Shown here: in pieces, positions 1-64,000 of the stretch | Numbering within the stretch: the stretch's first letter is position 1 | How the letters are laid out: every line of letters begins with the position of its first letter | Source of the DNA: Armatimonadota bacterium | Lineage (GTDB): Bacteria > Armatimonadota > HRBIN16 | NCBI GenBank assembly: GCA_026003175.1 | Contig: BPGT01000001.1 | Location: forward strand, 1,278,839-1,342,838 | Direction of reading: 5' to 3' | Length of the DNA: 64,000 nt | The notes under the pieces: generated by a model | Databases searched by the model: none | Told to the model about the DNA's origin: nothing | The model's input: only the letters and a program-made list of their open reading frames with translations | Position numbers and translations under genes: made by a program

Positions 1-452
1 TCGTAATTAATACCGTATCCCCATGCAGGCATCCCCAGCGTAGCGAGCGAGTCCAGAAAACAAGCGGCAAGTCTTCCCAGCCCCCCGTTACCCAGCGCAG
101 CGTCGCTCTCATACTCCTCCAGCTCCTCCAGGTCTATTCCCTGTTGCAGTAACGCTTCACGAAAGAGGTCGTACAGTCCGAGATTTATCAGGTTATTGGT
201 GAGAGAACGTCCAATAAGGTACTCCAGGGACAGATAGTACAGTCGCTTGGCGTCTTGTTGCTGGTACCGTCTTTCGGTCTCGATCATCAGGTCGACAATA
301 CGGTTGCGCAGGGTTAGCGCTACCGCGGTAAACGCATCGTGTTTGCACAGGTCGTCGCCGGACTTTCCCAGAGAATAGCGAATGTGCCAGCACAACGATT
401 TTTGAACATCCCCGGCCCCTTCGAAGGTCTGCACCAGATCATCACACCTCAT
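1..452 (-). CDS. glgP: Glycogen/maltodextrin phosphorylase, N-terminal part (runs off the window)
   Basis: Phosphorolysis of alpha-1,4-glucans to glucose 1-phosphate, a cytoplasmic PLP enzyme of glycogen breakdown. About 150 residues are visible. Reading from the ATG at 450-452 gives the family pattern of a short helix-rich N-terminus, then KRLYYLSLEYLIGRSLTNN and ALGNGGLGRLAACFLDS followed by ATLGMPAWGYGINY, both diagnostic for GT35 phosphorylases. The PLP lysine lies in the part that is outside the window. A weak GAGG ribosome site precedes the ATG. The stop of the inositol-phosphatase-like gene lies 10 bases upstream, so the two are probably co-transcribed. Family identification is near certain; substrate preference (glycogen or maltodextrin) cannot be told from this part. 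Confidence 0.93.
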   Translation of the reverse strand, partial: MRCDDLVQTFEGAGDVQKSLCWHIRYSLGKSGDDLCKHDAFTAVALTLRNRIVDLMIETERRYQQQDAKRLYYLSLEYLIGRSLTNNLINLGLYDLFREALLQQGIDLEELEEYESDAALGNGGLGRLAACFLDSLATLGMPAWGYGINY

Positions 453-462
453 ATTCTGTTCC

Positions 463-1230
463 TCACTTTGTTGATGTACGATGCAACAAACGCAATATTG
501 CTCGCATGGTCAGGGGCGGAGCGGTCAGAACCGGTTCGCGCAGCGCCGCTCCGCTTAACAGATGCTGAGGATGCCATTCTGCCCCCGACAGGTAACGTGT
601 CTCGCAGCCCGCCTCGTGACAGATGAGCAGTCCCGCCGCCAGGTCGTACAGCCTGCCTAGCGACAGAGAACCGCGTACACGCCCGGCGGCTGTCCACGCC
701 AGCTTCACCACCGCGCTGCCAAAGCAGCGAGGTCTACCCGGCATCATGCTGAGCAACTCGGCGGTCACGGCGTCGCTGGCGTAACAGATAACGTCTTCGG
801 AGGTGAACTCCTCGCTATCCACCGCCATGACGCGCCTGCCGTTCAAATACGCCCCCTCATCTACCTCTGCCCAGTACAGCTCGTTGAGTACAGGCAGGGA
901 AATGACACCCAGACGGATACGCTCGTTCTCCACCAGTGCAACCGACACCCCCCATAACGGGATGCCGAACACGTAGTTGCTGGTGCCGTCGATGGGGTCA
1001 ATCGCCCATAGCAGGCGGGCGTGCCGGTTGGTAAAACCCTCTTCTTCGCCGAAGAATCCCGCCTCGGGTAAGAGACGGGCAAGATGCTCGCGCAAATAGC
1101 TTTCCACCGCACGGTCGGCGTTGGTGACGAAGGAATGGTCACTTTTGGTTTCCAGGGTGAAGCCATCTGCCAGCTGCTGTGCCAGCTTGCCTGCTTCTAC
1201 CACTAGGTTTTTGACTTCTTCTATCAGCAT
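463..1230 (-). CDS. Inositol monophosphatase family phosphatase
   Basis: A 255-residue cytoplasmic Mg-dependent phosphomonoesterase of the IMPase/FIG superfamily. Metal-binding motifs are visible in order: GEEEG near residue 82, WAIDPIDGTSNYVFG near residue 95, and YDLAAGLLICHEAG near residue 192, where YD replaces the common WD but keeps the third metal aspartate. Length is typical. Relatives hydrolyse myo-inositol phosphate, histidinol phosphate, fructose 1,6-bisphosphate or PAP; the sequence alone does not decide between these. It is followed after 10 bases by glycogen phosphorylase, which hints at sugar-phosphate metabolism, but this is only context. The ATG at 1230 lacks a strong ribosome site at ideal spacing. 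Confidence 0.88.
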   Translation of the reverse strand: MLIEEVKNLVVEAGKLAQQLADGFTLETKSDHSFVTNADRAVESYLREHLARLLPEAGFFGEEEGFTNRHARLLWAIDPIDGTSNYVFGIPLWGVSVALVENERIRLGVISLPVLNELYWAEVDEGAYLNGRRVMAVDSEEFTSEDVICYASDAVTAELLSMMPGRPRCFGSAVVKLAWTAAGRVRGSLSLGRLYDLAAGLLICHEAGCETRYLSGAEWHPQHLLSGAALREPVLTAPPLTMRAILRLLHRTSTK

Positions 1231-1290
1231 CCGTATAGCTCGCTCTGCAATCCTCCCTGAAGATTATCGGCGCGAAGTGTCGCCGTTTGT

Positions 1291-1319
1291 ATTCTACTGT
1301 TGCTGCGAATACCTGTTAC
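1291..1319 (-). promoter_or_regulatory. Possible promoter of the IMPase-glgP pair
   Basis: On the minus strand GTAACA (1314-1319) and TAGAAT (1291-1296) are separated by 17 bases, 61 bases before the ATG at 1230. The -10 matches five of six consensus bases, the -35 four of six. Sequence match only. Confidence 0.35.
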
Positions 1320-1369
1320 GTTTGCACAAAGTATGCGAATCGAAGGCAACAGGCGCAACAAAACTGATC

Positions 1370-1392
1370 CCCCTCTCCTCGCAGGAGAGGGG
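1370..1392. repeat. Perfect 10-bp-stem palindrome (CCCCTCTCCT / AGGAGAGGGG)
   Basis: CCCCTCTCCT at 1370-1379, loop CGC, AGGAGAGGGG at 1383-1392, followed by TAGGGAGGGGG. It sits in the 205-base gap between mdh (ending at 1436) and the IMPase gene. There is no T-run on either side, so it is not a standard intrinsic terminator. The C-rich arms followed by TAGGGAGGGGG resemble dispersed intergenic palindromes of many genomes, and no second copy was noticed in this window. Confidence 0.6.
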
Positions 1393-1435
1393 TAGGGAGG
1401 GGGTGCATTCACGGTGTTGCGCCCCCATGGGGTTG

Positions 1436-2362
1436 CTATCCAGTCACCTGTGCCTGTATCTCCTTCAGTACCTGTGCCGAGCGGCGCAACGCCTGCAGTT
1501 CCTCGTCCGCCAGCTTCATCTCGATCTGTTTCTCCACACCCTTGCGCCCAACGATGGTGGGCACGCTCAGACATACATCTTCGATACCGTACAGCCCTGT
1601 CTGCAAGCTGGACACAGGCAGTATCTGCTGCCTGTCGAGCAGGATGGCGTGTACCACCTCACGGATTGCCAATCCAACCGCGTAACCTGCGCCGCCTTTC
1701 AGCCGAATGACCTCCGCCCCGCTCTTTTTGGTGAACTCGAAAATCTCCTGCATCTTGGCGGGGTCGTAGCCGGGCAGGCTTTGCAGTGGCACGCCGTTGG
1801 CAGTAGCAGTAGACCATATCGGCACCATGCTATCACCGTGTTCGCCCAGGATCAACGCCTTGACATCGGTGGCAGCCACCCCGAAATACTCCGCCAGCAG
1901 CGAGCGGAAGCGTGTGGTGTCCAGCACCGTGCCCAAGCCCATCACCCGCTGGGGTGGCAGGGTGAACTCTTTGACCGCCAAATAGGTCAGGATGTCCACT
2001 GGGTTCGAGACCACCAGCAGTATCGCATGGTCGGGCAGGGGAACCTGCTTTAGTTCCTGCAGGATGCTGCGAAACAGCGACACATTACGGTTAATCAACT
2101 CGAGGCGGCTCTCGTCGGGCTTGCGGCGCAACCCCGCGGTGATAATCACGATGTCAGAGCCGGCAGCAGCGTCGGTACCGCCCGCGTAAATCTTCTGCGA
2201 TGCCGAAAGCGCCGCCCCATGTCGCAAGTCCAGCGCTTCACCCTCCGCCAGCTCGCGAGCCACGTCGATAACGACCAGTTCCTTCGCCACGCCGCCCATC
2301 TGCAGCGCGTACAGCGTGTTGGAGCCAACACGCCCGCCTCCACCAATGATGCTTACTTTCAT
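1436..2362 (-). CDS. mdh: Malate dehydrogenase (LDH/MDH family)
   Basis: 308-residue NAD-dependent 2-hydroxyacid dehydrogenase, cytoplasmic, reversible malate/oxaloacetate conversion in the TCA cycle. Visible features: the Rossmann glycine loop IIGGGGRVGS at residues 5-14; an aspartate ending beta-2 (VVIDVA), which favours NAD over NADP; LDTTRFR; and the catalytic histidine in GEHGDSM. At the substrate-discriminating position (Gln102 in lactate dehydrogenase) the sequence reads RRKPDESR, so arginine (R80 here) is present, which points to malate rather than lactate. The start is supported by AAGGAGG eight bases before the ATG. It follows hslU by 37 bases and may share its transcript. Confidence 0.88.
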   Translation of the reverse strand: MKVSIIGGGGRVGSNTLYALQMGGVAKELVVIDVARELAEGEALDLRHGAALSASQKIYAGGTDAAAGSDIVIITAGLRRKPDESRLELINRNVSLFRSILQELKQVPLPDHAILLVVSNPVDILTYLAVKEFTLPPQRVMGLGTVLDTTRFRSLLAEYFGVAATDVKALILGEHGDSMVPIWSTATANGVPLQSLPGYDPAKMQEIFEFTKKSGAEVIRLKGGAGYAVGLAIREVVHAILLDRQQILPVSSLQTGLYGIEDVCLSVPTIVGRKGVEKQIEMKLADEELQALRRSAQVLKEIQAQVTG

Positions 2363-2399
2363 GGTAACATCCTCCTTTTTGCCTCATCGTTGAGGTTGC

Positions 2400-3830
2400 T
2401 TATAGAATGTATTTGCTTAAATCCTCGCTGCGCAGCACATCTTCCAGTTGCTGACGCACATATTCTGCGGTGACGGTCACCGTTTGTCCGGCAAACTCGC
2501 TGGCGCGGAAGGAGATGTCCTCCAGCACGCGCTCCATGATAGTGTGCAGACGTCGCGCACCAATGTTCTCGCTGGTGGTGTTCACCTGCGCAGCGACCGC
2601 CGCAATCTCGCGCACTGCATCGTCGGTGAACTCCAGATTCACTCCCTCGGTCGCCAGCAGCTCTCTGTACTGTTTGACCAGCGCATTTTGCGGTTCGGTC
2701 AGGATGCGCACAAAATCCTGTTCGGTGAGGCTGTCCAGTTCCACGCGAATGGGTAACCGCCCCTGCAGTTCGGGGATAAGGTCGCTGGGTTTAGAAACGT
2801 GGAATGCTCCTGCGGCGATGAACAGGATATGGTTGGTGCGCACCGCCCCAAATTTGGTCATGACGGTAGAACCCTCGATAATAGGCAGCAGGTCACGCTG
2901 CACACCCTCGCGCGACACATCGGGACCGAAACCCTGTTCGCGTCCGGCGATTTTGTCCAGCTCGTCGATGAAGATGATGCCACTTTCTTCGGTACGATGG
3001 ATAGCTTCGCGGATGACCTGTTCGCGGTCAATCAGTTCGCGCGCTGCTTCCTGAGCAAGTATCTGCTTTGCCTCGCGGATGGTTACCTGAGTAGTGCGCC
3101 TTCGTCCACCCATCATACCGCGCAGCATGTCGGGGATGTCCAGCCCCATCTCCTCCATGCCCTGTGGTCCGAAAACCTGTACAAAGGGCACCGGCGGGGA
3201 GGATTGTTCCACCTCTATCTCTATCTTCTCATCGTCCATCGCTCCACTGCGCACACGTTCTATTAACTTCTCGCGCATGCGACGTTCGCGTTCGCGTCGT
3301 TCCTTCGCCGCCAGCGAGGCAGGCTCTTCCTCCTCCTCTTTGAACTCCTCCTCCCACAGCGCACGCACCAGTCGCTCAAACGGCGTGCTCCCCTGAATAG
3401 GACGGCGTGCACGACGAGGCATCAGGCGATCCACGATGCGCTCGATGGCTATCTGCTCAGCGCGCTCCTGCACCTCCTGCATCTTTTCCGCTTCCACCAT
3501 ACGCACGGCGGTCTGCACGAGGTCGCGAACCATCGAGTCCACGTCGCGCCCCACATAGCCGACCTCAGTGAACTTGGTGGCTTCTACCTTGATGAAGGGG
3601 GCTTTAACCAGCTGGGCAATGCGCCGGGCGATTTCGGTCTTGCCTACGCCGGTGGGACCAATCATCAAAATGTTTTTGGGAATGACCTCTTCGCGCAGCT
3701 CCTCGGGCAAGCATTTACGCCGGTAGCGGTTGCGCAGAGCAATCGCGACAGCACGTTTTGCTTTCTGTTGCCCGATGATGTATTTATCCAGCTCCTCTAC
3801 GATTCGCTGGGGTGTGAGGTCTTCTTCCAT
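2400..3830 (-). CDS. hslU: ATP-dependent protease ATPase subunit HslU
   Basis: AAA+ unfoldase ring of the HslUV (ClpYQ) protease; it unfolds substrates and feeds them to HslV. 476 residues from the chosen start. Walker A GPTGVGKT at 58-65, the pore-region motif [14 protein letters not shown], an acidic and arginine-rich I-domain insertion, Walker [12 protein letters not shown], and the C-terminal tail SKYIL that docks into HslV. The frame is open up to 3869, but AAAGGAG lies seven bases before the ATG at 3828-3830 (MEEDLTPQ), and this start leaves a clean 20-base gap to hslV. It lies in the order hslV-hslU-mdh. Confidence 0.96.
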
Positions 3831-3850
3831 CGTCCGCTCCTTTGGGGTGC

Positions 3851-4384
3851 TCATTCGATGCATTCGCAATATACTTTATCGTTTGTGTAGATACACAGTT
3901 CCGCCGCGATACGCATGGCTTCCAGAGCGATCTCTTTTGCGGTCAGCGGCGTATGGCGCATCAGGGCGCGTGCGGCAGCAGCAGCGTACGCTCCGCCGCT
4001 ACCGATTGCCAGCACGTTATCATCCGGTTCAATCACGTTGCCGTCGCCGGAGACAAGCAGCAGGTCTTCCCGGTCCGCCACAATCATCATCGCTTCGAGA
4101 TGGCGCAGCACGCGGTCGGTACGCCACTCTTTGGCGAACTCGACGGCGGCGCGGCGCAGATTGCCGTTGGCGGCTTCCAGCTTGGCTTCGAAGCGGTCGG
4201 CAAGAGCCTGTGCATCCGCAACCGCCCCAGCAAACCCTGCCAGCACGCGATCGTGATACATGCGGCGGATTTTGCGGGCAGTGTGCTTCAGTATGGTATC
4301 GCTGTAGGTTACCTGTCCGTCGGCGGCGATAGCAACCTGTCCATCGCGACGTACGGCGACGACAGTGGTATGATGCCAGGTCAT
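3851..4384 (-). CDS. hslV: ATP-dependent protease proteolytic subunit HslV
   Basis: Threonine-protease ring of HslUV, related to the proteasome beta subunit. 177 residues from the ATG at 4384, which has CAGGAG eight bases upstream; the frame stays open to 4468 but that extension carries no HslV sequence. The N-terminus reads [13 protein letters not shown], so a short propeptide is probably removed to expose the catalytic threonine of TTVVAV, as in several bacterial relatives. [38 protein letters not shown] and CIYTND are all classic HslV stretches. First gene of hslV-hslU(-mdh). Confidence 0.96.
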
Positions 4385-4689
4385 TCCAGAACTCCTGCGG
4401 GTATTTTCTCCCTCCTTAAGTATAGCATATCTTGTGGGTTCTGAAAAAATATCTCTTGCGTGTGTCATCGCTGCCTGCTGAGGGTTGAACAGTTCGCAGA
4501 GGAGAGAAGGCTATGCACCAAAGACCTTCGGCACATCCTGTGTGAGGCGATGTGTGTGTACTCGGAAGATGAGATTGGTCCGGCGCAGGAGATGGCTTCG
4601 CCGCTTGCAATGACACGTTGGAACGCAACCTAAAAGGGGGAGCACATTGGGCAGAGGCAGGTCCCCCCACCTCCGCCCTCACTGGTTTT
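4385..4689. other. Intergenic region between hslV and the oxidoreductase gene
   Basis: About 300 bases with no convincing gene. The hslV-proximal part carries the probable hslV promoter. The rest (4450-4689) holds only short shadow frames and no clear hairpin with a T-run; I see nothing else in it. Confidence 0.5.
4419..4447 (-). promoter_or_regulatory. Probable hslVU promoter
   Basis: Minus-strand TATACT at 4419-4424, preceded by TGC (extended -10, TGCTATACT), with TTTTCA 17 bases further upstream at 4442-4447. It lies 35-63 bases ahead of the hslV ATG at 4384. Sequence match only. Confidence 0.5.
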
Positions 4690-6000
4690 TTAAAGCGTCC
4701 ATCCTTTGCGATAGACCGGGTGGATAATCTTGTCCGCCTTTGGACAGTTGACCGCCTTCATGCGTTTGGCATCCCATTGAATACGCTCGCCCGTGATAAT
4801 CGCCAGGTTGCCCAGCAGAGCGGTTTCGGTGAGCGCACTGGCATAGTCGAAGTTGGACATGGCTGCCGGTCCGCCCTTGCAGGCGTTAATCCACTCCTGG
4901 TGATGCCCCGGCGAGCGCGGGATAGAGGGTGCTGGCGGCTGGTAGTTGGCGAACTTCTCGCGCGGCAACAGCACAAAGGGTGTACCGTAGTCGCCCGGGC
5001 TGTACAGTGTGCCGTTGCTACCGATGAGCAACAAGCCGCTATCCGCCATCTGCTCGCCCTGCAGCAGTTCGACTGGCGGCTTCTGTCCGCCATCATACCA
5101 TATCATCTTGCAAGGTGCCAGGTCACCACGCTGGGGGAACTGATAGCGCACGATAGACCACTTCGGGAATGTCTCGCCGTTTACCCCTGAGGTCTCGGCT
5201 TCTATCGAGATGGGGTCACGCAGATTCAACGCCCAGAACGCCATGTTCATGGTATGGCATGCCATATCGCCAATCGCACCCGTGCCGAAATCTATCCAGC
5301 CTCGCCACTTGAACGGGTGGTAAGCCTCATGATAAGGGCGTTTGGGAGCTGGTCCCAGCCACAGTTCCCAATCCAGCCCATCGGGGATGATCATCTCCTC
5401 TTTGGGGCGGTCGATACCCTGAGGCCAGATAGGGCGGTTGCTCCATACGTGAATCTCAGTCACTTTGCCCAGCACACCCGACTGAATCACCTCCACGCCC
5501 TGACGCAGTTCGTTAGAGGCGGTGCCCTGGTTACCCATCTGCGTGGCAACCTTATAGCGACGCGCCAGGTCGCGCAGCATCCTCGCCTCCCAGATAGTGC
5601 GGGTAAGAGGCTTCTCGCAGTACACATGTTTGCCCATGCGTATTGCCATCGCGGCTGCTACCGCGTGGGTGTGGTCAGGCGTGCTAACTACCACCGCGTC
5701 GATCTCTTTGCGCATCTGTTCCAGCATTTTGCGGAAATCCTTGAAGAACTTTGCTTTGGGGCAAGCCTGCTGGGCGCTGTAGGCAAGTCGCTCGTCCACA
5801 TCGCACAGTGCGACGATGTTTTCGCTGAGCACACCGTCCAGATTGCCGCGTCCTCTGCCCCCTGCACCAATCATAGCGATGTTCAACTTCTCGTTCTGCC
5901 GGTAGGCAAACGCCAAACGGCTATCACGCAGGAACAGAAAACTCAGACCTCCTATGGCAGCGCCCTTGAGAAAGGTCCGTCGGTCCATCTTCTGCGACAT
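4690..6000 (-). CDS. TAT-exported Gfo/Idh/MocA family oxidoreductase
   Basis: 436 residues. The N-terminus MDRRTFLKGAAIGG is a twin-arginine signal (RRTFLK), so the folded, cofactor-loaded enzyme is exported. Then comes the Rossmann loop IAMIGAGGRGRGN, the catalytic-lysine motif HVYCEKPLTR and a C-terminal domain with WRGWIDFGTGAIGDMACHT. This class (exported Gfo/Idh/MocA, often glycosyl-hydrolase-like sugar oxidoreductases) is abundant in Armatimonadota and Planctomycetota and acts on sugars or uronates; the substrate is unknown here. AAAGGAGG lies eight bases before the ATG. It is transcribed away from the porin remnant and receptor that begin at 6350. Confidence 0.9.
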   Translation of the reverse strand: MSQKMDRRTFLKGAAIGGLSFLFLRDSRLAFAYRQNEKLNIAMIGAGGRGRGNLDGVLSENIVALCDVDERLAYSAQQACPKAKFFKDFRKMLEQMRKEIDAVVVSTPDHTHAVAAAMAIRMGKHVYCEKPLTRTIWEARMLRDLARRYKVATQMGNQGTASNELRQGVEVIQSGVLGKVTEIHVWSNRPIWPQGIDRPKEEMIIPDGLDWELWLGPAPKRPYHEAYHPFKWRGWIDFGTGAIGDMACHTMNMAFWALNLRDPISIEAETSGVNGETFPKWSIVRYQFPQRGDLAPCKMIWYDGGQKPPVELLQGEQMADSGLLLIGSNGTLYSPGDYGTPFVLLPREKFANYQPPAPSIPRSPGHHQEWINACKGGPAAMSNFDYASALTETALLGNLAIITGERIQWDAKRMKAVNCPKADKIIHPVYRKGWTL

Positions 6001-6349
6001 ACTCTGCTACCTCCTTTGCGTTTTCGGCTTGTGTGGGTGTCGCTGCAGCTCTTCCGTGCTCCTTTTTCCCGCTATTTGGCGAGAATCCTGCTGACACTCG
6101 GCTTCTATAAATGGTGATGACAGCCGTCTCCCATCTCGTGGTCGTGTTGAGCAGCAGTGAATCGTCCTGAATTGCTATAAGCATGTATGTCTTGTTACAA
6201 AACTTACTCAACTAAAGTTCTGCACAATATACTCCGAAAATGCACAATTGGAAAACCGGTTATTTTTACGGGCGCACGGCTTGTGCAGGTACGGTGGGTT
6301 CAAAAGGTCGTACTGCCTGCATATCTGGATGTAAGGAGGAAACAGAAAC
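6001..6349. other. Divergent intergenic region, AT-rich centre
   Basis: About 350 bases separating the minus-strand oxidoreductase from the plus-strand porin remnant. The centre (6150-6270) is clearly AT-richer than the flanks and probably contains the promoters of both directions, but I could not settle on a good -35/-10 pair for either. It contains the TGCACAAT direct repeat listed separately. Short frames here are unconvincing. Confidence 0.5.
6221..6248. repeat. Direct repeat TGCACAAT spaced by 20 bases
   Basis: TGCACAAT at 6221-6228 and again at 6241-6248, start to start exactly 20 bases (about two helical turns), inside the AT-rich divergent intergenic region. The spacing would suit a tandem regulator-binding site; this is inference. 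Confidence 0.35.
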
Positions 6350-7026
6350 ATGCGTTCGTCTAGGTGGGCTGTTGCTGTCGCTGTTTGGGGATGCACGCTC
6401 GGCGGATGGTTGACAGCCAGTGCGGGACAATTCTCGCCTGCTGGCAAGTCCGTGACCTTCTATGCCGAGTGGAGGCTGCGGTATGAAGACCGAGCCTGCA
6501 CCGATTTTTGCTCCGTGAACCAGAAAGACCCGCAAATCGTTCCGGCAACACCAGGCTCATCCTCCAGCGGGACTTCGCCAGTGGCGGCAATCCTGAAGAT
6601 ACTACCCTGCACACCTTTGACCAGTTTTTCGGCACGACCTTCGCGGCGTGTGGACGGATGGGGTTGCAGGGCTGGCGCAACATGAGCACCTGGCGCATCG
6701 GCGTCAGCGGTTCTCCTGCCCCACGCTGGCAGTACACTGCCGATATTCACCTGAACCGTCTTGCAGACTCTCGGGACTACTGGTATGGCGGGGGCGGATC
6801 ACCCATCAAGGGAATGGACGGCAAGTCTCTGCGAGACCCGACCGGTGCAGCAGGCACAGAGGTGGGCACAGAGATGAACTTTACGCTGAGCTACTCGCTG
6901 TCCCCTGACCTGCAGCTCTCCGCAGGTTACGGGCGCTTCGTGCCCGGGCGGTTTGTTCGGGAGACAAACGGCGGTTTCGACGACCGCACCGAGTGGTTTT
7001 ACTTGCAAACAACACGTAAGTTCTAA
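6350..7026 (+). pseudogene. Alginate-export-type outer-membrane porin, internally deleted and frameshifted
   Basis: The start is intact: TAAGGAGG eight bases before the ATG, then a signal peptide and SVTFYAEWRLRYEDR, which resembles the first beta strand of alginate-export (AlgE-like) porins. That frame closes at 6685. From about 6505 the other frame reads RLILQRDFASG, TTLHTFDQFFGT, GLQGWRNM, LSYSLSPDLQLSAGYG and ends WFYLQTTRKF at 7026, which matches the C-terminal strands of the same family. The two parts add up to roughly 220 residues where family members usually have 400 or more, so the middle of the barrel is missing and the frames are out of register near 6490-6510. Most simply this is a pseudogene created by an internal deletion. 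The chemotaxis receptor follows 28 bases later. Confidence 0.7.
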
Positions 7027-7053
7027 GGCTAACCCAAGGAGGCCCGAGGTTTG

Positions 7054-9591
7054 ATGAGAATACCCGAGATACGAAACATCAGCACCAAGTTCGTCCTTTT
7101 AGGGGTGGGGGCGATTGCGGTTCTCACCCTCACGCTCATCGCGGTAGCTGCGTGGCAGAGCGGTGTGTTCAATGCAAAGGCACAGCGTGAGGTCGAGAAG
7201 CTGGTAGACTCCGACCTGTCTCACGTTGTGGAGAACACCTACCAGATGGTCGCCAGCCAGGATGCATTGCTCCGGCAAGTGGTGGAGCACAACCTGAGCG
7301 TTGCCAGGCACATCCTGAACGGCGCGGGCGGCGCAAGCCTCGCACCGGAGACAGTGACATGGAACGCGGTGAACCAGTTCACGAAACAGGCTCAAACCGT
7401 CTCTTTACCCAAAATGCTGGTCGGTGGCACATGGTTGGGGCAGCAGACGAACGCCGGCGCTATGGTACCGGTGGTGGATAAAGTGAAGTCGCTGGTTGGC
7501 GGCACCTGTACCATATTCCAGCGCATGAACGTACGGGGTGACATGCTGCGAGTCGCCACCAACGTCATCAACAAGAATGGAAAGAGGGCAGTAGGCACCT
7601 ACATTCCGGCGACAAATCCTGACGGCACACCGAACCCTGTGGTATCCACCGTGCTGCGTGGGGAGACCTATCGCGGAGTGGCTTTCGTGGTGGACGCCTG
7701 GTACGTTGCTGCCTACGAACCCATCCGCGACGCTTCAGGGCGTATCATCGGGATGCTCTACACAGGCGTCAAGACGGAGAGCGTGGATGCCGTGCGCAAA
7801 GCGATCATGAGCATCCGCGTGGGAAAGGACGGCTACATCTTCGTTATTGGAGGCAAAGGTGACCAGCGCGGTCACTACATTATCTCCAAAGACGGAAAGC
7901 GCGACGGCGAGAACATCTGGGAAGCGAAGGATTCGAACGGACGCTTCTTTATTCAGGAGATGGTGAACCGCGCGCTGGAGCTGAAACCCGGCGAAAGCTT
8001 CAAGATGCGCTATCCCTGGAAGAACCAGGGTGAGGCAAAACCGCGCATAAAGGTGGCACAGGTCACCTACTACGCCCCGTGGGACTGGGTGATCGGCGTA
8101 TCGGCGTACGAGGATGATTTCGGCGCTGCCTTCCAGCGATTGCAAGATGGCAGACGGCAGATGTTGTGGACGTTCCTCATCGTCGGCTTGATTGTGGCTG
8201 CGGCTACTACCGCTGTCCTCCTGCGGTTTGGGCGTTCTGTGGCGAAGCCCTTGAACCAGATGGTGCAGGTAGCCACTGCTATCGCGGAGGGCAACCTGAA
8301 TCAGCAAATAGAGCACCGCAGTGCGGATGAGACGGGCATGTTGGCGGAAGCCTTCCGCAAAATGCTGGCATATATGCAGGAGATGGCTCAGACCGCTCGA
8401 CGCATGGCGCTGGGTGACCTGACGGTAAAGGTCGCGCCTCGCTCGGAGTATGACGAACTGGGGCAGGCGTTCAGTGCAATGGTTGCCAGCCTGCGAGAAG
8501 CGACAAGCCGGCTTGCCGAAACTTCTGCAACACTCGCTTCCACCAGCCAGCAACTGAGCGCAGCCACTGAGCAGAGCAGTCGCGGCACGCAGGATGTGGC
8601 GAAGGGTAGCGAGCAGCTTGCCCGAACGGCCTCGGAGGCTGCAGGGGCTGTAGACGAGCTGGAAGCCGCTATCCAGCAGGTGAAAGCCAGCAGCGAGGTG
8701 CAGAAACAATCTGCCAGCGAAGCCGAAGAGGGCATGAAGCAAGCTGCTCAAGCGGTGGAAGAGGTCGCGCGCAGTGCACAGCAGATGTCCTCCTCCGCGC
8801 AGCAGGCGGCCGCAATTGCCCAAACTGGCGGTCAGGCGGTTCAAGAGACTATTCAGACCATGAGCCGCATCCAGGACCAGACACTGGTATCTGCTCAGCG
8901 GGTGAAGGAGCTCGACCAGCTCGGTCAGCAAATCGGCGCGATTGTGGAAACCATCGAGCAGATAGCCGAGCAAACGAATCTGCTCGCACTCAACGCAGCC
9001 ATTGAAGCGGCGCGTGCGGGTGAACACGGTCGGGGCTTTGCGGTGGTTGCCGATGAGGTGCGCAAGCTGGCTGAGCAGGCAGCTGACTCCACCAAGGAGA
9101 TTAGCGAGCTCATCGCCAACGTGCGCCACGGCGTGGAACAGGCGGTGCAGGCGATGGAGAAGACCAGCGAAGAGGTCGAGCAGGGCTTCTCACGCAGCAC
9201 CGAAGCCAACGAGGCTCTGGCGCAGATTGTGCAGGCGGCGCAGACGGTGGCCAGTGAGGTGCAGGGAGTCACTGCTATTGCCCAGCAGATGTCTGCCAGT
9301 GTGCAGCAGGTGCTCGCCTCGGTCTCTTCGGTGCGCATTGCCGCTGAAGAGAACGCCGATGCTGTGCAAACAATGAGCACACATGCCCAGCAGGTAGCGG
9401 AGACTATTGCAACGGTAGCGTCTGTGAGCCAGGAGGCAGCAGCCAGCGCTCAGGAAATCAGCGCATCGGCACAACAGGTGACCGCCGCTTCGCAAGAGTT
9501 GAGTGCCATGGCGATGCAGCTGCAGCAACTCGTTCAGCAGTTCAAGCTGGAGGAAGATGACTCTGCACACACGCTGAAGCGCGCCGCTTGA
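7054..9591 (+). CDS. Methyl-accepting chemotaxis protein with periplasmic Cache-type sensor
   Basis: 845-residue transmembrane chemoreceptor. Order: TM1 (about 10-35), a roughly 330-residue extracytoplasmic sensor with two ligand-pocket-like segments ([19 protein letters not shown] and [14 protein letters not shown]) of the Cache_3/Cache_2 fusion type, TM2 (about 370-393), HAMP (to about 445), then a long helical signalling domain. The hairpin tip that contacts CheA/CheW is visible ([20 protein letters not shown], then [17 protein letters not shown]). AAGGAGG at 7036-7042 supports the ATG at 7054; a TTG three bases earlier is possible. No che genes are in the window. It directly follows the porin remnant, so the receptor may have sensed the porin's substrate. 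Confidence 0.95.
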
Positions 9592-9614
9592 CGCGACTCT
9601 TGACCCACCCCGGG

Positions 9615-9645
9615 AGGGATGCCCTCGTACAGGGCATCCCTCTTT
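9615..9645 (+). terminator. Intrinsic terminator after the chemoreceptor gene
   Basis: AGGGATGCCCT (9615-9625), loop CGTAC, AGGGCATCCCT (9631-9641): a perfect 11-bp stem followed by CTTTGT, 24 bases after the receptor stop. The T-run is short but the stem is strong. Confidence 0.75.
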
Positions 9646-9646
9646 G

Positions 9647-9655
9647 TGCTATAAT
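9647..9655 (+). promoter_or_regulatory. Extended -10 promoter of the Uma2 pair, in the tail of the upstream terminator
   Basis: TGCTATAATG contains a perfect TATAAT at 9650-9655 with an upstream TG. A -35 at standard spacing would fall in the loop of the preceding terminator hairpin and is poor. The start codon at 9675 is about 20 bases downstream, leaving a very short leader with GAGGTGAGGAG as ribosome site. Confidence 0.55.
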
Positions 9656-9674
9656 GAAGGCGAGGTGAGGAGCT

Positions 9675-10310
9675 ATGGCGCAGCAAGTGCTGGCACAATC
9701 TGCACGCCCTCTGCCTGCAGGCAAAATCAGCTACGAGCAGTTCCTGGAGTGGCTAGATGAAGACACATGGGCAGAGTGGGTAGACGGCGAGGTACAACTG
9801 ATGAGCCCAATATCTCTGGAACACAGTGAGACTTTTGTCTTTCTGACATCCATACTGCAGTTTTTTATCTCCGCCAGACAGATGGGTATCCTGTGCACAG
9901 AACCATTCCAGATGAAGACGGGCGCAGACCTGCCAGGTCGTTCTCCTGACATCTTCTTTGTAAGCAACGCTCGGCGGCATTTGCTGCGCCGTACCTATTT
10001 GGACGGAGCCGCAGACCTGGTGGTGGAAATTGTCAGTGCGGAAAGCGAGCAGCGCGACCGCGTGCAGAAGTTCGCCGAGTATGAGCGGGGTGGCGTGCGG
10101 GAATACTGGCTGATAGACCCGGAGAAACGGCTTGCGGAGTTCTACGTGCTGGGTGAGGATGGCAAATATGCACTGCAGATGAAGGGGGAACAGGGTGTAT
10201 ATCACAGCACCGTGCTGGAAGGCTTCTGGTTGAGGATGGAATGGTTGTGGGAATTGCCTCCGGAAGTGCAGGTGCTACAAGAATGGGGTTGGCTATCTGG
10301 AGAGAGGTGA
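9675..10310 (+). CDS. Uma2 family endonuclease (copy 1)
   Basis: 211 residues, DUF820/Uma2, a PD-(D/E)XK nuclease fold protein family. The core reads GRSPDIFFVSNARR, then LVVEIVSAESEQRDR, then KFAEYERGGVREYWLIDPEK, the usual order of the family's catalytic Asp, the Glu-X-Val-Ser strand, the lysine helix and the YW-Asp strand. Biological role of the family is poorly known; members are often multicopy in cyanobacteria and thermophiles and lack a dedicated partner. A second copy follows six bases after the stop. From nucleotide 10011 onward the two copies are identical over 266 bases, while the N-terminal thirds differ (for example at residues 52-80). Confidence 0.85.
   Translation: MAQQVLAQSARPLPAGKISYEQFLEWLDEDTWAEWVDGEVQLMSPISLEHSETFVFLTSILQFFISARQMGILCTEPFQMKTGADLPGRSPDIFFVSNARRHLLRRTYLDGAADLVVEIVSAESEQRDRVQKFAEYERGGVREYWLIDPEKRLAEFYVLGEDGKYALQMKGEQGVYHSTVLEGFWLRMEWLWELPPEVQVLQEWGWLSGER
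10011..10276. repeat. 266-bp perfect direct repeat, first copy
   Basis: Bases 10011-10276 are identical to 10653-10918 (offset 642), covering the C-terminal half of both Uma2 genes, while the preceding 50 bases differ at several silent positions. Compared by eye line by line. Confidence 0.9.
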
Positions 10311-10316
10311 TGCCCG

Positions 10317-10940
10317 GTGGCACAGCAAACATTGCTACAACCTGTACGCCCCCTGCCCGCAGGCAGAATCAGCTACGAACAGTTCTTAGAGTGGCTGGAC
10401 GAGGACACCTGGGCAGAGTGGGTGGACGGTGAGGTACAACTGATGAGCCCTGTCTCTTCTGAGCATCAGGAGGTGGGAAGCTTCCTGATTACTATACTCA
10501 AGCTGTATGTGAGCAACCGACAACTGGGTGTAGTGCGCTATGAGCCGTTTCAGATGAAAACGGGAGTTGACCTGCCCGGTCGCTCGCCCGATATTCTTTT
10601 TGTAAGCAACGCTCGGCGGCATTTGCTGCGCCGTACCTATCTGGATGGGGCGGCAGACCTGGTGGTGGAAATTGTCAGTGCGGAAAGCGAGCAGCGCGAC
10701 CGCGTGCAGAAGTTCGCCGAGTATGAGCGGGGTGGCGTGCGGGAATACTGGCTGATAGACCCGGAGAAACGGCTTGCGGAGTTCTACGTGCTGGGTGAGG
10801 ATGGCAAATATGCACTGCAGATGAAGGGGGAACAGGGTGTATATCACAGCACCGTGCTGGAAGGCTTCTGGTTGAGGATGGAATGGTTGTGGGAATTGCC
10901 TCCGGAAGTGCAGGTGCTCAGAGAGTGGGAACTGGTATAG
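10317..10940 (+). CDS. Uma2 family endonuclease (copy 2)
   Basis: 207 residues with a GTG start at 10317, six bases after the stop of copy 1. Same PD-(D/E)XK layout: GRSPDILFVSNARR, VVEIVSAESEQRDR, REYWLIDPEK. The N-terminal region has diverged from copy 1 (EHQEVGSFLITILKLYVSN against EHSETFVFLTSILQFFISA), but the last 90 or so residues are identical to it apart from the final few. That pattern fits an older duplication followed by recent gene conversion of the 3' half. The DUF1992 gene follows 13 bases after the stop. Confidence 0.85.
   Translation: MAQQTLLQPVRPLPAGRISYEQFLEWLDEDTWAEWVDGEVQLMSPVSSEHQEVGSFLITILKLYVSNRQLGVVRYEPFQMKTGVDLPGRSPDILFVSNARRHLLRRTYLDGAADLVVEIVSAESEQRDRVQKFAEYERGGVREYWLIDPEKRLAEFYVLGEDGKYALQMKGEQGVYHSTVLEGFWLRMEWLWELPPEVQVLREWELV
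10653..10918. repeat. 266-bp perfect direct repeat, second copy
   Basis: Identical to 10011-10276. The repeat ends at CAGGTGCT, after which the copies read ACAAGAA and CAGAGAG respectively. Confidence 0.9.
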
Positions 10941-10953
10941 GCGAGGAAGTACG

Positions 10954-11532
10954 ATGCCTGACTACGACATCAGCCGCGCCTTTGAGATTATCGCCGAGCG
11001 CAAAATCGCCGAGGCGATGGAAGAGGGCAAGTTCGATGACCTGCCCGGCAAGGGACAACCGCTGGAGATAGACCCGCAGTGGCTGGTTCCCCCCCACCTT
11101 CGCATCGCCGCGACGATACTGCACAATGCGCAAATCCTGCCCGAATGGGCACAGACCGACCGCGAAATCGTGATGGCTCGTGAAGCGATTGCTATTCTGC
11201 GCAGGCGCGTGGCAGCGGAGTACCCTTTGCGTCGTGAAAAGCCCGTTTTCTCCGACTGGTATGCGAACATTCTACAGAGCCTGCTGCGCCTGATGCGTCG
11301 GGTGAACGACCTCATCCTGCAATATAACATCAGCTCGCCGGTAAGCCTGCATGTACACGCGCCCTTTGCTATCGAGCGCGAGGTAGATGCCTTTCTGGCG
11401 GAGTTTCCGCCTCCCGAATCACTAAATATCCAGCAACTCATTGCGGAGGCGAGCACCAGCAGCGGCGCGGTGCGTGTAGAAGCACAGGCTCGCTACGAAT
11501 CGCTGAAGAGCGAGCGCGAGGAGGCACCGTAA
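10954..11532 (+). CDS. DUF1992 (DnaJ-related, DNAJC28-like) domain protein
   Basis: 192 residues. The N-terminal 70 residues match the DUF1992 pattern: AFEIIAERKIAEAMEEGKF, then DDLPGKGQPL, followed by a basic helical region. In other organisms this domain is found alone or next to J-domains and its biochemical role is unsettled. The C-terminal part (about 110-192) is helix-rich with no recognised motif. The stop at 11532 directly abuts the ATG of the next gene, so the two are translationally coupled. Confidence 0.8.
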   Translation: MPDYDISRAFEIIAERKIAEAMEEGKFDDLPGKGQPLEIDPQWLVPPHLRIAATILHNAQILPEWAQTDREIVMAREAIAILRRRVAAEYPLRREKPVFSDWYANILQSLLRLMRRVNDLILQYNISSPVSLHVHAPFAIEREVDAFLAEFPPPESLNIQQLIAEASTSSGAVRVEAQARYESLKSEREEAP

Positions 11533-12018
11533 ATGCAAAGCAATCGCGAACTGGCTGGGGTATTCCGATTTCTGGCGAACGCACTGGAGTGGCAGGGCGA
11601 GAACGCCTTCAAGGTGCGCGCATACCGCCTTGCCGCCGATACTTTGGCAGGGCTGAGCGAGCCGGTAGAAGACCTGGTTGCTCGCAACGCCCTGCGTGAC
11701 CTGCCGCATATCGGCGAGGCGATAGATAAGAAGGTGCGCCAGTATCTGGCAGAAGGCACGTTCCCCGCTCTGGAGCGCGTAAAGGGGCAGATTCCTCTAA
11801 GCGTTCAGGAACTGCTGAAGCTTCCCGGTATGACAGGACGTGCGGTGCGTGCGTTGCAGGAGCGGTTGGGCATCGAGGACGTAGAGGCATTGCGCCTCGC
11901 CGCAGAGGATGGCTCTCTACTGAGGGAAAAGTGGACGCCCGCGGTGAGAGAAGCGATTGCTCAAGCGATATCGAACCTTGTTCCCTCAGAGAACACGGCT
12001 CCTGCCAAGCCGACATAG
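11533..12018 (+). CDS. Orphan helix-hairpin-helix protein resembling the N-terminus of PolX
   Basis: 161 residues. The sequence follows the 8-kDa-like domain of bacterial family X DNA polymerases: [35 protein letters not shown], a first Hh[16 protein letters not shown], then a second Hh[22 protein letters not shown] complete PolX is about 570 residues with nucleotidyltransferase and PHP domains; neither is present here or in a neighbouring frame. It may therefore be a stand-alone DNA-binding protein or the surviving 5' part of a polX gene. It begins one base after the DUF1992 gene ends. Confidence 0.72.
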
Positions 12019-12022
12019 GACG

Positions 12023-12041
12023 TTCACGGCTATACCGTGAA
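12023..12041. promoter_or_regulatory. Inverted repeat TTCACGG-N5-CCGTGAA upstream of xylA
   Basis: Perfect 7-base arms (12023-12029 and 12035-12041) with loop CTATA, in the 125-base gap before xylA and about 100 bases before its start. It could be an operator or an RNA hairpin; there is no T-run, so it is unlikely to be a terminator for the preceding gene. Confidence 0.4.
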
Positions 12042-12143
12042 ACAAACCTTGTGGAGTCCGTGTCTGTTCCTCTGGGTCTACAGGAAACTCCTCCTCTGCC
12101 CGCGAAAGCGAAAGTACATCCTGTGACAAAGGAGGTCTGGGTC

Positions 12144-13310
12144 ATGGACGCCTATACCCCTCGCAAAGAGCATAAGTTCACCTTCGGACTGTGGACGGTG
12201 GGCAATCGCGGGCGTGACCCGTTCGGCGACGTGGTGCGCGATGCGGTCAGCCCCATCCGCGCGGTGCAGAAGCTGTCTGAACTGGGCGCATACGGTGTGA
12301 ATCTACACGATAACGACCTGGTACCCATCGACGCTACCCCCGCCGAGCGCGACCGCATCGTAAAGGAGTTTAAAAAGGCGCTAGATGACTACGGCATGAA
12401 GCTGGTGATGGGTACCACCAACCTGTTCTACCATCCTGTCTTCAAGGACGGTGCGTTTACCTCCAACGACCCGAAGGTGCGCGCCTACGCTTTACAGAAG
12501 TCCATGCAGGCGATAGACCTGGCAGTGGAACTGGGCGCGGAGATTTACGTCTTCTGGGGCGGGCGTGAGGGAACCGAGTGCGACGCTGCCAAAGATCCTA
12601 CCGACGCCATCAAACGCTATCGCGAGTGCATCAACTTCCTGATTGGCTACGTAAAAGACCAGAAGTATAACCTGCGCTTTGCGATGGAGCCCAAGCCCAA
12701 CGAGCCGCGCGGCGACATCTTCCTGCCCAACGTGGGGGCGATGCTGGCGTTCATCAACACGCTGGACGACCCCGATATGGTGGGCGTTAACCCCGAGGTA
12801 GCACACGAGCACATGGCGGGCTTGAACTTTGCGCACGCTGTCGGGCAGGCGCTGGAGGCGGGCAAACTGTTCCATATCGACCTGAACGCACAGAAACTGA
12901 ACCGCTTTGACCAGGACCTGCGCTTCGGCTCGGAGGACATCAAGGGCGCGTTCTTCCTGGTGAAGCTATTGGAAGACCACGGCTACGACGGTCCGCGCCA
13001 CTTCGACGCGCATGCCTATCGCACGGAAGACGAGGATGGCGTGTGGGAGTTCGCCAGAGGCTGCATGCGAACCTATCTGATCCTCAAGGAGAAGGCAAAG
13101 CAGTTCAACGAGCATCCCGCCATTCAAGAACTGCTGGCTCAGATTCAACCGCGCGACGCCGAGCTGGAGAAGCTGATGAGCAGCTACTCCCCACAAAACG
13201 CGCAGGCTCTGCGCCAGAAGCAGTTCGACATCGAGGCACTGGGCAAGAAGGGACTGGGCTACGAGAAACTGGACCAGCTGGTGATTGACCTGTTACTCGG
13301 GATCGCGTAG
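12144..13310 (+). CDS. xylA: Xylose isomerase, actinobacterial (class I) type
   Basis: 388-residue TIM-barrel enzyme converting D-xylose to D-xylulose (and glucose to fructose), needing two divalent metals. Visible: [18 protein letters not shown] with W17, [11 protein letters not shown] with the catalytic His at 55, [38 protein letters not shown] and FHIDLNAQ. The length near 390 and the FGLWTVG opening match the Streptomyces/Actinoplanes-type enzymes. The frame is open back to 11931, but AAAGGAGG eight bases before the ATG at 12144 fixes the start. No xylulokinase or xylose transporter is adjacent. Confidence 0.96.
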
Positions 13311-13322
13311 CGCGGTGTGCAG

Positions 13323-13342
13323 GGCAGCCCCAATGGGCTGCC
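13323..13342 (+). terminator. Hairpin after xylA, possible terminator
   Basis: GGCAGCCC (13323-13330), loop CAAT, GGGCTGCC (13335-13342), beginning 13 bases after the xylA stop. The stem is strong, but only TAAATC follows, so termination would be inefficient or factor-assisted. Confidence 0.5.
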
Positions 13343-13367
13343 TAAATCTGCGACAGGAGATTACACA

Positions 13368-13737
13368 ATGCCCAGAGAGACCATGATGATGCATCTTCTG
13401 CCGGAGCTGGTGGACATCAGACGCATCCGCTCTGACCCGGAGTACAGTGCGAATGATGCTATCGAGAAGGGAGCATCTGCAGAGCTGGGCAGGCGATACG
13501 CCGATCTCATCACGGACCGTCTCGCGAAGGTTGCAAAGGCGATGACTCGCTGGAGTGAAGCGAATCTGGAGGCTTTCGTCCGTGCCGAACGCGCGCTGGT
13601 CAGTGCACAGGTCAAAGGTTGGCGCAAGTCATCGCCCTGGGCAGCGCATCCCTGAGCGCGGTCTGGTGCATTACGGTGCGTATCTTGCGGATGAGCGATT
13701 CGATGAGATAGAGAAAATGGCAGCAAAACTGTTGTAG
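13368..13737 (+). pseudogene. Small frameshifted gene of unknown function
   Basis: Starts with AGGAGA seven bases before an ATG and reads 95 residues in frame (MPRETMMMHLLPELVDIRR... to WAAHP at 13655). Just before that stop the coding-like sequence moves to other frames: RLAQVIALGS in one, then IPERGLVHYGAYLADERFDE followed by IEKMAAKLL and a stop at 13737 in another. One or two indels near 13610-13660 would join these into a protein of about 120 residues. I do not recognise the family. Decay is the simplest reading, sequencing error the alternative. Confidence 0.5.
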
Positions 13738-13747
13738 GAAGCCGACC

Positions 13748-13899
13748 ATGATAGACAATGAGTGGATTGTCACCCCCGAAGGGGAGTTCGTGATGGGCAC
13801 GTCCTCCGAACACGAATCCAGGTGGAGACGTTGCAGGGGCAGATGGCAGCCGCGTTATCGAACGTACCTGCGAAGAGAATCGGCTGTAAGAGGTGGTAG
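13748..13899 (+). pseudogene. Short frameshifted remnant of unknown function
   Basis: An ATG 11 bases after the previous remnant opens MIDNEWIVTPEGEFVMGTSS; around 13815 the sense moves to a second frame reading QVETLQGQMAAALSNVPAKR and ending with a TAG at 13897-13899. Joined, it would be a protein of about 50 residues. Its 3' end overlaps the 3' end of the convergent membrane-protein gene by about 45 bases. Unknown function. Confidence 0.4.
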
Positions 13900-15204
13900 G
13901 GAGACCATTCTTGCTGTCCCCCATGCCATCAGCGCAAGGTCTACGGCGTTCTGTGCTAGCTGCGGCAGATAGTAGTAGTGCTCAAACGGGTGCAGAAGGC
14001 TCATGGGCAGGTACGTTGCTCCCTGCCACAGCAACCACCATCCAAACCAGCGCCACGAACGCCAAACCGCCACCACCACACCCACAAAGGCAAGGTCGGC
14101 GATCAACGTGTCCCAGGCGTCTTTGAAGAGGAACAGGTAAGGGTTCAACCCAACGGTTGCCCAGTAGCGGGTATGGCTCAGCACAGGTAGAATCGTTTGC
14201 AACAGATGGAGTATTCCCAGAACCGGGGTAGAGCGCAACTGCTGATGCTGGTAGCCGCTTAGGGCGGCAGGCAGGAGCACGAAGCGCAGTGCAAGGTATC
14301 CGGCTGCTGCCGCTACAACAACAGCAAAAGCTGTCCATGCTCGCCACTTCCACTGCTGGCGCGTCGCAACGGCGAGTGCAACTGCCAGAGGAACCATCAT
14401 AAGCGGTTGTTCATACGCACCCAATGCGCCTGCATAGAGTAAACCGGCAGCAAGCAGAAACCGTAATCGCCCCGAGTCTCCCCAGCGAATGAGCGACCAG
14501 ATACTCCACACCGTCAGGCAAGTCGCCAGTAGGGCAGTGCGCGAGGGGACCCACACGATGAGCCTCTCGTAACCGCTGTGTACCAACCGGTCCCAACCCC
14601 AGAAAAAGGCTCCTGCCCCCAGCCAGACCTGCCAGCCGTGCTTGCGCAGCAGAGGGGATTTCCATGTCTCGCTCTGCCATGCACGCGAGGAGATGCCCGT
14701 TACTAAAAGGCATAACCCTATCCACCACCAGGCGGAAATCGCTCGAAGCATGCTCAGCGCGTCCGTCTGCTGGAAGCTAAGTGCAACCGCTCCTGCCAGA
14801 GCAAAAAGCCTTATCTGCCACTCTTCAGCAAGCAGATGAGTCAACCATCGGCGGGCGAACCACAGCAACAGCACGTATAAGCCGATTGCTGTCAGCACCG
14901 CGAGCAACCAATTCGTGAGCCGATAGCCCCAGCCGCTTTCGCCGTACAAGGTGTAATCTATCAGCAGGGAGAGGCAGGTGGTGGGGCGGTAGAAGCCGTT
15001 GTGCAGGAACCAGTCGCCAGTGAACCAGTGCCACCAGCCATACAGCCCGCCTGTCTGTTGCATCGCGTCCAGCATGGCGGCGGTGTCGGTATCGGTGCGC
15101 AGGGGAGCATCCGCCGCCACCTGCTTCAAGCCGGGCAGGTTGGCGAGTAGAATCAAGCCACAAACGGCGATAGCAGTCTTCACCTGTCGAAGCGAGATGC
15201 CCAT
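13855..15204 (-). CDS. Polytopic membrane protein, glycosyltransferase (GT-C)-like
   Basis: 449 residues with about 10-12 hydrophobic helices. The first extracytoplasmic loop carries acidic residues (APLRTDTDTAAMLDAMQQTG) followed by WWHWFTGDWFLHNGFYRPTT, and the C-terminus has HPFEHYYYLPQLAQNAVDLA. The acidic first loop after TM1 and alternating helices are the general plan of GT-C glycosyltransferases, which use lipid-linked sugars; no conserved motif confirms this. No obvious operon partner: mutL starts upstream beyond a palindromic repeat. Function is a guess, membrane location is sure. Confidence 0.65.
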   Translation of the reverse strand: MGISLRQVKTAIAVCGLILLANLPGLKQVAADAPLRTDTDTAAMLDAMQQTGGLYGWWHWFTGDWFLHNGFYRPTTCLSLLIDYTLYGESGWGYRLTNWLLAVLTAIGLYVLLLWFARRWLTHLLAEEWQIRLFALAGAVALSFQQTDALSMLRAISAWWWIGLCLLVTGISSRAWQSETWKSPLLRKHGWQVWLGAGAFFWGWDRLVHSGYERLIVWVPSRTALLATCLTVWSIWSLIRWGDSGRLRFLLAAGLLYAGALGAYEQPLMMVPLAVALAVATRQQWKWRAWTAFAVVVAAAAGYLALRFVLLPAALSGYQHQQLRSTPVLGILHLLQTILPVLSHTRYWATVGLNPYLFLFKDAWDTLIADLAFVGVVVAVWRSWRWFGWWLLWQGATYLPMSLLHPFEHYYYLPQLAQNAVDLALMAWGTARMVSLPPLTADSLRRYVR

Positions 15205-15241
15205 GGCAAGCCGGTTAGTGGTTTGTCAATCGCTTTGCTAC

Positions 15242-15315
15242 TCTGGAGGGCGAACCTCCCGGTGAGCCGGAAACCTGTGCGCTGCAATGGCTCGGCAGGA
15301 GCCTCGCCCTCCAGA
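15242..15315. repeat. Palindromic REP-like element
   Basis: CTGGAGGGCGAACCTCCCGG at the left and, in reverse complement, CTGGAGGGCGAGGCTCCTGC at the right (from GGCTCGGCAGGAGCCTCGCC...TCCAG), forming imperfect arms of about 26 bases around a 20-base centre. The right arm closely matches 24419-24443. Located between mutL and the membrane-protein gene. Confidence 0.6.
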
Positions 15316-15335
15316 AGATTGAGTCTTGCAGAGTA

Positions 15336-17144
15336 CTATCCCCTCTTGAACCGCCGCTCCAGCTCCTCGATGCTGAGCACCAGCACCACGGGGCGACCGT
15401 GCGGGCACAGGTAGGGGTTCTCGGTGTCGGCGAGCTCTTGAAGCAGGTGCGTCATCTCGGCATGGGAGAGAGCATCGCCCGCCTTCACCGCCATCTTGCA
15501 CGCGGTGGTAGCCACCAGCGTCTCATCGGTGAGAGGCAGACGACGTTGCACGCCCAGCTCGGAGATTTCGTCTAGCAGGTCACGCACCAGAGCCTCCACG
15601 TTGCGCTGGCCAAGCCATGCTGGCACGCCGCGCAACACCACGCTGTCGCTGCCAAACGGTTCCAGCAGGAAGCCCATGTCTTGAATCTCCTGTAGATGCT
15701 CTCCTAGCAGAGCGGCGGTGCGTCGGTCGAGGTGGAACACTAAAGGCGTTAACAGGTGCTGGACGGGAGCGGGTTGCCTGTGGCGTAGCACGGTGAGCTT
15801 TTCGTACAGCACACGCTCGTGCGCTACATGCTGGTCGATAATCAGCAGACCGCGCAGCGAGGAAGCAATGATATAGGTACGGTTTATCTGTCCCAGCACC
15901 TGAAAGCCTTCGAGCATCTCCGCGTAGGGGCGGGCAGCGGGTTGCACTTCTGTGGAAGCAGCCTGTGTGAGGTCAATACCTGCCCGTCGCATCAGCTCGG
16001 CGTGAAGTACCTCCTGCGGCGGCAGCGGCGACGGCTGCCAGACGGGTTGTCCGGCTGTCGGTCGCTCGGTGTGGTGGGAGATGTCCAGACCACTCTGCAG
16101 TCCGGGCAACGCGGAGGGTATCATCCCCTGCTGGAGCAGAGCCTGTCGTACCGCATTCAACACCGCGTGGTACACTTCGCCCTCGTGCGAGAACTTCACC
16201 TCCGCTTTGGTGGGGTGCACGTTCACATCCACACTGTACGGCGGTGTCTGCAGAAAGATGGCTGCGATGGGATGGCGTCCCTCGGGGGTCAGCGTTCGGT
16301 AGGCATCGTCCAGCGCTTTGGAGAGCACGCGGTGTCGTACCAGCCGGCGGTTTACGAAGAAGCTTTGCATGGCGCGGGTGGAGCGGGTGAGGTGAGGTGG
16401 AGAGACGTAGCCGGTGATGCGCAGGGAACCTTCGGTGTAGTCTATATTGCGCAGTTCCCGGGCGACATCGCGCCCGAACACCGCCAGCAGGGCATGACGG
16501 GGGTCAGTGCTTCCCTGCGAGGTAAAAATCTCCTGCCCGTTGTGCAACAAGCGGAAGGAGATTTCGGGGAACGCCAGCGCGAAGCGCGTCATCAGCTCAG
16601 TGATATGTGAGAGCTCGGTGGCAACGCTTTTCAGGAATTTGAGGCGAGCAGGCGTGTTGTAGAACAGGTCACGCACAGTGACGGTGGTGCCGTTACGGGC
16701 GGCACATTCCTCCGCTTCCACCACTTGTCCGTTTTCCACCAGCAGGCGCATACCGGTATCGAGGTCGGCGCGTTTGGTGAGCATCTCAAAGCGGCTGACG
16801 GCGGCAATGCTGGGTAACGCCTCCCCCCGGAAGCCTAAGGTGATGATAGACTGCAGGTCGTCCGCGTCGCGAATCTTGGATGTGGCATGTCGCTGGATGC
16901 TGAGCAGCGCATCGGCGGGGCTCATTCCCTCGCCATCGTCGGTGACGCGGATAAGTCGTTTACCGCCTTGCTCCACTTCTACGATGATGGTGCGCGCCCC
17001 CGCGTCGATGCTGTTTTCCACCAGCTCCTTTACCACCGACGCGGGGCGTTCTACCACCTCGCCTGCTGCGATACGGTTGACCGTATGCTCTTCTAGCAGG
17101 TGAATGCGGGTAGGATATGTCTCTACCGTCTCCACAGGGTTCAC
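15336..17144 (-). CDS. mutL: DNA mismatch repair protein MutL (endonuclease type)
   Basis: 602 residues. GHKL ATPase domain: NRIAAGEVVERPASVVKELV, NSIDAGA, DDGEGM, GFRGEALPSIA. Transducer domain in the middle (SFFVNRRLVR, VDVNVHPTKAEVKF). C-terminal domain with the nicking-endonuclease motif DQHVAHERVLYE (valine where alanine is usual), ACKMAVKAGD, CPHGRPV and a final FKRG. This is the type found where strand-directed nicking is done by MutL rather than MutH. Starts with GTG at 17144 inside the overlapping sequence GTGA, sharing four bases with the upstream gene, so it is translationally coupled. No mutS in the window. Confidence 0.96.
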   Translation of the reverse strand: MNPVETVETYPTRIHLLEEHTVNRIAAGEVVERPASVVKELVENSIDAGARTIIVEVEQGGKRLIRVTDDGEGMSPADALLSIQRHATSKIRDADDLQSIITLGFRGEALPSIAAVSRFEMLTKRADLDTGMRLLVENGQVVEAEECAARNGTTVTVRDLFYNTPARLKFLKSVATELSHITELMTRFALAFPEISFRLLHNGQEIFTSQGSTDPRHALLAVFGRDVARELRNIDYTEGSLRITGYVSPPHLTRSTRAMQSFFVNRRLVRHRVLSKALDDAYRTLTPEGRHPIAAIFLQTPPYSVDVNVHPTKAEVKFSHEGEVYHAVLNAVRQALLQQGMIPSALPGLQSGLDISHHTERPTAGQPVWQPSPLPPQEVLHAELMRRAGIDLTQAASTEVQPAARPYAEMLEGFQVLGQINRTYIIASSLRGLLIIDQHVAHERVLYEKLTVLRHRQPAPVQHLLTPLVFHLDRRTAALLGEHLQEIQDMGFLLEPFGSDSVVLRGVPAWLGQRNVEALVRDLLDEISELGVQRRLPLTDETLVATTACKMAVKAGDALSHAEMTHLLQELADTENPYLCPHGRPVVLVLSIEELERRFKRG

Positions 17145-17800
17145 TTCTCGGGGGTTGCGGGCTTGGGCGTGGGCGATGTTGGCGGTTTGGCTGCCGATGC
17201 CTTCAGCATCTGCTTGTATCGCTCGATACGCTCTTTATACATCTTCACCTGCGGGTCGGTGTCCGGTTTGCCCTGCTTTTTCAGTTTAGCCAGCTGTTCC
17301 TGAGCGATTTCAATCTGTTTGGCGATAATCTGCGGGGGCATGCCCGGAGGCATTCCCGGTGGGGTCTGGAACGCCTCTGGATTTTCCCTGCGCCACCGTT
17401 CCATCGCCGCTTTCTGCCACGCCCTGTACACGACCTCTCGCCTGGCGACGACCTTGTCGAGCTGCTGCAGTAACGCCAGTTTTTCCCGGTCCAGCCGTTT
17501 GCGCTCCTCAGGGTCTTGCGTGCTCAAACGCTTTCTGTCCAGCTCTGCCGACTTGTTAATGAGGGCATCCCGCTGTTTTTCTAACTGTTGCAACTGGGCT
17601 GCCAGCGCTTTCTCCTTCGGACTGGGTTTGGACTTCTTTGCAGATGAGGGTACCTGCGCGCCAGGGGGCAGGTTCATGTCCTTACGCGCAATGGACGGTG
17701 GTCTGGGCACAGGTTTGGGACCTTGCTCCTGCGCCTGCGCCATGGTGACACATGCAAACGCGACGGCTGCGATACCAGCCGTACGAAAAAGTCCGGTCAT
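17141..17800 (-). CDS. Secreted coiled-coil protein of unknown function
   Basis: 219 residues: a signal peptide (about 1-23, cut after AQA), a proline-rich stretch, a long charged coiled coil (about 60-135, LAAQLQQLEKQRDALINKS and LDREKLALLQQLDKVV), then a methionine/proline turn PPGMPPGMPPQ, a second helix and a Pro/Thr-rich tail. No recognised domain. Its stop overlaps the GTG of mutL by four bases; an exported protein coupled to a repair gene is unusual and is probably just transcriptional convenience. It is divergent from the PBP genes. Confidence 0.75.
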   Translation of the reverse strand: MTGLFRTAGIAAVAFACVTMAQAQEQGPKPVPRPPSIARKDMNLPPGAQVPSSAKKSKPSPKEKALAAQLQQLEKQRDALINKSAELDRKRLSTQDPEERKRLDREKLALLQQLDKVVARREVVYRAWQKAAMERWRRENPEAFQTPPGMPPGMPPQIIAKQIEIAQEQLAKLKKQGKPDTDPQVKMYKERIERYKQMLKASAAKPPTSPTPKPATPEK

Positions 17801-17836
17801 CGATGAAACCTCCTCTGCTACGTTATTCTACCTTTC

Positions 17837-17842
17837 ATTATA
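17837..17842 (-). promoter_or_regulatory. -10 element for the coiled-coil/mutL transcript
   Basis: Perfect TATAAT on the minus strand at 17837-17842, 37 bases before the start at 17800. No good -35 at 16-18 bases (CTTTCT at 17860-17865). Confidence 0.4.
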
Positions 17843-17958
17843 TACGAAGAGAAGCACAAAGAAAGCGTCCATGCTCTCGCAGAAGCACCGGAACTGCACC
17901 GCGACGTATTGCATTAGCCAGTGAGGTTGTGTAATGATATATCAGGAGAGAAGCTGTT

Positions 17959-20421
17959 ATGCGTTCACGGCCGCGAAAACGTTCGGTAATTCGCCCTCTG
18001 CGCAGGCGGAGACGCCCGATGTGGCAACGCCTGTTGATATACTTCTTACTTCTGGTGCTTCTGGGCATTGTGGTCGGCGGTGGTTATCTGGTGGTGTTGC
18101 TGGTGCAGGTATCCAAAATGTTGCCCAGCAGCGAGCAGATTGTGAACCTCAAGCCGTATGTGGGCACGCGTATCCTCTCGCAAGATGGGGTAGTGCTGGC
18201 GACTCTGACCAACGAACGGCGCGAGCTGGCGAAACTCTCGGAGTTCCCCAAGCAGCTGATCGATGCGGTGGTAGCCATCGAGGACAGTCAGTTCTACCAA
18301 CACAGAGGTATCAGCCCACGGGCGGTGTTCCGGGCAGTATGGGTAAACCTGCGCGAAGGCAGGTATGCGCAGGGCGGTAGTACCATCACCATGCAGCTGG
18401 CGCGAAACGCCTTCCTAACGCAGAAAAAGACCTTCCACCGTAAATTGCAGGAGGCACTGCTCGCGCTGCAGATGGAGCAACACCTGACTAAAGAGCAGAT
18501 TCTGGAGACGTATCTCAACGAGGTGTATTTCGGTAGTGGCGCGTACGGCGCCAAGACAGCCGCCCGGGTGTACTTCAATAAACCGCTGAACAAGCTGACC
18601 CTTGCCGAGTGTGCTCTGCTGGCGGGGGTGATACGTCGTCCATCCGCTTATTCGCCACACGAGAACCCCGAACTGGCGTTGCGTCGGCGCAACAGAGTGC
18701 TGGAGCGGATGCACGCGCTGGGGTTTATTGACGAGCAGCAGTATGAGCAGGCGGTGCGCGAGCCAATTCGGGTTGTGCCGCTGCGTCGGCAAGGTGTCAG
18801 CTACAAAGCGCCCTACTTTGTGTTCCATGTACTCAAGCAGCTGATGGAGGATTACGGCGAGGAGCAGATTTACAAAGCAGGGCTGACGGTAGAAACCACC
18901 CTGAACTGGCAAATGCAGCAGGCGGCGGAACAGGCGTTGCGCGAGGGGTTGACAAAGTACGGCAGGGGCAGTGCTACACAGGGAGCCATCATTGCCATAG
19001 ACCCCCATACCGGATTCATCCGGGCAATGGTAGGCGGGGTGGAGTTCAGTAAGTCACAATACAACGCCACCACACAGGGCAGGAGGCAACCCGGCTCGGC
19101 GTTCAAACCCATTGTCTACTGCGCAGCGATTGACAAAGGGCTGCTTACCCCCGATACGCGTATCCTCGACGCGCCAGTCAGCTATCCCTCATATCCGAGA
19201 CCGTACCGACCCAAGAACTCGGACGGACGTTATCATGGATGGGTTACCGTAAGGCAGGCGATAGCCTATTCCATCAATATCCCGGCGGTGAAGACCATCG
19301 CGCTGGTGGGACCGCAAACGGTGATCGAGTATGCTCGCAAACTGGGTATCCAGTCGCCTCTGGAACCAAATCTTTCTCTGGCTCTGGGTTCTTCGGCGGT
19401 TCGCCCGATAGAGATGGCGGTGGCGTACGGCGTTTTCGCTACGGGGGGCAACCGCTGTGAGCCTATCGCTATTGTGCGCGTGCGCGATAGCGAGGGCAAA
19501 ATCGTTCAGGAGAACGCCCCGAACATTACCTATGGGGTCGTCCCCGAAACGACCGCGAAGACGATGGACGAGTTGCTCAAAGGTCCGGTGCAAACGCCCG
19601 GCGGCACGGCTTATCGTGTGCTGCACAATTTCCCCGAAGCGCGGGGTAAGACCGGCACCACCGACGAGGGGCGCGATGCATGGTTCATCGGTTACACGCC
19701 GGAACTGGTCACCGCGGTATGGGTGGCGCGTGAGGTCATAGACCCTGTACATAAGCAGAAGGTGTACCTGCCGATGCCACGTGTCTTCGGCGGTACGGTG
19801 TGTGCGCCCATCTGGAAAGAGTTCATGAGCAAGGCAGTGTCCTTGCAAAAGGAGTGGCTCCGCAAGCTGGAGCCGGGTGATGTGCCGCAGAAGCCACAGC
19901 AACCGGAAAACGTGGATACCGTTACGCTAAACCTGTGTGATGACACCGGCATGATAGCCACGCCCGCATGTCCGCACACGCATCGCTTCACCTTCCAGCG
20001 GGGCGAAGAACCAACCCAGCAATGCACGCTACACGGTTCTCGACAGCCTGCCAGCCCGGACACTACTGAAGGTGCTTCCGCCCCGACGCCCGAGGTACAG
20101 CCGCCTACCACAACCGCACCGCAATCGCCTGAGCCTGTGCCTCCACCCGCGATGACTGCGCCGGGCAACCTGTCCGGTAGCGAGCCGACAACGTGGCAGC
20201 CGCGGGTGAGCGAGCCGCCGCCGGTTACCGCACCGGCGCAACCGCGTCTTGCCCAACCCAGATTAGCTCCGCCGCCCGCTAACGAAAAGGTCAGAATATG
20301 CGCGGATTCAGGTTTGCTCGCGACGCGCTATTGCCCGGAAGTGCTGGTGAAAACCTTCCCGGCGGGCAAATCGCCGAAGAAACGGTGCAATTTGCATCGC
20401 CCCCCTCCGGGAGAGGAGTAG
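17959..20421 (+). CDS. Penicillin-binding protein 1A-type (class A) peptidoglycan synthase
   Basis: 820 residues: basic cytoplasmic tail, one TM (about 24-52), GT51 glycosyltransferase with VAIEDSQFYQHRGIS and GGSTITMQLARN, then a transpeptidase with SAFK (Ser380), YSIN and KTGTT (Lys564). It polymerises and cross-links glycan strands on the outer face of the membrane. After the catalytic domain there are two copies of a cysteine-containing motif: CDDTGMIATPACP (about 662) and CADSGLLATRYCP (about 779), each followed by a further C-x-LH, separated by a Pro/Thr-rich linker. GGAGAG lies eight bases before the ATG. Directly followed, after four bases, by PBP2. Confidence 0.95.
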   Translation: MRSRPRKRSVIRPLRRRRRPMWQRLLIYFLLLVLLGIVVGGGYLVVLLVQVSKMLPSSEQIVNLKPYVGTRILSQDGVVLATLTNERRELAKLSEFPKQLIDAVVAIEDSQFYQHRGISPRAVFRAVWVNLREGRYAQGGSTITMQLARNAFLTQKKTFHRKLQEALLALQMEQHLTKEQILETYLNEVYFGSGAYGAKTAARVYFNKPLNKLTLAECALLAGVIRRPSAYSPHENPELALRRRNRVLERMHALGFIDEQQYEQAVREPIRVVPLRRQGVSYKAPYFVFHVLKQLMEDYGEEQIYKAGLTVETTLNWQMQQAAEQALREGLTKYGRGSATQGAIIAIDPHTGFIRAMVGGVEFSKSQYNATTQGRRQPGSAFKPIVYCAAIDKGLLTPDTRILDAPVSYPSYPRPYRPKNSDGRYHGWVTVRQAIAYSINIPAVKTIALVGPQTVIEYARKLGIQSPLEPNLSLALGSSAVRPIEMAVAYGVFATGGNRCEPIAIVRVRDSEGKIVQENAPNITYGVVPETTAKTMDELLKGPVQTPGGTAYRVLHNFPEARGKTGTTDEGRDAWFIGYTPELVTAVWVAREVIDPVHKQKVYLPMPRVFGGTVCAPIWKEFMSKAVSLQKEWLRKLEPGDVPQKPQQPENVDTVTLNLCDDTGMIATPACPHTHRFTFQRGEEPTQQCTLHGSRQPASPDTTEGASAPTPEVQPPTTTAPQSPEPVPPPAMTAPGNLSGSEPTTWQPRVSEPPPVTAPAQPRLAQPRLAPPPANEKVRICADSGLLATRYCPEVLVKTFPAGKSPKKRCNLHRPPPGEE

Positions 20422-20425
20422 CGGT

Positions 20426-22237
20426 ATGCGTGGGCGTTTTGGGGTAGAGATACCTGCGCCCCCACAGGTGCCCCATTTCAAGCTGTACATTGCGCTCATC
20501 GCTCTGGGTTTCGTTGCGCTGGTCTTGCGCCTGTGGTACCTGCAGGTGGCGCTGGGCGAGGAGCTGCTGGCGCAGTCGGAGAGTAATCGCAAGCGGTTTA
20601 TTCGGCTCTTTGCACCCAGAGGCATGATTGTCGACCGCGCGGGGCGTACGCTGGCGATGAACCGCCCCGAGTTCGTAGTAAGCGTTATCCCGGCCGAGGT
20701 CGGCAGCGACGATTCGGCGCTCCACCGCCTGAGCCAGATTCTGGAGATGCCTCTGGAGGACATCCTGCAAGTGGTGGGCAACGCTAAGCAGCGTGCCCAG
20801 CGACTGTATCCTGTTCCTTTGGCGACGGGCGTTTCTCTGGACGTGGTCACGCGCATCGAGGAGAACCGACTGTGGTTGCCCGGTGTCAGCGTCAGCCCAC
20901 AGCCGGTGCGTTGGTACCCTGAGGGGAAGCTGGCATCGCACCTGCTGGGGATGCTGGGCGAGGTAGATGCGAAGGAACTGCAGACGTTGCGCCAAGCAGG
21001 CATCTCTGCCGGTGAATATGTGGGCAAGATGGGGGTAGAGCGAGCGCAGGAGGCGTGGCTGCACGGTAAAGCGGGAGGCAAATGGATAGAGGTGGACGCC
21101 CGCGGGCGCCAGCGGCGCGAGATTGAGGAAGTACCTGCCCAGCAGGGTGCAACGGTCATGCTGACCATCGATAAGCGGTTGCAACGAGCGGCGGAAGAGG
21201 CGTTCGGCGACCGGGTAGGGGCGGCGGTTGCGCTGGACCCACGTACCGGAGAGGTACTGTTGTTAGCAAGCTTCCCCCGCTTTGACCCCAACGCCTTTGC
21301 GAGAGGAGTGAAGCCCAGTGTCTGGCGTGAGATAGCGAGCAACCCGCTGCATCCCTTGCAGAACCGCGCTATCGGTAGTCGGTATCCACCCGGCTCCACC
21401 TTCAAGATTGTCACGGCAGCGGCGGGGCTCCATTCTGGAGCAATCACGCCATACACCAGCTTCTATTGCCCCGGGGCGTTGCAATTGGGACGCTGGCGGT
21501 TTCGTTGTCACCGTCGGCATGGAGCAACCGGTTTTGTGAAGGCGATTGGCGCGTCGTGTGACGTGTATTTCTATCAAGTGGGGTTGCGGTCGGGTATTGA
21601 CACGCTGGCGGAGATGGCTCACGCCTTCGGCTTAGGGGAGGCAACGGGGATTGACCTGGTAGGCGAGAACAAAGGCAACATCCCTACGCCCGAATGGAAG
21701 AAAAAGCGGTACGGGGAGGGCTGGTACGACGGCGACACAGTAAACGCCTCCATCGGGCAAGGGTTTGTGCAGGTGACGCCCCTGCAGATGGCTCTGGTGG
21801 CTGCCGCCGTGGCAAACCGGGGAACGGTGATGAAGCCGTTCGTGGTGAAGCGGATCATTCCCCCTGACCGTGCGCCAGTAGACACGCAACCGATTGTGTT
21901 CAAACAGGTATCACTGCCCCCGGACTACTGGCGGTGGATTGCAGAGGGGATGCGGGCGGCGGTGGCCGGAGCGGGTGGAACTGCACATGCTGCCAACCTG
22001 CCGGGTATCCCTGTTGCGGGCAAGACGGGCACCGCTGAAGACCCTCCTCGTCGCAGACCTCATGCGTGGTTTATCTGCTACGCGCCTATGGACAACCCTC
22101 GCATTGCGCTGGCCGTGGTGGTAGAGCAGGGAGGGCATGGTGGGGCGGTTGCCGCGCCCATCGCACGACATATTCTGGAGACCTTCTTTGGGGTTGAGCA
22201 CGCTCACGCCCGCGGCGACGCCAGCGCTACTGATTAG
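20426..22237 (+). CDS. mrdA: Penicillin-binding protein 2 (class B transpeptidase)
   Basis: 603 residues, one N-terminal TM (about 20-42), PBP dimerisation domain (RGMIVDRAGRTLAMNRPEF, GVSVSPQPVRWYPEGKLASH), transpeptidase motifs STFK (Ser324), SCD (377-379, the SxN-equivalent with Asp as in other PBP2 proteins) and KTGTAED (Lys533). PBP2 normally acts in cell elongation with RodA and MreBCD, none of which is in the window. It starts five bases after the class A PBP, giving an operon with both synthase types. Confidence 0.93.
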   Translation: MRGRFGVEIPAPPQVPHFKLYIALIALGFVALVLRLWYLQVALGEELLAQSESNRKRFIRLFAPRGMIVDRAGRTLAMNRPEFVVSVIPAEVGSDDSALHRLSQILEMPLEDILQVVGNAKQRAQRLYPVPLATGVSLDVVTRIEENRLWLPGVSVSPQPVRWYPEGKLASHLLGMLGEVDAKELQTLRQAGISAGEYVGKMGVERAQEAWLHGKAGGKWIEVDARGRQRREIEEVPAQQGATVMLTIDKRLQRAAEEAFGDRVGAAVALDPRTGEVLLLASFPRFDPNAFARGVKPSVWREIASNPLHPLQNRAIGSRYPPGSTFKIVTAAAGLHSGAITPYTSFYCPGALQLGRWRFRCHRRHGATGFVKAIGASCDVYFYQVGLRSGIDTLAEMAHAFGLGEATGIDLVGENKGNIPTPEWKKKRYGEGWYDGDTVNASIGQGFVQVTPLQMALVAAAVANRGTVMKPFVVKRIIPPDRAPVDTQPIVFKQVSLPPDYWRWIAEGMRAAVAGAGGTAHAANLPGIPVAGKTGTAEDPPRRRPHAWFICYAPMDNPRIALAVVVEQGGHGGAVAAPIARHILETFFGVEHAHARGDASATD

Positions 22238-22279
22238 CGATTTCTTCAGAAATTTTTTCAAAAGTTCTTCCCAAACCAC

Positions 22280-22308
22280 TTGACAAGATTTTACAGGTTA
22301 TTTATAAT
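22280..22308 (+). promoter_or_regulatory. Consensus sigma-70-type promoter of the LacI regulator
   Basis: TTGACA (22280-22285), 17-base spacer, TATAAT (22303-22308): both hexamers perfect. Transcription would begin around 22315, some 18 bases ahead of the ATG, inside the operator-like palindrome. Confidence 0.88.
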
Positions 22309-22314
22309 AGATGC

Positions 22315-22326
22315 GTAAACGCTTAC
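22315..22326. promoter_or_regulatory. LacI-family operator overlapping the transcription start
   Basis: GTAAACGCTTAC, a near-palindrome with the central CG typical of LacI/GalR operators, at the expected start site of the regulator's own promoter. It indicates negative autoregulation; the effector is unknown. Confidence 0.72.
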
Positions 22327-22332
22327 ACAACG

Positions 22333-23385
22333 ATGAGTGCAATTATGACCATTGAGGAGTTTGCACGAAAAATCGGGGTGTCCAGCGCAACCGTCTCGCG
22401 AGCGATTCACGGAAGAGGACGCATCAGTCCGCAGACGCGCCAGATGGTGCTGCAGCGAATGGAGGAATTGGGCTTCACGCCCAACCTGCACGCACAGAGC
22501 CTGGCGCACCGACGCAGCCGCACCATCGGGCTGGAGTATCTGGGGCGTACGGAAGTGCTATCGGATATGTTCCTGATTGCGCTGGCGCGAGGCATCCAGC
22601 ACGTGCTGTCCGAGCATGGTTATACGCTGTTATTGAACCCCGTTGGGGTGGTTGACGAGCAGGAGAGCCTGTTGCGCCACTGGGCGCGCTCGCGAGCGGT
22701 AGACGGTGCGATTGTGGTAGGCGACCCCGATGTGCCGGTGGATTGGCTGCGCAAGCTCACCGCCCAGAAAACCTTCTGCGTGGTCATTGTGCACCATCCG
22801 CTGCCCCCTTTACCCGGTGTGGGTTGCGTGAGTCTGGACTTGTCGCGGGGCATCGCGCAGGTGGCAGAGCTGTTGTGTTCGCTGGGGCACTACCGGATAG
22901 GGTATATCGGCAGTATCGAACCGGACCCGGTACTGTCCATGCTACGCAAAGGGGTAGAGAGCCGGGGCGGGCGTATCCCACCGGAACTGGTGATTTACGC
23001 AGGGCGCGCACCCGACGACGGCGCACGGGCAGCGTATGAGCTGGTGATGAGGGCTCCTCGCCCAACAGCGATATTTGTGCGAACCGACGTGCTGGCGATC
23101 GGCGCGATGCAGGCGATACGCGAGGCAGGATTGTGCATCCCGAAGGACGTTTCGGTAGTGGCGCACGACGATGTGCCGTTCGCACAGTTCACCGACCCAC
23201 CGTTGACCACGGTGCGGGTGGATTATGAACAGCTGGGCAAATCGGCGGTGGAGATGTTGCTGGCAATGCTGGAGCGAAGGGAACCCGTTGAGTTACACCG
23301 TACGGTACACACTTCGCTGGTGCAGCGCGCCACGGTCGCACCGCCTTTGCATCATAAAACCATATCACTTCCAGGAGGTATTTGA
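22333..23385 (+). CDS. LacI family transcriptional regulator
   Basis: 350 residues. N-terminal [23 protein letters not shown], then [20 protein letters not shown] with the hinge helix [16 protein letters not shown]-terminal periplasmic-binding-protein-like domain ending with [20 protein letters not shown] and [19 protein letters not shown]. Two ATGs are possible (22333 and 22345); neither has a clear ribosome site, so the transcript may be nearly leaderless. Followed after four bases by a prepilin gene with its own AGGAGG, so it probably heads an operon with 23390-24336. In Armatimonadota such regulators commonly control sugar use. Confidence 0.92.
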
Positions 23386-23389
23386 CACA

Positions 23390-24118
23390 ATGCGCAAGTC
23401 AACTGGTTTCACCCTCATCGAATTGCTCGTCGTCATCGCGATTATCGCGATACTGGCGGCGATCCTGTTCCCCGTGTTCGCCCAGGCGCGCGAGCGAGCG
23501 CGTGCGGCGAGCTGTCTGTCCAACATGAAGCAGTTTGGTCTCGCGATCCAGATGTACAAGCAGGATTACGATGAGACCTATGCCGGACCGTTCATCTACG
23601 AGGGAGCGTGGGGTGACTGCAACGTGTTGGTCTGGTTCCCCGACCTGCACATGCCCTACGTGAAGAACCGCCAGCTGAAGATCTGCCCTTCGGGCAGAGA
23701 GTACACCACCTTCGCCGCGCCCTCTACGATGGATGTGCCTGGCACCTGCGGCTGGGGCGACCCGGGCAACGGGCAGTATTACTTCAGCTACAAGTGGAAC
23801 AGCATTTGGGCATGGCCCTGCACCGACCCCCGCTCGGACTGGACGTGGTCCAAGTTCGGCTTCAAGCATTACCTGTCCGACGGCGCGGTGGATGATCCCG
23901 CCGGCACCATCCTGCTGATGGACGGCTCATGGCCCGAGACATGGGCAGACTGTGACGCCGACCCGATATGGAACCATCAGGACGTCTGGTGGGGACCACC
24001 GACCATCGTCTATCGCCACTTTGACGGCTTCAATGCGACGCACGGCGATGGACATGCCAAGTACCACCGCAAAGCGTCCACACGCTGGGGTGACTGGACT
24101 GTTCAGGCAGGGGATTAG
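23390..24118 (+). CDS. Type II secretion/pilin-like protein with DUF1559-type C-terminus
   Basis: 242 residues. Prepilin leader with the cleavage context [15 protein letters not shown] and a single hydrophobic helix, then [20 protein letters not shown] and [20 protein letters not shown]. The C-terminal part has [13 protein letters not shown], a Trp/Cys-rich loop region and [19 protein letters not shown]. This is the DUF1559-like prepilin family massively expanded in Armatimonadota and Planctomycetota; the individual role is unknown, with surface or secretion pseudopilin use assumed. AGGAGG lies ten bases before the ATG. Confidence 0.9.
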
Positions 24119-24120
24119 CG

Positions 24121-24336
24121 ATGGCATCTCCACTCAAGCGTGAAGTGTCGCCGGTGGTGGCGGTAGTGGTCATCGTGCTGGTTATCGCCGTGGTGGCGGG
24201 AGCCTATTGGTATTTGTCCGGCGGCAGCTCTCTCACCGCAAAAAAGGAGCCAGCCAGACCGCTGCAACCGCCATCCAACCTGATGATGCCGCAGGGCGCA
24301 GGGGCAGGTGCTCCGCCAGCTCCGTCTCCTCGTTAA
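24121..24336 (+). CDS. Small single-pass membrane protein
   Basis: 71 residues, starting two bases after the prepilin stop. Short basic N-terminus, one strongly hydrophobic helix (about 11-34, VVAVVVIVLVIAVVAGAYWY), then a Pro/Ala-rich extracytoplasmic tail. No recognised family. The tight spacing argues that it is made together with the prepilin. Confidence 0.7.
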   Translation: MASPLKREVSPVVAVVVIVLVIAVVAGAYWYLSGGSSLTAKKEPARPLQPPSNLMMPQGAGAGAPPAPSPR

Positions 24337-24348
24337 CCCGGCGGGTTG

Positions 24349-24366
24349 CGCAGGCTACAGCCTGCG
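24349..24366. repeat. Short hairpin CGCAGGC-TACA-GCCTGCG
   Basis: Perfect 7-base arms 24349-24355 and 24360-24366, 13 bases after the small membrane-protein stop. No T-run. It stands at the left edge of a 230-base intergenic stretch filled with palindromes. Confidence 0.5.
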
Positions 24367-24382
24367 GCTACGCGAATCCCAA

Positions 24383-24446
24383 GGAGGGAGGGTGCTCCAT
24401 CGCCACCAAAAGTAAACGGCTCGGCGGGAGCCTCGCCCTCCCCGCG
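24383..24446. repeat. REP-like palindrome, second copy
   Basis: Left arm GGAGGGAGGGTGCTCC, right arm GGCTCGGCGGGAGCCTCGCC continuing CTCC. The right arm is the same element as at 15290-15314 with one or two changes. Probably non-coding. Confidence 0.6.
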
Positions 24447-24451
24447 CCTGT

Positions 24452-24511
24452 ATTGGAGGGACGCGCTCCGTTGCGTCCGATGTTGCATCACGACAGGGCG
24501 TGCCCCTCCAG
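24452..24511. repeat. REP-like palindrome, third copy
   Basis: Left arm TTGGAGGGACGCGCTCC, right arm GGGCGTGCCCCTCCAG, directly beside the previous element. Shares the TGGAGGG tips and inner GCTCC with the other two, with a different centre. Confidence 0.55.
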
Positions 24512-24567
24512 GTGAGGTAAGCGTACTTTTGCGCTTTGTATCTTGTGGAGCGTTTGGTTTTTTTTCT

Positions 24568-26535
24568 ATGCGCATCGCCTTACAGAAAAAACCTGCCCCC
24601 GCCCAAAAGGTGACCAGCGTACAACCAGCCGTGCTTCCCATCCGCTGGTGGACGGTGATGCTGGGACTGGTGCTTATCGTGCCCAACAACTACTGGGTGG
24701 TGTATATGGAAAAGGTGCGCACCGGTCCGTATCCCACCACCATCTCTATCTTCGCCAACTGCGTGTTCTTGCTGGTGGTGTTGCTGGTGGTCAATGCGCC
24801 GCTAAGACGGTGGTTACCGCGTGTCGCACTGAATCGCGCCGAACTGCTCACCGTTTATTCCATGCTCTGTCTGGGTTCTGCGCTGGCTGGACTGGACATG
24901 ATACCCGTGCTCGTACAGATGATGGGACATCCTTTCCAGTTCAGCAACGAGTCCAACGGCTGGCTGAACACTTTCGGCAAGTACCTTCCGCGCGAACTGA
25001 TGGTGACCGACTTAGACGCCCTGCGCGGATACTACCAGGGCAACGATACCCTGTACCGTTGGGAGCATCTGCGGGCGTGGTTGCCTCCTGTGTTGCGCTG
25101 GATGGTGTTCATCCTCGCGCTGTTATTCGTGATGCTGTGCCTCAGTAACCTGCTGCGCAAGCTGTGGGTGGAGCGTGAGCGGCTGACCTTCCCCATCGTC
25201 ATCCTGCCCCTGCAGATGACCGACGAGCGCGTTCCCTTCTGGCGCAACGGCTTGCTATGGGCGGGCATCCTGCTGGCAGGCGGAATTAACGTGTTGAACG
25301 GCTTGAACTACATGATACCCTCGCTGCCTGCCATCAACGTGAAGCATCAGGACCTGCTCCCCTACATTACCCAGAAACCCTGGAACGCCATCGGCTGGAC
25401 GCCGTACTCTTTCTATCCGTTCGTCATCGGGCTGGGCTATCTGCTGCCGCTGGACCTGGTGTTCTCTTGCTGGTTCTTTTACATCTTCTGGAAGGCGGAG
25501 CTGGTGGTCTCCAACGCCATGGCATGGGATACCATTCCCGATTTCCCCTTCATCCGCGAACAGGCGTTCGGCGGCTACATGGCTATACTGGTGTTCCTTA
25601 CGTGGACGGCGAGAGGGTATCTGAAAGCGGTCTGGCAAAAGGCGTGGCATGGCACAGGTGAGGTCTCCGACAGCGGGGAGGCGATGTCCTACCGCGCCAC
25701 GCTCATCGGGCTGATAGCGGGGCTGGCGTTTCTGGTGGGCTTTTTGTGGTATTACGGCATGTCGCCCGTGTGGGCGGTGCTGGCGGTGGCTATCTATTTC
25801 GCGCTCACGTTAGCGGTGATGCGCATGAGAGCAGAACTTGGTCCGCCAGTGCACGACCTGCACTTCTCCGGTCCCGACCATGTGATTACCCGCGCCTTCG
25901 GCACAGGCGCGCTAGACGGGCGTAGTTTGGCGGTGCTGAACTTCTTCTACTGGTTCAACCGCGCCTACCGCAGTCACCCCGCGCCCATTGTGATAGAGAG
26001 TCAGCGCATCGCGGGTTCGGCGAATGCCTCACAGCGGCGGATGGCGGTCGCGCTGATGCTGGCGGTGCTGGTGGGCGGGCTATCTTCCTTCTGGGCGTTT
26101 GTGCATCTAGGATACCAGCTGGGCACGGCGAGCAAGTTCTTTCAGGGCATCTGGTTCGGCAACGAGGCGTACAACCGCCTGGCCACCTGGATTGCCAGCC
26201 CCAGCAAACCCAACCCGCAGGCGAACTGGGCGATGGCGATCGGCTTCGGCATCTGCTCCCTGCTGATGTTCCTGCGCCTGAAGCTGCTGTGGTTCCCCTT
26301 CCATCCCATTGGCTTTGCCATCTCCGGCTCGTGGAGCATGAATCTGGTGTGGTTACCCCTGTTCATTGCGTGGCTCATCAAGTGGCTGGTGCTGCACTAC
26401 GGCTCCTTGCGCACCTACCGCCGACTGGAACCGTTCTTTCTGGGCTTGATGCTGGGCGAGTTCATCGTGGGCAGCATCTGGAGCCTGCTGGGTCTAATGA
26501 CCGACCTGCCTACCTACAGCTTCTGGGGAGCGTAG
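24568..26535 (+). CDS. Large polytopic membrane protein (DUF6784/DUF6785, OPT-like)
   Basis: 655 residues from the ATG at 24568; the frame remains open to 24346, but that stretch is repeat sequence. About 14 hydrophobic helices. N-terminal IRWWTVMLGLVLIVPNNYW, then a conserved-looking cytoplasmic segment LRKLWVERERLTFPIVILPL, QMTD, a long central loop, and C-terminal LKLLWFPFHPIGFAISGSWS with MNLVWLPLF. These fit a family of uncharacterised membrane proteins common in Armatimonadota and Planctomycetota that resembles oligopeptide transporters. Family name is from memory and only moderately sure; function is unknown. There is no good ribosome site at the chosen ATG. Confidence 0.7.
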   Translation: MRIALQKKPAPAQKVTSVQPAVLPIRWWTVMLGLVLIVPNNYWVVYMEKVRTGPYPTTISIFANCVFLLVVLLVVNAPLRRWLPRVALNRAELLTVYSMLCLGSALAGLDMIPVLVQMMGHPFQFSNESNGWLNTFGKYLPRELMVTDLDALRGYYQGNDTLYRWEHLRAWLPPVLRWMVFILALLFVMLCLSNLLRKLWVERERLTFPIVILPLQMTDERVPFWRNGLLWAGILLAGGINVLNGLNYMIPSLPAINVKHQDLLPYITQKPWNAIGWTPYSFYPFVIGLGYLLPLDLVFSCWFFYIFWKAELVVSNAMAWDTIPDFPFIREQAFGGYMAILVFLTWTARGYLKAVWQKAWHGTGEVSDSGEAMSYRATLIGLIAGLAFLVGFLWYYGMSPVWAVLAVAIYFALTLAVMRMRAELGPPVHDLHFSGPDHVITRAFGTGALDGRSLAVLNFFYWFNRAYRSHPAPIVIESQRIAGSANASQRRMAVALMLAVLVGGLSSFWAFVHLGYQLGTASKFFQGIWFGNEAYNRLATWIASPSKPNPQANWAMAIGFGICSLLMFLRLKLLWFPFHPIGFAISGSWSMNLVWLPLFIAWLIKWLVLHYGSLRTYRRLEPFFLGLMLGEFIVGSIWSLLGLMTDLPTYSFWGA

Positions 26536-26552
26536 ATAAGGATTGCACTCCC

Positions 26553-27581
26553 TCACTCCACCAGTATTGGGAACCGCCTTGCCATGTCCGGGTGCCGGTA
26601 GAAGTAGCTTCCTATCAGCAACGGCATCGCTACCTCAGGAGGTTTTCCGACATACTGCAAGAAGTCATGACGCTGGTTGTTCCTGCCAAGTCGATGCCAT
26701 TGAATACCCTCCCGATCCAGCTTCTCATACAGACGACACCACCGCTGGCGGATCAACACCATTTGGGTCTCTGGAGTGAGTGCTTTCACCTCCTTTTTCC
26801 TCTTCGGCCTGGGTTGCATCTCTGGTACTGTCAGTATTTCCTCGTCGTTCAAACCCATCAGGTATGCCAGCTGCACCAGCTCCAGCTGGCTACGCTCCAG
26901 GTGCAGCGAAGGCGCACCGTAGCAGAACATCTCATACAGATACTGATGGAACCGCCCTGTCCCTAGTAACCCATCCCGATCTGCACCCACAATGTAGGGC
27001 TTCCATCGCTGCGTGTTGGGCGGGAAACGCTCTGGTCTTCTCAACACCTCGCAGCCCATCCTGACATAACCTTGTACCTCCATATCACCGTACACCTCTT
27101 TAGTGAACGACTTGAGGTGTATCCCCCGATGCAGATGCAGGAAGCTTTGTACCAGCAATCTGCCTGCCCGATTCACACGCTCTTCAGGCAGGTCGGTACG
27201 CCAGCCGTAGAACCCCAGCAGGTTCAGCCCCATGTTTTGATCCCGGTGCGCCTTGATAATTTCGTGGCGAGCCAGCACGGGATGAGAGGTTCGCTGCGTG
27301 GAGCGATTCAGGGCGTTTTGTATGCACGTTTCGACGTGTCCATTTCCATGCCAAATCTGCGTGCGCAAACCGTCACTAATACACACGCTCAGCCCAAACG
27401 CCACGACGTGATCCGACTCGTCCACCACCACTGCCGAGAGCGCATGTCCTTCCTGCAACCACTCCTTCCACCGTCCCACTCGCTGCATGTTATCAGCACT
27501 GCTCAACGCCACTGCATCTCGGCTCAGTGCGGCACACTGCGGCACATCGTCCGGCGTGGTGAACCGCACTTGGAAAGGCAC
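26553..27581 (-). CDS. Hypothetical protein with acetyltransferase (GNAT)-like N-terminus
   Basis: 342 residues. The opening VRFTTPDDVPQCAALSRDAV and the strand ALSAVVVDESDHVVAFGLSV resemble the first part of a GNAT fold; the CoA-binding Q/RxxGxG/A loop is not evident. The C-terminal half (about 230-342) is basic and helical, with LTPETQMVLIRQRWCRLYEK and a Tyr/His-rich end. No family recognised. AGGAGGTG ten bases before the GTG at 27581 supports the start. Convergent with the membrane-protein gene, 17 bases apart. Confidence 0.55.
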   Translation of the reverse strand: MPFQVRFTTPDDVPQCAALSRDAVALSSADNMQRVGRWKEWLQEGHALSAVVVDESDHVVAFGLSVCISDGLRTQIWHGNGHVETCIQNALNRSTQRTSHPVLARHEIIKAHRDQNMGLNLLGFYGWRTDLPEERVNRAGRLLVQSFLHLHRGIHLKSFTKEVYGDMEVQGYVRMGCEVLRRPERFPPNTQRWKPYIVGADRDGLLGTGRFHQYLYEMFCYGAPSLHLERSQLELVQLAYLMGLNDEEILTVPEMQPRPKRKKEVKALTPETQMVLIRQRWCRLYEKLDREGIQWHRLGRNNQRHDFLQYVGKPPEVAMPLLIGSYFYRHPDMARRFPILVE

Positions 27582-27684
27582 TTGCTGCTCACCTCCTGAT
27601 TATCAGGTTCGCCGTAGAGTTCGCTAAACGCTACTGGAATTAGCATCACCGGTTGCCTATGTTAGAAAAGGCTGCCCAGAAGTA

Positions 27685-27714
27685 TTGATAAGCGCTCCAC
27701 AAGCGACGTAGAAT
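27685..27714 (+). promoter_or_regulatory. Promoter for the 27.7-kb envelope cluster
   Basis: TTGATA (27685-27690) and TAGAAT (27709-27714), each five of six consensus bases, with an 18-base spacer, 36 bases before the GTG of the first small gene. Confidence 0.55.
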
Positions 27715-27750
27715 CAGATCTACCGTTGATTATACCAGAGGTGGTCCGGG

Positions 27751-27948
27751 GTGTCAAAGAAGATTGAGATGTGGATAGAAAACGGTAATTACGTGGAAGC
27801 GAAGTGGTACGACGATAGTGACGGCAGCATCTACGTTAGCGGCACACACATCGGCGGCGCCAGAACCGTGAAAGATGCCATTGCGATTGTGGAGGTATAT
27901 GCGGAGAAGGCAAAAAGCTCCCGCGTGAAACGGGTGGATATAGTGTGA
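27751..27948 (+). CDS. Small hypothetical protein
   Basis: 65 residues from a GTG at 27751 (weak upstream GGTGGTCCGGG). Predicted strands and a helix: IEMWIENGNYVEAKWYDDSD, then TVKDAIAIVEVYAEKAKSS. No recognised family. Codon use is coding-like in this frame and it is the first gene downstream of a good promoter match, 42 bases before the lipase-like lipoprotein. Confidence 0.6.
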   Translation: MSKKIEMWIENGNYVEAKWYDDSDGSIYVSGTHIGGARTVKDAIAIVEVYAEKAKSSRVKRVDIV

Positions 27949-27990
27949 CCTTGGCACAATACAGATTTTGCCAGAGGAAGGTGAACCGGA

Positions 27991-29481
27991 ATGCGAACAC
28001 GAATTGGAAGGAGCAGTTTCATCATCTTCACCGTTGTCGCCACTGTGCTGGCGGTGCTGGCGGGATGTGGAAGCGGGCGGAGTGCTGATGCACCGCCCAA
28101 GCCACTCTGGGAAACCACGCGCGCCGTCGGACCTGAAGGTGCAACCATCGAAACCCCTGAGCAGTACGGCGCCAAGATAGAGATTGCACAGAATACATTT
28201 GAATCCACGACGCAGATTCGTGTCCAGATCTACCCCCCCGAGGCAGAGATGAGAAATCTGCCGCAAGGGGTGGTTCCATCGAGCCATCTTGTCCGTATTG
28301 AGTTTAGCGCTCCTCCCTCGGAACAACTAGGTGGCATTTCAATTACCCTACCCGTGTCAGCCAGTCGCCAGAGCGGTGACATTTGGCACTTCATGACTGC
28401 ATATCTCCCAACCGCTCCCGTTGTTATTCGGGGATGGCACGCTTCCGATACCGCTCAATCACGAAGTATAACGCTTCAACCTGACGAGCTCAAGTTACTA
28501 CTATTGGGAGCAGGCACAGCGCCATTAATAAAGTACCAGCTTATTACATATAACTCTACCCCACCTACTCTAGGACCGAGAGGTATGGTCCGGTGGGAGC
28601 AGAATCAACGACAATGGCAGCAGCAAACTCCTAATTGGGAGAATAAACATATCGCTATTCTTATTCACGGGATCCGCAATAATATTAGCAACTTGAGCGA
28701 CCTCGCGGAAAAGCTGGTTGGTTATGGGCTGTATGATGAGATATGGGGGTTCGATTACAATTGGACAATGCATATTAACCAGAACGGTGCGCAATTAGCA
28801 GATTACATTAGATCAAATGCTAAGGATACCACCCGAATTGACATTTATGGGCATAGCATGGGCGGTCTGGTTGCCCGCTGGGCATTAGAAAAGGGAGGCG
28901 CTTCACGCTATGTGGAGCGATTGTACACCATGGGTACCCCCCATCTTGGCGTACCTATCGACGACCCAGGAAATCTGCCCGGGAACTGGTTGGTGGTGCT
29001 AGACAATATTATTGCATTTGTTTCAGAACTCAATACTGACGGTGTGAAAGACCTGCTGGAGAACTCAGAGTTTCTAAGAAATCTCAATGATCTCAATGCA
29101 GGTTCACGCGCTGCCCAGAATACGGTTTACATTGTCTTCGCTGGGCGTAAACACGAAGACTACTTTGCTACTGGCCCCTTCTCGCTTGGGAATTATTTCT
29201 ATAATTACGTATACGAGAGGCTTCCCAATGATGGCATCGTTGCAGTATACTCTGCTACGCCCTGGCTGGCAGATCCCTCTTCCAACCAAAAAGCTGATAA
29301 TATTATACAGAATAGAAGGTGGAGCAAGATCACGGAGACCAAAGGAGCGCTGTGGGTGCAAGGTTCAGAACAGTCTCTCCCATTGAATCATTCGGAAATA
29401 AAAGTGCCAGATGCCCCAATCACTGACGTAGATGAGCTAGAAAATAGTGTTAAAGATAACACGAATGTAACCATCCGGTGA
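27991..29481 (+). CDS. Lipoprotein with alpha/beta-hydrolase (lipase-like) domain
   Basis: 496 residues. Signal peptide with lipobox LAGC (Cys 27). Residues about 45-175 form a beta-rich domain opening AVGPEGATIETPEQ, reminiscent of ZU5-like domains. The hydrolase follows: IAILIHGIRNN (oxyanion region), then IDIYGHSMGGLVARW with nucleophile Ser289, and a C-terminal stretch with ERLPNDGIVAVYSA and LPLNHSEI that could provide the acid and histidine. Similar to PGAP1/lipase-class serine esterases, substrate unknown. Visibly AT-richer than the rest of the window. Followed after 15 bases by the VWA lipoprotein. Confidence 0.8.
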   Translation: MRTRIGRSSFIIFTVVATVLAVLAGCGSGRSADAPPKPLWETTRAVGPEGATIETPEQYGAKIEIAQNTFESTTQIRVQIYPPEAEMRNLPQGVVPSSHLVRIEFSAPPSEQLGGISITLPVSASRQSGDIWHFMTAYLPTAPVVIRGWHASDTAQSRSITLQPDELKLLLLGAGTAPLIKYQLITYNSTPPTLGPRGMVRWEQNQRQWQQQTPNWENKHIAILIHGIRNNISNLSDLAEKLVGYGLYDEIWGFDYNWTMHINQNGAQLADYIRSNAKDTTRIDIYGHSMGGLVARWALEKGGASRYVERLYTMGTPHLGVPIDDPGNLPGNWLVVLDNIIAFVSELNTDGVKDLLENSEFLRNLNDLNAGSRAAQNTVYIVFAGRKHEDYFATGPFSLGNYFYNYVYERLPNDGIVAVYSATPWLADPSSNQKADNIIQNRRWSKITETKGALWVQGSEQSLPLNHSEIKVPDAPITDVDELENSVKDNTNVTIR

Positions 29482-29496
29482 AGGAGGCGAACTGTG

Positions 29497-30828
29497 ATGC
29501 GCATAACACGTACTATATGCTGGACGGTAACCGTGCTCAGCATGATGTGTATCCATGCTGGCTGTGGAGGGCTGCATAGGAACCAGCCTTCGAATGATGC
29601 AGGTGAAGGACGACTTGGAGCCACTGCTACCTTTACTATCCGCTGGCCACGAACCCGCCTGATTCCGCCTGGCACGAACCGAATAGTTATCTATGTGACC
29701 CACCAGCAGGCAAGAACTGTGTTTGCGTATGTTAAGGACAGAGCGCCTTCCGCAGCCGAGGAGCGTATCAGCGTTCCCATTCCGTATGGACAGGGAATTA
29801 CATTTTCTGCTGATGCGGTGCAGATAGACACCGAAAAGTATACCAAGGTACAACGGCTGCCCCTAGATCACCCAGACCTGCGCGCAGGCACTAAATTAGG
29901 TAGCGGACATGATGGTATGCCTCATGACGTGTCTTATAATAGCACTGTCACAGCTACTATCGAGATACAAGAGGCGGGCATGCCTGACGCCGGCACAACA
30001 CGCGTGGACCTGCGGGTGAATCAAATCGTCAGCGACTACTTCCCCCTGGTGCTGGTACTGGACCTTATACGCGATCAGAATGGCAACCCAATTACCAACC
30101 TCAATAAGCTTAATTTCGAAGTTTTGGAGGATGGGGTTCCTGCTCTCATCACGGATGTGCGGGTCATTAGCCAAACAGCGACAAGCCTCTCTATTTGTCT
30201 GGTGCTGGATCGCAGCGGTAGCATGTCAGGTCAACCCAATGCTGATCTGGAACAGGCCGCTTCCACCTTCGTTAATTTAATGCAGCCTGGCGATTATGGG
30301 GCTGTTATTAATTTTTCAAGTTTTTGGAGTATCGATCTCTCGCAAGACTTCACTCAAGATAAAAGCGCTTTGCTCGCTGCCATTAATGGACGCCAGGCCA
30401 GCGGTAGCACGGCACTCTATTCCGCTGTCTGGCTTGGTCTGGATATAACCTCTCAAAGACAGGGAGGCAAAGCGATAATCGCCATGACGGATGGAGGAGA
30501 CAACGATAGTGATAAAAGTCTTCAACAGGTGATCGATCGTGCCACCCTGACGGGGATTCCAATTTTCACGGTAGGGTTGGGCGGTTCTGGTTTCTACGAA
30601 TATCCGTTGCAACACATGGCTGACGAAACCGGTGGGCTCTATTTCTTCGCCCCTAGTTCCAGCCAGTTAGAGGCGATCTATCGAAGCATTTCGCTCCAGT
30701 TGCAAAACGCAGTCCAGATAAGTTTCATTAGCCCCGACCCACAACCGAGAGGACGAGAACGCACGGTAACAGTTCGCTTCCGCTACGGGCAATTTAGTGG
30801 CGAAGTGCAACACCGTTACACGTATTAA
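29497..30828 (+). CDS. Lipoprotein with von Willebrand factor A domain
   Basis: 443 residues. Signal peptide with a lipobox-like HAGC; then a beta-rich region and a short segment NFEVLEDGVPALITDVRVIS that resembles the domain preceding VWA in secreted proteins. The VWA domain has a complete MIDAS: DRSGS at 238-242, the Thr in SGSTALYSA and the Asp in AMTDGGDND. It would bind a protein ligand through a divalent metal on the cell surface. AAGGAGG nine bases before the ATG at 29497 (a GTG at 29494 is less well placed). Same operon as the lipase-like gene. Confidence 0.85.
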   Translation: MRITRTICWTVTVLSMMCIHAGCGGLHRNQPSNDAGEGRLGATATFTIRWPRTRLIPPGTNRIVIYVTHQQARTVFAYVKDRAPSAAEERISVPIPYGQGITFSADAVQIDTEKYTKVQRLPLDHPDLRAGTKLGSGHDGMPHDVSYNSTVTATIEIQEAGMPDAGTTRVDLRVNQIVSDYFPLVLVLDLIRDQNGNPITNLNKLNFEVLEDGVPALITDVRVISQTATSLSICLVLDRSGSMSGQPNADLEQAASTFVNLMQPGDYGAVINFSSFWSIDLSQDFTQDKSALLAAINGRQASGSTALYSAVWLGLDITSQRQGGKAIIAMTDGGDNDSDKSLQQVIDRATLTGIPIFTVGLGGSGFYEYPLQHMADETGGLYFFAPSSSQLEAIYRSISLQLQNAVQISFISPDPQPRGRERTVTVRFRYGQFSGEVQHRYTY

Positions 30829-30874
30829 GAGATCTCAACACTAACGTATATACACAACGGAGGTGAACAAAGAA

Positions 30875-31411
30875 ATGCAAACATGTCCTGTATGTAATGC
30901 TCCTGTACCACCAGGTACGCGGTGGTGTCCTATATGCCACGTGAACGTGCTCAACCCCCAGGCGGGGAAACTAGCATCACCTGGGAAGCGTTTCGGAGCG
31001 TATGTTTTCGATACGCTCATACCATTCTTCGTTGTGTGGACCGCTCTATGTGGCGGAGGAGGGCTGGCTATGTTTTCAAGCAGCCAGAAAGAGGACCTTA
31101 CTGGAGCCGTGACTGGAGCCGTGGTGTACGGGATGTTGCTAATCCTCCTGGGTCTGGGTTATGCCATCTGGGCTCTACTGCTTTTCGTGCAGGGAACCAC
31201 CCCCGGCAAGTATCTGCTAGGGATGTATGTGGTTAAGGAAGATGGTTCGCGAGCTGGCTTTTGGACAATGCTGTTCCGTGAATGGATCGGCAAGTTTGTT
31301 TCAGGGCTCTTTTTGGGCATTGGCTACCTGTGGGTTTTCCTGAACAAGGACAGACAGGGATGGCACGACATGGTAGCTAGCACATACGTGGTGGAGAAGG
31401 TAACAAGTTGA
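30875..31411 (+). CDS. RDD family membrane protein with zinc ribbon
   Basis: 178 residues. N-terminal zinc ribbon CPVC-x11-CPIC, then the RDD domain: GKRFGAYVFDTLIPFFV, about three to four TM helices, GTTPGKYLLGMYVV and FREWIGKFVSG. RDD proteins are small inner-membrane proteins of mostly unknown, sometimes transport, function. GGAGGTG nine bases before the ATG at 30875 fixes the start; an in-frame GTG at 30863 lies inside that ribosome site. Lies 46 bases after the VWA gene and 32 before the CsgG-like gene. Confidence 0.85.
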   Translation: MQTCPVCNAPVPPGTRWCPICHVNVLNPQAGKLASPGKRFGAYVFDTLIPFFVVWTALCGGGGLAMFSSSQKEDLTGAVTGAVVYGMLLILLGLGYAIWALLLFVQGTTPGKYLLGMYVVKEDGSRAGFWTMLFREWIGKFVSGLFLGIGYLWVFLNKDRQGWHDMVASTYVVEKVTS

Positions 31412-31443
31412 TATGCATCTCAACACAGAAGGGGGGGCGCAAG

Positions 31444-34045
31444 ATGTCACTTCGGCATCTTCGTGCGGTTGTCATATTGGTCCTCGTTCTGGGTGCAGTA
31501 CAGGCTGTAGCTCAAATGCAGTATCCTGTAAAGCACCTACCCATGTTAGAGAAACTACCTTGCTACGTGTTGCCCCCAGCAGACTGGGGTGTGGAGGAAA
31601 TAGTCTGGTTGCTTAAGAGCCTGATAATAACGCTTGAAGAGGACGCACGCGCTACGGACAAGAGAAAGACACTCGTTATCGTCTCCGATTCTGTGACCGA
31701 AGCGACCATCGGAAGAATGAAAGCGGAGATCGAGAAGGAGACGAGCATCAAGTTGGAAAGGGTCGCTCTTAGCAGAACCAGTCTATCCCCAGAGGTCGTG
31801 CGCAAGATAGTAGATGACAAGGGGGTACGTTTCGTCTTTGTCAACACCTTGCAAAAGAAACAGCTTTCTGCAGAGATAGTGGAACAGGTCAAAGCCGTCT
31901 CTAAGCAAGGGGTTGACCTGCTGAACCCTCCTGAAGGACAGGCGGGCTTCCGGGTATGCTGGCAATGGGGGCAAAAGAAAAAGGAAAATCAGATGTGGGT
32001 TATTGTTTATGCCCCCGGTTTGAGCACCATGCATTATGTATTAGGCTCGTGTCTGTCGGCCGTAGCGCACGATGGAGGTAATCAGTACCGAGAGCCATCA
32101 GACGCAGTAGAGGTTGCTCTCTGGGCTTTCGTCGCAGACGACGATGTGTGGAAGCATGAACAACGGTTGAAACTGACAGAATGGATAGAGTCGCGAGCCC
32201 TTAAACAGTTTCCGCTGATAGAGGCCAAGGGATGGCTTCGTCCCGAGGATCTAAGCGCGGACACTCGACAGGTTTTAGATGAAGAAGGATGGAACTACCT
32301 GTTCCTGGTAACGCGAGAAAATCTGGCATCACTGAACCGCGAAGCTGCAGAGGTACTTGCTCCACTGAAACAATCTATAGATAGCTTGTCTGCCTCTCAA
32401 TCAGCAGTTCTGGTAGTAGAGAGAGGGCCAGCGAAGGTCGTTTGTTATGTCGCTCCGACCATCGGTCTGTTACGGCGGTTGGTTAACGAACACAAGGACT
32501 TTATGAAGGTACGCACAGTGAAGATAGATGTACCCGATCTGAGCTGGGTACGTCGGGTAGCGGTGGCTTTTACGAAGCATGCAGTGGACACCATGCCTCA
32601 AGGGGCGCGGAGTCGTTTACTGGCAGAGCTTAAAAGAGGTCTTCCGTACTGGCAGATATACGATGAAAGTGTTCTATCCAATCTCTTGCGTCTAGAAGAG
32701 ATTAGCATACACGGACTACCTGGAGGAGCAACGATTCAGCGCCCCCAACAGCGCGTTACTGTAGACGCTCTCCTTGTCATTGAAGCCAACGCGTACAACC
32801 TCGACCAGCCCAAGTGGGTAACCAGTCAGGATTTTGAAGTGCTGGATAAGGTTACCCTACCTATTTCCCAGTGCGAACCTACACCCCCTTATAGCGACAA
32901 GCGCGATGATATCATAGAGTGGATAACACTCCATCGCGGGTGGGTTCAGGACAAAGAGCGGTTTAAGGCAGAGTTGGCACAGCGTCCCGTGCGTGTCCGC
33001 ATCCCTGTTACTGCTGAAGAAGCATGTGAAATAGAAATCTCTTGTGCTCTTATCGACCTGCGCTCGGACTCAACGCAGTATGGTCTTCCGATCTCTGCAG
33101 ATATGGTGTTACCCAAGTTATCCGTGCGTTTTGTCCATCAACGAGAACAACGCCTCAGAGAGGGGTTGACTACCTACCGTTTGGAAGAAGTGAACCACGC
33201 CCAGATGGAGAAGATAGTACCCGCGGGAAGACTGGGGCCGCTTCAACTTTATAGGAGGATATATCCGGCAGGGCACGCGGTAGGCACGCCTGGAGTAGTT
33301 GGCGGTGTGGAACGTTATAACAACATGTGCCTCCAACTGGTTCCTAACCCACCTCAGCTCGCGGAACCTCTGCCACCTCTACCTTTCAACCCAGAGTCCC
33401 CTGCTGTGACAGGCGCTTGCGGGGAGGTAGCCGCAGGTGTGCGTAACTGGCTGGAGGCCACAGCGGTGTTCGACCCAAACGTGAAGGCATCGCCAGCCGC
33501 GCCTCCAGGATATGTTGGTAAAGTACAGCAGGTGACAGAGCGTACGATCACGATAAGCCTCGAGGGGATAGAAAAACTAGGAACAGGCGATTGGGTCGAG
33601 GTGCGCTGTAGCGATGGGACTATTCCGAAAGCGAAGGTCGAGCGCGCGGATAGAAACACGGCTGAGGCGGGTACTGCATCAATCAACGCAGGGTATCGTC
33701 CCCGGAGATCAGGTTTTCCGAACCGCGCCACCACCCACGCCTGAGGCTAAAACAGAGGGTAAAGCTCCTGACTACATAGCTATCGACGAGGAAGTGTCCG
33801 TAGTAGTTCCTTCGAAGCAAAAACCCGCAGGGGCCATGCTGGAATCGCTAAAACAACAAGCCTTAAGAAAAGCTGCTCAAATCCAGACACAGTCTGTCCG
33901 GAGAAAATACGGGATGGTTGTTCCACAAAACGAACTGCTGAAAATAGCAATCGTCACATCTCACAAGTGGGATGCAGCGCGTAAGCAGTCTGTTATTCGG
34001 GTTCGTTTCCGCGGTAACATACCGGGGCGTAAGGAGGTACCATAG
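31444..34045 (+). CDS. Exported CsgG/FlgT-like protein (apparent frameshift near 33690)
   Basis: Signal peptide (cut after AVA), a long N-terminal region (PPADWGVEEIVWLLKSLI, KTLVIVSDSVTEA), a CsgG-like stretch near residues 375-460 (WVRRVAVAFTKHAVDTMPQG, PYWQIYDESVLSNLL), then a C-terminal FlgT_C-like strand set: GYVGKVQQVTERTITISLEG, LGTGDWVEVRCSDGTI, KAKVERADRNTAEAG. This frame stops at 33744. The expected closing motif GIVPGDQVFRTAP lies in the next frame, which continues to 34045 with a basic tail. Removing one base around 33680-33690 gives one protein of about 866 residues. Known CsgG and FlgT proteins work in outer-membrane assembly and the flagellar basal body; the exact role is unknown here. 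Confidence 0.65.
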
Positions 34046-34050
34046 AGGGT

Positions 34051-35253
34051 ATGCGAAGGGCAGTCCTCTGTTGGATCCTGTTGTTGTGCGCTGCCTCTGG
34101 GCAGGAAACACGCCATCAACCTGTTTACAGGCTGGTCGAGGCAGAGGGTAGAGCGGTGGTAGTCGCCAGCAACGAGGTGGCGGCCCGAGACGCCGCGAGA
34201 GCGGATGCTATTCGCAGAGCGGTTGAGCAGGTTGTGGGCACCTACGTAGAGAGTGAAAGCCTGGCTGAAAACTATCAACTGGTTTACGATCGCATCTACA
34301 CACGTGCTCATGGTTTTGCAACGATCGAGCGTGTGTTACAAGAAGGATCCATCGGTGGTACATATTACATACGCATAATAGCTAGAGTCTTCATGGTGCG
34401 CGACGCTGACGGAAAGGATGCGCTCTTGATGGCACTGAAAGAGCAAGGCTTGCTACGCCAACTCCGTGTGATGGTAGTTATTCCAGAGCAACATGTTCGC
34501 GAGAACAACACGTCTCCAACTGTCTCCGATCCAGCGGCGGAAACGGCAATCGTGCGATTGCTGGCACGTTCTGGCTTTAAGGTGGTGGACCAACAGTTTA
34601 GCAGAAAGATTCGGGACTCGCGCGTGATCAAAGAGCTGATGCGAGGGATGGCTGATCAGCACCAGCTACATAGCCTGCGCGATCGATACGGAGCTGATAT
34701 TATCGTGGTCGGAGAGGCATTCAGCCAGAGAGTGCCGCCCCCAATGGATGCTGGAAACATGGTTTTCTGCCGCTCCCGTGTGGAGATTAAGGCGATCTTA
34801 TCGGAAACGGGTGAAATTATCTGCGCAGATGCAGAGCACGGCTCTGGACGCGATCTGTCCGAGCAGCTGGCGAGCAAAAGGAGTTTAGAACAAACTGCGG
34901 ATGCGCTTGCGCCAAGGTTGATTAACGACCTTCTTGTCGGCGGATATGGAAGCCCTGGACGAGCAACTACGAACGTGGAATTAGAGATCAGCGGGTGGCG
35001 CAAGCTGTCGGATGCTCAGCGGTTTCTAGACACCTTGGAGCAGATACGCGGTGTACGCCATGTGCATCTGTCCGAATTTAAAGGGGGCGTCTTGTTTGCG
35101 GAGGTGGAACTGGATCAAGGTCTCAAGAAGCAACTAGCGGCGATACTGGAAGATCTGAAAGGCTTCACTATAGAAATAGAAGCGGCGTCAGGAAGCAAGA
35201 TAGAAGGAACAGTGACAAGGATTGCATTGCCAGTCCGCCAACAAGGCAAGTAG
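34051..35253 (+). CDS. FlgT-like exported protein
   Basis: 400 residues, signal peptide (cut after AASG). Residues about 25-115 match the FlgT N-terminal domain: VEAEGRAVVVASNEVAARDA, ARADAIRRAVEQVVGTYVES, then a GTYYIRIIARVFMV strand. Residues about 130-285 form a CsgG/LpoB-like middle domain (RVMVVIPEQH, LLARSGFKVVDQQF, YGADIIVVGEAFSQ). The C-terminal 110 residues are a further alpha/beta unit. FlgT stabilises the H-ring of Vibrio flagella; no other flagellar gene is present here, so this is probably a related envelope protein. It begins five bases after the 34045 stop. Confidence 0.72.
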   Translation: MRRAVLCWILLLCAASGQETRHQPVYRLVEAEGRAVVVASNEVAARDAARADAIRRAVEQVVGTYVESESLAENYQLVYDRIYTRAHGFATIERVLQEGSIGGTYYIRIIARVFMVRDADGKDALLMALKEQGLLRQLRVMVVIPEQHVRENNTSPTVSDPAAETAIVRLLARSGFKVVDQQFSRKIRDSRVIKELMRGMADQHQLHSLRDRYGADIIVVGEAFSQRVPPPMDAGNMVFCRSRVEIKAILSETGEIICADAEHGSGRDLSEQLASKRSLEQTADALAPRLINDLLVGGYGSPGRATTNVELEISGWRKLSDAQRFLDTLEQIRGVRHVHLSEFKGGVLFAEVELDQGLKKQLAAILEDLKGFTIEIEAASGSKIEGTVTRIALPVRQQGK

Positions 35254-35270
35254 TCCACCACCCACCAACC

Positions 35271-35300
35271 TTGCCAATCTCCCCTCTTTCCAGATATACT
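35271..35300 (+). promoter_or_regulatory. Promoter of the kinase-regulator pair
   Basis: TTGCCA (35271-35276), 18-base spacer, TATACT (35295-35300), 29 bases before the GTG start at 35329. Good match in both hexamers. Confidence 0.6.
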
Positions 35301-35328
35301 CTTAAACGGCAGTTTCTGTGGGGAGATT

Positions 35329-37114
35329 GTGGCTTTGAGCAAGCATCAAACATATCGACAGACCCTGCAACGGCTGAGCAGGGTGGCGAGGCAAGCGGTT
35401 TCACAAGCGGACATCGACCGGTTCCTTACCAGTGCGCTACAAGAGGGCATGAATCTGGTAGGGGGCTTTCGTGCCTTCGTCGCGCTGGTAGACGAGGATG
35501 CCGGCGAGCTGGTCATCCACAGCGCGCTGGGACCGGGCTGGGATGAGCAAAAACGCCAGAGCCGCCTACAGGTAGCGCAGGAGGAGGGCAAAGGCATCAC
35601 CGGCTACGTCGCCGCCACGCAGCAACCGTATTGCACGGGCGACGTGAGCCACGACCCACATTATCTCCAGTTCTTCGAGGACGTGGTTAGCGAAATGGCG
35701 GTTCCTATCGTGGACGCCTACGGGCGTACGCGGGGTGTTATCAACATCGAATCCGACCGCCCCAACGCCTACGATGAAGAGGATATGGAAGCTATCGCTC
35801 TGCTCGCCGACCTGTGCTTGACCGCGCTGAACCTGCACCAGTCGCGCCTGAGGCAGGAAGCTCTGGTGCAAATCGGCAACGAGTTGAGCACCTCCGAGGA
35901 CCTGGACGACCTGATGCAGACGGTGCTGGACGTGGCAGCGAAGGTGCTGCGCTTTGAAGACTGTTCGGTGTTCCTGATAGACGACGACCGCAAGCGGTTG
36001 AACCTGGTGGCGTCTAGCAGCGCCCTTCGCGAACAGGTGGGCAAGGTCTCCTACCCGCTAGGCGAGGGGCTAACAGGCTGGGTGGCTCAGCATGGCGAGC
36101 CTATCCGCACCGCCAACCCGCGTGAGGACCCCCGATGGCGTGGTATCGCCAGCGAGATGCCGGTGGAGCAAATCGGCGCGTTTCTGGCGGTTCCTGTGTG
36201 GGGGCACGAGCGCACAACCGGCGTGATTCGCGTGGTACGACGGCGCAGTCTCGCTCCCTGGTTCGATAACCGGTTCACGGATGACGAGATGGAAGTGCTC
36301 TCCGCCATCGGCAGCCAGCTGGGTGCGGCGATAGAGAGCCTGAACATGCGCCAGCGACTGGTGCAGACCGAGCGCATGGCAGCATGGGGCGAGATGTCTG
36401 CCAAGGCAGCGCACATGATTGGCAACCGCACCTTCGCCATTAAGGGCGACCTGAACGAGGTGGAATATCTGCTGCAGCAGCCAGAGGTGGACCGCGAGCA
36501 GCTGACGGAACTCATCGGCAGTATCCGGCGAGGGGTGTCGCGCCTCGAGGAGATACTGCATGAGTTCCGCGATTTCGTGATGGCGACGCACCTCAGTACA
36601 GGGGTGGATAATATCAACAATATCATCGCGCAAACAGTGGCAGAAATATTCCCTCGGCGTGGTCCCGTGCAGCTGAAACTGAGCCTGCACCCGCAACTGC
36701 CCAACATCCGCTGTGACGCGGTGAAGCTCAAGCGATGTTTCGCAGAGATGATAGAGAACTCGCTCAGCTTCCAGCCGGAAGGCGGCGAACTGCACATCAG
36801 CACGGAACTAGTGGACGCGCGATCCTTGCCCACAAGGCTGGGCGTGGCACGCAACAAGCAGTTCGTCCACGTCCGCTTCTGCGATAAGGGACCGGGGGGT
36901 ACCTGCCGACATCAAGGAGAAGATTTTCCAACCCTTCTTCAGCTCGCGCGTAAAGGGGATGGGATTAGGGCTGTCTATTGTGAAGGGTATTGTGGAGGCG
37001 CACCGGGGCTTCGTGTACGAGGACGGCGTGCCCGGCGAAGGGGCGTGCTTCCACATCCTGCTGCCGGTCAACGGGAAGCCGGCAGTTGACACTACCGAAG
37101 GCAAGGAGCGATAG
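35329..37114 (+). CDS. GAF-GAF sensor histidine kinase, disrupted by a frameshift in a G6 run
   Basis: Soluble kinase: two GAF domains (about 20-170 and 185-340), dimerisation helix with phospho-acceptor His362 in AKAAHMIGNR, then the ATPase: CDAVKLKRCFAEMIENSLSF (N box) and FCDKGPG (G1). At the G6 run 36894-36899 the reading frame changes; the as-read frame ends at 37089 with nonsense, while skipping one G gives VPADIKEKIFQPFFSSRVKG and MGLGLSIVKGIVEAHRGFVY, i.e. F and G2 boxes, ending at 37114. So the intact gene would encode 594 residues. The following response regulator begins 12 bases later. Input signal is unknown; no membrane segment is present. Confidence 0.85.
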
Positions 37115-37126
37115 TGAGGAGGTTAT

Positions 37127-37585
37127 ATGTACAGGATACTGGTGGTAGACGACGAAGAAGAGGTACGCTATGCGCTACAGCGACGCCTGCAGCGCGAGGG
37201 CTATCAGGTAGACCTCGCTGAGGGCGAGAGCGACGGCATCGAGAAAATCCGGCAAGCGTCCCCGGCGTATGACGTGGTCATTACCGATATGGCGATGGAG
37301 AACCCGGATAGCGGCGTGCGCATCCTGGAAGCCGCGCTGGCGCACGACCTGTTCAGCGAAGTGATTGTGCTCACCGCCTATGGAAACGTGGCGAACGCGG
37401 TGGAGTGTATGCGCCGCGGTGCCTTCGACTACGTAGAGAAGAACATCCCCGGTGTGGATGTGTACGAGCTGCTGGTGCTCAAAATCGAGCAGGCTCTCGA
37501 ACGGCGCCGCTCGGCGGTGAACACTCTGCGCCGGATGGAGGAGATTACCCGTCGTTTGACCTCATCGATCAGGCGCGGCGACTAG
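37127..37585 (+). CDS. Single-domain response regulator
   Basis: 152 residues. CheY-like receiver: VVDDEEEVRYALQRRL, phospho-acceptor Asp54 in VVITDMAM, Thr/Ala switch VIVLTAYG, and Lys in FDYVEKN. About 30 residues of helix follow with no DNA-binding domain. Partner of the GAF kinase directly upstream. TGAGGAGG lies eight bases before the ATG. Output is probably by protein contact. Confidence 0.92.
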   Translation: MYRILVVDDEEEVRYALQRRLQREGYQVDLAEGESDGIEKIRQASPAYDVVITDMAMENPDSGVRILEAALAHDLFSEVIVLTAYGNVANAVECMRRGAFDYVEKNIPGVDVYELLVLKIEQALERRRSAVNTLRRMEEITRRLTSSIRRGD

Positions 37586-37661
37586 AGGAGATGAGGCGGC
37601 GGGCAGAGGGTAACTCCCTGCCCGCCGGGTGGGTACCCTTGCGAGGAAGTTAAGCTCTGTA

Positions 37662-37877
37662 TCATGCTGCCTTCTGCATCGCGACTTCGGCAACTTGAAT
37701 AGCGACCACCTGGTCCAAACGGATATCCTCTGCATCCGTAATCAGGTATGCACCGTAGAGCGGCACATATCTGGCGTCTTCAACGGTAGCCAGCGTTACG
37801 TGGGTATTGCCTGCACGGTCCTTCCAGACAATCTCGCACAGCGACCCCACGTACCCCTTGGCATCGTGCACTCCCAT
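37662..37877 (-). CDS. Small hypothetical protein
   Basis: 71 residues on the minus strand between two plus-strand operons. GGGAGGA eight bases before the ATG at 37877 supports the gene. Beta-rich: GYVGSLCEIVWKDRAGNTHV, TLATVEDARYVPLYGAYLIT, ending VAIQVAEVAMQKAA. The start to middle has an SH3-like feel but no family is recognised. Confidence 0.6.
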   Translation of the reverse strand: MGVHDAKGYVGSLCEIVWKDRAGNTHVTLATVEDARYVPLYGAYLITDAEDIRLDQVVAIQVAEVAMQKAA

Positions 37878-38111
37878 GTGTGCATTCCTCCCTTGGCTGG
37901 TGGGATGCCACCTTCTGTAGAGGATTTTCCATGTTCGCTTCTCCGCCGTACCTGCGGAGGTTACGGGTAGTACGAAAACCTCGCATTGCTACAGGGAGAA
38001 CACCGAAACGGGTATACTGGTAAGCGTAACGGGGGAACATCGGAGCGCGTCTTCTCAGTATAGAGAGATGCAATCTACATCCGGCTCATCCGACCGGGGG
38101 AGGTTTTTGTC

Positions 38112-39074
38112 ATGCCAGAACCAACGCCAACCGCCGAACTGCTCCACCGCATCGTGGACGAGGTGGAGAAAGCCATCGTTGGCAAGCGCAACATGGTGGA
38201 GCTTGCGGTGCTCACCCTGCTGTGCGATGGACACCTGCTTATTGAGGATATCCCCGGTGTGGGCAAAACTACCCTCGCTAAAGCACTGGCGCGTGCTATC
38301 GGCGGCAAGTTCCGACGCATCCAGTTCACTCCCGACCTGCTACCCGCCGATGTGACCGGCACCAACGTGTTCAATCCCAAGACGCTGGGCTTTGAACTGC
38401 ACCCCGGACCGGTGTTCGCCAACGTGGTTCTGGCGGACGAAATCAACCGCGCGACGCCCAAAACGCAATCCAGCTTGCTGGAGTGCATGGAGGAACGACA
38501 GGTAACCATCGACGGCGTATCCCATCCGCTACCGCGCCCGTACTTCGTTATCGCCACCCAGAACAACGTGGAGATGCTGGGAACCTACCCGCTGCCGGAA
38601 GCGCAGATGGACCGATTCTTCATCCGCCTCTCGCTGGGTTATCCCTCCCAACACGACGAGGTGATGATACTCAGTCGCCAGCAACAGGAGCAGCCTCTAC
38701 AGCACGTACAGCAGGTCACCGAGCCGGAGCAGATTGTGCAGGCGCAGTGTGATGTACGAGAGGTGTTTGTACATGACGCGATTCGCAACTACATCGTGAG
38801 TATTGTAAACGCGACACGCCGCCACCCGCACGTGCAGCTGGGGGCGAGCCCGCGCGGTTCGTTGAACCTGATGCATGCTGCACAGGCGCACGCCGTGCTG
38901 CTGGGGCGTGACTACGTTCTGCCCGACGACGTGAAAGCGGTTGCAAAAGCGGTGCTGGCGCATCGGCTGATTCTCAAGCCGGAAGCGCGGGTGCGCGGCG
39001 TCGATGCAGAGCAAATCGTGACAGAGGTGCTCGAGCAGGTCGCGGTGCCCATAGGGGCAGGAGCTCGCAAATGA
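38112..39074 (+). CDS. MoxR-family AAA+ ATPase
   Basis: 320 residues. IVGKRNMVELAVLTLLCDGH, Walker A GVGKTTLAKALA, LLPADVTGTNVFNP, Walker B VVLADEINRATPKTQSSLLE, sensor 1 VIATQNNVEMLGTYPLPEAQ, then the lid domain with GASPRGSLNLMHAAQAHAVL. MoxR ATPases assist assembly or activation of partner proteins, usually with VWA/DUF58 proteins. Overlaps the next gene's start by four bases. GGGAGG precedes the ATG; a TATACT at 38013-38018 may be the -10 of its promoter. Confidence 0.93.
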   Translation: MPEPTPTAELLHRIVDEVEKAIVGKRNMVELAVLTLLCDGHLLIEDIPGVGKTTLAKALARAIGGKFRRIQFTPDLLPADVTGTNVFNPKTLGFELHPGPVFANVVLADEINRATPKTQSSLLECMEERQVTIDGVSHPLPRPYFVIATQNNVEMLGTYPLPEAQMDRFFIRLSLGYPSQHDEVMILSRQQQEQPLQHVQQVTEPEQIVQAQCDVREVFVHDAIRNYIVSIVNATRRHPHVQLGASPRGSLNLMHAAQAHAVLLGRDYVLPDDVKAVAKAVLAHRLILKPEARVRGVDAEQIVTEVLEQVAVPIGAGARK

Positions 39075-40303
39075 CGACGCAAACAGGGCATTTATCAGTA
39101 AGACCAGGCTATCACGGGGTGAAGGTGCTTGCCACCGTGCTGTCCAGCTTGTGCATCCTCACCGTAGCCATGACGCTTGGTTTGGGGCACCTGTACATGA
39201 TGGCGGTGGCCATTGCCGTGGTGCCGCTGGTGTCGTACACTGTGGGAAAGAGGATGCTGGCAGGGCTGGCGGTGCAGCGCGAGGTGGCGGATGTAGCGTG
39301 GGATGGTCAATCGGTGTCGGTAAAGATACGCATCCATAACCGCAGCAATCTGCCCAGATATTTTCTGCAAGCACAGGATACCCTGCCCGAGGGAGCCCAG
39401 TTTGTGGAAGGCGAGGGTATTATACCCCTGGCGATCCCTGCTGGTGACACTCAGGAAGCGGAATACCGCGTGGTGTTCTCGCGGCGAGGCAGGTACCTTC
39501 TGGGACCCCTGAGCCTTCACGCTACCGACCCGCTGGGGATGTTTTTCTTCTCCCATCAACTGCGCGAGCAAACAGAGATACTGGTGTTGCCTACCCCTTT
39601 GCCTCTACCTGCTATGGACAGCACGCGCGGCGCACTTTACACCACTGCAGGTGTTCACTCCGCGCCGGTGCGTGGAGATAGCGTGGAGTTTCTCGGCATC
39701 CGTGAGTATGTGCCGGGCGACCCCTTGCGCCGTGTGGACTGGAAGCACTCCGCCCGCTACGGCGACCTGTTCGTGCGTGATTTCGAGCGGTTTACCCAGA
39801 CCGAAGTGTGCGTAGTGCTAGACCGTTCGCCGGTGATGAGGCAGCTAACCAACAGCTTCGAGATCATGGTCAAGGCAGCGAGCGGCGCACTGCACGCGGC
39901 GTACACCGGTGGGTTGCCCTTTAGTCTGGTCACCGGTGTTGCCGAGACGGACAACCTGCCTGCACAGTGGTCTTCAGAGCAGTTATATGGCTACCTGCAC
40001 GTGTTGGCAGAGGTGACGCCCCAGTCTGATTTCGTGTGGTTAGATGTGGTAACGAGGGCGGTTACAGATGTTGCACCCGGCGCGTTGCTGGTGTTGATTA
40101 CAGCCGGTGTGGACCTGCGTTTGTTACCTCTTCTGGATATGTGTGCTCGCAAGCAAATACAGGTGGTCGCGCTTCTGCCGAACGTGCCCGCGCTGGACAG
40201 GCAGAGCGGTTTTCCGGACGCGCTCCATGATGGCGAGTTCTTGCGACTGCTCGCTGCCCAGAACGCCATAGTGATACCGCTGCATCCGGGAGTGGACTCA
40301 TGA
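39071..40303 (+). CDS. DUF58 domain membrane protein
   Basis: 410 residues. Two N-terminal TMs, an Ig-like region (SVSVKIRIHNRSNLPRYFLQ, DPLGMFFFSHQL), then the signature DUF58 core RGDSVEFLGIREYVPGDPLR and RVDWKHSARYGDLFVRDFER and a VWA-like fold (VCVVLDRSPVMRQL). Partner of MoxR in many genomes, thought to act in envelope or peptidoglycan-related assembly. It overlaps moxR by four bases and the transglutaminase gene by four bases (ATGA), so the three are a tight operon. Confidence 0.92.
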   Translation: MTTQTGHLSVRPGYHGVKVLATVLSSLCILTVAMTLGLGHLYMMAVAIAVVPLVSYTVGKRMLAGLAVQREVADVAWDGQSVSVKIRIHNRSNLPRYFLQAQDTLPEGAQFVEGEGIIPLAIPAGDTQEAEYRVVFSRRGRYLLGPLSLHATDPLGMFFFSHQLREQTEILVLPTPLPLPAMDSTRGALYTTAGVHSAPVRGDSVEFLGIREYVPGDPLRRVDWKHSARYGDLFVRDFERFTQTEVCVVLDRSPVMRQLTNSFEIMVKAASGALHAAYTGGLPFSLVTGVAETDNLPAQWSSEQLYGYLHVLAEVTPQSDFVWLDVVTRAVTDVAPGALLVLITAGVDLRLLPLLDMCARKQIQVVALLPNVPALDRQSGFPDALHDGEFLRLLAAQNAIVIPLHPGVDS

Positions 40304-42360
40304 AGGTCACAGGCACAACGTCATCGGCAGACCGCCCCAGTGTCTGGATGTATCTGTCCGGGCTGGCGGTAGCGTTCTGCGGCTTACTGGCAGCACGCAT
40401 CGTGATAGAAGACCAGCGCTTCACGAATATGATGATGGCATTAGTGGTGTTGGGCTTTGTATTCAGCTTCATCGCGAGGCAGATGGGATGGTTTGACCTG
40501 TCGCCCGGACTGTTCATCCGCTGGTTGTTCGCAGGGCTCATCGTATATGCTCTGTTGAACTTCTGGACCCATGGATGGGTGCTGCCGTTTGACGTGGAGA
40601 CCACCTACGGAGGTACCGCCATCGCTTTCCTCTGCTGGCTGGTGGTGTTTGCCTCCTTCATGCTGGCTTCAGACGAACACGTACTCTTTATCGCTGTGCC
40701 TGTGGTCGCTTTGCTGGGGGTGACTGCTCCTGCGCTCAGTGCACAACAGGCTTTCTGGTTGTTTGTTACTTTTCTGGGCAATACCGCCTTCCTTCTGGCG
40801 CAAGAGAACGCCCGCCGGTTATACGGAGCCGCCAAGCCTGATGCGTTCTTCATGCGTGGTCAAGTGGGCGTGGCGCTGGTGTGTGGTGCGCTCGCAGCAT
40901 TGACGGGTATCATCGTCAGTCTGCCCTTGCGCGATACCACGCTACGCCTGAGCGGCAACTCGCTACCGCCGGGCTTAGCCTCTGCCATCAGCAGTAGCAA
41001 TGCATCCAGCTCCCTGACGCAACCGGCAATTCTGGTGGGCTCGGGACCGGTGTTGCTCAGCGAGCAACCCATGCTGGAAGTGCAAAGCAGCGAGCCTCTC
41101 TACTGGCGCGGCAGTGTTTACGTCCGCTACACGGGACGGGGCTGGACGAACCCGCGATACGGTTTCTTCATGCGCGACCTGTTCAACCCGGAAACACCTT
41201 TCCAGTCTATACCTGAGCGACGAGATGGGTTGTATACGCTGGCAGTGCCTCCCGTTTCTCCCGAACCCCTGCGCTATCGCGAGGTGAAGCAGAGGTTTAA
41301 ATTGCTGTACGGCGCAGCGAATATCATTTACGCGGCGGCACAGCCAGCACTGGTGCGCTTCCCTAACCTGGCGGTGCGTGTGGATGCAACCGGGTGTTTA
41401 CAGACCTTCTACGGTTACCGATCGGGCGCAGAGTACGAGGTGATTTCGCATGTGCCGGACGCTACGCCGGATGAGCTACGTCAGGCGCCTCCGGCAACGC
41501 CGGCGGATGTGGGGGTTATCTACTTCGAACTGCCCGCCGAGCCCAGCCCGCGCCTGCAGAATCTGGTGCGAGAGATTACCGCACGTTACCACAATAACTA
41601 CGACAAGGTAATGGCTCTGAAGAAGTATATCGAATCCACCTGCGATTACAACCTGAACGCTCCGGCGGTGCCCATCGGCAGAGATGCAGTGGAGTTCTTC
41701 CTCTTCGACTCGCGCGAGGGTTACTGCGACCTCTTCTCCACTGCGCTGGCAGTGCTGGCTCGCTACGCGGGCATCCCATCGCGGGTGGCAACAGGTTTTC
41801 TGGCGGGGGACCCCCAGCCCAACGGCAAATTTATCGCCCGCGAAAAGCATCGTCACCAGTGGACGGAGATATACTTCCCCGGCTACGGCTGGATAATCTT
41901 CGATGCCACCGAGGGCGCACGCGATGTCACTGGCTCCCCACGCCACACAGGGAAAAAAGAGCATTTCTGGAAGATGCTTACCCGACGTTACGGATACCTG
42001 CCCTGGATGCTGGTGATAGCAGCAGCGAGCCTGTTATTGTTTGCTATAGTGAACGAGATCTCCGGTCGTCGTACCGGCGGCTATGCTCCTTCGCGTATCG
42101 TGCGCTATTACCTGCAGGCGGTGCATATGTTGCAAAAAGCAGGCTTTGCTCGGCGCGATTGGATGACGCCCTCTGAGTATGCGGCGAGGATACAAAAAGC
42201 CGTCCCCGAGGTGGCGGAGCCGCTGTGGGCGCTGACGTATCTGCTGGAACGTAGCGAGTACGGTCGCGGCGTAGGAGAGGCGGAAGTCGTACAAGCGGAA
42301 GAGTACCTGCAGCGAATACGCTCCGCGCTGAAACGCCGATACAGGTGGTGGCAACGCTAA
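40300..42360 (+). CDS. TgpA-like transglutaminase membrane protein
   Basis: 686 residues. About six TMs in the first 230, an extracytoplasmic domain, then a transglutaminase core with a complete catalytic triad: Cys476 in GYCDLFSTAL, His519 in HRHQWTEIYFPGYGW and Asp535 in FDATEGAR. One more TM near 575 and a cytoplasmic helical tail (about 600-686). TgpA-type proteins accompany MoxR and DUF58 and act on surface proteins or peptides. Start ATG overlaps the DUF58 stop. Confidence 0.92.
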   Translation: MKVTGTTSSADRPSVWMYLSGLAVAFCGLLAARIVIEDQRFTNMMMALVVLGFVFSFIARQMGWFDLSPGLFIRWLFAGLIVYALLNFWTHGWVLPFDVETTYGGTAIAFLCWLVVFASFMLASDEHVLFIAVPVVALLGVTAPALSAQQAFWLFVTFLGNTAFLLAQENARRLYGAAKPDAFFMRGQVGVALVCGALAALTGIIVSLPLRDTTLRLSGNSLPPGLASAISSSNASSSLTQPAILVGSGPVLLSEQPMLEVQSSEPLYWRGSVYVRYTGRGWTNPRYGFFMRDLFNPETPFQSIPERRDGLYTLAVPPVSPEPLRYREVKQRFKLLYGAANIIYAAAQPALVRFPNLAVRVDATGCLQTFYGYRSGAEYEVISHVPDATPDELRQAPPATPADVGVIYFELPAEPSPRLQNLVREITARYHNNYDKVMALKKYIESTCDYNLNAPAVPIGRDAVEFFLFDSREGYCDLFSTALAVLARYAGIPSRVATGFLAGDPQPNGKFIAREKHRHQWTEIYFPGYGWIIFDATEGARDVTGSPRHTGKKEHFWKMLTRRYGYLPWMLVIAAASLLLFAIVNEISGRRTGGYAPSRIVRYYLQAVHMLQKAGFARRDWMTPSEYAARIQKAVPEVAEPLWALTYLLERSEYGRGVGEAEVVQAEEYLQRIRSALKRRYRWWQR

Positions 42361-42395
42361 GAGCGAATATTTCCTCAGGAGGTGATGGAGCACTG

Positions 42396-43427
42396 ATGGA
42401 GGCTATCCGTGTCGGCGTTGTGGGCGCAGGAACCAACACCGTTGCACAACATATTCCCAACCTGCAGGCGATTGATGGCGTGGAGATAGTGAGCGTGTGC
42501 AACCGCACACGCGAATCCTCCGAGCGAGTCGCCCGCCAGTTCAACATCCCCAAAGTGTACGATAACTGGCGCGAGCTGGTAGACGCCCCCGATACCAACG
42601 CCATTGTGATAGGCACATGGCCCTACATGCATTGCCCGGTCACACTGGCGGCTTTGCGGGCGAACAAGCATGTGATGACCGAAGCGCGTATGGCGATGAA
42701 CGTGCGCGAGGCGAGGCAGATGCTGGAGGCGGCGCGGGCACGTCCGCATCTGGTCGTGCAGGTTGTACCGTCGCCTTTTACCTTAAAGGTGGATAATACC
42801 ATCAAGCGTCTGATCGCGGAAGGCTACCTCGGCGAAGTGCTGGCTATCGAAGTGCGGGCAGGCGGCACATTTATAGATCGCGAGTCGCCTCTGCACTGGC
42901 GTCAGGACTTCGACCTGAGTGGCTTCAACACCATGACGCTGGGCATCTGGTACGAGGCAATCATGCGCTGGGTCGGTGAAGCAAAGCGCGTGATGGCAAT
43001 GGGCAAAACCTTCGTGCCCATGCGCAAGGACGCTTCAGGTAATCTGTGCGCGGTACGCATCCCCGACCATCTGGAAGTGATAGCGGAGATGGTGTGTGGG
43101 GCAGTCGCGCATTTCCAGATTTCCGCCGTGACCGGCCTGGCAGGAGGACCCGAGGTGTGGTTGTTCGGTAGCGAGGGCACATTGCGCTTCGCAGATGGCC
43201 AGCTGAGCGGCGGCAGGCGCGGCGACAGTTCCCTGAGCGAAATCCCCATCCCGCCCGAAGAGGAAGGCAAGTGGCGCGTAGAAGAGGAGTTCGTGAACGC
43301 CATTCGGGGCAGAGAGAAGATCCGGCTTACCACCTTCGAGGACGGCGTGAAGTACATGGAGTTCACCGAGGCTGTCATCCGCAGTGCGGCGGAGGGCAGA
43401 GCGATAGCTATCGGTGACCTGCTCTGA
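42396..43427 (+). CDS. Gfo/Idh/MocA family oxidoreductase (cytoplasmic)
   Basis: 343 residues. Rossmann loop VGVVGAGTNTVAQHIPNL, VSVCNRTRESSE, then NKHVMTEARMAMN. The usual EKP motif that gives the catalytic lysine reads TEARMA instead, so this position is not lysine. C-terminal domain with FNTMTLGIWYEAIMRWVG and GTLRFADGQ. No TAT signal, in contrast to the gene at 4690-6000. AGGAGGTG precedes the ATG at 42396; an ATG at 42384 opens only three codons. Substrate unknown. Confidence 0.85.
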   Translation: MEAIRVGVVGAGTNTVAQHIPNLQAIDGVEIVSVCNRTRESSERVARQFNIPKVYDNWRELVDAPDTNAIVIGTWPYMHCPVTLAALRANKHVMTEARMAMNVREARQMLEAARARPHLVVQVVPSPFTLKVDNTIKRLIAEGYLGEVLAIEVRAGGTFIDRESPLHWRQDFDLSGFNTMTLGIWYEAIMRWVGEAKRVMAMGKTFVPMRKDASGNLCAVRIPDHLEVIAEMVCGAVAHFQISAVTGLAGGPEVWLFGSEGTLRFADGQLSGGRRGDSSLSEIPIPPEEEGKWRVEEEFVNAIRGREKIRLTTFEDGVKYMEFTEAVIRSAAEGRAIAIGDLL

Positions 43428-43439
43428 CGGTGGGACAGA

Positions 43440-44501
43440 ATGACAATCTCTGCCACAGAGTTTTTGAGCAAGGGCATCGGCAAGGCGCCCGCGCGCGTCT
43501 ATCTGGTACACGGCAGGGAGGAAGGGCAGAAGAACACTGTCCTGCAACGCCTGCGCGACGAACTGGTCGCCGATGAGTTTGATCGGGCGCACCTCGACGC
43601 GCAGGAGGTGGACTTGTTTACCATTCTCGCCGAGTCGATGAGTATTCCTGCCTTTTCTCCTCGCCGAGTGGTGTTCGTTCGCGGTGTCCAGCACCTCAAA
43701 AGCGCGGATATCGATAGCCTCGCGGAAGCCATCCCCCGCCTGCCCGAAAGCACCTGCCTCATCTTGTATACCCATGCCGAGAGTGAGGAGGAAGACAGGA
43801 AGGGAGCCGCGGTGCCCGCTAAACTGCTGAGCGCCGTGCAAAAGCAGGGCGTGGTGGTCGAGTGCAAGCCTCTGTCTGCAGCGAGCTTTGGGGGCTGGCT
43901 GGAGGCGCGGCTGAGGGAAGCGGGCAAGGAGATGACGCCTGACGCGAAGGAGCGTTTGACCTTCCTGACCGCCGCCAGCATCGCCGCCGCAGAGCCAGAA
44001 CTGCAAAAGCTGGTGCTGTACGTCGGTGAACGCTCCCTGATCGAGCGCGAAGACGTGGAAGCGGTAGTGAGCCGCACCGTCGAAGCGCAGGTGTTCAAGC
44101 TGGTAGATGCTATCGTCACGCGCGATGCGGCATCGGCGATGCGCCTGCTACAGGATGTGCTTTCTTCAGGAGGGCGCGCGGAAGCGGTGGTTCCGCGGCT
44201 GATGGTGTTGATTGCCCGTCAGTTTCGCCTGCTATGGCAGATGCGCCTGCAGATAGAATACGGGGAACCGGCTTCGCAGTGGTTTCCTTCCGACCCTAAT
44301 CTCACCCAGTTGCTTAGCCGGCAACCCTTCCTGAAGAGAAACCTGAGCGAACAGGCGCAACGCCTGTCGTTGAAAGTGTTGAAGACCGCTTTCGACCGCC
44401 TGCATCAGGCGGATCGTTTGCTGAAGGGGATCGATGAGGGAGACAACGACCCTCGAAGAATCATCGAGCGGCTGGTAGTCGACCTGTGTGGGGTAAAGTA
44501 G
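43440..44501 (+). CDS. holA: DNA polymerase III subunit delta
   Basis: 353 residues. RVYLVHGREEGQKNTVLQRL (the non-hydrolysing AAA+ P-loop-like region of HolA), RRVVFVRGVQHLKSADIDSL, then the long helical C-terminal domain VEAQVFKLVDAIVTRDAASA and QFRLLWQMRLQIEYG. Clamp-loader subunit that opens the sliding clamp. Convergent with rpsT, four bases apart; adjacency of holA and rpsT is common in bacteria and supports the call. Confidence 0.9.
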   Translation: MTISATEFLSKGIGKAPARVYLVHGREEGQKNTVLQRLRDELVADEFDRAHLDAQEVDLFTILAESMSIPAFSPRRVVFVRGVQHLKSADIDSLAEAIPRLPESTCLILYTHAESEEEDRKGAAVPAKLLSAVQKQGVVVECKPLSAASFGGWLEARLREAGKEMTPDAKERLTFLTAASIAAAEPELQKLVLYVGERSLIEREDVEAVVSRTVEAQVFKLVDAIVTRDAASAMRLLQDVLSSGGRAEAVVPRLMVLIARQFRLLWQMRLQIEYGEPASQWFPSDPNLTQLLSRQPFLKRNLSEQAQRLSLKVLKTAFDRLHQADRLLKGIDEGDNDPRRIIERLVVDLCGVK

Positions 44502-44505
44502 GCGA

Positions 44506-44802
44506 CTACGCGCCGCTCGTCGCTGTTTGCTGTTGTTGAGCCAGCAGCTGGTTGACGTAGCGCATCAAACGCGATTTGCGCCGGGCTGCCTGGTTCTTGT
44601 GGATAATGCCGCGCTCAGCGGTTTTGTCTATCGCGCTGCACGCCTGCGCTAGCGCCTTGCGGATGGCTTCCATATCGCCACCGGCTGCCGCCGCCCTCGC
44701 CTTCTTGATAAAGGTCTTCATCGCCGACTTGGCGGATTTGTTGCGCAGGCGACGCTTTTCGTTGCGCTTGATGTCTTTAATGGACGACTTCAGGTTTGCC
44801 AA
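44506..44802 (-). CDS. rpsT: 30S ribosomal protein S20
   Basis: 98 residues, basic and helical. MANLKSSIKDIKRNEKRRLR, NKSAKSAMKTFIKKARAAAA, GIIHKNQAARRKSRLMRYVN. Binds 16S rRNA in the small subunit. The start codon is TTG, as in several S20 genes with translational autoregulation, 12 bases after TAGGAGGT. It lies just downstream of tRNA-Cys on the same strand and convergent with holA. Confidence 0.96.
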   Translation of the reverse strand: MANLKSSIKDIKRNEKRRLRNKSAKSAMKTFIKKARAAAAGGDMEAIRKALAQACSAIDKTAERGIIHKNQAARRKSRLMRYVNQLLAQQQQTATSGA

Positions 44803-44838
44803 CCCTGCTTCCGACCTCCTACGTTGAGCAGTAAAAAA

Positions 44839-44914
44839 TGGAGGCGCCGGCCGGAATCGAACCGGCGAATAGCGGTTTTGCAGACCGCCCCCTTAGCCAC
44901 TTGGGTACGGCGCC
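44839..44914 (-). tRNA. trnC: tRNA-Cys (anticodon GCA)
   Basis: Read on the minus strand: acceptor GGCGCCG paired with CGGCGCC, D-arm CCC AAGTGGCTAA GGG, anticodon arm GCGGT CTGCAAA ACCGC with GCA, T-arm GCCGG TTCGAAT CCGGC, discriminator T and an encoded CCA. 76 bases. Six T's follow directly after the CCA and probably terminate it. Confidence 0.96.
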
Positions 44915-44933
44915 TCGCTCCTCTTGCACCATC

Positions 44934-44962
44934 ATTATACTGAATCTGCGCGCGATTTGCAA
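44934..44962 (-). promoter_or_regulatory. tRNA-Cys promoter
   Basis: Minus-strand TTGCAA (44957-44962), 17-base spacer, TATAAT (44934-44939), 20 bases upstream of the tRNA 5' end. Confidence 0.7.
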
Positions 44963-45006
44963 GATGTTGAGAAAGCCATATCGTTCCATACCTCCCCCGC
45001 GCCGCG

Positions 45007-45035
45007 TTGACGATTGCCACCGGAGGCGGTATAAT
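45007..45035 (+). promoter_or_regulatory. rpoZ promoter
   Basis: TTGACG (45007-45012), 17-base spacer, perfect TATAAT (45030-45035), with GAAGGAGGGG and the ATG at 45072 following. It is divergent from the tRNA-Cys promoter. Confidence 0.8.
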
Positions 45036-45071
45036 TCATGGGTGTAAGCAAGAAGGAGGGGTTGTACAAAC

Positions 45072-45605
45072 ATGATTCTGCCCAATCCAGATATGTTAAA
45101 TCGCTTCAATAAGTATGCGCTGGTGATGCTGGCGGCGAAGCGGGCGCGCCAGCTACAGGAGCAAGGTATCGCTCGCCGCGCACTGGTCAAGAGCTCTTCC
45201 GGTAACCCGCTGACTATTGCGCTGGAAGAGATTGCAGCAGGGCGGTTAGTGCCCAGCTTCCACCCGGAGCCTCTGCCCGAGCTGATGGAACCCGAGGAGC
45301 CAGAAGTGACGTTGACTAAAGCAGAGTTCGAAGAAGCCATGGCGAAGGTTGCAATGGCTGTCGAGACAGACCTGAAGGCTTCCGATAATGGTCATGAGGC
45401 GTCTGAAGTCGAACTGGGCGCTGCGGAGGCGGAAGAGGAAGCCGATGAAGACATAGCGCTGGGTGAAGAAGAGGAACTATCCCTTTCAAGTGAAGTAGAC
45501 GAGGCGCTTGGTTTGGACGAGGATGAACCGGATATAGGCAACCTGTTAGACGAGGATAACGGGCAACAAGTGCTTTTCGGAGAAGAGGATAAACCTGCTG
45601 AGTAG
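45072..45605 (+). CDS. rpoZ: RNA polymerase omega subunit with long acidic C-terminal extension
   Basis: 177 residues, where omega is usually 65-95. The first 65 residues match omega: DMLNRFNKYALVMLAAKRAR, GNPLTIALEEIAAGRLVP. The extension of about 110 residues is strongly acidic (AAEAEEEADEDIALGEEEEL and LGLDEDEPDIGNLLDEDN) and probably disordered. The omega core helps RNA polymerase assembly; the role of the tail is unknown. AAGGAGG precedes the ATG. It is followed 20 bases later by dnaJ. Confidence 0.82.
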   Translation: MILPNPDMLNRFNKYALVMLAAKRARQLQEQGIARRALVKSSSGNPLTIALEEIAAGRLVPSFHPEPLPELMEPEEPEVTLTKAEFEEAMAKVAMAVETDLKASDNGHEASEVELGAAEAEEEADEDIALGEEEELSLSSEVDEALGLDEDEPDIGNLLDEDNGQQVLFGEEDKPAE

Positions 45606-45625
45606 CCGAAACGTGAGGTGTTCTG

Positions 45626-46765
45626 ATGCCGGGCGAAGTGGATTACTATGAGACGTTGGGAGTGAGCAGGGACGCGACGCAGGAGGAGATTAAGCGTGCC
45701 TATCGGCGTCTCGCTCGTCAGTACCATCCTGACGTGAACCCCGGCGACAAGCAAGCCGAAGAGAAGTTCAAAGCCATCAATGAAGCGTACGAGGTGTTGA
45801 GCGACCCCGAAAAACGTCGCGCCTACGACCTGTTCGGCCGAGCCGGCGTGCGCGGGGGCACGGCTGAACCCGATTTTGGTTTCGGCGACTTCGGCAACAT
45901 CGGCGACCTGTTCGACCTGTTCTTTGGCTCGGGAGGAGCACGCACAGAAACGTCTCGCGCTCAGCGCGGTAACGACCTGCGGGTAGATGTGGAAGTGACC
46001 CTGGAAGAGGTCGCTTCCGGTGCACCGAAGACCATCCAGTATGCCCGGTTCCAGACCTGCACGCGCTGCGAAGGTAGCGGTGCGGAACCAGGCGAGACTC
46101 CGACCACCTGTTCCACCTGTCGCGGCAGCGGGCGTGTGCGCCATACACAGCACACCTTGCTGGGAACTATCTCCACCGTCGTCACCTGTCCGAATTGTCA
46201 CGGCGAGGGCAGGGTGATTGCGCGTCCATGTACCCAGTGTCGTGGCGAAGGGCGAGTGCGTCAGATGGTGGAGCGTAACATCCGTGTGCCGCTGGGCGTA
46301 GAGGACGGAACCGCCGTACAGTTTCTTGGTGAGGGCGACTCGGGCAGGCGTGGTGGCGAGGCTGGCGACCTCTATGTGGTATTTCATGTGCGCCCGCATG
46401 AACGCTTCGAGCGAGAAGGTTCGAATCTGCACACCAAGCTGACCATCTCCTTTGCGCAGGCTGCACTGGGAGCGACGGTGAAAGTGCGCGGGCTGGACGA
46501 GGATATCGAACTGGAAATCCCCCCAGGTACCCAGCCTGGCAGCGTCATTCGTTTGCAGGGCAAAGGGCTGCCCAACCGTCGACAGGGCAGGGGCGACCTG
46601 TTGGTGCACATCAACATCCACGTCCCCACCCACCTGAATGAGGTGCAGCGAGGACTACTACGCCAGTTCGCTGCAGCGTGTGGCGAGCGATTTACGGATG
46701 TGCCCGAAGAAGAGAAGAGCTTCTTCGAGAAGTTCATCAGCGGGTTGAAAGGCGAGAAGGGCTAA
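45626..46765 (+). CDS. dnaJ: Chaperone protein DnaJ
   Basis: 379 residues. J-domain (about 5-68) with the HPD motif in [11 protein letters not shown]; a short Gly/Phe region ([20 protein letters not shown]); the four zinc-finger repeats [32 protein letters not shown]; the C-terminal substrate-binding domain with [20 protein letters not shown]. Stimulates DnaK and holds unfolded clients. dnaK and grpE are not adjacent. The last four bases overlap the convergent PLP enzyme gene. Confidence 0.95.
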
Positions 46766-47925
46766 CGCCCCTTATCTTGCGCGTGGCGTAACGCCTGTTC
46801 CAGGTCCGCTATCAAACTCTCCGGCGGCTCCAGCCCGATATGCACTCGCAACCCCCAGCGTTGTTGCCCATCGTAATCCTCGATCAGCATCGGCAAAGCC
46901 AGGCTCTCGTACCCACCCCAGCTCACCCCGATGTGAAACACTTTCAGCGCATCTACTACGCTTACCGCCGCCTCGCGCGAGTTGTGGTTGAGAGTGAACG
47001 AGAACAATCCGCTGAATCCGTTCATCTGACGACGTGCCAGCTCGTACTGCGGATGCGAGGGCAAGCCCGGGTACAGCACGTTGTGCACCGCAGGATGCTC
47101 ACAAAGCCATTGCGCTACCTGCAGGGCGTTCTGCTGATGCTGGCGCAGGCGGGTGGGCAAGGTGCGCAAACCGCGCAGTATCAACCACGCCGCGAAGGGG
47201 TCCAGAATGCCGCCAATCAAGGTCATCTCGCGGTGAACCGCCTCGATATGCTGGCGCGAGGTGCATACCACACCCGCAATCACGTCGCTGTGCCCGCCCA
47301 GATACTTGCTCGCCGAATGCACCACGATGTCCACACCCATCGGTATCGGACGCTGGAAGATGGGTGTTGCCCAGGTGTTGTCGATGATAGTAATGATGCC
47401 ATGCTTCCGGGCGAGAGCGCATATCTCTTCCAGCGGCTGCAACCACAGGTTGATGCTGGTGGGGCTTTCCAAATAGAACACGCGCGTATTGGGGCGCAAG
47501 GCTTGCTGGAAATCCTCTACGCTGATGCCGTGCACGAAGCTCACCTCTACACCAAAGCGGCTCAGGTAGTCCTGCAACAGTGCCCGCGCAGGGTAATAGA
47601 CGTGCTTCACGCAGACGACGTGGTCTCCGCTACGCAACTGCGACATCAGTGCCGCGCTGATGGCTGCCATACCCGATGCGAAGCAGCGAGCCTCTTCTGC
47701 ACCCTCCAGCGCGGCGAGTTTAGCGTTCAAAATGTCTGTGGTGGGGTTGGACTCGCGGGTGTAGATATACCGTCCCGCCTTGCGCGAGCGTACGTCCACG
47801 CTGGGCGCGGTGAACAGGCTGTTCTGAAAGATAGGCGGCACCACCGAGCCCATGTATCGCTCGGGGTCCTCACCCCCGCGAATGCATATCTCCTCAAAAG
47901 ACAGGCTGTCGATGTCTTCGTTCAC
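46762..47925 (-). CDS. Cys/Met metabolism PLP-dependent enzyme (cystathionine gamma-synthase/beta-lyase family)
   Basis: 387 residues. Typical fold type I landmarks: [57 protein letters not shown] (PLP aspartate), and the Schiff-base lysine in [17 protein letters not shown]. Family members interconvert cystathionine, homocysteine and cysteine or cleave methionine. STTK-type details do not decide which reaction; cystathionine lyase or gamma-synthase are equally likely. GTG start at 47925. Its 3' end overlaps dnaJ by four bases. Confidence 0.88.
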
Positions 47926-48083
47926 TGGCAGGCACCCCTCAATCGGTGAGTTGCTTCAAACAGAACAGATATTATGATACATTTTCAGATGGGGAAAAGC
48001 CTGCTTGGGGGAGAGATGATGGGTAGGGCTCCTCCGGTTACAGCCGCTGCGGAACACGTTACCCCGCTAACGTTTGGATTTCC

Positions 48084-48518
48084 CTAGATTGGCGGTTCGC
48101 CTGGGGGCAGGGAGAGTGCTTCCACCTCCAGGGTCATCGGGCTGCTCTGGGCGCGTACACCGAAGATGTCCTCGGCTTCTACAGAAACCTGGTACTGCTG
48201 GATGTTGGCGGTGAGGTTTGGGGGCAGGGTGATGCTTGTACGATACACATCCTGCCCCGTGCTATCCATCGCCAGAGAGGAGCGAGAGCCATCTGGCGCG
48301 ACAAGCACAAGCGTCACCGTGCGCACGCCGTTGTCATCGCGTACTTCCACGTTGACCGCTGCCTGTCCGCCTGTAAAGCGCATGCGCGAGGGTTCTATTT
48401 GCAAATTACTGATGCTGGGCGGGGTCATCGGTTGTGCGCCCGACAGGAACATTCCACATCCGCTCAGCCCCAGCATCATCCCTAGCCCCGCGAGTGTGGT
48501 CAAAATGCGTGCTCGCAT
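48084..48518 (-). CDS. Lipoprotein, last gene of the giant-protein operon
   Basis: 144 residues from the ATG at 48518, supported by AAGGAGGAG about ten bases upstream; the frame is open to 48554 but that lies inside the giant gene. Signal peptide with lipobox LSGC, then one Ig-like beta domain (SNLQIEPSRMRFTGGQAAVN, VRTVTLVLVAPDGSRS, YQVSVEAEDIFGV). It begins 14 bases after the stop of the 3,689-residue protein and may anchor or escort it; that is inference from position. Confidence 0.78.
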   Translation of the reverse strand: MRARILTTLAGLGMMLGLSGCGMFLSGAQPMTPPSISNLQIEPSRMRFTGGQAAVNVEVRDDNGVRTVTLVLVAPDGSRSSLAMDSTGQDVYRTSITLPPNLTANIQQYQVSVEAEDIFGVRAQSSPMTLEVEALSLPPGEPPI

Positions 48519-48532
48519 GGCTTCACTCCTCC

Positions 48533-51500
48533 TTATGGCAGTATCAGTTCGCATTCCACGTTCGCTTTAATCCAGTAACCCTTCCACGGCTCCAGTCTGT
48601 TCTGGATGCCCGGTATCAGGCTGGCGTCATAGATGAGCACGTACGAGCCGCGATTGGGGTCATTTGCGTCTTGCTGCCAGCCCCACGCATAATCTTCTAT
48701 CCAGCCCGCCTGTTGCGCTTGCGCCAGAGTCAGTATCTGCTCGTCCTTGCGCACACGTATCTGCTGCACGTCCCACACCACGGCGCCCTGCGCCTGCGGG
48801 ATGCCGAACAGGTTCCAGCCGGGTTGCAGGCGGATGGTACTGGGCGCTTTCACCCCCGACAGCAAGCGGTCTACCGGAGCGGACAGTCGTACCCAGTACG
48901 CTTTGCCCGGTTCCAGAGCGGTCACATCGTTGCCCACGCGGTACGTGCCCGCCACCGGATCCCACCAGGCAATGCGCAGTTGCGTGGGGTCAATACCCAA
49001 CACGCTGGCTGGATTGGCGTCCAGCGGAAGCATCGGGATGGAGATGAGAGAGAGACCTGTCGGGAAGGTGTTGCCCAGCCGCAGCGGCACCACCTCCACG
49101 CTCTGTTGCAGGGTGTTGTCGTACTCGTTCATCTCCTCCACCGTATCATCGGGGTCTACCACCACCGTCAGGTCACGGGTGAGCAGTCCCCGATGCGCAT
49201 CCCACAGCACCGACACCATTTGCTGCTGACCGGGTTGCAGATTATCGATGCTTGCCTCGCCGATGTTCTGCGAGCCGTGCAACAGGCGTACCACCACACC
49301 GCTGGCAGGTTCGTCGCCCTCGTTGACGACCCTCACGCTCAGGCGGGTCTGCCCTTCCGCTTCGTCGGCGAGCAACCGGGTCGGTCGCAGGTTGGGCAAG
49401 CCAATGGCGTTCACCTGTGCCGCGCTGTCCAGAGTCGCCTGCTCTAGCCCGGACTCAGCGACTATCTGGAAGGTATACACGCCCTTCGCCACGAACACGC
49501 GGCTATCGCCCGAGCCGTTCCATGTCACGCTGAACTGTCGGTCACGGGGCTCGAAGGTGAAGCGTCGGACGATGGCGCCTGTGTCGCTCGTGTCGGTTCC
49601 GGCAAACACGTTCACCGTGACGTTGGCAGGCTGCGACAGGTTGAAGCGCAGGGTGACCGCCTCGCGCCCAATCTTGAACTGCTCGCGCGAGAGCGAGACG
49701 CCGGTGATGGTCAGTGCGCCCTGTGCCAGCTGGATCGTTTTCTCCACCACCTGTTCGGTCTGCGTGCCCTGCGCCGGGATGTGCAGGCGGATGGTGTAAG
49801 TGCCTACGGGCAACGGCTGGTCTGCGTCATCTTTGCCGTCCCAACTCAGCTGCTGCGGTGTGGCTGGCATCGGAGCAAGCGCGTGCAGGGTGCGAACCAC
49901 CTGCCCGGCACTATCCAGCACCAGCACCTGCACAGGTGCTTCACCCGTGAGCCTGAACTGTATGTTCACAACGTCGTCGATGCCGTCGCCGTTGGGGCTG
50001 AACGGATTGGGAGCCACCTGCACGTCTTTCATCTCTACAGGAGCGGACAGGTTCACCGTAAACGTCCACTCCGCGCTGCCCACGTTACCCGCCAGGTCGG
50101 CGGCGGAAACCCGCACATGGTGTTCGCCTTCGCTCAGCGCGGATGTGGGCTGATAGCGGAGGGTGGCGCTGGCGGCGTCGTAGGTGGCGGTGACGAGGTT
50201 GCCGTCCACCAGCATCTGCAGGCTGTTCGGGTTGACCATCCCGCTATCCAGCACCCGGGCGAGAATCAGCGGCTGTGCAGAACGCACCGTTTCGCCAGAG
50301 GCGGGCGCAACCGCTATCACCTGTGGCGCGATAGCATCCACGCTGCTCAGCGGTATCCAGCCGGTGGACGCTGTGATGTTATTCTGCAGCAGGCTCACCA
50401 CCACCATGCCTGTGGAGCCGCGTGCCGGCACATGGCTGACGGTGACGGTGAACGGGAACTGCTGACCCGGTGCCAGTGCGGGAATGGAAACCGCCCCTGC
50501 CGATACCAGTTCAAACGCCCCGGATACCTGTATCTGCGCGTTCGCTGGCGAGGAGAGGGCTGCGCCTTCGTTGCGCACTACCACCTGCACCTGCTGCGTG
50601 CCATCTGGCTGCGGTGTGGCTGTGCCGCTGACATACAGCACGGCGGGAACCTGCACGCCCAGCGTCTGCATACGCTGGATTGCCTGTTCCACCTGCGTCT
50701 CGGAGGCAGCGGTGAGCGCGATGGCTTCCTCCAGCGCGTTGTTGTAGGTTTGCACCGCGTTTGCTGCTTGCACGGGGTCTGAAGATTCGATGAATCCGGC
50801 AACCGCCGCCAGCAGCTGCATCCGACGAGCAGTGCCTCGGTCCACGATGTCCACCGCCGCTCCTGCCTGTGCGGAGAAGCTGGGGTCTATGGCGGAACCG
50901 TCCAGCCAGTTCTGGTTGAGCACCTGCTCGCGGGCGCGGATGCGCTCGTTCACCTGCGCGGTGGAGGCGATGAACTCATTCACTGCAGTCTGCAGCTGCT
51001 CGGGAGTAATCTGGTCGCTGTTCATCAGCGCGGCGAGCCGTCGCGCTGCCGCCTCGAACTGCGCCGCCTGGCGGGTGCGTGCTCCGTACACGCCGCGTCC
51101 ACCGGTGCCGGTCAGCCAGCTGGTTATCTCGTTCAGCAGGTTGGGACTCGTCCAGTACTGTATCCAACCGGGTTCCTGTTCGCCAACCAGGTTGTAATCC
51201 CAGATAGCCGAGTGAGCTGCGCCCACACGCCCCCACACGATGGGGGTAGTTACTGCCTGAGCCACCTTGCCTACAGGCAGCAGCCCGTCCGCGACGGAAC
51301 CAATGAAATTGAGCACATGCGCCCACCAAGGTACGTTGCCCAGCAGCACATCGCGCGAGCTGCGCAGGGTATCGTTGAGCCAGCCGGTTAGCAATCCAAA
51401 CGGTTGTCCAATAGCTTCACGCCACTGGCGGTCGTTCTGGATGGTAGCGCGCACTTCCTGGATACGGCTGCGTATCAGAGAGTCGTCCCCAGGCAGCTGT

Positions 51501-54500
51501 CCCGTTTCCCGGACAATCCGGTCTACGGTTGCAAGCTGTGCCAGAGCGTTCGTCTCGTCTCCCTGCCAGCTGATTTCGACAGCAGGCCATACCACCGCCG
51601 ATACCACGCTATCGTATACACCGGTGAGGGAAACGGTGAAGTTATCCTGCACCGCTTGCTGAATCAAGCCGTCGATACTGCCAAAGACGCTGCCAATGAC
51701 CCGTCCTACGAGCTCGTTATCGGTGTTGAAGACACCCTGTTCCACCGTCTTCCACGAGCCGAAAGTGATCGGCAGCTTCTGCAGTAGACCCGTTACCTCA
51801 CCGCGTACCGCGGAGACCAGACCTTCCAGAGCCGCCTGTATACGGGTTCGCTGGGTTGTCAGCGCAGCCACAAAGGCATCCGCAGAGCCGACCGAACCGG
51901 GGAACTCCTGCAGGTAGCGCGTCTTCACCAGGTTCAGGTTGGCGTCGCTCATGCCGTTTTTCAGGATGTTCAGCACGTCATCGTAGAACGGGCGATGGAT
52001 AGCGGGGTCCAGATTCACAAGGCGCATGGTCTCATCCAGCGCACCCTTCGCCAGTTTCTCATTGAGCTTGAACCCCTGGAGGGCGGTGAACGAGTCGGTT
52101 GCCTTTTCGAAGAGTTTGAGCTCACCGGCGAAGAAGAGCAGGATGTCTACAAACGCTTTCACCAGTTCCTCGCCGTACTGCTTTCTGGCTTCATAAAACT
52201 CTTTCAACGCAGGCACTGCCACTTCTAGGCGAGCAGCTGCGCTGAGCAGGCTCTGCAATTTCTGCTTGTCCTGACCGGTTTGCTGTGCCCACTCGCGCAG
52301 GTAGCGGGTCAGCGGTAGATTGGGGAAACCGGTTTCTGCCGTGAATCCTAGACGGAACTTGTCCTGCATGGGTGTCATGACGCGAATCAGGTCCCACACG
52401 CGCTGTTCGAACTGCATCGCCTGGTCGTTCAGCTCCACTGCGGGCTCCGGAGGCGACAGGATAGCGAGGTCGAAGCTGCCCGATGGGTCGGTGTACACAC
52501 GTGGGTCGGTATCATTATCCTGCACGACGGCGCGTATCTGCACGTCGGCGATGGGAGCGTACGGTTTGTTCAGTTGGCGTTCAACGACTATGCCCCGTAC
52601 CGCGCCGGGCAGTTGCGACACCGTCGATCCCTCGGTGGGTAAGGGCGCACTGACGTCCTCGAACCCCAGTTTGCTGTAGCGCAAGAAAGCGTTTTTGTAC
52701 ACAAGGAACCGACGGGTAGCGGTCAGCTGCGGTATCTCCTCATCGGTAGCGGTGACTTCCACGCGGATGAACGGCTCCGTGAGGTTCTGAGGCGGGTTGT
52801 AGCGCACCGCCAGAGGCAGTTCCTGCAGCTGCTCGCCGGTACTGCCTGCGCTCACCTCGATGCGGAAGCGGCGTCCTCTCACAATCGTACCCGTTTCCAC
52901 TGCGGGCAAGCCCGTTTGCGGACGCACCTGTATCTGCAGGTCTTTGCCCAGCGCCGCACCCACCGCGCCGTTAAAGTCCGATCGCCCTAACATGCTTTCG
53001 GGGATGGCGTACACCTGCACGCGCAGGTCTTCCGGCAACAGTTTGAAGTCGTGCGTTTCGGTCTCCGTGCCGCGGCTGTCTATGGTGAGCGCGTATTCGC
53101 CTTCTGCATTCGTGCGGAGAGTGCCTCCGTTCTCCACAACCACCGTGGCGTTGCGCAGGGGTTTCAGTTGCAATGTCTGGTCATCCTGAATTTGCCACGC
53201 CATCACCTTACCACGCAGTTCCTTCAGCCCCTGTCGCAGTTCCACCTCCACGTCGCCTTCGGGGTCTATCTGCTGGTAGCCTGATGCCTCCGCGTGGTAG
53301 CGGATGGTGGTCACCGCCAGCGCGGTGAAGCTCTTTTGCGCGGTCTCAACCGGTGCACCGGGCGGTGTCATCACCGCTTCGTAGCGAGCCTCGACGGTGG
53401 CTTGCAGCTCGCCCGGTTCCTCCACCAGCAACACGAACACGAACTGTCCGTTGCGCCCGACGGCACGCCAGTCTTCGTTGTACGACACGGTGGGCGAGAG
53501 CGTCGTGGGCAGCAGCTTGCGCAGGCTACCCCGCAGGCGCACGATCGCGTTCGTTACAGGTTCTTGAGTCTGCGCATCGAGCACCACGCCCTTAATCATC
53601 ACCGTTGCCGTGCCCTTGAAGGGGATACGGATGGGATTGACAAATTGTCCCGTTTCGGTCATGGGTGGGTCGGTGAAGCGAATGAGTAGCGGTGCGCTCT
53701 TCACCCGCAGATCGCGCGATTGTGCCACCGCACCCTCGCAGCCGGTCGCGGTTGCGGTCGCCCGAATCACGCCGACGAAGTCTCCATCTGGTGTGCTCGC
53801 AATCGCGCGAGGTGTGTTGCGCAGGGTGACTCCAGCCAGAAAGACGCCCGTACCACCGAGCGGTTTCAGCACGACGGTCTGGTCACCGTTATCGAAGTCC
53901 ACCTTGACCAGTGCCTGGCTCAGGTCGCCGTCGCCGCTGATGCGTACCCGCACGTTGCCACGCCAGGGGATGTTGAAAGGCTCCTGTACCGGATCAAAGC
54001 CTGCAAGACCAGCCTCCAGAAAATCTATGCTCTCGATGCGCAGGTTGCGTGGCACCTGCTTGTACAGCTCCTGCAGTCGCTGCTGGGCGATATTCATCGC
54101 CTCGTCCGCACTGCGCGCACAGACGGTGACAATCACATCGCGCATGCACAGCTTCAGCTTGAGGTTGGATATGTTCCAGAAGTGTCCATCGTTGAAGTTG
54201 CTCTTTCGGATGTCCACCCGTCCACCCGGAGGCGTGCCCATCGACACGCTGACAGAGGGCTGGTTGGCGCAGTGCCGAGCGTATATCTCCCTCACCAGCA
54301 CTCTGGAGCCCAGGTTGACCTCGTATAGCTGCGAGTCGGGCGGGCAGTCGGTGTTGACGGTAATCTGCAGAGGAGGCTGGTTGCCCTCCCAGATGCGCAG
54401 GTTGCCTATCGCCCGCGATCTAGCGCGAACCAGAGCCTGTTCCGCTGGGCTGAGCAAACGCACTGTACCAGCAGGCACGCGAGCAGAGCGCGTGTTGTTC

Positions 54501-57500
54501 AGAGCGAATACCGCAGGCGGGATGGAGAACACCTGCACCCCCAGCGGTATCTGGTTCTGCAGTGCGCCGATCTCCACCCCGTTGTAGGAGATGTACATGT
54601 CGAACGGCACCAGGTTTTGGGTTACCAGGATGCTGTTTTCAAACTCCAGCATCGCCTGCTCGATGTTTTCGAATCGCATTCCGCCGACATCTGCTCCCCC
54701 GGAGTAGAGCGGGAACACTTTGAACTGTATCGCCTCACCGGGTGCCAGATAGGCATGGCTGACCTGCGGTTCGATGCCCACCTGACCGTTCACCGAGTCG
54801 TCCGGCGCTACGTTCACGTCCACCGCAGGTTCGCTACCGATGTTGCGGATGCGGTAGGTTTGCACGCGGGTGGTAGGGTCTTCTGCTATCAGGTCTACCA
54901 CCAGTTGCGCCTGTGAGGGGCGCACATGCACGCTAGCTTCGGCTTCATCCGTCATCTGCTCCGGCTCGCCCACGGTACGCGCCGCGAACCGCCACACGTA
55001 ATTGTTGCTGCGTGCGTTCTGGAAGTGGCAGGCAAAGGTGAGGGTGGCGGTGTCGTTCGGCTGGATGATAATCGGTTCGTCGAAGCTTCCCAGACCGATA
55101 AAGCCTGCGGGTGCGTCTTCATAGCTGTTCAGCACGCTCACCTGCACCTGATGCGGGCGGTTATCGTTGTTGCGCAGCGTCACACTGAATCGCTGGTCGT
55201 AGTCTTTGCGCGCTTCGAACTGCATCTGCGCCTGCACGAAGGTGATGCCTTTGGTAACGGTGACGGTACGCTCTTCGCTTTGCGAGGTGCCGTAGGCGTT
55301 GGTGCTGCGTGCGATGAAGAGATAGCGCGCGTTGCGCTGCAGGTTGCGCAGGGTGACGCTGTGCTGAGTGCCGGGCTCCCCGGTGACCGTGCGCCATTCG
55401 GCGTCTGCGGTGCTCCGGTACCGCACCTCAGTGCTGGCAGGAACGTGGGTGTTCCAGCGGATGGTCAGGTCGGTCGTGCCGACCGTGGCACCGTTGACGG
55501 GCGTGAGGTTGGTGATAATCGGCTCGGCGATGATGCGCAGCGTGCGCTGAGCGGATACCTGCAGACCGTACGCGCTGGCGGTGGCGGTGACGGTGAACAC
55601 CACATCCCGGCTGGCGACGTTGCTGGGCACCCGGATGCGCAAACGCTGTTGAGCCTCCTGACCGGGTACCAGACGCAGGCTTATCGCGCTCAGGTCGCCC
55701 CAGCCCTCGGGCAGCCCGGTGACCTCCAGCACAGGAGTCAGCTCCACCTGCCCGTTGTTACGCAGCACGATGTCGATATCCACCGTTTGCCCCGGCGCCA
55801 GAGGCACAGGTGGCTCGGAGACCGAAGCCAGCTCCAGCGCAGGACGGGGCGCGACGTTGATTGCCAGCACCTGCGCCAGTGAGTTGTTCTCTTCGTTGCT
55901 TTCGGCAACGACGTTGTCGGGGTCAATGACCGCCGTGAGCGGGTGGCTGTTGCCCTGAAGGGCGGGCCACTCCACCACGATCTGCCGACTTCCACCCGGT
56001 TCGGGTGCCAGCACGTCTACGTTGCGCTGGAACGACCCGCCAATGCTGATACGTACCGATACGTTGCCCTGATAGGTGGCGCCATTGTTCAACACCTGCA
56101 TCCGCACGCGCACTATATCGCCTTGACGCACCCCCTCTGTCGGCTCGTATTGCAGGTCACCGAAGACGAAGTCAGGAGCCTCCACCGGGTAGTTCACCAC
56201 GTGGTTCAACACGTTGTTGGTGTCATCGCTCTCGGCGATGCGGTTGTCGGGGTCTACCTCAGCGCGAATAGCGCGATCGGCACCGGGGGTGACCGTCCAG
56301 CGCAGGGGGATGTCGGTGGTACCCCCTTCAGGGATGTTGACGTTTGCCTCTACAGGGGGCAGGCGCGTGCCGTCCACCCGTGCCGCCACACTGAGGCGTC
56401 CCTGATACGCACCGGAGCTGCGCACGCGCACCATCACGTTCGCCGTATCGCCTGCAGGCTTGCCTGCGGGCAGGATATCAATGCTCTCCACGGTAAGGTC
56501 CACCGGAGCGACACTCACTGCGAGCTGCTCTTCGGTGGCATTGTTGTCTTCGTTGCTCTCGGAGACGACGTTCTCCGGGTCTACCACAACACGCACCTGT
56601 GGGTTGTTTATCGGGCGGTCAACGCTCCATGCAATGGACACTTCCGTGCTGACGCCCGAATCGAGACCTCCGATAAGCGCTTGCCCCACTGCCTGCCCAT
56701 CCACGAAAAGGCGAACTGGGATGCCCTGCGGGTAGCCGATAGGCAGTCGGAAGTTGCCTCCCTCGTTGCGGATTTGCACGTTGAAGCGGATAGTGCTGCC
56801 GAAGCGCACATCGCCAGGCAGTTGCACCGAAGTCGAGGACAGCACGAAGTCCGGCGGAGGCACTACCGGCAGATCGGTTTCTATGGTGTTATTATCGGGT
56901 TGCGAGTCGCTGATGTCCTCTGGTGATACCCGCACGCGCAGGCGCGTTGCACCCATCGGACGCGCCGTAGACAGGCTGAACCGCTGGTCCAAGCCCGCTA
57001 CCAGGTTCGGGATGCTGGAGGTGCTGGTGGCAAGTACCGCACCGTTGCCGTCCAGATGCTGCAGCACAATCGGCACTGATCCTGCCAGCTGTCCACCGGT
57101 GTTGCGCACGCGCACAGTCGCCACGTATTGCTGCCCCACCTGCGGATTAGTGGGCAGCAGTTCTAAATCCGACAGGGCGACTTCGGGTGCCGGCACATCT
57201 GGCAGGGTGACCTCGCGCACGTTGTTGGCGACGTTGGCTTCGCCCAGCGCCCTGCCGGGGTCTACTATCACCTGCAGACGATGCTGCCCCGGTTGTGCCG
57301 TGTAGTCGATGCGGACAATCTGACTGCTTCCGGGCGGAATGGGCGGCACCAGCTGCACAACCTGCAACCTGGCATCGTCCAAGCGAAACTCCACATTGAC
57401 AGGTGCATTGATCCGTCCCTGACCAACGTTGCGCACCTCCACCGCCACGCTCACTCTCTGCCTCATCGCAAACGTGTCGGGCGAGAAGGTCAGGCTTGCC

Positions 57501-59602
57501 ACCTCCAGGTCGGGGGGTATGATTTCCGGCAGGTCGAGCGAGGCGCGGTTGTTGTCGGTGTTGGCATCGGGCAGACGGAAGTAGGGGTCCGCCACCACCC
57601 GCAGGGTGTGTGTGCCGCTGGTAGCTGTCCAGCTGGCGGAGAGAGGTTGCGACGCGCCCGCTGCCAGTCCATTCAGGTTCAGTAGCGCCACCGAGCCTTC
57701 ATCAATAAGGAACTGCACTGCGATAGCACGCAAGGTTGCGCCGCCCGCGTTGCGCACTACTGCCCGCAGCTGCACGTCCTGTCCGTAAGCAATGTCGGCA
57801 CCGGGCACATGAGAGAGCGATTCCACTATCAGGTCAGGCGGAGCGATGTCGGGGATACGCGCCTCAGCGCGCTCGCGCACCGTGGGATCATCGGAGCGGA
57901 TACCGTTGTTGGTCTCGTCGCTTTCACCCGCTTCGTCCAGGTCGTCCACCTGTGCGCCTACCGTCTGATTCGTGCCCGCGCGCACCTCGAAGGGAATCAC
58001 TACTTCCGTGCTGGCGCCCTGAGCCAGTCCACCGGTCACCCGTGCTATACCGCTGACAGGCATGGGGTTACCCGTCGCGCCCGGCAGCAGGCTCACCCGA
58101 AAATCGTTCAGGGTATCAGCTCCGTTGTTGGTAACGGTCACTACCGCTTCCACGCGCTGACCATCTACTAACCCCTCGGTCGGCTGGATGCGCACACTGC
58201 TGATCACCAGGTCCGGTGCAGGCACTGGCGCAAATTCCAGCAGTTGCGCGTTGTTGCCCTCGCTGGTCTCACTCACCCAGTTATAGTAGTCCGTCACCAC
58301 GCGCAGGCGCGAGTCGTTACCACGCAGGCGTACGGGAATGGCAATGTCTACCACCGCATTTGCCCCCAGGCTGGATACGTCCTGATAGCCCGCCAGCCTT
58401 TCGTTCGCGCCTCCTGAAGAGGCGAACACCGCCACTCGGAACGCCTGCGAAACCGGGTCTACACCCTCATTACGGATTCGGATGTTTGTGGTCACCGTTT
58501 GCCCATCTTTGAAGTTCTCCGAGGGCGTGATGGCGACATTAGCCACCTGCAAGTCACGGTCGGGCACGACGGTGATGGTGGCGCTGTCCTCATCTACACG
58601 TCCCGCGCTGTCGCGCACGCGCACGCTGATCAGGTACTGTCCCAGTGTGTCCCATCGGTAAGGCACCTGCACGCCGGTGGCATCGTCAAACTGCCCGTCG
58701 TTGTCCAGGTCCCATTCGTAGGCGACAATCTGGTCTACCGAATTGGAGGCGGAGGCGTCCAGAATCACCTCGCGTCCTCGTCCTACCGTGCGGTCAGGAA
58801 TCAATGCTTGAATGCCCGCAGCACCACCGAAGAAGAAGGTGAGAGTCACTTCCCACGTTTGTCCGGGCGCCATGTCGCCGATGTTCCACTGCAGTCCGAC
58901 ACCCGCATCCGCAGTGCCTGAGGCGGGGTAGCGTGTTTGGTCATTGAGTTGACCGTCGTCCCAGTCGTCGTGCAACATAAAACTCCATTGCCCCACCCCA
59001 TGATGACTGGAACGGATACTGCCTGTGAAGCCAACCCGGTAGTAGCTATCGTCGTTCATGAAGACCGAGTCAGAACCTGTGTTGTACCAGGCGTAGTCGC
59101 CACCTGCACCTGCGATGTCGAAGTCAATCGTTTGGAAGAAACGAACGTCATGGATGGGCTGAGAGCCGGTGTTGGTGAGTACGTAGGTGATATTGAACTG
59201 GCGCGATGCACCCGGGTAGAACTGCACCCGCCGGATGATGCGCAGGGAGCGTCCGTTCGCACTGTAGGATATGGTCGCTTCCGCCAGGCGGTCGGGCTGC
59301 TGTTCGCGGAAGCCCTGCTCGACCGTCATACTCTCGGAAGGCACGATGCCTCCCCAGTCTGGCGTCCACACGCCGTAATGCTCCAGATAAACGGCATCCG
59401 CGCTCCGCCCCTGTGCATAGCGGAAGATCCATGTATTACTGCTGCGCGGTCCCACCCGGATATCCAGCAGGTCATTTTGCGCCACGAAGTCCTGCCCGTC
59501 CACGCCGCGCGTATCCAGGTCAGGCTTGTCCTGGGCAAAGAGGGTGACCGCTCCTAGCAACCAGATGCTCACCCAGGCAAACGTCAGGAAGGTGGCTCTC
59601 AT
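48533..59602 (-). CDS. Giant exported multidomain protein (3,689 residues)
   Basis: One uninterrupted 11-kb gene. Signal peptide (cut near 23), N-terminal beta domain (about 25-260), PKD domain (about 262-347, LDASASNSVDQIVAYEWDLD), about eight CARDB-like units (starts near 352, 461, 587, 697, 801, 914, 1033 and 1141, many containing APDLVISSVRI-like strands and ending DxxNxVxExxExNN), a NEW3-like unit near 1252, an Fn3-like unit near 1360, several carboxypeptidase-regulatory-like units (near 2000, 2124, 2334), a mostly helical region (about 2390-2985), an Ig-like unit (about 3088), two FlgD-like units (near 3190 with NPFSPNGDGIDDVV, and 3298), another CARDB (3398) and a C-terminal domain with GLSLISIPMLPLD and GWNLFGIP. 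It has no LPXTG, TM or autotransporter end. Probably a surface or extracellular adhesive/stalk protein. Confidence 0.93.
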   Translation of the reverse strand: MRATFLTFAWVSIWLLGAVTLFAQDKPDLDTRGVDGQDFVAQNDLLDIRVGPRSSNTWIFRYAQGRSADAVYLEHYGVWTPDWGGIVPSESMTVEQGFREQQPDRLAEATISYSANGRSLRIIRRVQFYPGASRQFNITYVLTNTGSQPIHDVRFFQTIDFDIAGAGGDYAWYNTGSDSVFMNDDSYYRVGFTGSIRSSHHGVGQWSFMLHDDWDDGQLNDQTRYPASGTADAGVGLQWNIGDMAPGQTWEVTLTFFFGGAAGIQALIPDRTVGRGREVILDASASNSVDQIVAYEWDLDNDGQFDDATGVQVPYRWDTLGQYLISVRVRDSAGRVDEDSATITVVPDRDLQVANVAITPSENFKDGQTVTTNIRIRNEGVDPVSQAFRVAVFASSGGANERLAGYQDVSSLGANAVVDIAIPVRLRGNDSRLRVVTDYYNWVSETSEGNNAQLLEFAPVPAPDLVISSVRIQPTEGLVDGQRVEAVVTVTNNGADTLNDFRVSLLPGATGNPMPVSGIARVTGGLAQGASTEVVIPFEVRAGTNQTVGAQVDDLDEAGESDETNNGIRSDDPTVRERAEARIPDIAPPDLIVESLSHVPGADIAYGQDVQLRAVVRNAGGATLRAIAVQFLIDEGSVALLNLNGLAAGASQPLSASWTATSGTHTLRVVADPYFRLPDANTDNNRASLDLPEIIPPDLEVASLTFSPDTFAMRQRVSVAVEVRNVGQGRINAPVNVEFRLDDARLQVVQLVPPIPPGSSQIVRIDYTAQPGQHRLQVIVDPGRALGEANVANNVREVTLPDVPAPEVALSDLELLPTNPQVGQQYVATVRVRNTGGQLAGSVPIVLQHLDGNGAVLATSTSSIPNLVAGLDQRFSLSTARPMGATRLRVRVSPEDISDSQPDNNTIETDLPVVPPPDFVLSSTSVQLPGDVRFGSTIRFNVQIRNEGGNFRLPIGYPQGIPVRLFVDGQAVGQALIGGLDSGVSTEVSIAWSVDRPINNPQVRVVVDPENVVSESNEDNNATEEQLAVSVAPVDLTVESIDILPAGKPAGDTANVMVRVRSSGAYQGRLSVAARVDGTRLPPVEANVNIPEGGTTDIPLRWTVTPGADRAIRAEVDPDNRIAESDDTNNVLNHVVNYPVEAPDFVFGDLQYEPTEGVRQGDIVRVRMQVLNNGATYQGNVSVRISIGGSFQRNVDVLAPEPGGSRQIVVEWPALQGNSHPLTAVIDPDNVVAESNEENNSLAQVLAINVAPRPALELASVSEPPVPLAPGQTVDIDIVLRNNGQVELTPVLEVTGLPEGWGDLSAISLRLVPGQEAQQRLRIRVPSNVASRDVVFTVTATASAYGLQVSAQRTLRIIAEPIITNLTPVNGATVGTTDLTIRWNTHVPASTEVRYRSTADAEWRTVTGEPGTQHSVTLRNLQRNARYLFIARSTNAYGTSQSEERTVTVTKGITFVQAQMQFEARKDYDQRFSVTLRNNDNRPHQVQVSVLNSYEDAPAGFIGLGSFDEPIIIQPNDTATLTFACHFQNARSNNYVWRFAARTVGEPEQMTDEAEASVHVRPSQAQLVVDLIAEDPTTRVQTYRIRNIGSEPAVDVNVAPDDSVNGQVGIEPQVSHAYLAPGEAIQFKVFPLYSGGADVGGMRFENIEQAMLEFENSILVTQNLVPFDMYISYNGVEIGALQNQIPLGVQVFSIPPAVFALNNTRSARVPAGTVRLLSPAEQALVRARSRAIGNLRIWEGNQPPLQITVNTDCPPDSQLYEVNLGSRVLVREIYARHCANQPSVSVSMGTPPGGRVDIRKSNFNDGHFWNISNLKLKLCMRDVIVTVCARSADEAMNIAQQRLQELYKQVPRNLRIESIDFLEAGLAGFDPVQEPFNIPWRGNVRVRISGDGDLSQALVKVDFDNGDQTVVLKPLGGTGVFLAGVTLRNTPRAIASTPDGDFVGVIRATATATGCEGAVAQSRDLRVKSAPLLIRFTDPPMTETGQFVNPIRIPFKGTATVMIKGVVLDAQTQEPVTNAIVRLRGSLRKLLPTTLSPTVSYNEDWRAVGRNGQFVFVLLVEEPGELQATVEARYEAVMTPPGAPVETAQKSFTALAVTTIRYHAEASGYQQIDPEGDVEVELRQGLKELRGKVMAWQIQDDQTLQLKPLRNATVVVENGGTLRTNAEGEYALTIDSRGTETETHDFKLLPEDLRVQVYAIPESMLGRSDFNGAVGAALGKDLQIQVRPQTGLPAVETGTIVRGRRFRIEVSAGSTGEQLQELPLAVRYNPPQNLTEPFIRVEVTATDEEIPQLTATRRFLVYKNAFLRYSKLGFEDVSAPLPTEGSTVSQLPGAVRGIVVERQLNKPYAPIADVQIRAVVQDNDTDPRVYTDPSGSFDLAILSPPEPAVELNDQAMQFEQRVWDLIRVMTPMQDKFRLGFTAETGFPNLPLTRYLREWAQQTGQDKQKLQSLLSAAARLEVAVPALKEFYEARKQYGEELVKAFVDILLFFAGELKLFEKATDSFTALQGFKLNEKLAKGALDETMRLVNLDPAIHRPFYDDVLNILKNGMSDANLNLVKTRYLQEFPGSVGSADAFVAALTTQRTRIQAALEGLVSAVRGEVTGLLQKLPITFGSWKTVEQGVFNTDNELVGRVIGSVFGSIDGLIQQAVQDNFTVSLTGVYDSVVSAVVWPAVEISWQGDETNALAQLATVDRIVRETGQLPGDDSLIRSRIQEVRATIQNDRQWREAIGQPFGLLTGWLNDTLRSSRDVLLGNVPWWAHVLNFIGSVADGLLPVGKVAQAVTTPIVWGRVGAAHSAIWDYNLVGEQEPGWIQYWTSPNLLNEITSWLTGTGGRGVYGARTRQAAQFEAAARRLAALMNSDQITPEQLQTAVNEFIASTAQVNERIRAREQVLNQNWLDGSAIDPSFSAQAGAAVDIVDRGTARRMQLLAAVAGFIESSDPVQAANAVQTYNNALEEAIALTAASETQVEQAIQRMQTLGVQVPAVLYVSGTATPQPDGTQQVQVVVRNEGAALSSPANAQIQVSGAFELVSAGAVSIPALAPGQQFPFTVTVSHVPARGSTGMVVVSLLQNNITASTGWIPLSSVDAIAPQVIAVAPASGETVRSAQPLILARVLDSGMVNPNSLQMLVDGNLVTATYDAASATLRYQPTSALSEGEHHVRVSAADLAGNVGSAEWTFTVNLSAPVEMKDVQVAPNPFSPNGDGIDDVVNIQFRLTGEAPVQVLVLDSAGQVVRTLHALAPMPATPQQLSWDGKDDADQPLPVGTYTIRLHIPAQGTQTEQVVEKTIQLAQGALTITGVSLSREQFKIGREAVTLRFNLSQPANVTVNVFAGTDTSDTGAIVRRFTFEPRDRQFSVTWNGSGDSRVFVAKGVYTFQIVAESGLEQATLDSAAQVNAIGLPNLRPTRLLADEAEGQTRLSVRVVNEGDEPASGVVVRLLHGSQNIGEASIDNLQPGQQQMVSVLWDAHRGLLTRDLTVVVDPDDTVEEMNEYDNTLQQSVEVVPLRLGNTFPTGLSLISIPMLPLDANPASVLGIDPTQLRIAWWDPVAGTYRVGNDVTALEPGKAYWVRLSAPVDRLLSGVKAPSTIRLQPGWNLFGIPQAQGAVVWDVQQIRVRKDEQILTLAQAQQAGWIEDYAWGWQQDANDPNRGSYVLIYDASLIPGIQNRLEPWKGYWIKANVECELILP

Positions 59603-59632
59603 GCTCGCATCCTCCTCAGTCCGTGTTTCGTG

Positions 59633-60406
59633 CTATCGCTTCAGCACGAAGGGAACGACTACTCGCGCTTGCTCCATCTCCTCAGTAACCGCTGTGACCT
59701 CTAACAGATAGGCTCCGGCGGGCAGTGCAACGCCTGAAGCGTCTCTGCCGTCCCACTGCACATTCTGCATCCCTGCGCTGCGGGCGACCGCCTTTTCTAT
59801 CTCGCGTATCATCTTGCCGCTAGCGGAAAGCACCCGCACCTGTGTGCTGGCAGGCTGATTGAGTATAAACTGCAAGCCCAGTGCACTGCCGCGGGTCTGC
59901 TGCACCTTGACTTGTGAGATACGCAGGGGCAAACGGGCATCGGTGTCCATCTCCACCGCAAACTGCCGACGTGTGATGCCTCTGCCACTGCGGAAGGTAT
60001 AGGAGGGTGCGGTGCGCATCCACAAACGGCGCCCCGTTTCCATATCCACCAGGTGCAGGTTGACCTGTTTGGGAACCTTTGCCACATTGTCCCAGCGCAG
60101 TACCACGTCGGCGTCCTCGACGTCCGTCTCCACACTGAACTCCCAGCGGGTGCGGGAACGGCTGAAGGCGCGGATGTCCACCGAGCCACCGTGCGCAAAG
60201 GTCAAGCGAACTCGCGCGGGATTATCCGGGGCGGAAGGGGGATCTGCAAAAGCGCGGGAGACTTTGCTCTGTCCAAATAGATTATCTGCATCGCGATAAG
60301 TGCCTACCTGAACGCTAAGGCGCACACTCCATGCACGCGACGCCTCGTTCTGGGCGAGCGCAGCGCTCGCTATCAGCGCGAAGCCAAGCAACAAACAGCG
60401 CACCAT
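59633..60406 (-). CDS. Exported protein with FlgD-like Ig domain, first gene of the giant-protein operon
   Basis: 257 residues. Signal peptide (cut after ALA), a beta-rich N-terminal domain (SVRLSVQVGTYRDADNLFG), and a C-terminal FlgD-like unit: NQPASTQVRVLSASGKMIRE, NVQWDGRDASGVALPAGAYL, ending VVPFVLKR. The same FlgD-like unit occurs twice in the giant protein that begins 30 bases downstream. CAGGAGGAG precedes the ATG. Likely partner or assembly factor for the giant protein; inferred from operon and shared domain. Confidence 0.82.
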   Translation of the reverse strand: MVRCLLLGFALIASAALAQNEASRAWSVRLSVQVGTYRDADNLFGQSKVSRAFADPPSAPDNPARVRLTFAHGGSVDIRAFSRSRTRWEFSVETDVEDADVVLRWDNVAKVPKQVNLHLVDMETGRRLWMRTAPSYTFRSGRGITRRQFAVEMDTDARLPLRISQVKVQQTRGSALGLQFILNQPASTQVRVLSASGKMIREIEKAVARSAGMQNVQWDGRDASGVALPAGAYLLEVTAVTEEMEQARVVVPFVLKR

Positions 60407-60550
60407 GGCATACTCCTCCTGTGACCCTCAGGTGTTATGGAGAACACAGATGCACCGTGGCCGAGCGAACCTGTTCAACATTTTCTCCCTAAAAATTATC
60501 GGGGAACCTATCAGATTCCTTTAGGTTTTGCGATATTTTCAGCGGGGTTC

Positions 60551-61705
60551 TCACTTCTCGGTGCCGGGCAGATTGAACCAGTGTTGCGAGCCTGCATAAT
60601 ACAGCAGTGTTCCTCCGACGATACCCACCACGTAGCCGTAGGGCAAGCCCACTACTGCCATCGCCACCAGCAGGGCGAGCCACAATTCCGCCGGCCGCGA
60701 CATGCGATCGCGCAGCAGTACCATTAACGCCAGCCCTTCGAACAGCAGTACCACTCCCAGAATGGGCATGGGGAATACCTGCACTGCCTGTTGAAAGCCT
60801 CCGCTGAGAAAAAGCCCCAGGAGCAAATACATCCCGCCATAGATAACGGGTGCGCCGCCCGTGCGCGCCCCAAAGGCGTAAAAACCAGCCAGCCCACCGC
60901 AACCGTGACAGGTGGGCACGCCACCAAACAGGGGATTGATCAGGTTCATCAGCGAGTAGGTCAGCCCGATACGCCGAACGCTGATTGCCCTGTCGGGGAA
61001 CAGGTCACGCAGAGTCTGCGCTGTAGCCACCACCGAGTTGCTGAGAGAGAGCGGTATTTGGGGCAATGCCAGCAGCAACGCCCCTTGCAGGATAGCGTCT
61101 TTAGAAGGGAAATGCACACGGGGCAGGCTGAAACCGAAAGAGTGAGATAGCTGGATGAAGTCCATCCTGAACAGAACCGCGTACACAGCTCCGATGCCAA
61201 TAAGTACCAGTGCGGCGGGCACTTGTCGGTACTTCCTGAGCCATAGAAAGGCGGTGAACCCCGCCGCCGCCAGCAGGTATCCTCTTGCACCCGAAGACTG
61301 TACATAGTCTTTTAGCGCAAGCGAGCAGAGGCTTACCCCTAGCCCAAATTGTATACCGCGCACCACGCTGAGCGGAACCACCTTCGCCAGCCAGTCCAGC
61401 CCCCCGCTCAGGGTCAGTACCAGCATGACGGCGCCAATGGCTAACCCGCCGCCGTACAGCAACTCCGGCGACAGCTTCTGCGATAGCATAATCACCGCCA
61501 TCGCCTTCAACGGCTGGACGGGCATCGGCAGTCCGTACACAAGCCCTGTCAGCACCTGCATCCCCCCAAAGAGGGTGAGCACGCTGGCGGCGTCCAGCCC
61601 GCAGGTAGCGATAAGCCCCACGAGCAGAGGCAAATCGGTGCCGATATCTCCAAACGCCCCTGCCAGCTCATGACGGTCAAATCGGATACGCTGAGAACGC
61701 GACAT
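60551..61705 (-). CDS. MOT1-like (molybdate/sulfate-type) transporter
   Basis: 384 residues from the ATG at 61705 (GGGAGAG upstream); the frame is open to 61753. About 10-11 TMs. Signature stretches: FDRHELAGAFGDIGTDLPLL near the N-terminus, PMPVQPLKAMAVIMLS, ALPQIPLSLSNSVVATAQ, and GGVPTCHGCGGLAGFYAFGA. These fit the MOT1/SulP-related family, of which plant MOT1 carries molybdate. The anion is not decided here. Last gene of a minus-strand run with a membrane protein, an ABC-type ATPase and a metallopeptidase. Confidence 0.85.
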   Translation of the reverse strand: MSRSQRIRFDRHELAGAFGDIGTDLPLLVGLIATCGLDAASVLTLFGGMQVLTGLVYGLPMPVQPLKAMAVIMLSQKLSPELLYGGGLAIGAVMLVLTLSGGLDWLAKVVPLSVVRGIQFGLGVSLCSLALKDYVQSSGARGYLLAAAGFTAFLWLRKYRQVPAALVLIGIGAVYAVLFRMDFIQLSHSFGFSLPRVHFPSKDAILQGALLLALPQIPLSLSNSVVATAQTLRDLFPDRAISVRRIGLTYSLMNLINPLFGGVPTCHGCGGLAGFYAFGARTGGAPVIYGGMYLLLGLFLSGGFQQAVQVFPMPILGVVLLFEGLALMVLLRDRMSRPAELWLALLVAMAVVGLPYGYVVGIVGGTLLYYAGSQHWFNLPGTEK

Positions 61706-61733
61706 ACTGCTCTCCCACAACCCGCTGTTATTT

Positions 61734-62057
61734 TTACAGGTGTTCCAGCACAACGAAACCGACAGCCCACAGTCCCAGAGCGAACGTGGCTATTGCTGCC
61801 GCCACAGCCCCCAGCATCATGCGCCCTGCCCGTGTGAAGCGGATGCGGTCGTACAAGCCTCCTCCAGCCCCGGCAAAGAGAGAAATCACCAGACTAACCG
61901 CCGCAGCACCGTTGAACACCCAGAGCCATGCCCATTGGGGCGCACGCCATCTCCATACGCCATACAGGGCGGCAATCATTAGCCCCCAGTATACCGGGCT
62001 GGTCACCGTCAGCCATAGACACATCACCCACAGCCTCATGAACGCTCTCACTGCCAC
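61734..62057 (-). CDS. Three-helix membrane protein of unknown function
   Basis: 107 residues; GTG start at 62057 overlapping the 3' end of the ABC ATPase gene by ten bases. Three hydrophobic helices, a basic loop YDRIRFTRAGRMMLG between the second and third. Its position next to a lone ABC ATPase suggests a membrane partner, but it is far shorter than an ABC permease. An in-frame ATG at 62040 is an alternative start. Confidence 0.65.
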   Translation of the reverse strand: MAVRAFMRLWVMCLWLTVTSPVYWGLMIAALYGVWRWRAPQWAWLWVFNGAAAVSLVISLFAGAGGGLYDRIRFTRAGRMMLGAVAAAIATFALGLWAVGFVVLEHL

Positions 62058-62881
62058 CCTCCCTGGCGTAACAGAGCAATCAACACGTCCTCCATCGTGG
62101 GCATGCGTTGGAGGGTGAGTTTCCTTGCTATGCTATTACCTTGCATCATCATACCCTCTTCGCTTTGCTGGACGTGTACCCTCGGTTGCTGTTTGTCGTA
62201 ATCTTGCACCGGCTGTAAATGGACTACACCGGGTGTCGTCCGGGCACGCAATCGCTCCGGCGTATCTATCGCCAGCAGCCGCCCCTCATGAAGCAGCAAC
62301 ACATAGTCTGCCATCTCCGCCTCGCGGGCAGAGTGGGTGGCGTAAATCAACGCGAGCTCGCGCCGGGCGCAACGGGCGTCCACTTCTTCCCAGAACTTTG
62401 CTCGCATGGCTTCGTCCAATGCGTCCAGCAAGCCATCCACTACCAGCAGGCGCGACGCCACCGCCATCGCACAACACAGCTCCAGTTTTACCTGCTCGCC
62501 TGGCGATAAGCGGCTTACAACCTTCTGCCGGTGCTTGCTCAGGTCAAACTGCTCGAGCAGTTCATGGATGCGACTGCCGTGCGAGGAGAGAAAGACGCCG
62601 TGTAGCTGCGCGCTCCAGAGAATCTGCTGTACGGTGGTAGCGCGCGGGATGAGACGTGGTCGTTGCGCGGCGTAGCCCGCACTGGAGTGGGAGGTGTGCC
62701 AGACCACTTCCCCCCGACAGGGCGTCAGCCCCAGCAGGGCGCGTAGCAGAGTGGTCTTGCCTGCACCGCTACGTCCATACATACACAGCCGTTCCCCCTC
62801 ACGCAGGGTGAACGAAATCTCCGAGCGCACGTGGGGTGGCACCTTCAGGTTGCGGGTTTCCAGAACAATTGGCGTCGCCAT
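62048..62881 (-). CDS. ABC transporter ATP-binding protein lacking the catalytic glutamate
   Basis: 277 residues. Walker A GRSGAGKTT at 36-44, Q-loop AAQRPRL with Gln73, a signature reading LSPGE at 125-129 (LSGGQ in most), Walker B LLVVDG at 145-150, D-loop DALD, and H-loop ATHSAREAEMAD with His183. At the catalytic Glu position after the Walker B Asp149 there is Gly150. So it should bind ATP but hydrolyse it poorly. A C-terminal extension of about 60 residues (VVHLQPVQDYDKQQPRVHVQ) is unfamiliar. No full permease or binding protein is adjacent. Confidence 0.82.
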   Translation of the reverse strand: MATPIVLETRNLKVPPHVRSEISFTLREGERLCMYGRSGAGKTTLLRALLGLTPCRGEVVWHTSHSSAGYAAQRPRLIPRATTVQQILWSAQLHGVFLSSHGSRIHELLEQFDLSKHRQKVVSRLSPGEQVKLELCCAMAVASRLLVVDGLLDALDEAMRAKFWEEVDARCARRELALIYATHSAREAEMADYVLLLHEGRLLAIDTPERLRARTTPGVVHLQPVQDYDKQQPRVHVQQSEEGMMMQGNSIARKLTLQRMPTMEDVLIALLRQGGWQ

Positions 62882-62887
62882 CGTGCT

Positions 62888-64000
62888 TCACCACGCTCGA
62901 GGCACGAAGCGCGTCTGCATCAACACCCAGGGTTCAAAAGCAGAACACCATCCTCTATCGCCGGTGAGTGCGATGCGCACACCAGCCAGCGCGTTTGCCT
63001 GCCAGCGAATTGCCCCACGCGGGATGCCGATGCGATAAAGCGTCCGCCCATCGGGTAGCGCGCTGACCTCCAGCGAAGGAGCGGGCGCCTCCACCCATGC
63101 GCCGATGGCGCCGTCCCAGACACGGGCAGTGATATCCGGTTTCTGCACGCCTCGTCCCCGCAAGCGCACGTTGAGGTTGTCGTTGCCGGAGAACCAGCCG
63201 TTGTTGTCGGCGTCGATATCTATCTCTACATCACACGCTTCACGGCAAGCGATGCCAAACTGCAGCTCGCGCTCGCTCCATGCGGCGAAGATGTCGGCAG
63301 ACAGAAAGCGGTTCTGTGCATGGGCGTAGCGAAACCATCTGTTCACTTCTCCTTGCAGGCTTCCATACGGGATAGGCAGCACTGCCTCGCGCGGTAATCG
63401 CCATGTTGCCCCTTCCTCACGGTAGCCGATACCATCGGGCAAGCCGCTATCCAGCCGGTATCCAAAGAAGATACCAGCCATTGCTTTGCGCATGTCGTCG
63501 GAGCGCGCATTGCCGGGTCGCGCGTTCCTGCCGAGCCGTCTCTCATCCAGTGGCAGGCGAGGGTCTTCATCAGGAATGCCGTTGCCGTTGACGTCGTCTA
63601 CTTCCCATACCTTGCCAAAGCGCATCTGGAACCAGTCGTTGGAGTTCCACTGGCGGCAGATGAAAGCGTTCACATCCCAGTGCTGTCCGTATCTGCCGGG
63701 ATGGATGGTAGGGTCAGGGTGGTTTAGCCAGAACTTCTGCACGCCGCTGCGGTCAAAAAAGAAGTCCAGCTGGTGGCTGTATTCGTGGCAGAGCAACCAG
63801 GCCAGCTTGCCGCCGATGGCAAAGGTGGAGTAACCGAAGGTGGTCAGTCCTCCACCCCCTACATCCCCTAGCTGGTCGGGTTTGCTGGCATCGTAGCCCG
63901 GCGAAGGCCATATCGCGATAAGACTGTCATAGTCTTCCAGCCGCTTGCCCTGTGCCTCCAGGAGCGGACGTATATGCTCGCGCACGTTTTCCGGCGCAAC
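62888..64000 (-). CDS. Secreted zinc metallopeptidase-like protein, N-terminus outside the window
   Basis: At least 370 residues; the frame continues past the window edge, so the true start is unseen. Zinc motif HEYSH in LLCHEYSHQLDFFFDRSG, then FGYSTFAIGG just upstream. Two calcium-loop-like stretches, DDVNGNGIPDEDP and DIDADNNGWFSGNDNLN. The C-terminal 150 residues are beta-rich (SLEVSALPDGRTLYRIGIPR). Probably an extracytoplasmic peptidase of unassigned family. It precedes the ABC ATPase by six bases. Confidence 0.72.
   Translation of the reverse strand, partial: VAPENVREHIRPLLEAQGKRLEDYDSLIAIWPSPGYDASKPDQLGDVGGGGLTTFGYSTFAIGGKLAWLLCHEYSHQLDFFFDRSGVQKFWLNHPDPTIHPGRYGQHWDVNAFICRQWNSNDWFQMRFGKVWEVDDVNGNGIPDEDPRLPLDERRLGRNARPGNARSDDMRKAMAGIFFGYRLDSGLPDGIGYREEGATWRLPREAVLPIPYGSLQGEVNRWFRYAHAQNRFLSADIFAAWSERELQFGIACREACDVEIDIDADNNGWFSGNDNLNVRLRGRGVQKPDITARVWDGAIGAWVEAPAPSLEVSALPDGRTLYRIGIPRGAIRWQANALAGVRIALTGDRGWCSAFEPWVLMQTRFVPRAW

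Follow-up and report, generated by a model that had tools for sequence, protein, structure and literature searches.

A probably acquired, two-unit genomic island with a CsgG-like and FlgT-like gene pair in an Armatimonadota bacterium

Gene layout

The window analysed here, a stretch of 64,000 nucleotides of an Armatimonadota genome, contains a run of co-directional genes whose products resemble lipase, VWA, RDD and CsgG/FlgT proteins, and the question raised by this locus is whether they form one envelope system or are separate units. Seven co-directional ORFs (27751-27948, 27991-29481, 29494-30828, 30863-31411, 31408-33744, 33614-34045 and 34051-35253) are present. The intergenic gaps are of at most 42 bases, with 306 bases ahead of the last gene if the ORF at 33614 is not a gene, and joint transcription of the cluster is possible. 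A sequence-only reading had described six co-directional genes with short gaps; their order and the ORFs are as described, while the number of genes is unsure because the ORFs at 31408 and 33614 have 131 bases in common, which they read in different frames.

Boundaries and origin of the island

Using blastn against three sister genomes (G004, G003 and G007), the matching blocks stop at 26533-26535 and restart at 35261-35271. In these genomes the flanking blocks lie 9, 33 and 34 bases apart, respectively, which corresponds to an empty site. The block ends, together with low GC and GC3 (G+C content at third codon positions), delimit an 8.7 kb genomic island (about 26536..35262; no strand assigned). 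The five larger cluster genes have GC3 values of 0.49-0.56, each under those of all 35 other window genes of at least 450 bases (0.70 +/- 0.05, minimum 0.573), and on this basis the cluster as a block is beyond chance. The 65-residue gene (GC3 0.636) falls inside the host range, as does the divergent gene at the left edge of the island (26553..27581, minus strand; GC3 0.659). The latter has the look of an acetyltransferase by eye only and gave no Pfam or PADLOC match; its homologue also heads an island in one sister species (G002).

The island was most likely acquired horizontally, acquisition rather than repeated loss being the reading that we infer, and it consists of two separable units, A and B. 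As regards a donor, in a tree of g6, the last gene of the cluster, g6 groups with two long-branched f31 sequences (support 100/98), and the best single homologue of g4, the large gene of unit B, is likewise in f31. A defence island was also considered; PADLOC at E <= 0.01 returned a single weak match, that of the RDD protein to the end of PD-T4-6 (E 0.0055), and this assignment was rejected.

Unit A

Unit A begins with a 65-amino-acid protein (27751..27948, plus strand) which has no Pfam match and no family; a homologue occupies the equivalent place in G002. The next gene (27991..29481, plus strand) specifies a lipoprotein with a DUF676/PGAP1-like alpha/beta hydrolase domain (E 1.5e-9), which clears the DUF676 cut-off and shows a GHSMGG motif by eye. 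It is followed by a VWA-domain lipoprotein (29494..30828, plus strand; E 2.9e-17) that clears the NCBIfam cut-off of TIGR03436, the acidobacterial VWFA proteins (108.5 versus 81.25 bits), and in which a DxSGS motif is seen by eye. The RDD membrane protein (30863..31411, plus strand; Pfam E 1.4e-24) has in addition a weak N-terminal zinc-ribbon match. The identities first proposed for these three products are thereby confirmed, and, in agreement with the proposal of two lipoproteins, the lipase and VWA proteins each open with a signal peptide, the last residues of which (LAGC in the one, HAGC in the other) resemble a lipobox by eye. What sets the lipase and VWA proteins apart from DUF676 esterases and TIGR03436 proteins is that here, in G002 and in G036 the two are specified by adjoining lipoprotein genes.

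Homologues of unit A lie at another site in G002, where unit B is absent; the lipase is 55% and the VWA protein 69% identical, and the RDD homologue is split across two frames. In G036, a member of another family, the lipase and VWA genes (the latter product 43% identical) occur together, and neither an RDD nor a FlgT-like gene was found beside them in the 20 kb read. At E <= 1e-5, homologues of the lipase, VWA and RDD proteins are missing from the FlgT-like loci that were fetched. Weaker than this threshold are a match of L042 gene 17 to residues 14-105 of the VWA protein, a part lying outside its VWA domain (E 1.9e-5), and a match of the zinc-ribbon-like L051 gene 4 to the RDD protein (E 0.011).

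Unit B

The product of g6 (34051..35253, plus strand) is a presumably exported, FlgT-like protein, as judged by Pfam, profiles and predicted structure. It matches Pfam FlgT_N with E 3.8e-5 and 24.6 bits, below the 28.8 cut-off; 10 of 17 members of its family match FlgT_N at E <= 0.01 (best 1.3e-9), and the g6 model agrees. A Foldseek search of the PDB with this model gave FlgT as the best matches (8z5n, E 3.2e-11; 3w1e, E 4.7e-11) followed by CsgG (E 3.0e-7), so that the structural relation to CsgG/FlgT suggested earlier is borne out for this protein. The VIA Z scores were 12.2 for TolB, 11.2 for FlgT and 10.8 for CsgG. The predicted protein has an SHS2-like N domain with a hairpin, a TolB-N-like middle domain and a C-terminal alpha/beta domain. 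The middle domain (model residues 137-296) fits TolB with a Z score of 12.2 and an rmsd of 2.6 over 121 residues, and its fold is common to the outer-membrane proteins PelC, HpaA, CT253 and LptE, with similar Z scores. The hairpin insert is predicted to consist of two strands (65-73 and 76-85), preceded by helix 42-62 and followed by strand 88-101; in FlgP and FlgT, a beta-hairpin insert of this sort has been associated with the formation of rings (PMC12222027). The model has a pTM of 0.46, a whole-chain TM of about 0.3 and a pLDDT of 61-67 in the hairpin region.

The predicted order of an SHS2-like N domain and a TolB-N-like middle domain is that of the Vibrio H-ring FlgT (3w1e, 8z5n). Unlike Vibrio FlgT, g6 has a C-terminal domain that is not recognised as the SH3-like FlgT_C of Pfam, and no recognised flagellar genes lie nearby. 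Model residues 305-391 make up this alpha/beta domain, into which the 8z5n alignment extends, to residue 381. The g6 profile also matches a lipoprotein of the Campylobacter jejuni motor scaffold (E 1.9e-7).

The large, presumably exported protein g4 (31408..33744, plus strand; the start may be at 31444) was assigned from weak single matches and from family profiles built with its relatives. With these profiles a CsgG-like stretch was located at about residues 344-463 and a FlgT_C/SH3-like stretch at about residues 694-763. By itself g4 has no Pfam match, and hence none to the CsgG domain above the cut-off; five of 14 members of its family match Pfam CsgG at E <= 0.01. The claim of two CsgG/FlgT-like proteins thus holds for g6, which is FlgT-like, and only weakly, through its relatives, for g4. 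Using hhalign, the g4-type alignment matched the alignment of CsgG-type neighbours with a probability of 87% over 76 columns; single-sequence g4 compared with six partners gave 98.95% for L072 and less than 4% for the other five. Against PDB profiles, g4 produced marginal matches to the FlgT tail alone (E 0.013-0.017), and a smaller alignment had no relevant match; its predicted model has a pLDDT of 35. Its likeness is to the CsgG/FlgO/TolB-N family, from which it differs in having some 340 residues before the CsgG-like stretch and the SH3-like stretch after it.

The g5 ORF (33614..34045, plus strand) shares sequence with the 3' end of g4 but is read in a different frame. It is either the rest of g4, continued beyond a frame change, or a small gene of its own. 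A frame break in g4 was tried by joining g4 and g5 with an X at the junction; the profile score was not raised (16.6 versus 18.6 bits).

The pair and its partners in Armatimonadota

Genes of the g4 and g6 types recur together in the phylum. In 20 held-out Armatimonadota FlgT-like loci, outside the profile-building set and hand-picked from an earlier match list, a CsgG-type gene adjoins in nine and an LPP20/FlgP-type gene in four; either is present in 11/20 and neither in 9/20. Several of these loci share families (f13, f17) with the training proteins, and in the survey the FlgT-like gene itself was uncalled in L038, L048 and L143. None of the 12 control loci (167 genes) has a CsgG-type or LPP20-type neighbour. 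The controls (L066, L071, L075 and L108-L116) were fetched for the lipase, for VWA, for the kinase flank or, in the case of L075, for a weak g4 match. Parts of the cluster occur in L070, L072 and the window, which were therefore not used as controls. L072 carries a g4-type gene but nothing FlgT-like next to it. In G036 a single ORF bears both g4-type and g6-type stretches, and in a Deltaproteobacteria MAG a CsgG-type gene lies directly 5' of a FlgT-like gene. The idea of a CsgG/FlgT-type envelope module finds support in the last two genes, as their types occur paired across the phylum, and none in the rest of the cluster.

The profile of the LPP20-type partner matches FlgP-named entries (E 3.2e-8 and 6e-7) and, with E 2.5e-18, the scaffold lipoprotein of C. 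jejuni; over its C-terminal part, the family also gives a match to an OmpA-type chain (5jir, E 1.6e-14). In Vibrio fischeri and Colwellia the locus tags of FlgT, FlgO and FlgP follow one another directly (Table 4 of PMC6375700), and the FlgT-like, CsgG-type and LPP20-type proteins resemble this Vibrio H-ring trio. LPP20-type genes adjoin many Armatimonadota FlgT-like genes, and at other loci, L049, L050, L073 and L134 among them, the trio is complete. The island differs in having the CsgG-like and FlgT-like genes and no LPP20/FlgP-type gene, so its trio is incomplete; one LPP20-type gene, identified by profile and with no Pfam match of its own, is found on contig C7 of the same genome.

Relation to flagella and alternative explanations

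The absence of flagellar genes noted at the outset is correct for the cluster and incorrect for the genome, which has FliG about 161 kb and an FlhA-family gene about 230 kb past the window end. A flagellar role is possible because of these genes: the pair and its relatives could be true parts of the H-ring in Armatimonadota that have flagella, and the copy on the island a spare or exchanged part. The partners are of the same families as in the H-ring, and in a 61-genome sample FliG accompanies the FlgT-like family (20/24 genomes with it versus 14/37 without, p 0.0006), the genus of the window supplying 10 of the 24. Over 291 genomes, however, there is no association, FliG being present in 50/72 genomes with and 144/219 without the FlgT-like family (p 0.67). 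Since FliG-negative calls rested on a single family, a second marker, FHIPEP (FlhA family), was searched for; seven of the 22 FliG-negative genomes that are FlgT-like-positive have an FlhA-family gene, which may be from a type III system, and in the other 15 (of the 72) neither marker was found. Nine of these 15 are at least 90% complete, and five of the nine have a match reaching the N domain; in G047, which is 95% complete and likewise gave neither marker, all three members of the trio lie in a single run of genes. The presence of the FlgT-like family in genomes in which neither FliG nor FlhA turned up is a further difference from Vibrio FlgT. The 10 window proteins scanned around g6 (24346-37582) contain no flagellar family besides FlgT_N, and none of the genes recognised beside the FlgT-like loci is flagellar. 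We regard the flagellar explanation as rather unlikely.

Two further explanations concern the cluster as a whole. The lipase, VWA and RDD proteins might act with the CsgG/FlgT-like pair in one envelope or secretion system, as the sequence-only reading supposed from the single co-directional run with short gaps. GC3 is also low in both units, which suggests joint residence and perhaps a single donor. Such a joint system was rejected, as unit A lacks unit B in G002, lipase and VWA stand alone in the 20 kb read of G036, and lipase, VWA and RDD homologues reaching E <= 1e-5 are missing from the fetched FlgT-like loci; instead of the same gene order elsewhere, the genes occur apart in these genomes, and a common function is improbable. 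Similarly improbable is the view of the island as an assortment of accessory envelope genes, some of them decaying, that has no function at present. The ORF overlap at the 3' end of g4, where a frame break is conceivable, the two-frame RDD homologue of G002 and a patchy distribution, with g4 found in none of nine sister genomes, speak for it, but the other ORFs stay open across 8.7 kb, the lipase and VWA motifs are present by eye and the g4/g5 frame test gave a break no support.

Proposed function and significance

The explanation we favour, with somewhat better than even confidence, is an acquired island of two units in which unit B is a copy of an Armatimonadota CsgG/FlgO-FlgT-LPP20/FlgP ring-like module. 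Most likely, the g4-g6 pair was acquired as an additional copy of a scaffold of the outer membrane that is H-ring-like and would work independently of flagella. The module, which occurs in many Armatimonadota, comprises a CsgG/FlgO-type protein, a FlgT-like protein and, when complete, an LPP20/FlgP-type protein. With both g4 and g6 presumably exported, the SHS2 domains of g6, with their beta-hairpin insert, may form a polymeric ring at the outer membrane, on which the TolB-N/CsgG-type domains of g6 and g4 would stack as a collar; this collar could reinforce the outer membrane or guide an envelope machine. The island pair would need to borrow the LPP20/FlgP-type partner specified on contig C7 or do without one, and unit A would be a separable passenger.

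A broader and decidedly more tentative proposal is that Armatimonadota possess a flagellum-independent outer-membrane ring machine, made of relatives of the H-ring trio, that moves between species on envelope islands. Among the literature matches listed, no title or abstract opening describes a non-flagellar FlgT-FlgO-FlgP-type trio, and a search for FlgT in Armatimonadota gave no match. G047 and its relatives are genomes in which the ring idea can be tested without a flagellum, and the module offers a role to test for CsgG-, LPP20- and FlgT-type proteins of unknown function. If the trio forms rings without flagella, proteins of the FlgT, FlgO and FlgP types would be a general outer-membrane scaffold borrowed by flagella, and the H-ring of flagella would be one application of a general ring module of the outer membrane that is older than it.

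Gene content of the cluster

The genome holding the window is 4.1 Mb in size, the window lying at contig C1:1278839-1342838. The six-gene co-directional run proposed in the sequence-only reading (27751-35253) is borne out, the ORFs being present on the same strand with intergenic gaps of ≤42 bases. Pfam matches in the cluster are to a DUF676/PGAP1-like hydrolase, a VWA domain and RDD. The final protein, g6 (34051-35253), has a sub-threshold match to FlgT_N, and the Pfam search returned no convincing match for the 778 amino acid g4 (31408-33744). The final 131 bases of the g4 ORF are shared, in a different frame, with the next ORF (g5, 33614-34045); g5 is either a gene of its own or the result of a frame break in g4. 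At one locus of another genome (L033 of G039, 14525-16925) the g4-type gene preceding a FlgT-like gene is also split over two overlapping ORFs (439 and 366 AA), resembling g4/g5.

Sigma-70-like sites were seen at 27757-27729 on the minus strand (12/12, TG extension), facing the divergent gene at 26553-27581, and at 27685-27714 on the plus strand (10/12), facing the first unit of the cluster (27751-31411: 65-AA protein, lipase, VWA and RDD genes); their overall number, 8 versus 6.6 by chance, is not above chance. A single ORF at 48533-59602 (minus strand) specifies a very large protein of 3689 AA, unrelated to the island.

A genomic island in two separable units

BLASTN analysis of the flanks against same-genus sister genomes gave blocks which stop at the end of gene 24568-26535 and restart ahead of gene 35329-37089. 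Since only 9 (G004), 33 (G003) and 34 (G007) bases separate these blocks, the window genome carries approximately 8.7 kb of extra sequence; in G002 the separation is 156 bases. G001 and G005 have different genes upstream of the second neighbor (35329-37089), which was not found in G006, G008 or G009 at E ≤ 1e-60. The five larger island genes have GC3 values of 0.49-0.56, against a minimum of 0.573 among the 35 other window genes, and the 65-AA and divergent genes fall inside the host range. Gene g4 is absent from all nine same-genus genomes searched, the lipase and VWA genes occur only in G002 among these nine, and no mobility gene was recognized in the island. The divergent gene stands at the head of both the window and G002 islands, with a further copy elsewhere in G004 and a fragment in G009. 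Acquisition is the simplest reading of this distribution, loss from several sisters being a possible alternative.

The suggestion that the whole run forms one surface-assembly or secretion system did not hold up as well. In G002, a set lying between other genes, some 4.6 kb upstream of the site that corresponds to the island, comprises the divergent gene and an M48 peptidase gene together with homologs of the small protein, lipase, VWA and RDD; beyond the RDD homolog the sequence is that of the host, and nothing of g4-g6 is seen. In G036, from a different family, the lipase adjoins VWA, and an RDD or FlgT-like gene is absent from the 20 kb examined. Among 672 proteins of other loci compared (E ≤ 1e-5), homologs of the first unit occurred only at lipase- or VWA-chosen loci and in G002. 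The first unit is thus separable from g4-g6, and we read the lipase, VWA and RDD proteins as envelope passengers with a separate putative role of their own.

A recurring CsgG-type/FlgT-like pair

Profile A1 (E ≤ 1e-8) detected FlgT-like proteins in 72 of 291 phylum genomes, some of the matches being partial. At the loci examined a g4-type or shorter CsgG-type gene was often adjacent and an LPP20-type gene often nearby. Twenty loci not used in profile building were chosen by hand from the matches over the 291 genomes; several came from f13 and f17, families which also gave training proteins, and five contigs were below 5 kb. A CsgG-type neighbor (same strand, within 4 kb) was present in 9/20, seven of these being long g4-type genes directly upstream, an LPP20-type neighbor in 4/20, either type in 11/20 and neither in 9/20; none of 12 control loci (167 genes) had a CsgG-type or LPP20-type neighbor. 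One G036 ORF contains a g4-type stretch (368-856) followed immediately by a FlgT-like one (852-1206), and a Deltaproteobacteria MAG has a CsgG-type gene immediately ahead of the FlgT-like gene.

Both stretches lie in a single frame of a 1401-AA ORF (L043, 7161-11366), a possible natural fusion. In f2 genomes a conserved protein (62-66% identity; L032 9814-11904, L034 8192-10279, L036 2247-4331) is encoded near FlgT-like and LPP20-type genes; a domain scan covering the L032 copy revealed caspase-like (Peptidase_C14) and SLH domains.

Contig C7 of the window genome holds a trio comprising two CsgG-type genes (Pfam), a FlgT-like gene and an LPP20-type gene, the latter two recognized solely by profiles built in this analysis. 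Both CsgG-type proteins (L050, 9008-11367) in addition show similarity to an S-layer homology segment, one just above the Pfam SLH cut-off (21.0 versus 20.8 bits) and the other just below. The g6 protein is not a close duplicate of the C7 FlgT-like protein: the genus rows formed one group in 0/200 bootstrap trees, and g6 grouped with two f31 sequences (support 100/98, to be read with caution given the long branches). The strongest single homolog of g4 is likewise in f31 (G210).

Structure and family relations

The g6 model (pLDDT 77, pTM 0.46) begins with a strand (26-36), helix (42-62), hairpin (65-85) and strands 88-101 and 104-115, followed by a TolB-N-like and a C-terminal alpha/beta domain. 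The best two Foldseek matches were FlgT entries (E=3.2e-11 and 4.7e-11), with CsgG next. VIA gave Z-scores of 12.2 (TolB), 11.2 (FlgT) and 10.8 (CsgG), chiefly across the middle domain, which alone is not specific because CT253 (12.1), PelC and HpaA (10-11) reach similar values; the domain arrangement is uncertain owing to low whole-chain TM-scores (about 0.3). An SHS2 fold common to FlgP, Lpp20 and FlgT, in which an insert between the helix and second strand correlates with ring formation, is described in PMC12222027, and the g6 model carries such an insert (pLDDT 61-67).

Pfam CsgG was matched by 5/14 g4-type proteins; the family aligned to the CsgG-type neighbors with 87% probability, and its tail weakly to that of FlgT (E=0.013). 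Pfam LPP20 was matched by 6/12 LPP20-type proteins. The profile of this type matched a C. jejuni motor-scaffold lipoprotein (E=2.5e-18) as well as FlgP-named entries (E=3.2e-8 and 6e-7), and its C-terminal portion matched an OmpA-type chain (E=1.6e-14). From these g6, g4-type and LPP20-type matches, the trio corresponds to the three protein types of the Vibrio H-ring, the genes for which carry successive locus tags in both V. fischeri and Colwellia according to Table 4 of PMC6375700.

Relation to flagella

The window genome possesses FliG and an FlhA-family gene, and flagellar use of the FlgT-like family in flagellated members is possible. In a 61-genome sample FlgT-like proteins and FliG co-occurred (20/24 versus 14/37, p=0.0006), 10 of the 24 belonging to one genus; over all 291 genomes FliG was present in 50/72 FlgT-like-positive versus 144/219 negative genomes (p=0.67). 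Among 22 positive genomes lacking FliG, an FlhA-family protein was present in seven and absent from 15; of these 15, nine have a completeness of 90% or more, and in four of the nine the FlgT-like match is without the N-terminal domain. G047 (95% complete) has the complete trio, with neither FliG nor an FlhA-family gene found. Given these counts and G047, the FlgT-like family seems not to depend on flagella, two marker families providing a limited test.

Proposed role

Most likely, the CsgG-type/FlgT-like pair and an LPP20-type partner would build a ring- or collar-shaped structure at the outer membrane, in which SHS2 domains would polymerize and CsgG/TolB-N-type domains stack. The third partner is missing from the island, so the pair may use the C7 protein. 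Export, ring formation and any cargo or purpose of the module are inferred. The protein types in the island are each already known. A search of a limited literature collection, at the level of titles and abstract openings, found no description of an H-ring-like Armatimonadota trio without a FliG link. What is new is the H-ring-like trio as a recurring Armatimonadota module, not tied to FliG and found also on an envelope island.

What the first reader, a model, noticed from the sequence alone, without database searches (positions are those of the whole stretch)
48084..60406. Three-gene operon built around a 3,689-residue exported modular protein
One uninterrupted gene fills about 11 kb between a FlgD-domain protein and a small Ig-domain lipoprotein, gaps 30 and 14 bases. 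The modules (PKD, about nine CARDB-like, Fn3, carboxypeptidase-regulatory, FlgD-like, C-terminal domain) look like a surface fibre or adhesin, but no known export system or anchor is encoded nearby. Shared FlgD-like units in genes 1 and 2 suggest they assemble together. Domain calls are by eye; function is inference.
Basis: partly seen in the sequence, partly recalled or inferred. Interest (0 to 1): 0.75.

Follow-up and report, generated by a model that had tools for sequence, protein, structure and literature searches.

The report
Giant exported protein with detached tail
A hot-spring bacterium makes a 3,689-residue exported protein whose last C-terminal piece, fused on in nearly all related proteins, is made instead as a separate small protein from the same operon, which suggests that the two pieces meet again outside the cytoplasm.

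Summary
In detail: three adjacent genes, all under purifying selection, with the giant reading frame intact in two independent relatives. The trio occurs in 7 of 10 genomes of one genus of Armatimonadota class HRBIN16 and nowhere else among 51 other-family genomes.

Gene 1 is not a generic "FlgD-domain protein". It is a free-standing copy of a C-terminal module ("tail": a domain absent from Pfam plus a FlgD-type Ig domain) found in 127 of 151 Armatimonadota genomes. In the proteins examined, the tail sits at the extreme C-terminus and directly follows a second unnamed domain ("CTD"), on cargo as different as subtilases, WD40 and LVIVD propellers and Ig arrays. In this genome there are ten CTDs and ten tails. 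Nine pairs are in cis. The one unpaired CTD is the end of gene 2 and the one unpaired tail is gene 1. Separate trees of both halves place them in the same lipoprotein-linked family, and gene 3 is that family's lipoprotein.

Best reading: one ancestral cargo-CTD-tail gene was split, and the tail now acts in trans to assemble or anchor the giant at the outer membrane (the trans action and the location are inferred). The type IX secretion components SprA and PorU are absent, so the export route is unknown.

The parts
59633..60406 (-). Gene 1, 257 aa: signal peptide (about 1-18), then the complete tail module and nothing else
   Evidence: Tail profile match E 4e-108, residues 20-257, ending at the stop; FlgD_ig 9.4e-14
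59912..60349 (-). Gene 1 residues 20-165: tail N-domain (beta sandwich, no Pfam match)
   Evidence: Homologous to the penultimate domain of the fused paralogues, 30-37% identity; modelled at high confidence in a fused paralogue
59636..59899 (-). Gene 1 residues 170-257: terminal FlgD-type Ig domain ending in KR
   Evidence: PF13860; fold match to the Vpr C-terminal domain, Z 13.1, and PorU C-terminus, Z 11.0 (on a fused paralogue)
48533..59602 (-). Gene 2, 3,689 aa giant cargo protein with signal peptide (1-24)
   Evidence: ORF; signal-peptide hydropathy peak; dN/dS 0.11
58808..59530 (-). Gene 2 residues 25-265: N-terminal domain of unknown family
   Evidence: 88-95% identical in four orthologues; no convincing PDB or Pfam match
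58568..58804 (-). PKD domain, residues 267-345
   Evidence: PF18911 7.9e-11
55883..58555 (-). Eight tandem CARDB domains, residues 350-1240
   Evidence: PF07705 1.3e-108; repeat scan
55262..55798 (-). NEW3 (NPCBM_assoc) and Fn3/purple-acid-phosphatase-N-like domains, residues 1269-1447
   Evidence: PF10633 and PF16656 at or over cutoff, PF00041 below cutoff
52613..55255 (-). Residues 1450-2330: unassigned; the first 190 residues also occur in an own-genome paralogue and in G036
50648..52585 (-). Residues 2340-2985: helical region seen only in gene 2 orthologues
   Evidence: Alignment A3; AlphaFold2 all-alpha but pLDDT 51; no relative in 51 genomes of other families
49451..49972 (-). Two internal FlgD_ig domains, residues 3211-3384
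   Evidence: PF13860
49115..49360 (-). Ninth clear CARDB, residues 3415-3496
48536..49126 (-). CTD, residues 3493-3689: doubled GWN/GYW domain, the normal neighbour of the tail, here the protein's end
   Evidence: 23-42% identity to the CTDs of fused paralogues; the only CTD in the genome without a tail in cis
48084..48518 (-). Gene 3, 144-aa lipoprotein (lipobox LSGC) with one Ig-like domain
   Evidence: paralogues directly follow tail genes in 10 of 11 cases, the eleventh at a contig start

Best explanation
The operon is a split version of an Armatimonadota gene pair: a secreted cargo protein ending in CTD-tail, followed by a small Ig lipoprotein. Shown: the cargo (gene 2) keeps the CTD as its C-terminus, while the tail (gene 1) is a separate protein with its own signal peptide, encoded first in the operon, and the lipoprotein (gene 3) follows as usual. 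Inferred: all three reach the periplasm by Sec; the tail binds the CTD of gene 2 non-covalently and does in trans what it does in cis elsewhere, that is assemble or anchor the C-terminal end of the giant at the outer membrane, with the gene 3 lipoprotein as membrane partner. The long PKD/CARDB stalk and the helical region would then extend from the cell or span the envelope. Whether the CTD-tail also drives passage through the outer membrane is open.
For: Own genome: ten CTDs, ten tails, nine pairs in cis, the remaining CTD and tail being genes 2 and 1. Six genus genomes: 55 CTDs, 49 with a tail directly behind; five unpaired ones are the five gene 2 orthologues and one is at a contig edge; G002, which lacks the trio, has 8 of 8 in cis. 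Independent trees: gene 1 with 12 tails of the lipoprotein-linked family (SH-aLRT 97), and the gene 2 CTD with the same family (95). In a fused paralogue the CTD and tail are well modelled (pLDDT 87, pTM 0.83) with a low-confidence linker at residues 195-205, and the split falls there. Gene 3 paralogues sit directly after tail genes. The trio keeps its order while flanking genes differ. Purifying selection acts on all three. Omp85 proteins indicate an outer membrane. The closest fold match of the terminal domain is Vpr, whose assembly domains mediate extracellular fibril contacts (PMC10657474).
Against: No direct evidence for binding, localisation or expression. Fusion elsewhere suggests, but does not prove, interaction of separate chains. 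Gene 2 keeps two FlgD_ig domains of its own, which might replace the tail. About half of the own-genome cis tail genes have no lipoprotein gene next to them, so the lipoprotein is not always needed. Trees are quick searches with SH-aLRT only.
Confidence: 0.6

Rival explanations
1. Gene 1 is an independent small secreted protein, or a remnant of an upstream tandem tail gene, with no functional tie to gene 2; gene 2 simply lost its tail.
For: Tail genes do occur in head-to-tail clusters (L026, L080). In G036 a tail-bearing 993-aa gene precedes a giant gene.
Against: Gene 1 is complete, has its own signal peptide in all five genomes that cover it, and evolves at dN/dS about 0.1. In the six genus genomes searched with the CTD profile no unpaired CTD exists away from this locus except one at a contig edge. 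Both halves trace to the same subfamily.
Confidence: 0.15
2. The trio stays in the periplasm: the giant is a flexible tether or scaffold between inner and outer membrane, and CTD-tail is a lipoprotein-docking module rather than an export signal.
For: No dedicated outer-membrane channel lies in the operon, and gene 3 is a lipoprotein. Other large cargo such as propellers would fit either place.
Against: Subtilases with CTD-tail would be more usual outside the cell; 3,689 residues with eight tandem CARDB domains is long for a periplasmic protein (inference).
Confidence: 0.2
3. The giant is a type IX secretion cargo and the FlgD-type tail its sorting signal.
For: The terminal Ig domain shares its fold with the PorU C-terminus (Z 11.0), and weak CHU_C and Bac_Flav_CTERM matches exist.
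Against: SprA is absent in 121 Armatimonadota genomes, where only stretches of about 100 residues match. PorU is absent; its profile only finds FlgD-type domains. TIGR04131 scores 19.5 against a cutoff of 35.
Confidence: 0.03
4. The giant is a polymorphic-toxin-like delivery protein whose helical region is the active part.
For: Weak WXG100-like match of the helical region (E 0.008).
Against: The helical region is internal, has no toxin-family match, and no immunity gene is recognisable.
Confidence: 0.02

Closest known systems
Type IX secretion C-terminal domains (types A and B)
   Same: A shared Ig-like domain at the extreme C-terminus, ending in a basic residue, on many unrelated cargo proteins
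   Different: No SprA or PorU; the tail is preceded by its own N-domain and CTD; TIGR04131 cutoff not reached; here the domain is supplied on a separate chain
Vpr (Bacillus S8 subtilase) assembly domains
   Same: Terminal domain has the same fold (8jmw, Z 13.1, 25% identity); Vpr is secreted and at least two tail cargos are S8 subtilases
   Different: Vpr is from a monoderm and its domain is in cis; no CTD counterpart was matched
Archaeal and bacterial CARDB/PKD stalk proteins (from own knowledge)
   Same: Signal peptide plus long arrays of CARDB, PKD, Ig and Fn3-type domains
   Different: A CTD-tail and a split tail are not described for them as far as I know
FlgD hook-cap protein
   Same: FlgD_ig domain
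   Different: No FlgD N-terminal part; the FlgD equivalog model scores 40 bits against a cutoff of 230

Membership tests
Armatimonadota CTD-tail cargo family (defined here) | CTD directly followed by tail at the extreme C-terminus of one chain | tested here: not met
   CTD ends gene 2 and the tail is gene 1; all other own-genome members are in cis. The trio holds all parts but on two chains, hence a split variant.
Armatimonadota CTD-tail cargo family (defined here) | Common descent of CTD and tail with the lipoprotein-linked subfamily | tested here: met
   Tail tree 97, CTD tree 95 (SH-aLRT)
Armatimonadota CTD-tail cargo family (defined here) | Small Ig lipoprotein gene directly downstream (lipoprotein-linked subfamily) | tested here: met
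   Gene 3 with lipobox LSGC; paralogues in the same position
Type IX secretion cargo | SprA translocon in the genome | tested here: not met
   TIGR04189: no match over cutoff in own genome or in 121 of the phylum
Type IX secretion cargo | PorU sortase in the genome | tested here: not met
   NF033707 finds only FlgD-type domains
Type IX secretion cargo | C-terminal sorting domain over curated cutoff | tested here: not met
   TIGR04131 19.5 of 35 bits, internal position
Flagellar FlgD | FlgD equivalog score | tested here: not met
   NF005176 40-44 bits against cutoff 230
CARDB-containing surface stalk proteins | CARDB array with signal peptide | tested here: met
   PF07705 nine stretches, 1.3e-108; signal peptide
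CARDB-containing surface stalk proteins | Exposure on the cell surface | not testable with these tools
   Needs fractionation or labelling
Two-partner secretion or autotransporter | N-terminal TPS domain, C-terminal beta-barrel, or adjacent TpsB | tested here: not met
   No such Pfam match in gene 2; no barrel protein among the three genes

The most novel reading that the evidence does not exclude
CTD-tail is the signal of an undescribed outer-membrane export or anchoring route used throughout Armatimonadota in place of type IX secretion, and this operon is a natural experiment showing that the signal works in trans on a giant cargo.
Probability: 0.3. Interest if true: 0.85.

Novelty: new variant of a known kind. 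Interest (0 to 1): 0.6.

Why it matters
How Armatimonadota, a diderm phylum common in hot springs, put large proteins on their surface is unknown; the type IX translocon was not found in them. A phylum-wide C-terminal module shared by proteases, propellers and Ig arrays is a strong candidate signal. A locus where nature has cut this module off and supplied it separately makes the question testable: does the separate piece bind, and is it needed for location? It also gives a case of gene fission in which both halves stay under strong selection.

Tried and rejected
Two apparent further splits in the own genome (L026 621+274 aa; L030 four pieces) and one in G001 (L071) were rejected as frameshifts: intact 891-aa and 2,356-aa relatives exist. 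Helical region: AlphaFold2 on seven sequences gave pLDDT 51, so no fold search was run; Pfam gave nothing, and the WXG100 hit is too weak to use. N-terminal domain: no PDB or Pfam relative. Foldseek on the fused CTD-tail model gave mostly generic Ig and GH2 matches; no listed match covered the CTD, and it was not searched by itself. LptD by PF04453 was not found, but that model rings only in two proteobacterial controls. Promoter and terminator scans gave nothing useful: six promoter-like sites against 2.7 expected, none in the 145 bases before gene 1 on its strand, and terminators no better than shuffles. Paper searches found no description of this module, and papers naming HRBIN16 deal with metabolism and ecology.

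Full report
Observation. The three genes are real and placed as described. On the minus strand: gene 1 at 59633-60406 (257 aa), gene 2 at 48533-59602 (3,689 aa) and gene 3 at 48084-48518 (144 aa; the longer 156-aa ORF starts inside gene 2). Gaps are 30 and 14 bases, and each start has a GGAGG-type site. The giant frame is open at 3,688 and 3,717 aa in two independently assembled relatives. Codon comparison over 3,687 codons gives dN/dS of 0.10-0.11; genes 1 and 3 lie mostly at 0.1-0.15, with gene 3 rising to 0.36 in its most divergent pairs. The frame is therefore neither a chance ORF nor an assembly join.

Where it occurs. The trio was found in 7 of 10 genomes of one genus (partial at contig ends in three, frameshifted in G004) and not in 51 genomes of other families in the phylum. 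Named relatives are hot-spring and geothermal assemblies, among them Bacterium HR16 (HRbin16) and a 'Chthonomonadia' bin; class HRBIN16 is inferred from this. In some assemblies a cystathionine-lyase-type gene and dnaJ follow as in the window, in others the neighbours differ, but the order gene 1, gene 2, gene 3 is kept wherever the contig reaches.

What gene 1 is. It consists of a signal peptide and one complete module of about 240 residues, made of a beta domain without a Pfam family and a FlgD-type Ig domain. The same module closes long paralogues in the genome, where it directly follows a domain homologous to the last 190 residues of gene 2. I call these tail and CTD. A tail profile matches 127 of 151 Armatimonadota genomes. 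In the proteins checked the tail ends 0-6 residues before the stop and, apart from gene 1, one stand-alone case (L072) and frameshifted cases, is preceded by the CTD. The bodies in front differ: S8 subtilases, LVIVD propellers, WD40 propellers, carboxypeptidase-regulatory and Ig arrays. Such a pattern, one C-terminal module on many cargos, is typical of sorting or assembly modules.

The split. Counting CTDs and tails genome-wide gives the central result. The own genome has ten CTDs and ten full tails. Nine pairs lie in cis (one of them interrupted by a frameshift). The only CTD without a tail is the end of gene 2, and the only tail without a CTD is gene 1. In six genus genomes there are 55 CTDs: 49 have a tail directly behind, five are the gene 2 orthologues and one is cut by a contig edge. 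G002, which lacks the trio, has 8 of 8 in cis. The tree of tails puts gene 1 with 12 tails, most of them followed by a lipoprotein gene (SH-aLRT 97), and the tree of CTDs puts the gene 2 CTD with the same family (95). The simplest history is fission of one ancestral cargo-CTD-tail gene whose lipoprotein gene stayed in place, with the tail moved to the front of the operon. AlphaFold2 of a fused paralogue (pLDDT 87, pTM 0.83) shows CTD and tail joined by a low-confidence linker (residues 195-205), and the split falls in that linker.

Gene 3. Its paralogues in the genus, 11 hits, lie immediately after a tail gene in ten cases, the eleventh being at a contig start. Some tail genes, notably the phylum-wide cluster in L026/L080, have none. 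Gene 3 is therefore the cognate lipoprotein of one tail subfamily.

Mechanism, with status of each step. Shown by sequence: signal peptides on genes 1 and 2, lipobox on gene 3, strong selection on all three, shared ancestry of the split halves with a fused family. Inferred: genes 1 and 2 bind through tail and CTD; the complex is anchored by or near the lipoprotein at the outer membrane (two Omp85 proteins are encoded); the PKD and CARDB stalk holds the helical region away from the membrane. Unknown: whether the complex crosses the outer membrane, and by what. Type IX secretion is excluded as far as SprA and PorU profiles can tell. The terminal domain has its closest solved relative in the C-terminal domain of Vpr (Z 13.1, 95 residues, 25% identity), a protein whose two assembly domains are mainly responsible for contacts within extracellular fibrils (PMC10657474). 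This makes an assembly role reasonable, but Ig folds are common and the GH2 matches at Z 10-11 show how little specificity the fold carries.

What remains unexplained. Residues 1450-2985 of gene 2 are conserved in the genus and match nothing, apart from a 190-residue start shared with one own-genome paralogue and with a giant protein in G036. The helical part is predicted all-alpha at low confidence.

Verdict. The surface-fibre idea is plausible and untested. The module itself is, as far as the paper searches show, undescribed, which is where the interest lies.

Noticed in passing
L080:351-19499, L081:791-19501, L085-L088: A cluster found across several families of the phylum: tail proteins (subtilase, carboxypeptidase-regulatory arrays and others), an exported protein of about 600 residues with weak LpoB/MreC matches, and a protein with an N-terminal Big_1/Invasin_D3 domain. 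Candidate for a core export or assembly locus.
   Followed up: partly
L083:4041-8942 and L089:5198-10086: In two genomes of another family a tail protein is followed by a lipoprotein and an 870-880-aa protein ending in F (barrel-like by eye); in one of them it has a stretch of about 100 residues resembling SprA 591-692.
   Followed up: partly
L072:9086-9964 (G019): A second stand-alone tail protein with a signal-like N-terminus, in another family, divergent from a TamB gene and without a CTD giant in view.
   Followed up: partly
L032:4590-17462 (G036): A distant analogue of the trio: 993-aa CTD-tail protein, 2,793-aa giant sharing part of gene 2 (1336-1635), then a 450-aa lipoprotein-like protein. 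The giant's C-terminus looks toxin-like by eye; no Pfam match.
   Followed up: partly
L090:1-4491 (G106) and the f5 family: Tail reduced to its N-domain, ending the protein without the FlgD-type Ig domain, so the N-domain may be the core of the module.
   Followed up: no
L076:2575-16743 (G010): A 4,722-aa protein with CTD-tail fused in cis, larger than the giant of this window.
   Followed up: no
L026:9372-12048, L030:7486-16302, L019:4409-15476: Frameshifts in long secreted genes of the own genome and of G004, intact in relatives: sequencing errors of the assemblies or recent lesions.
   Followed up: partly
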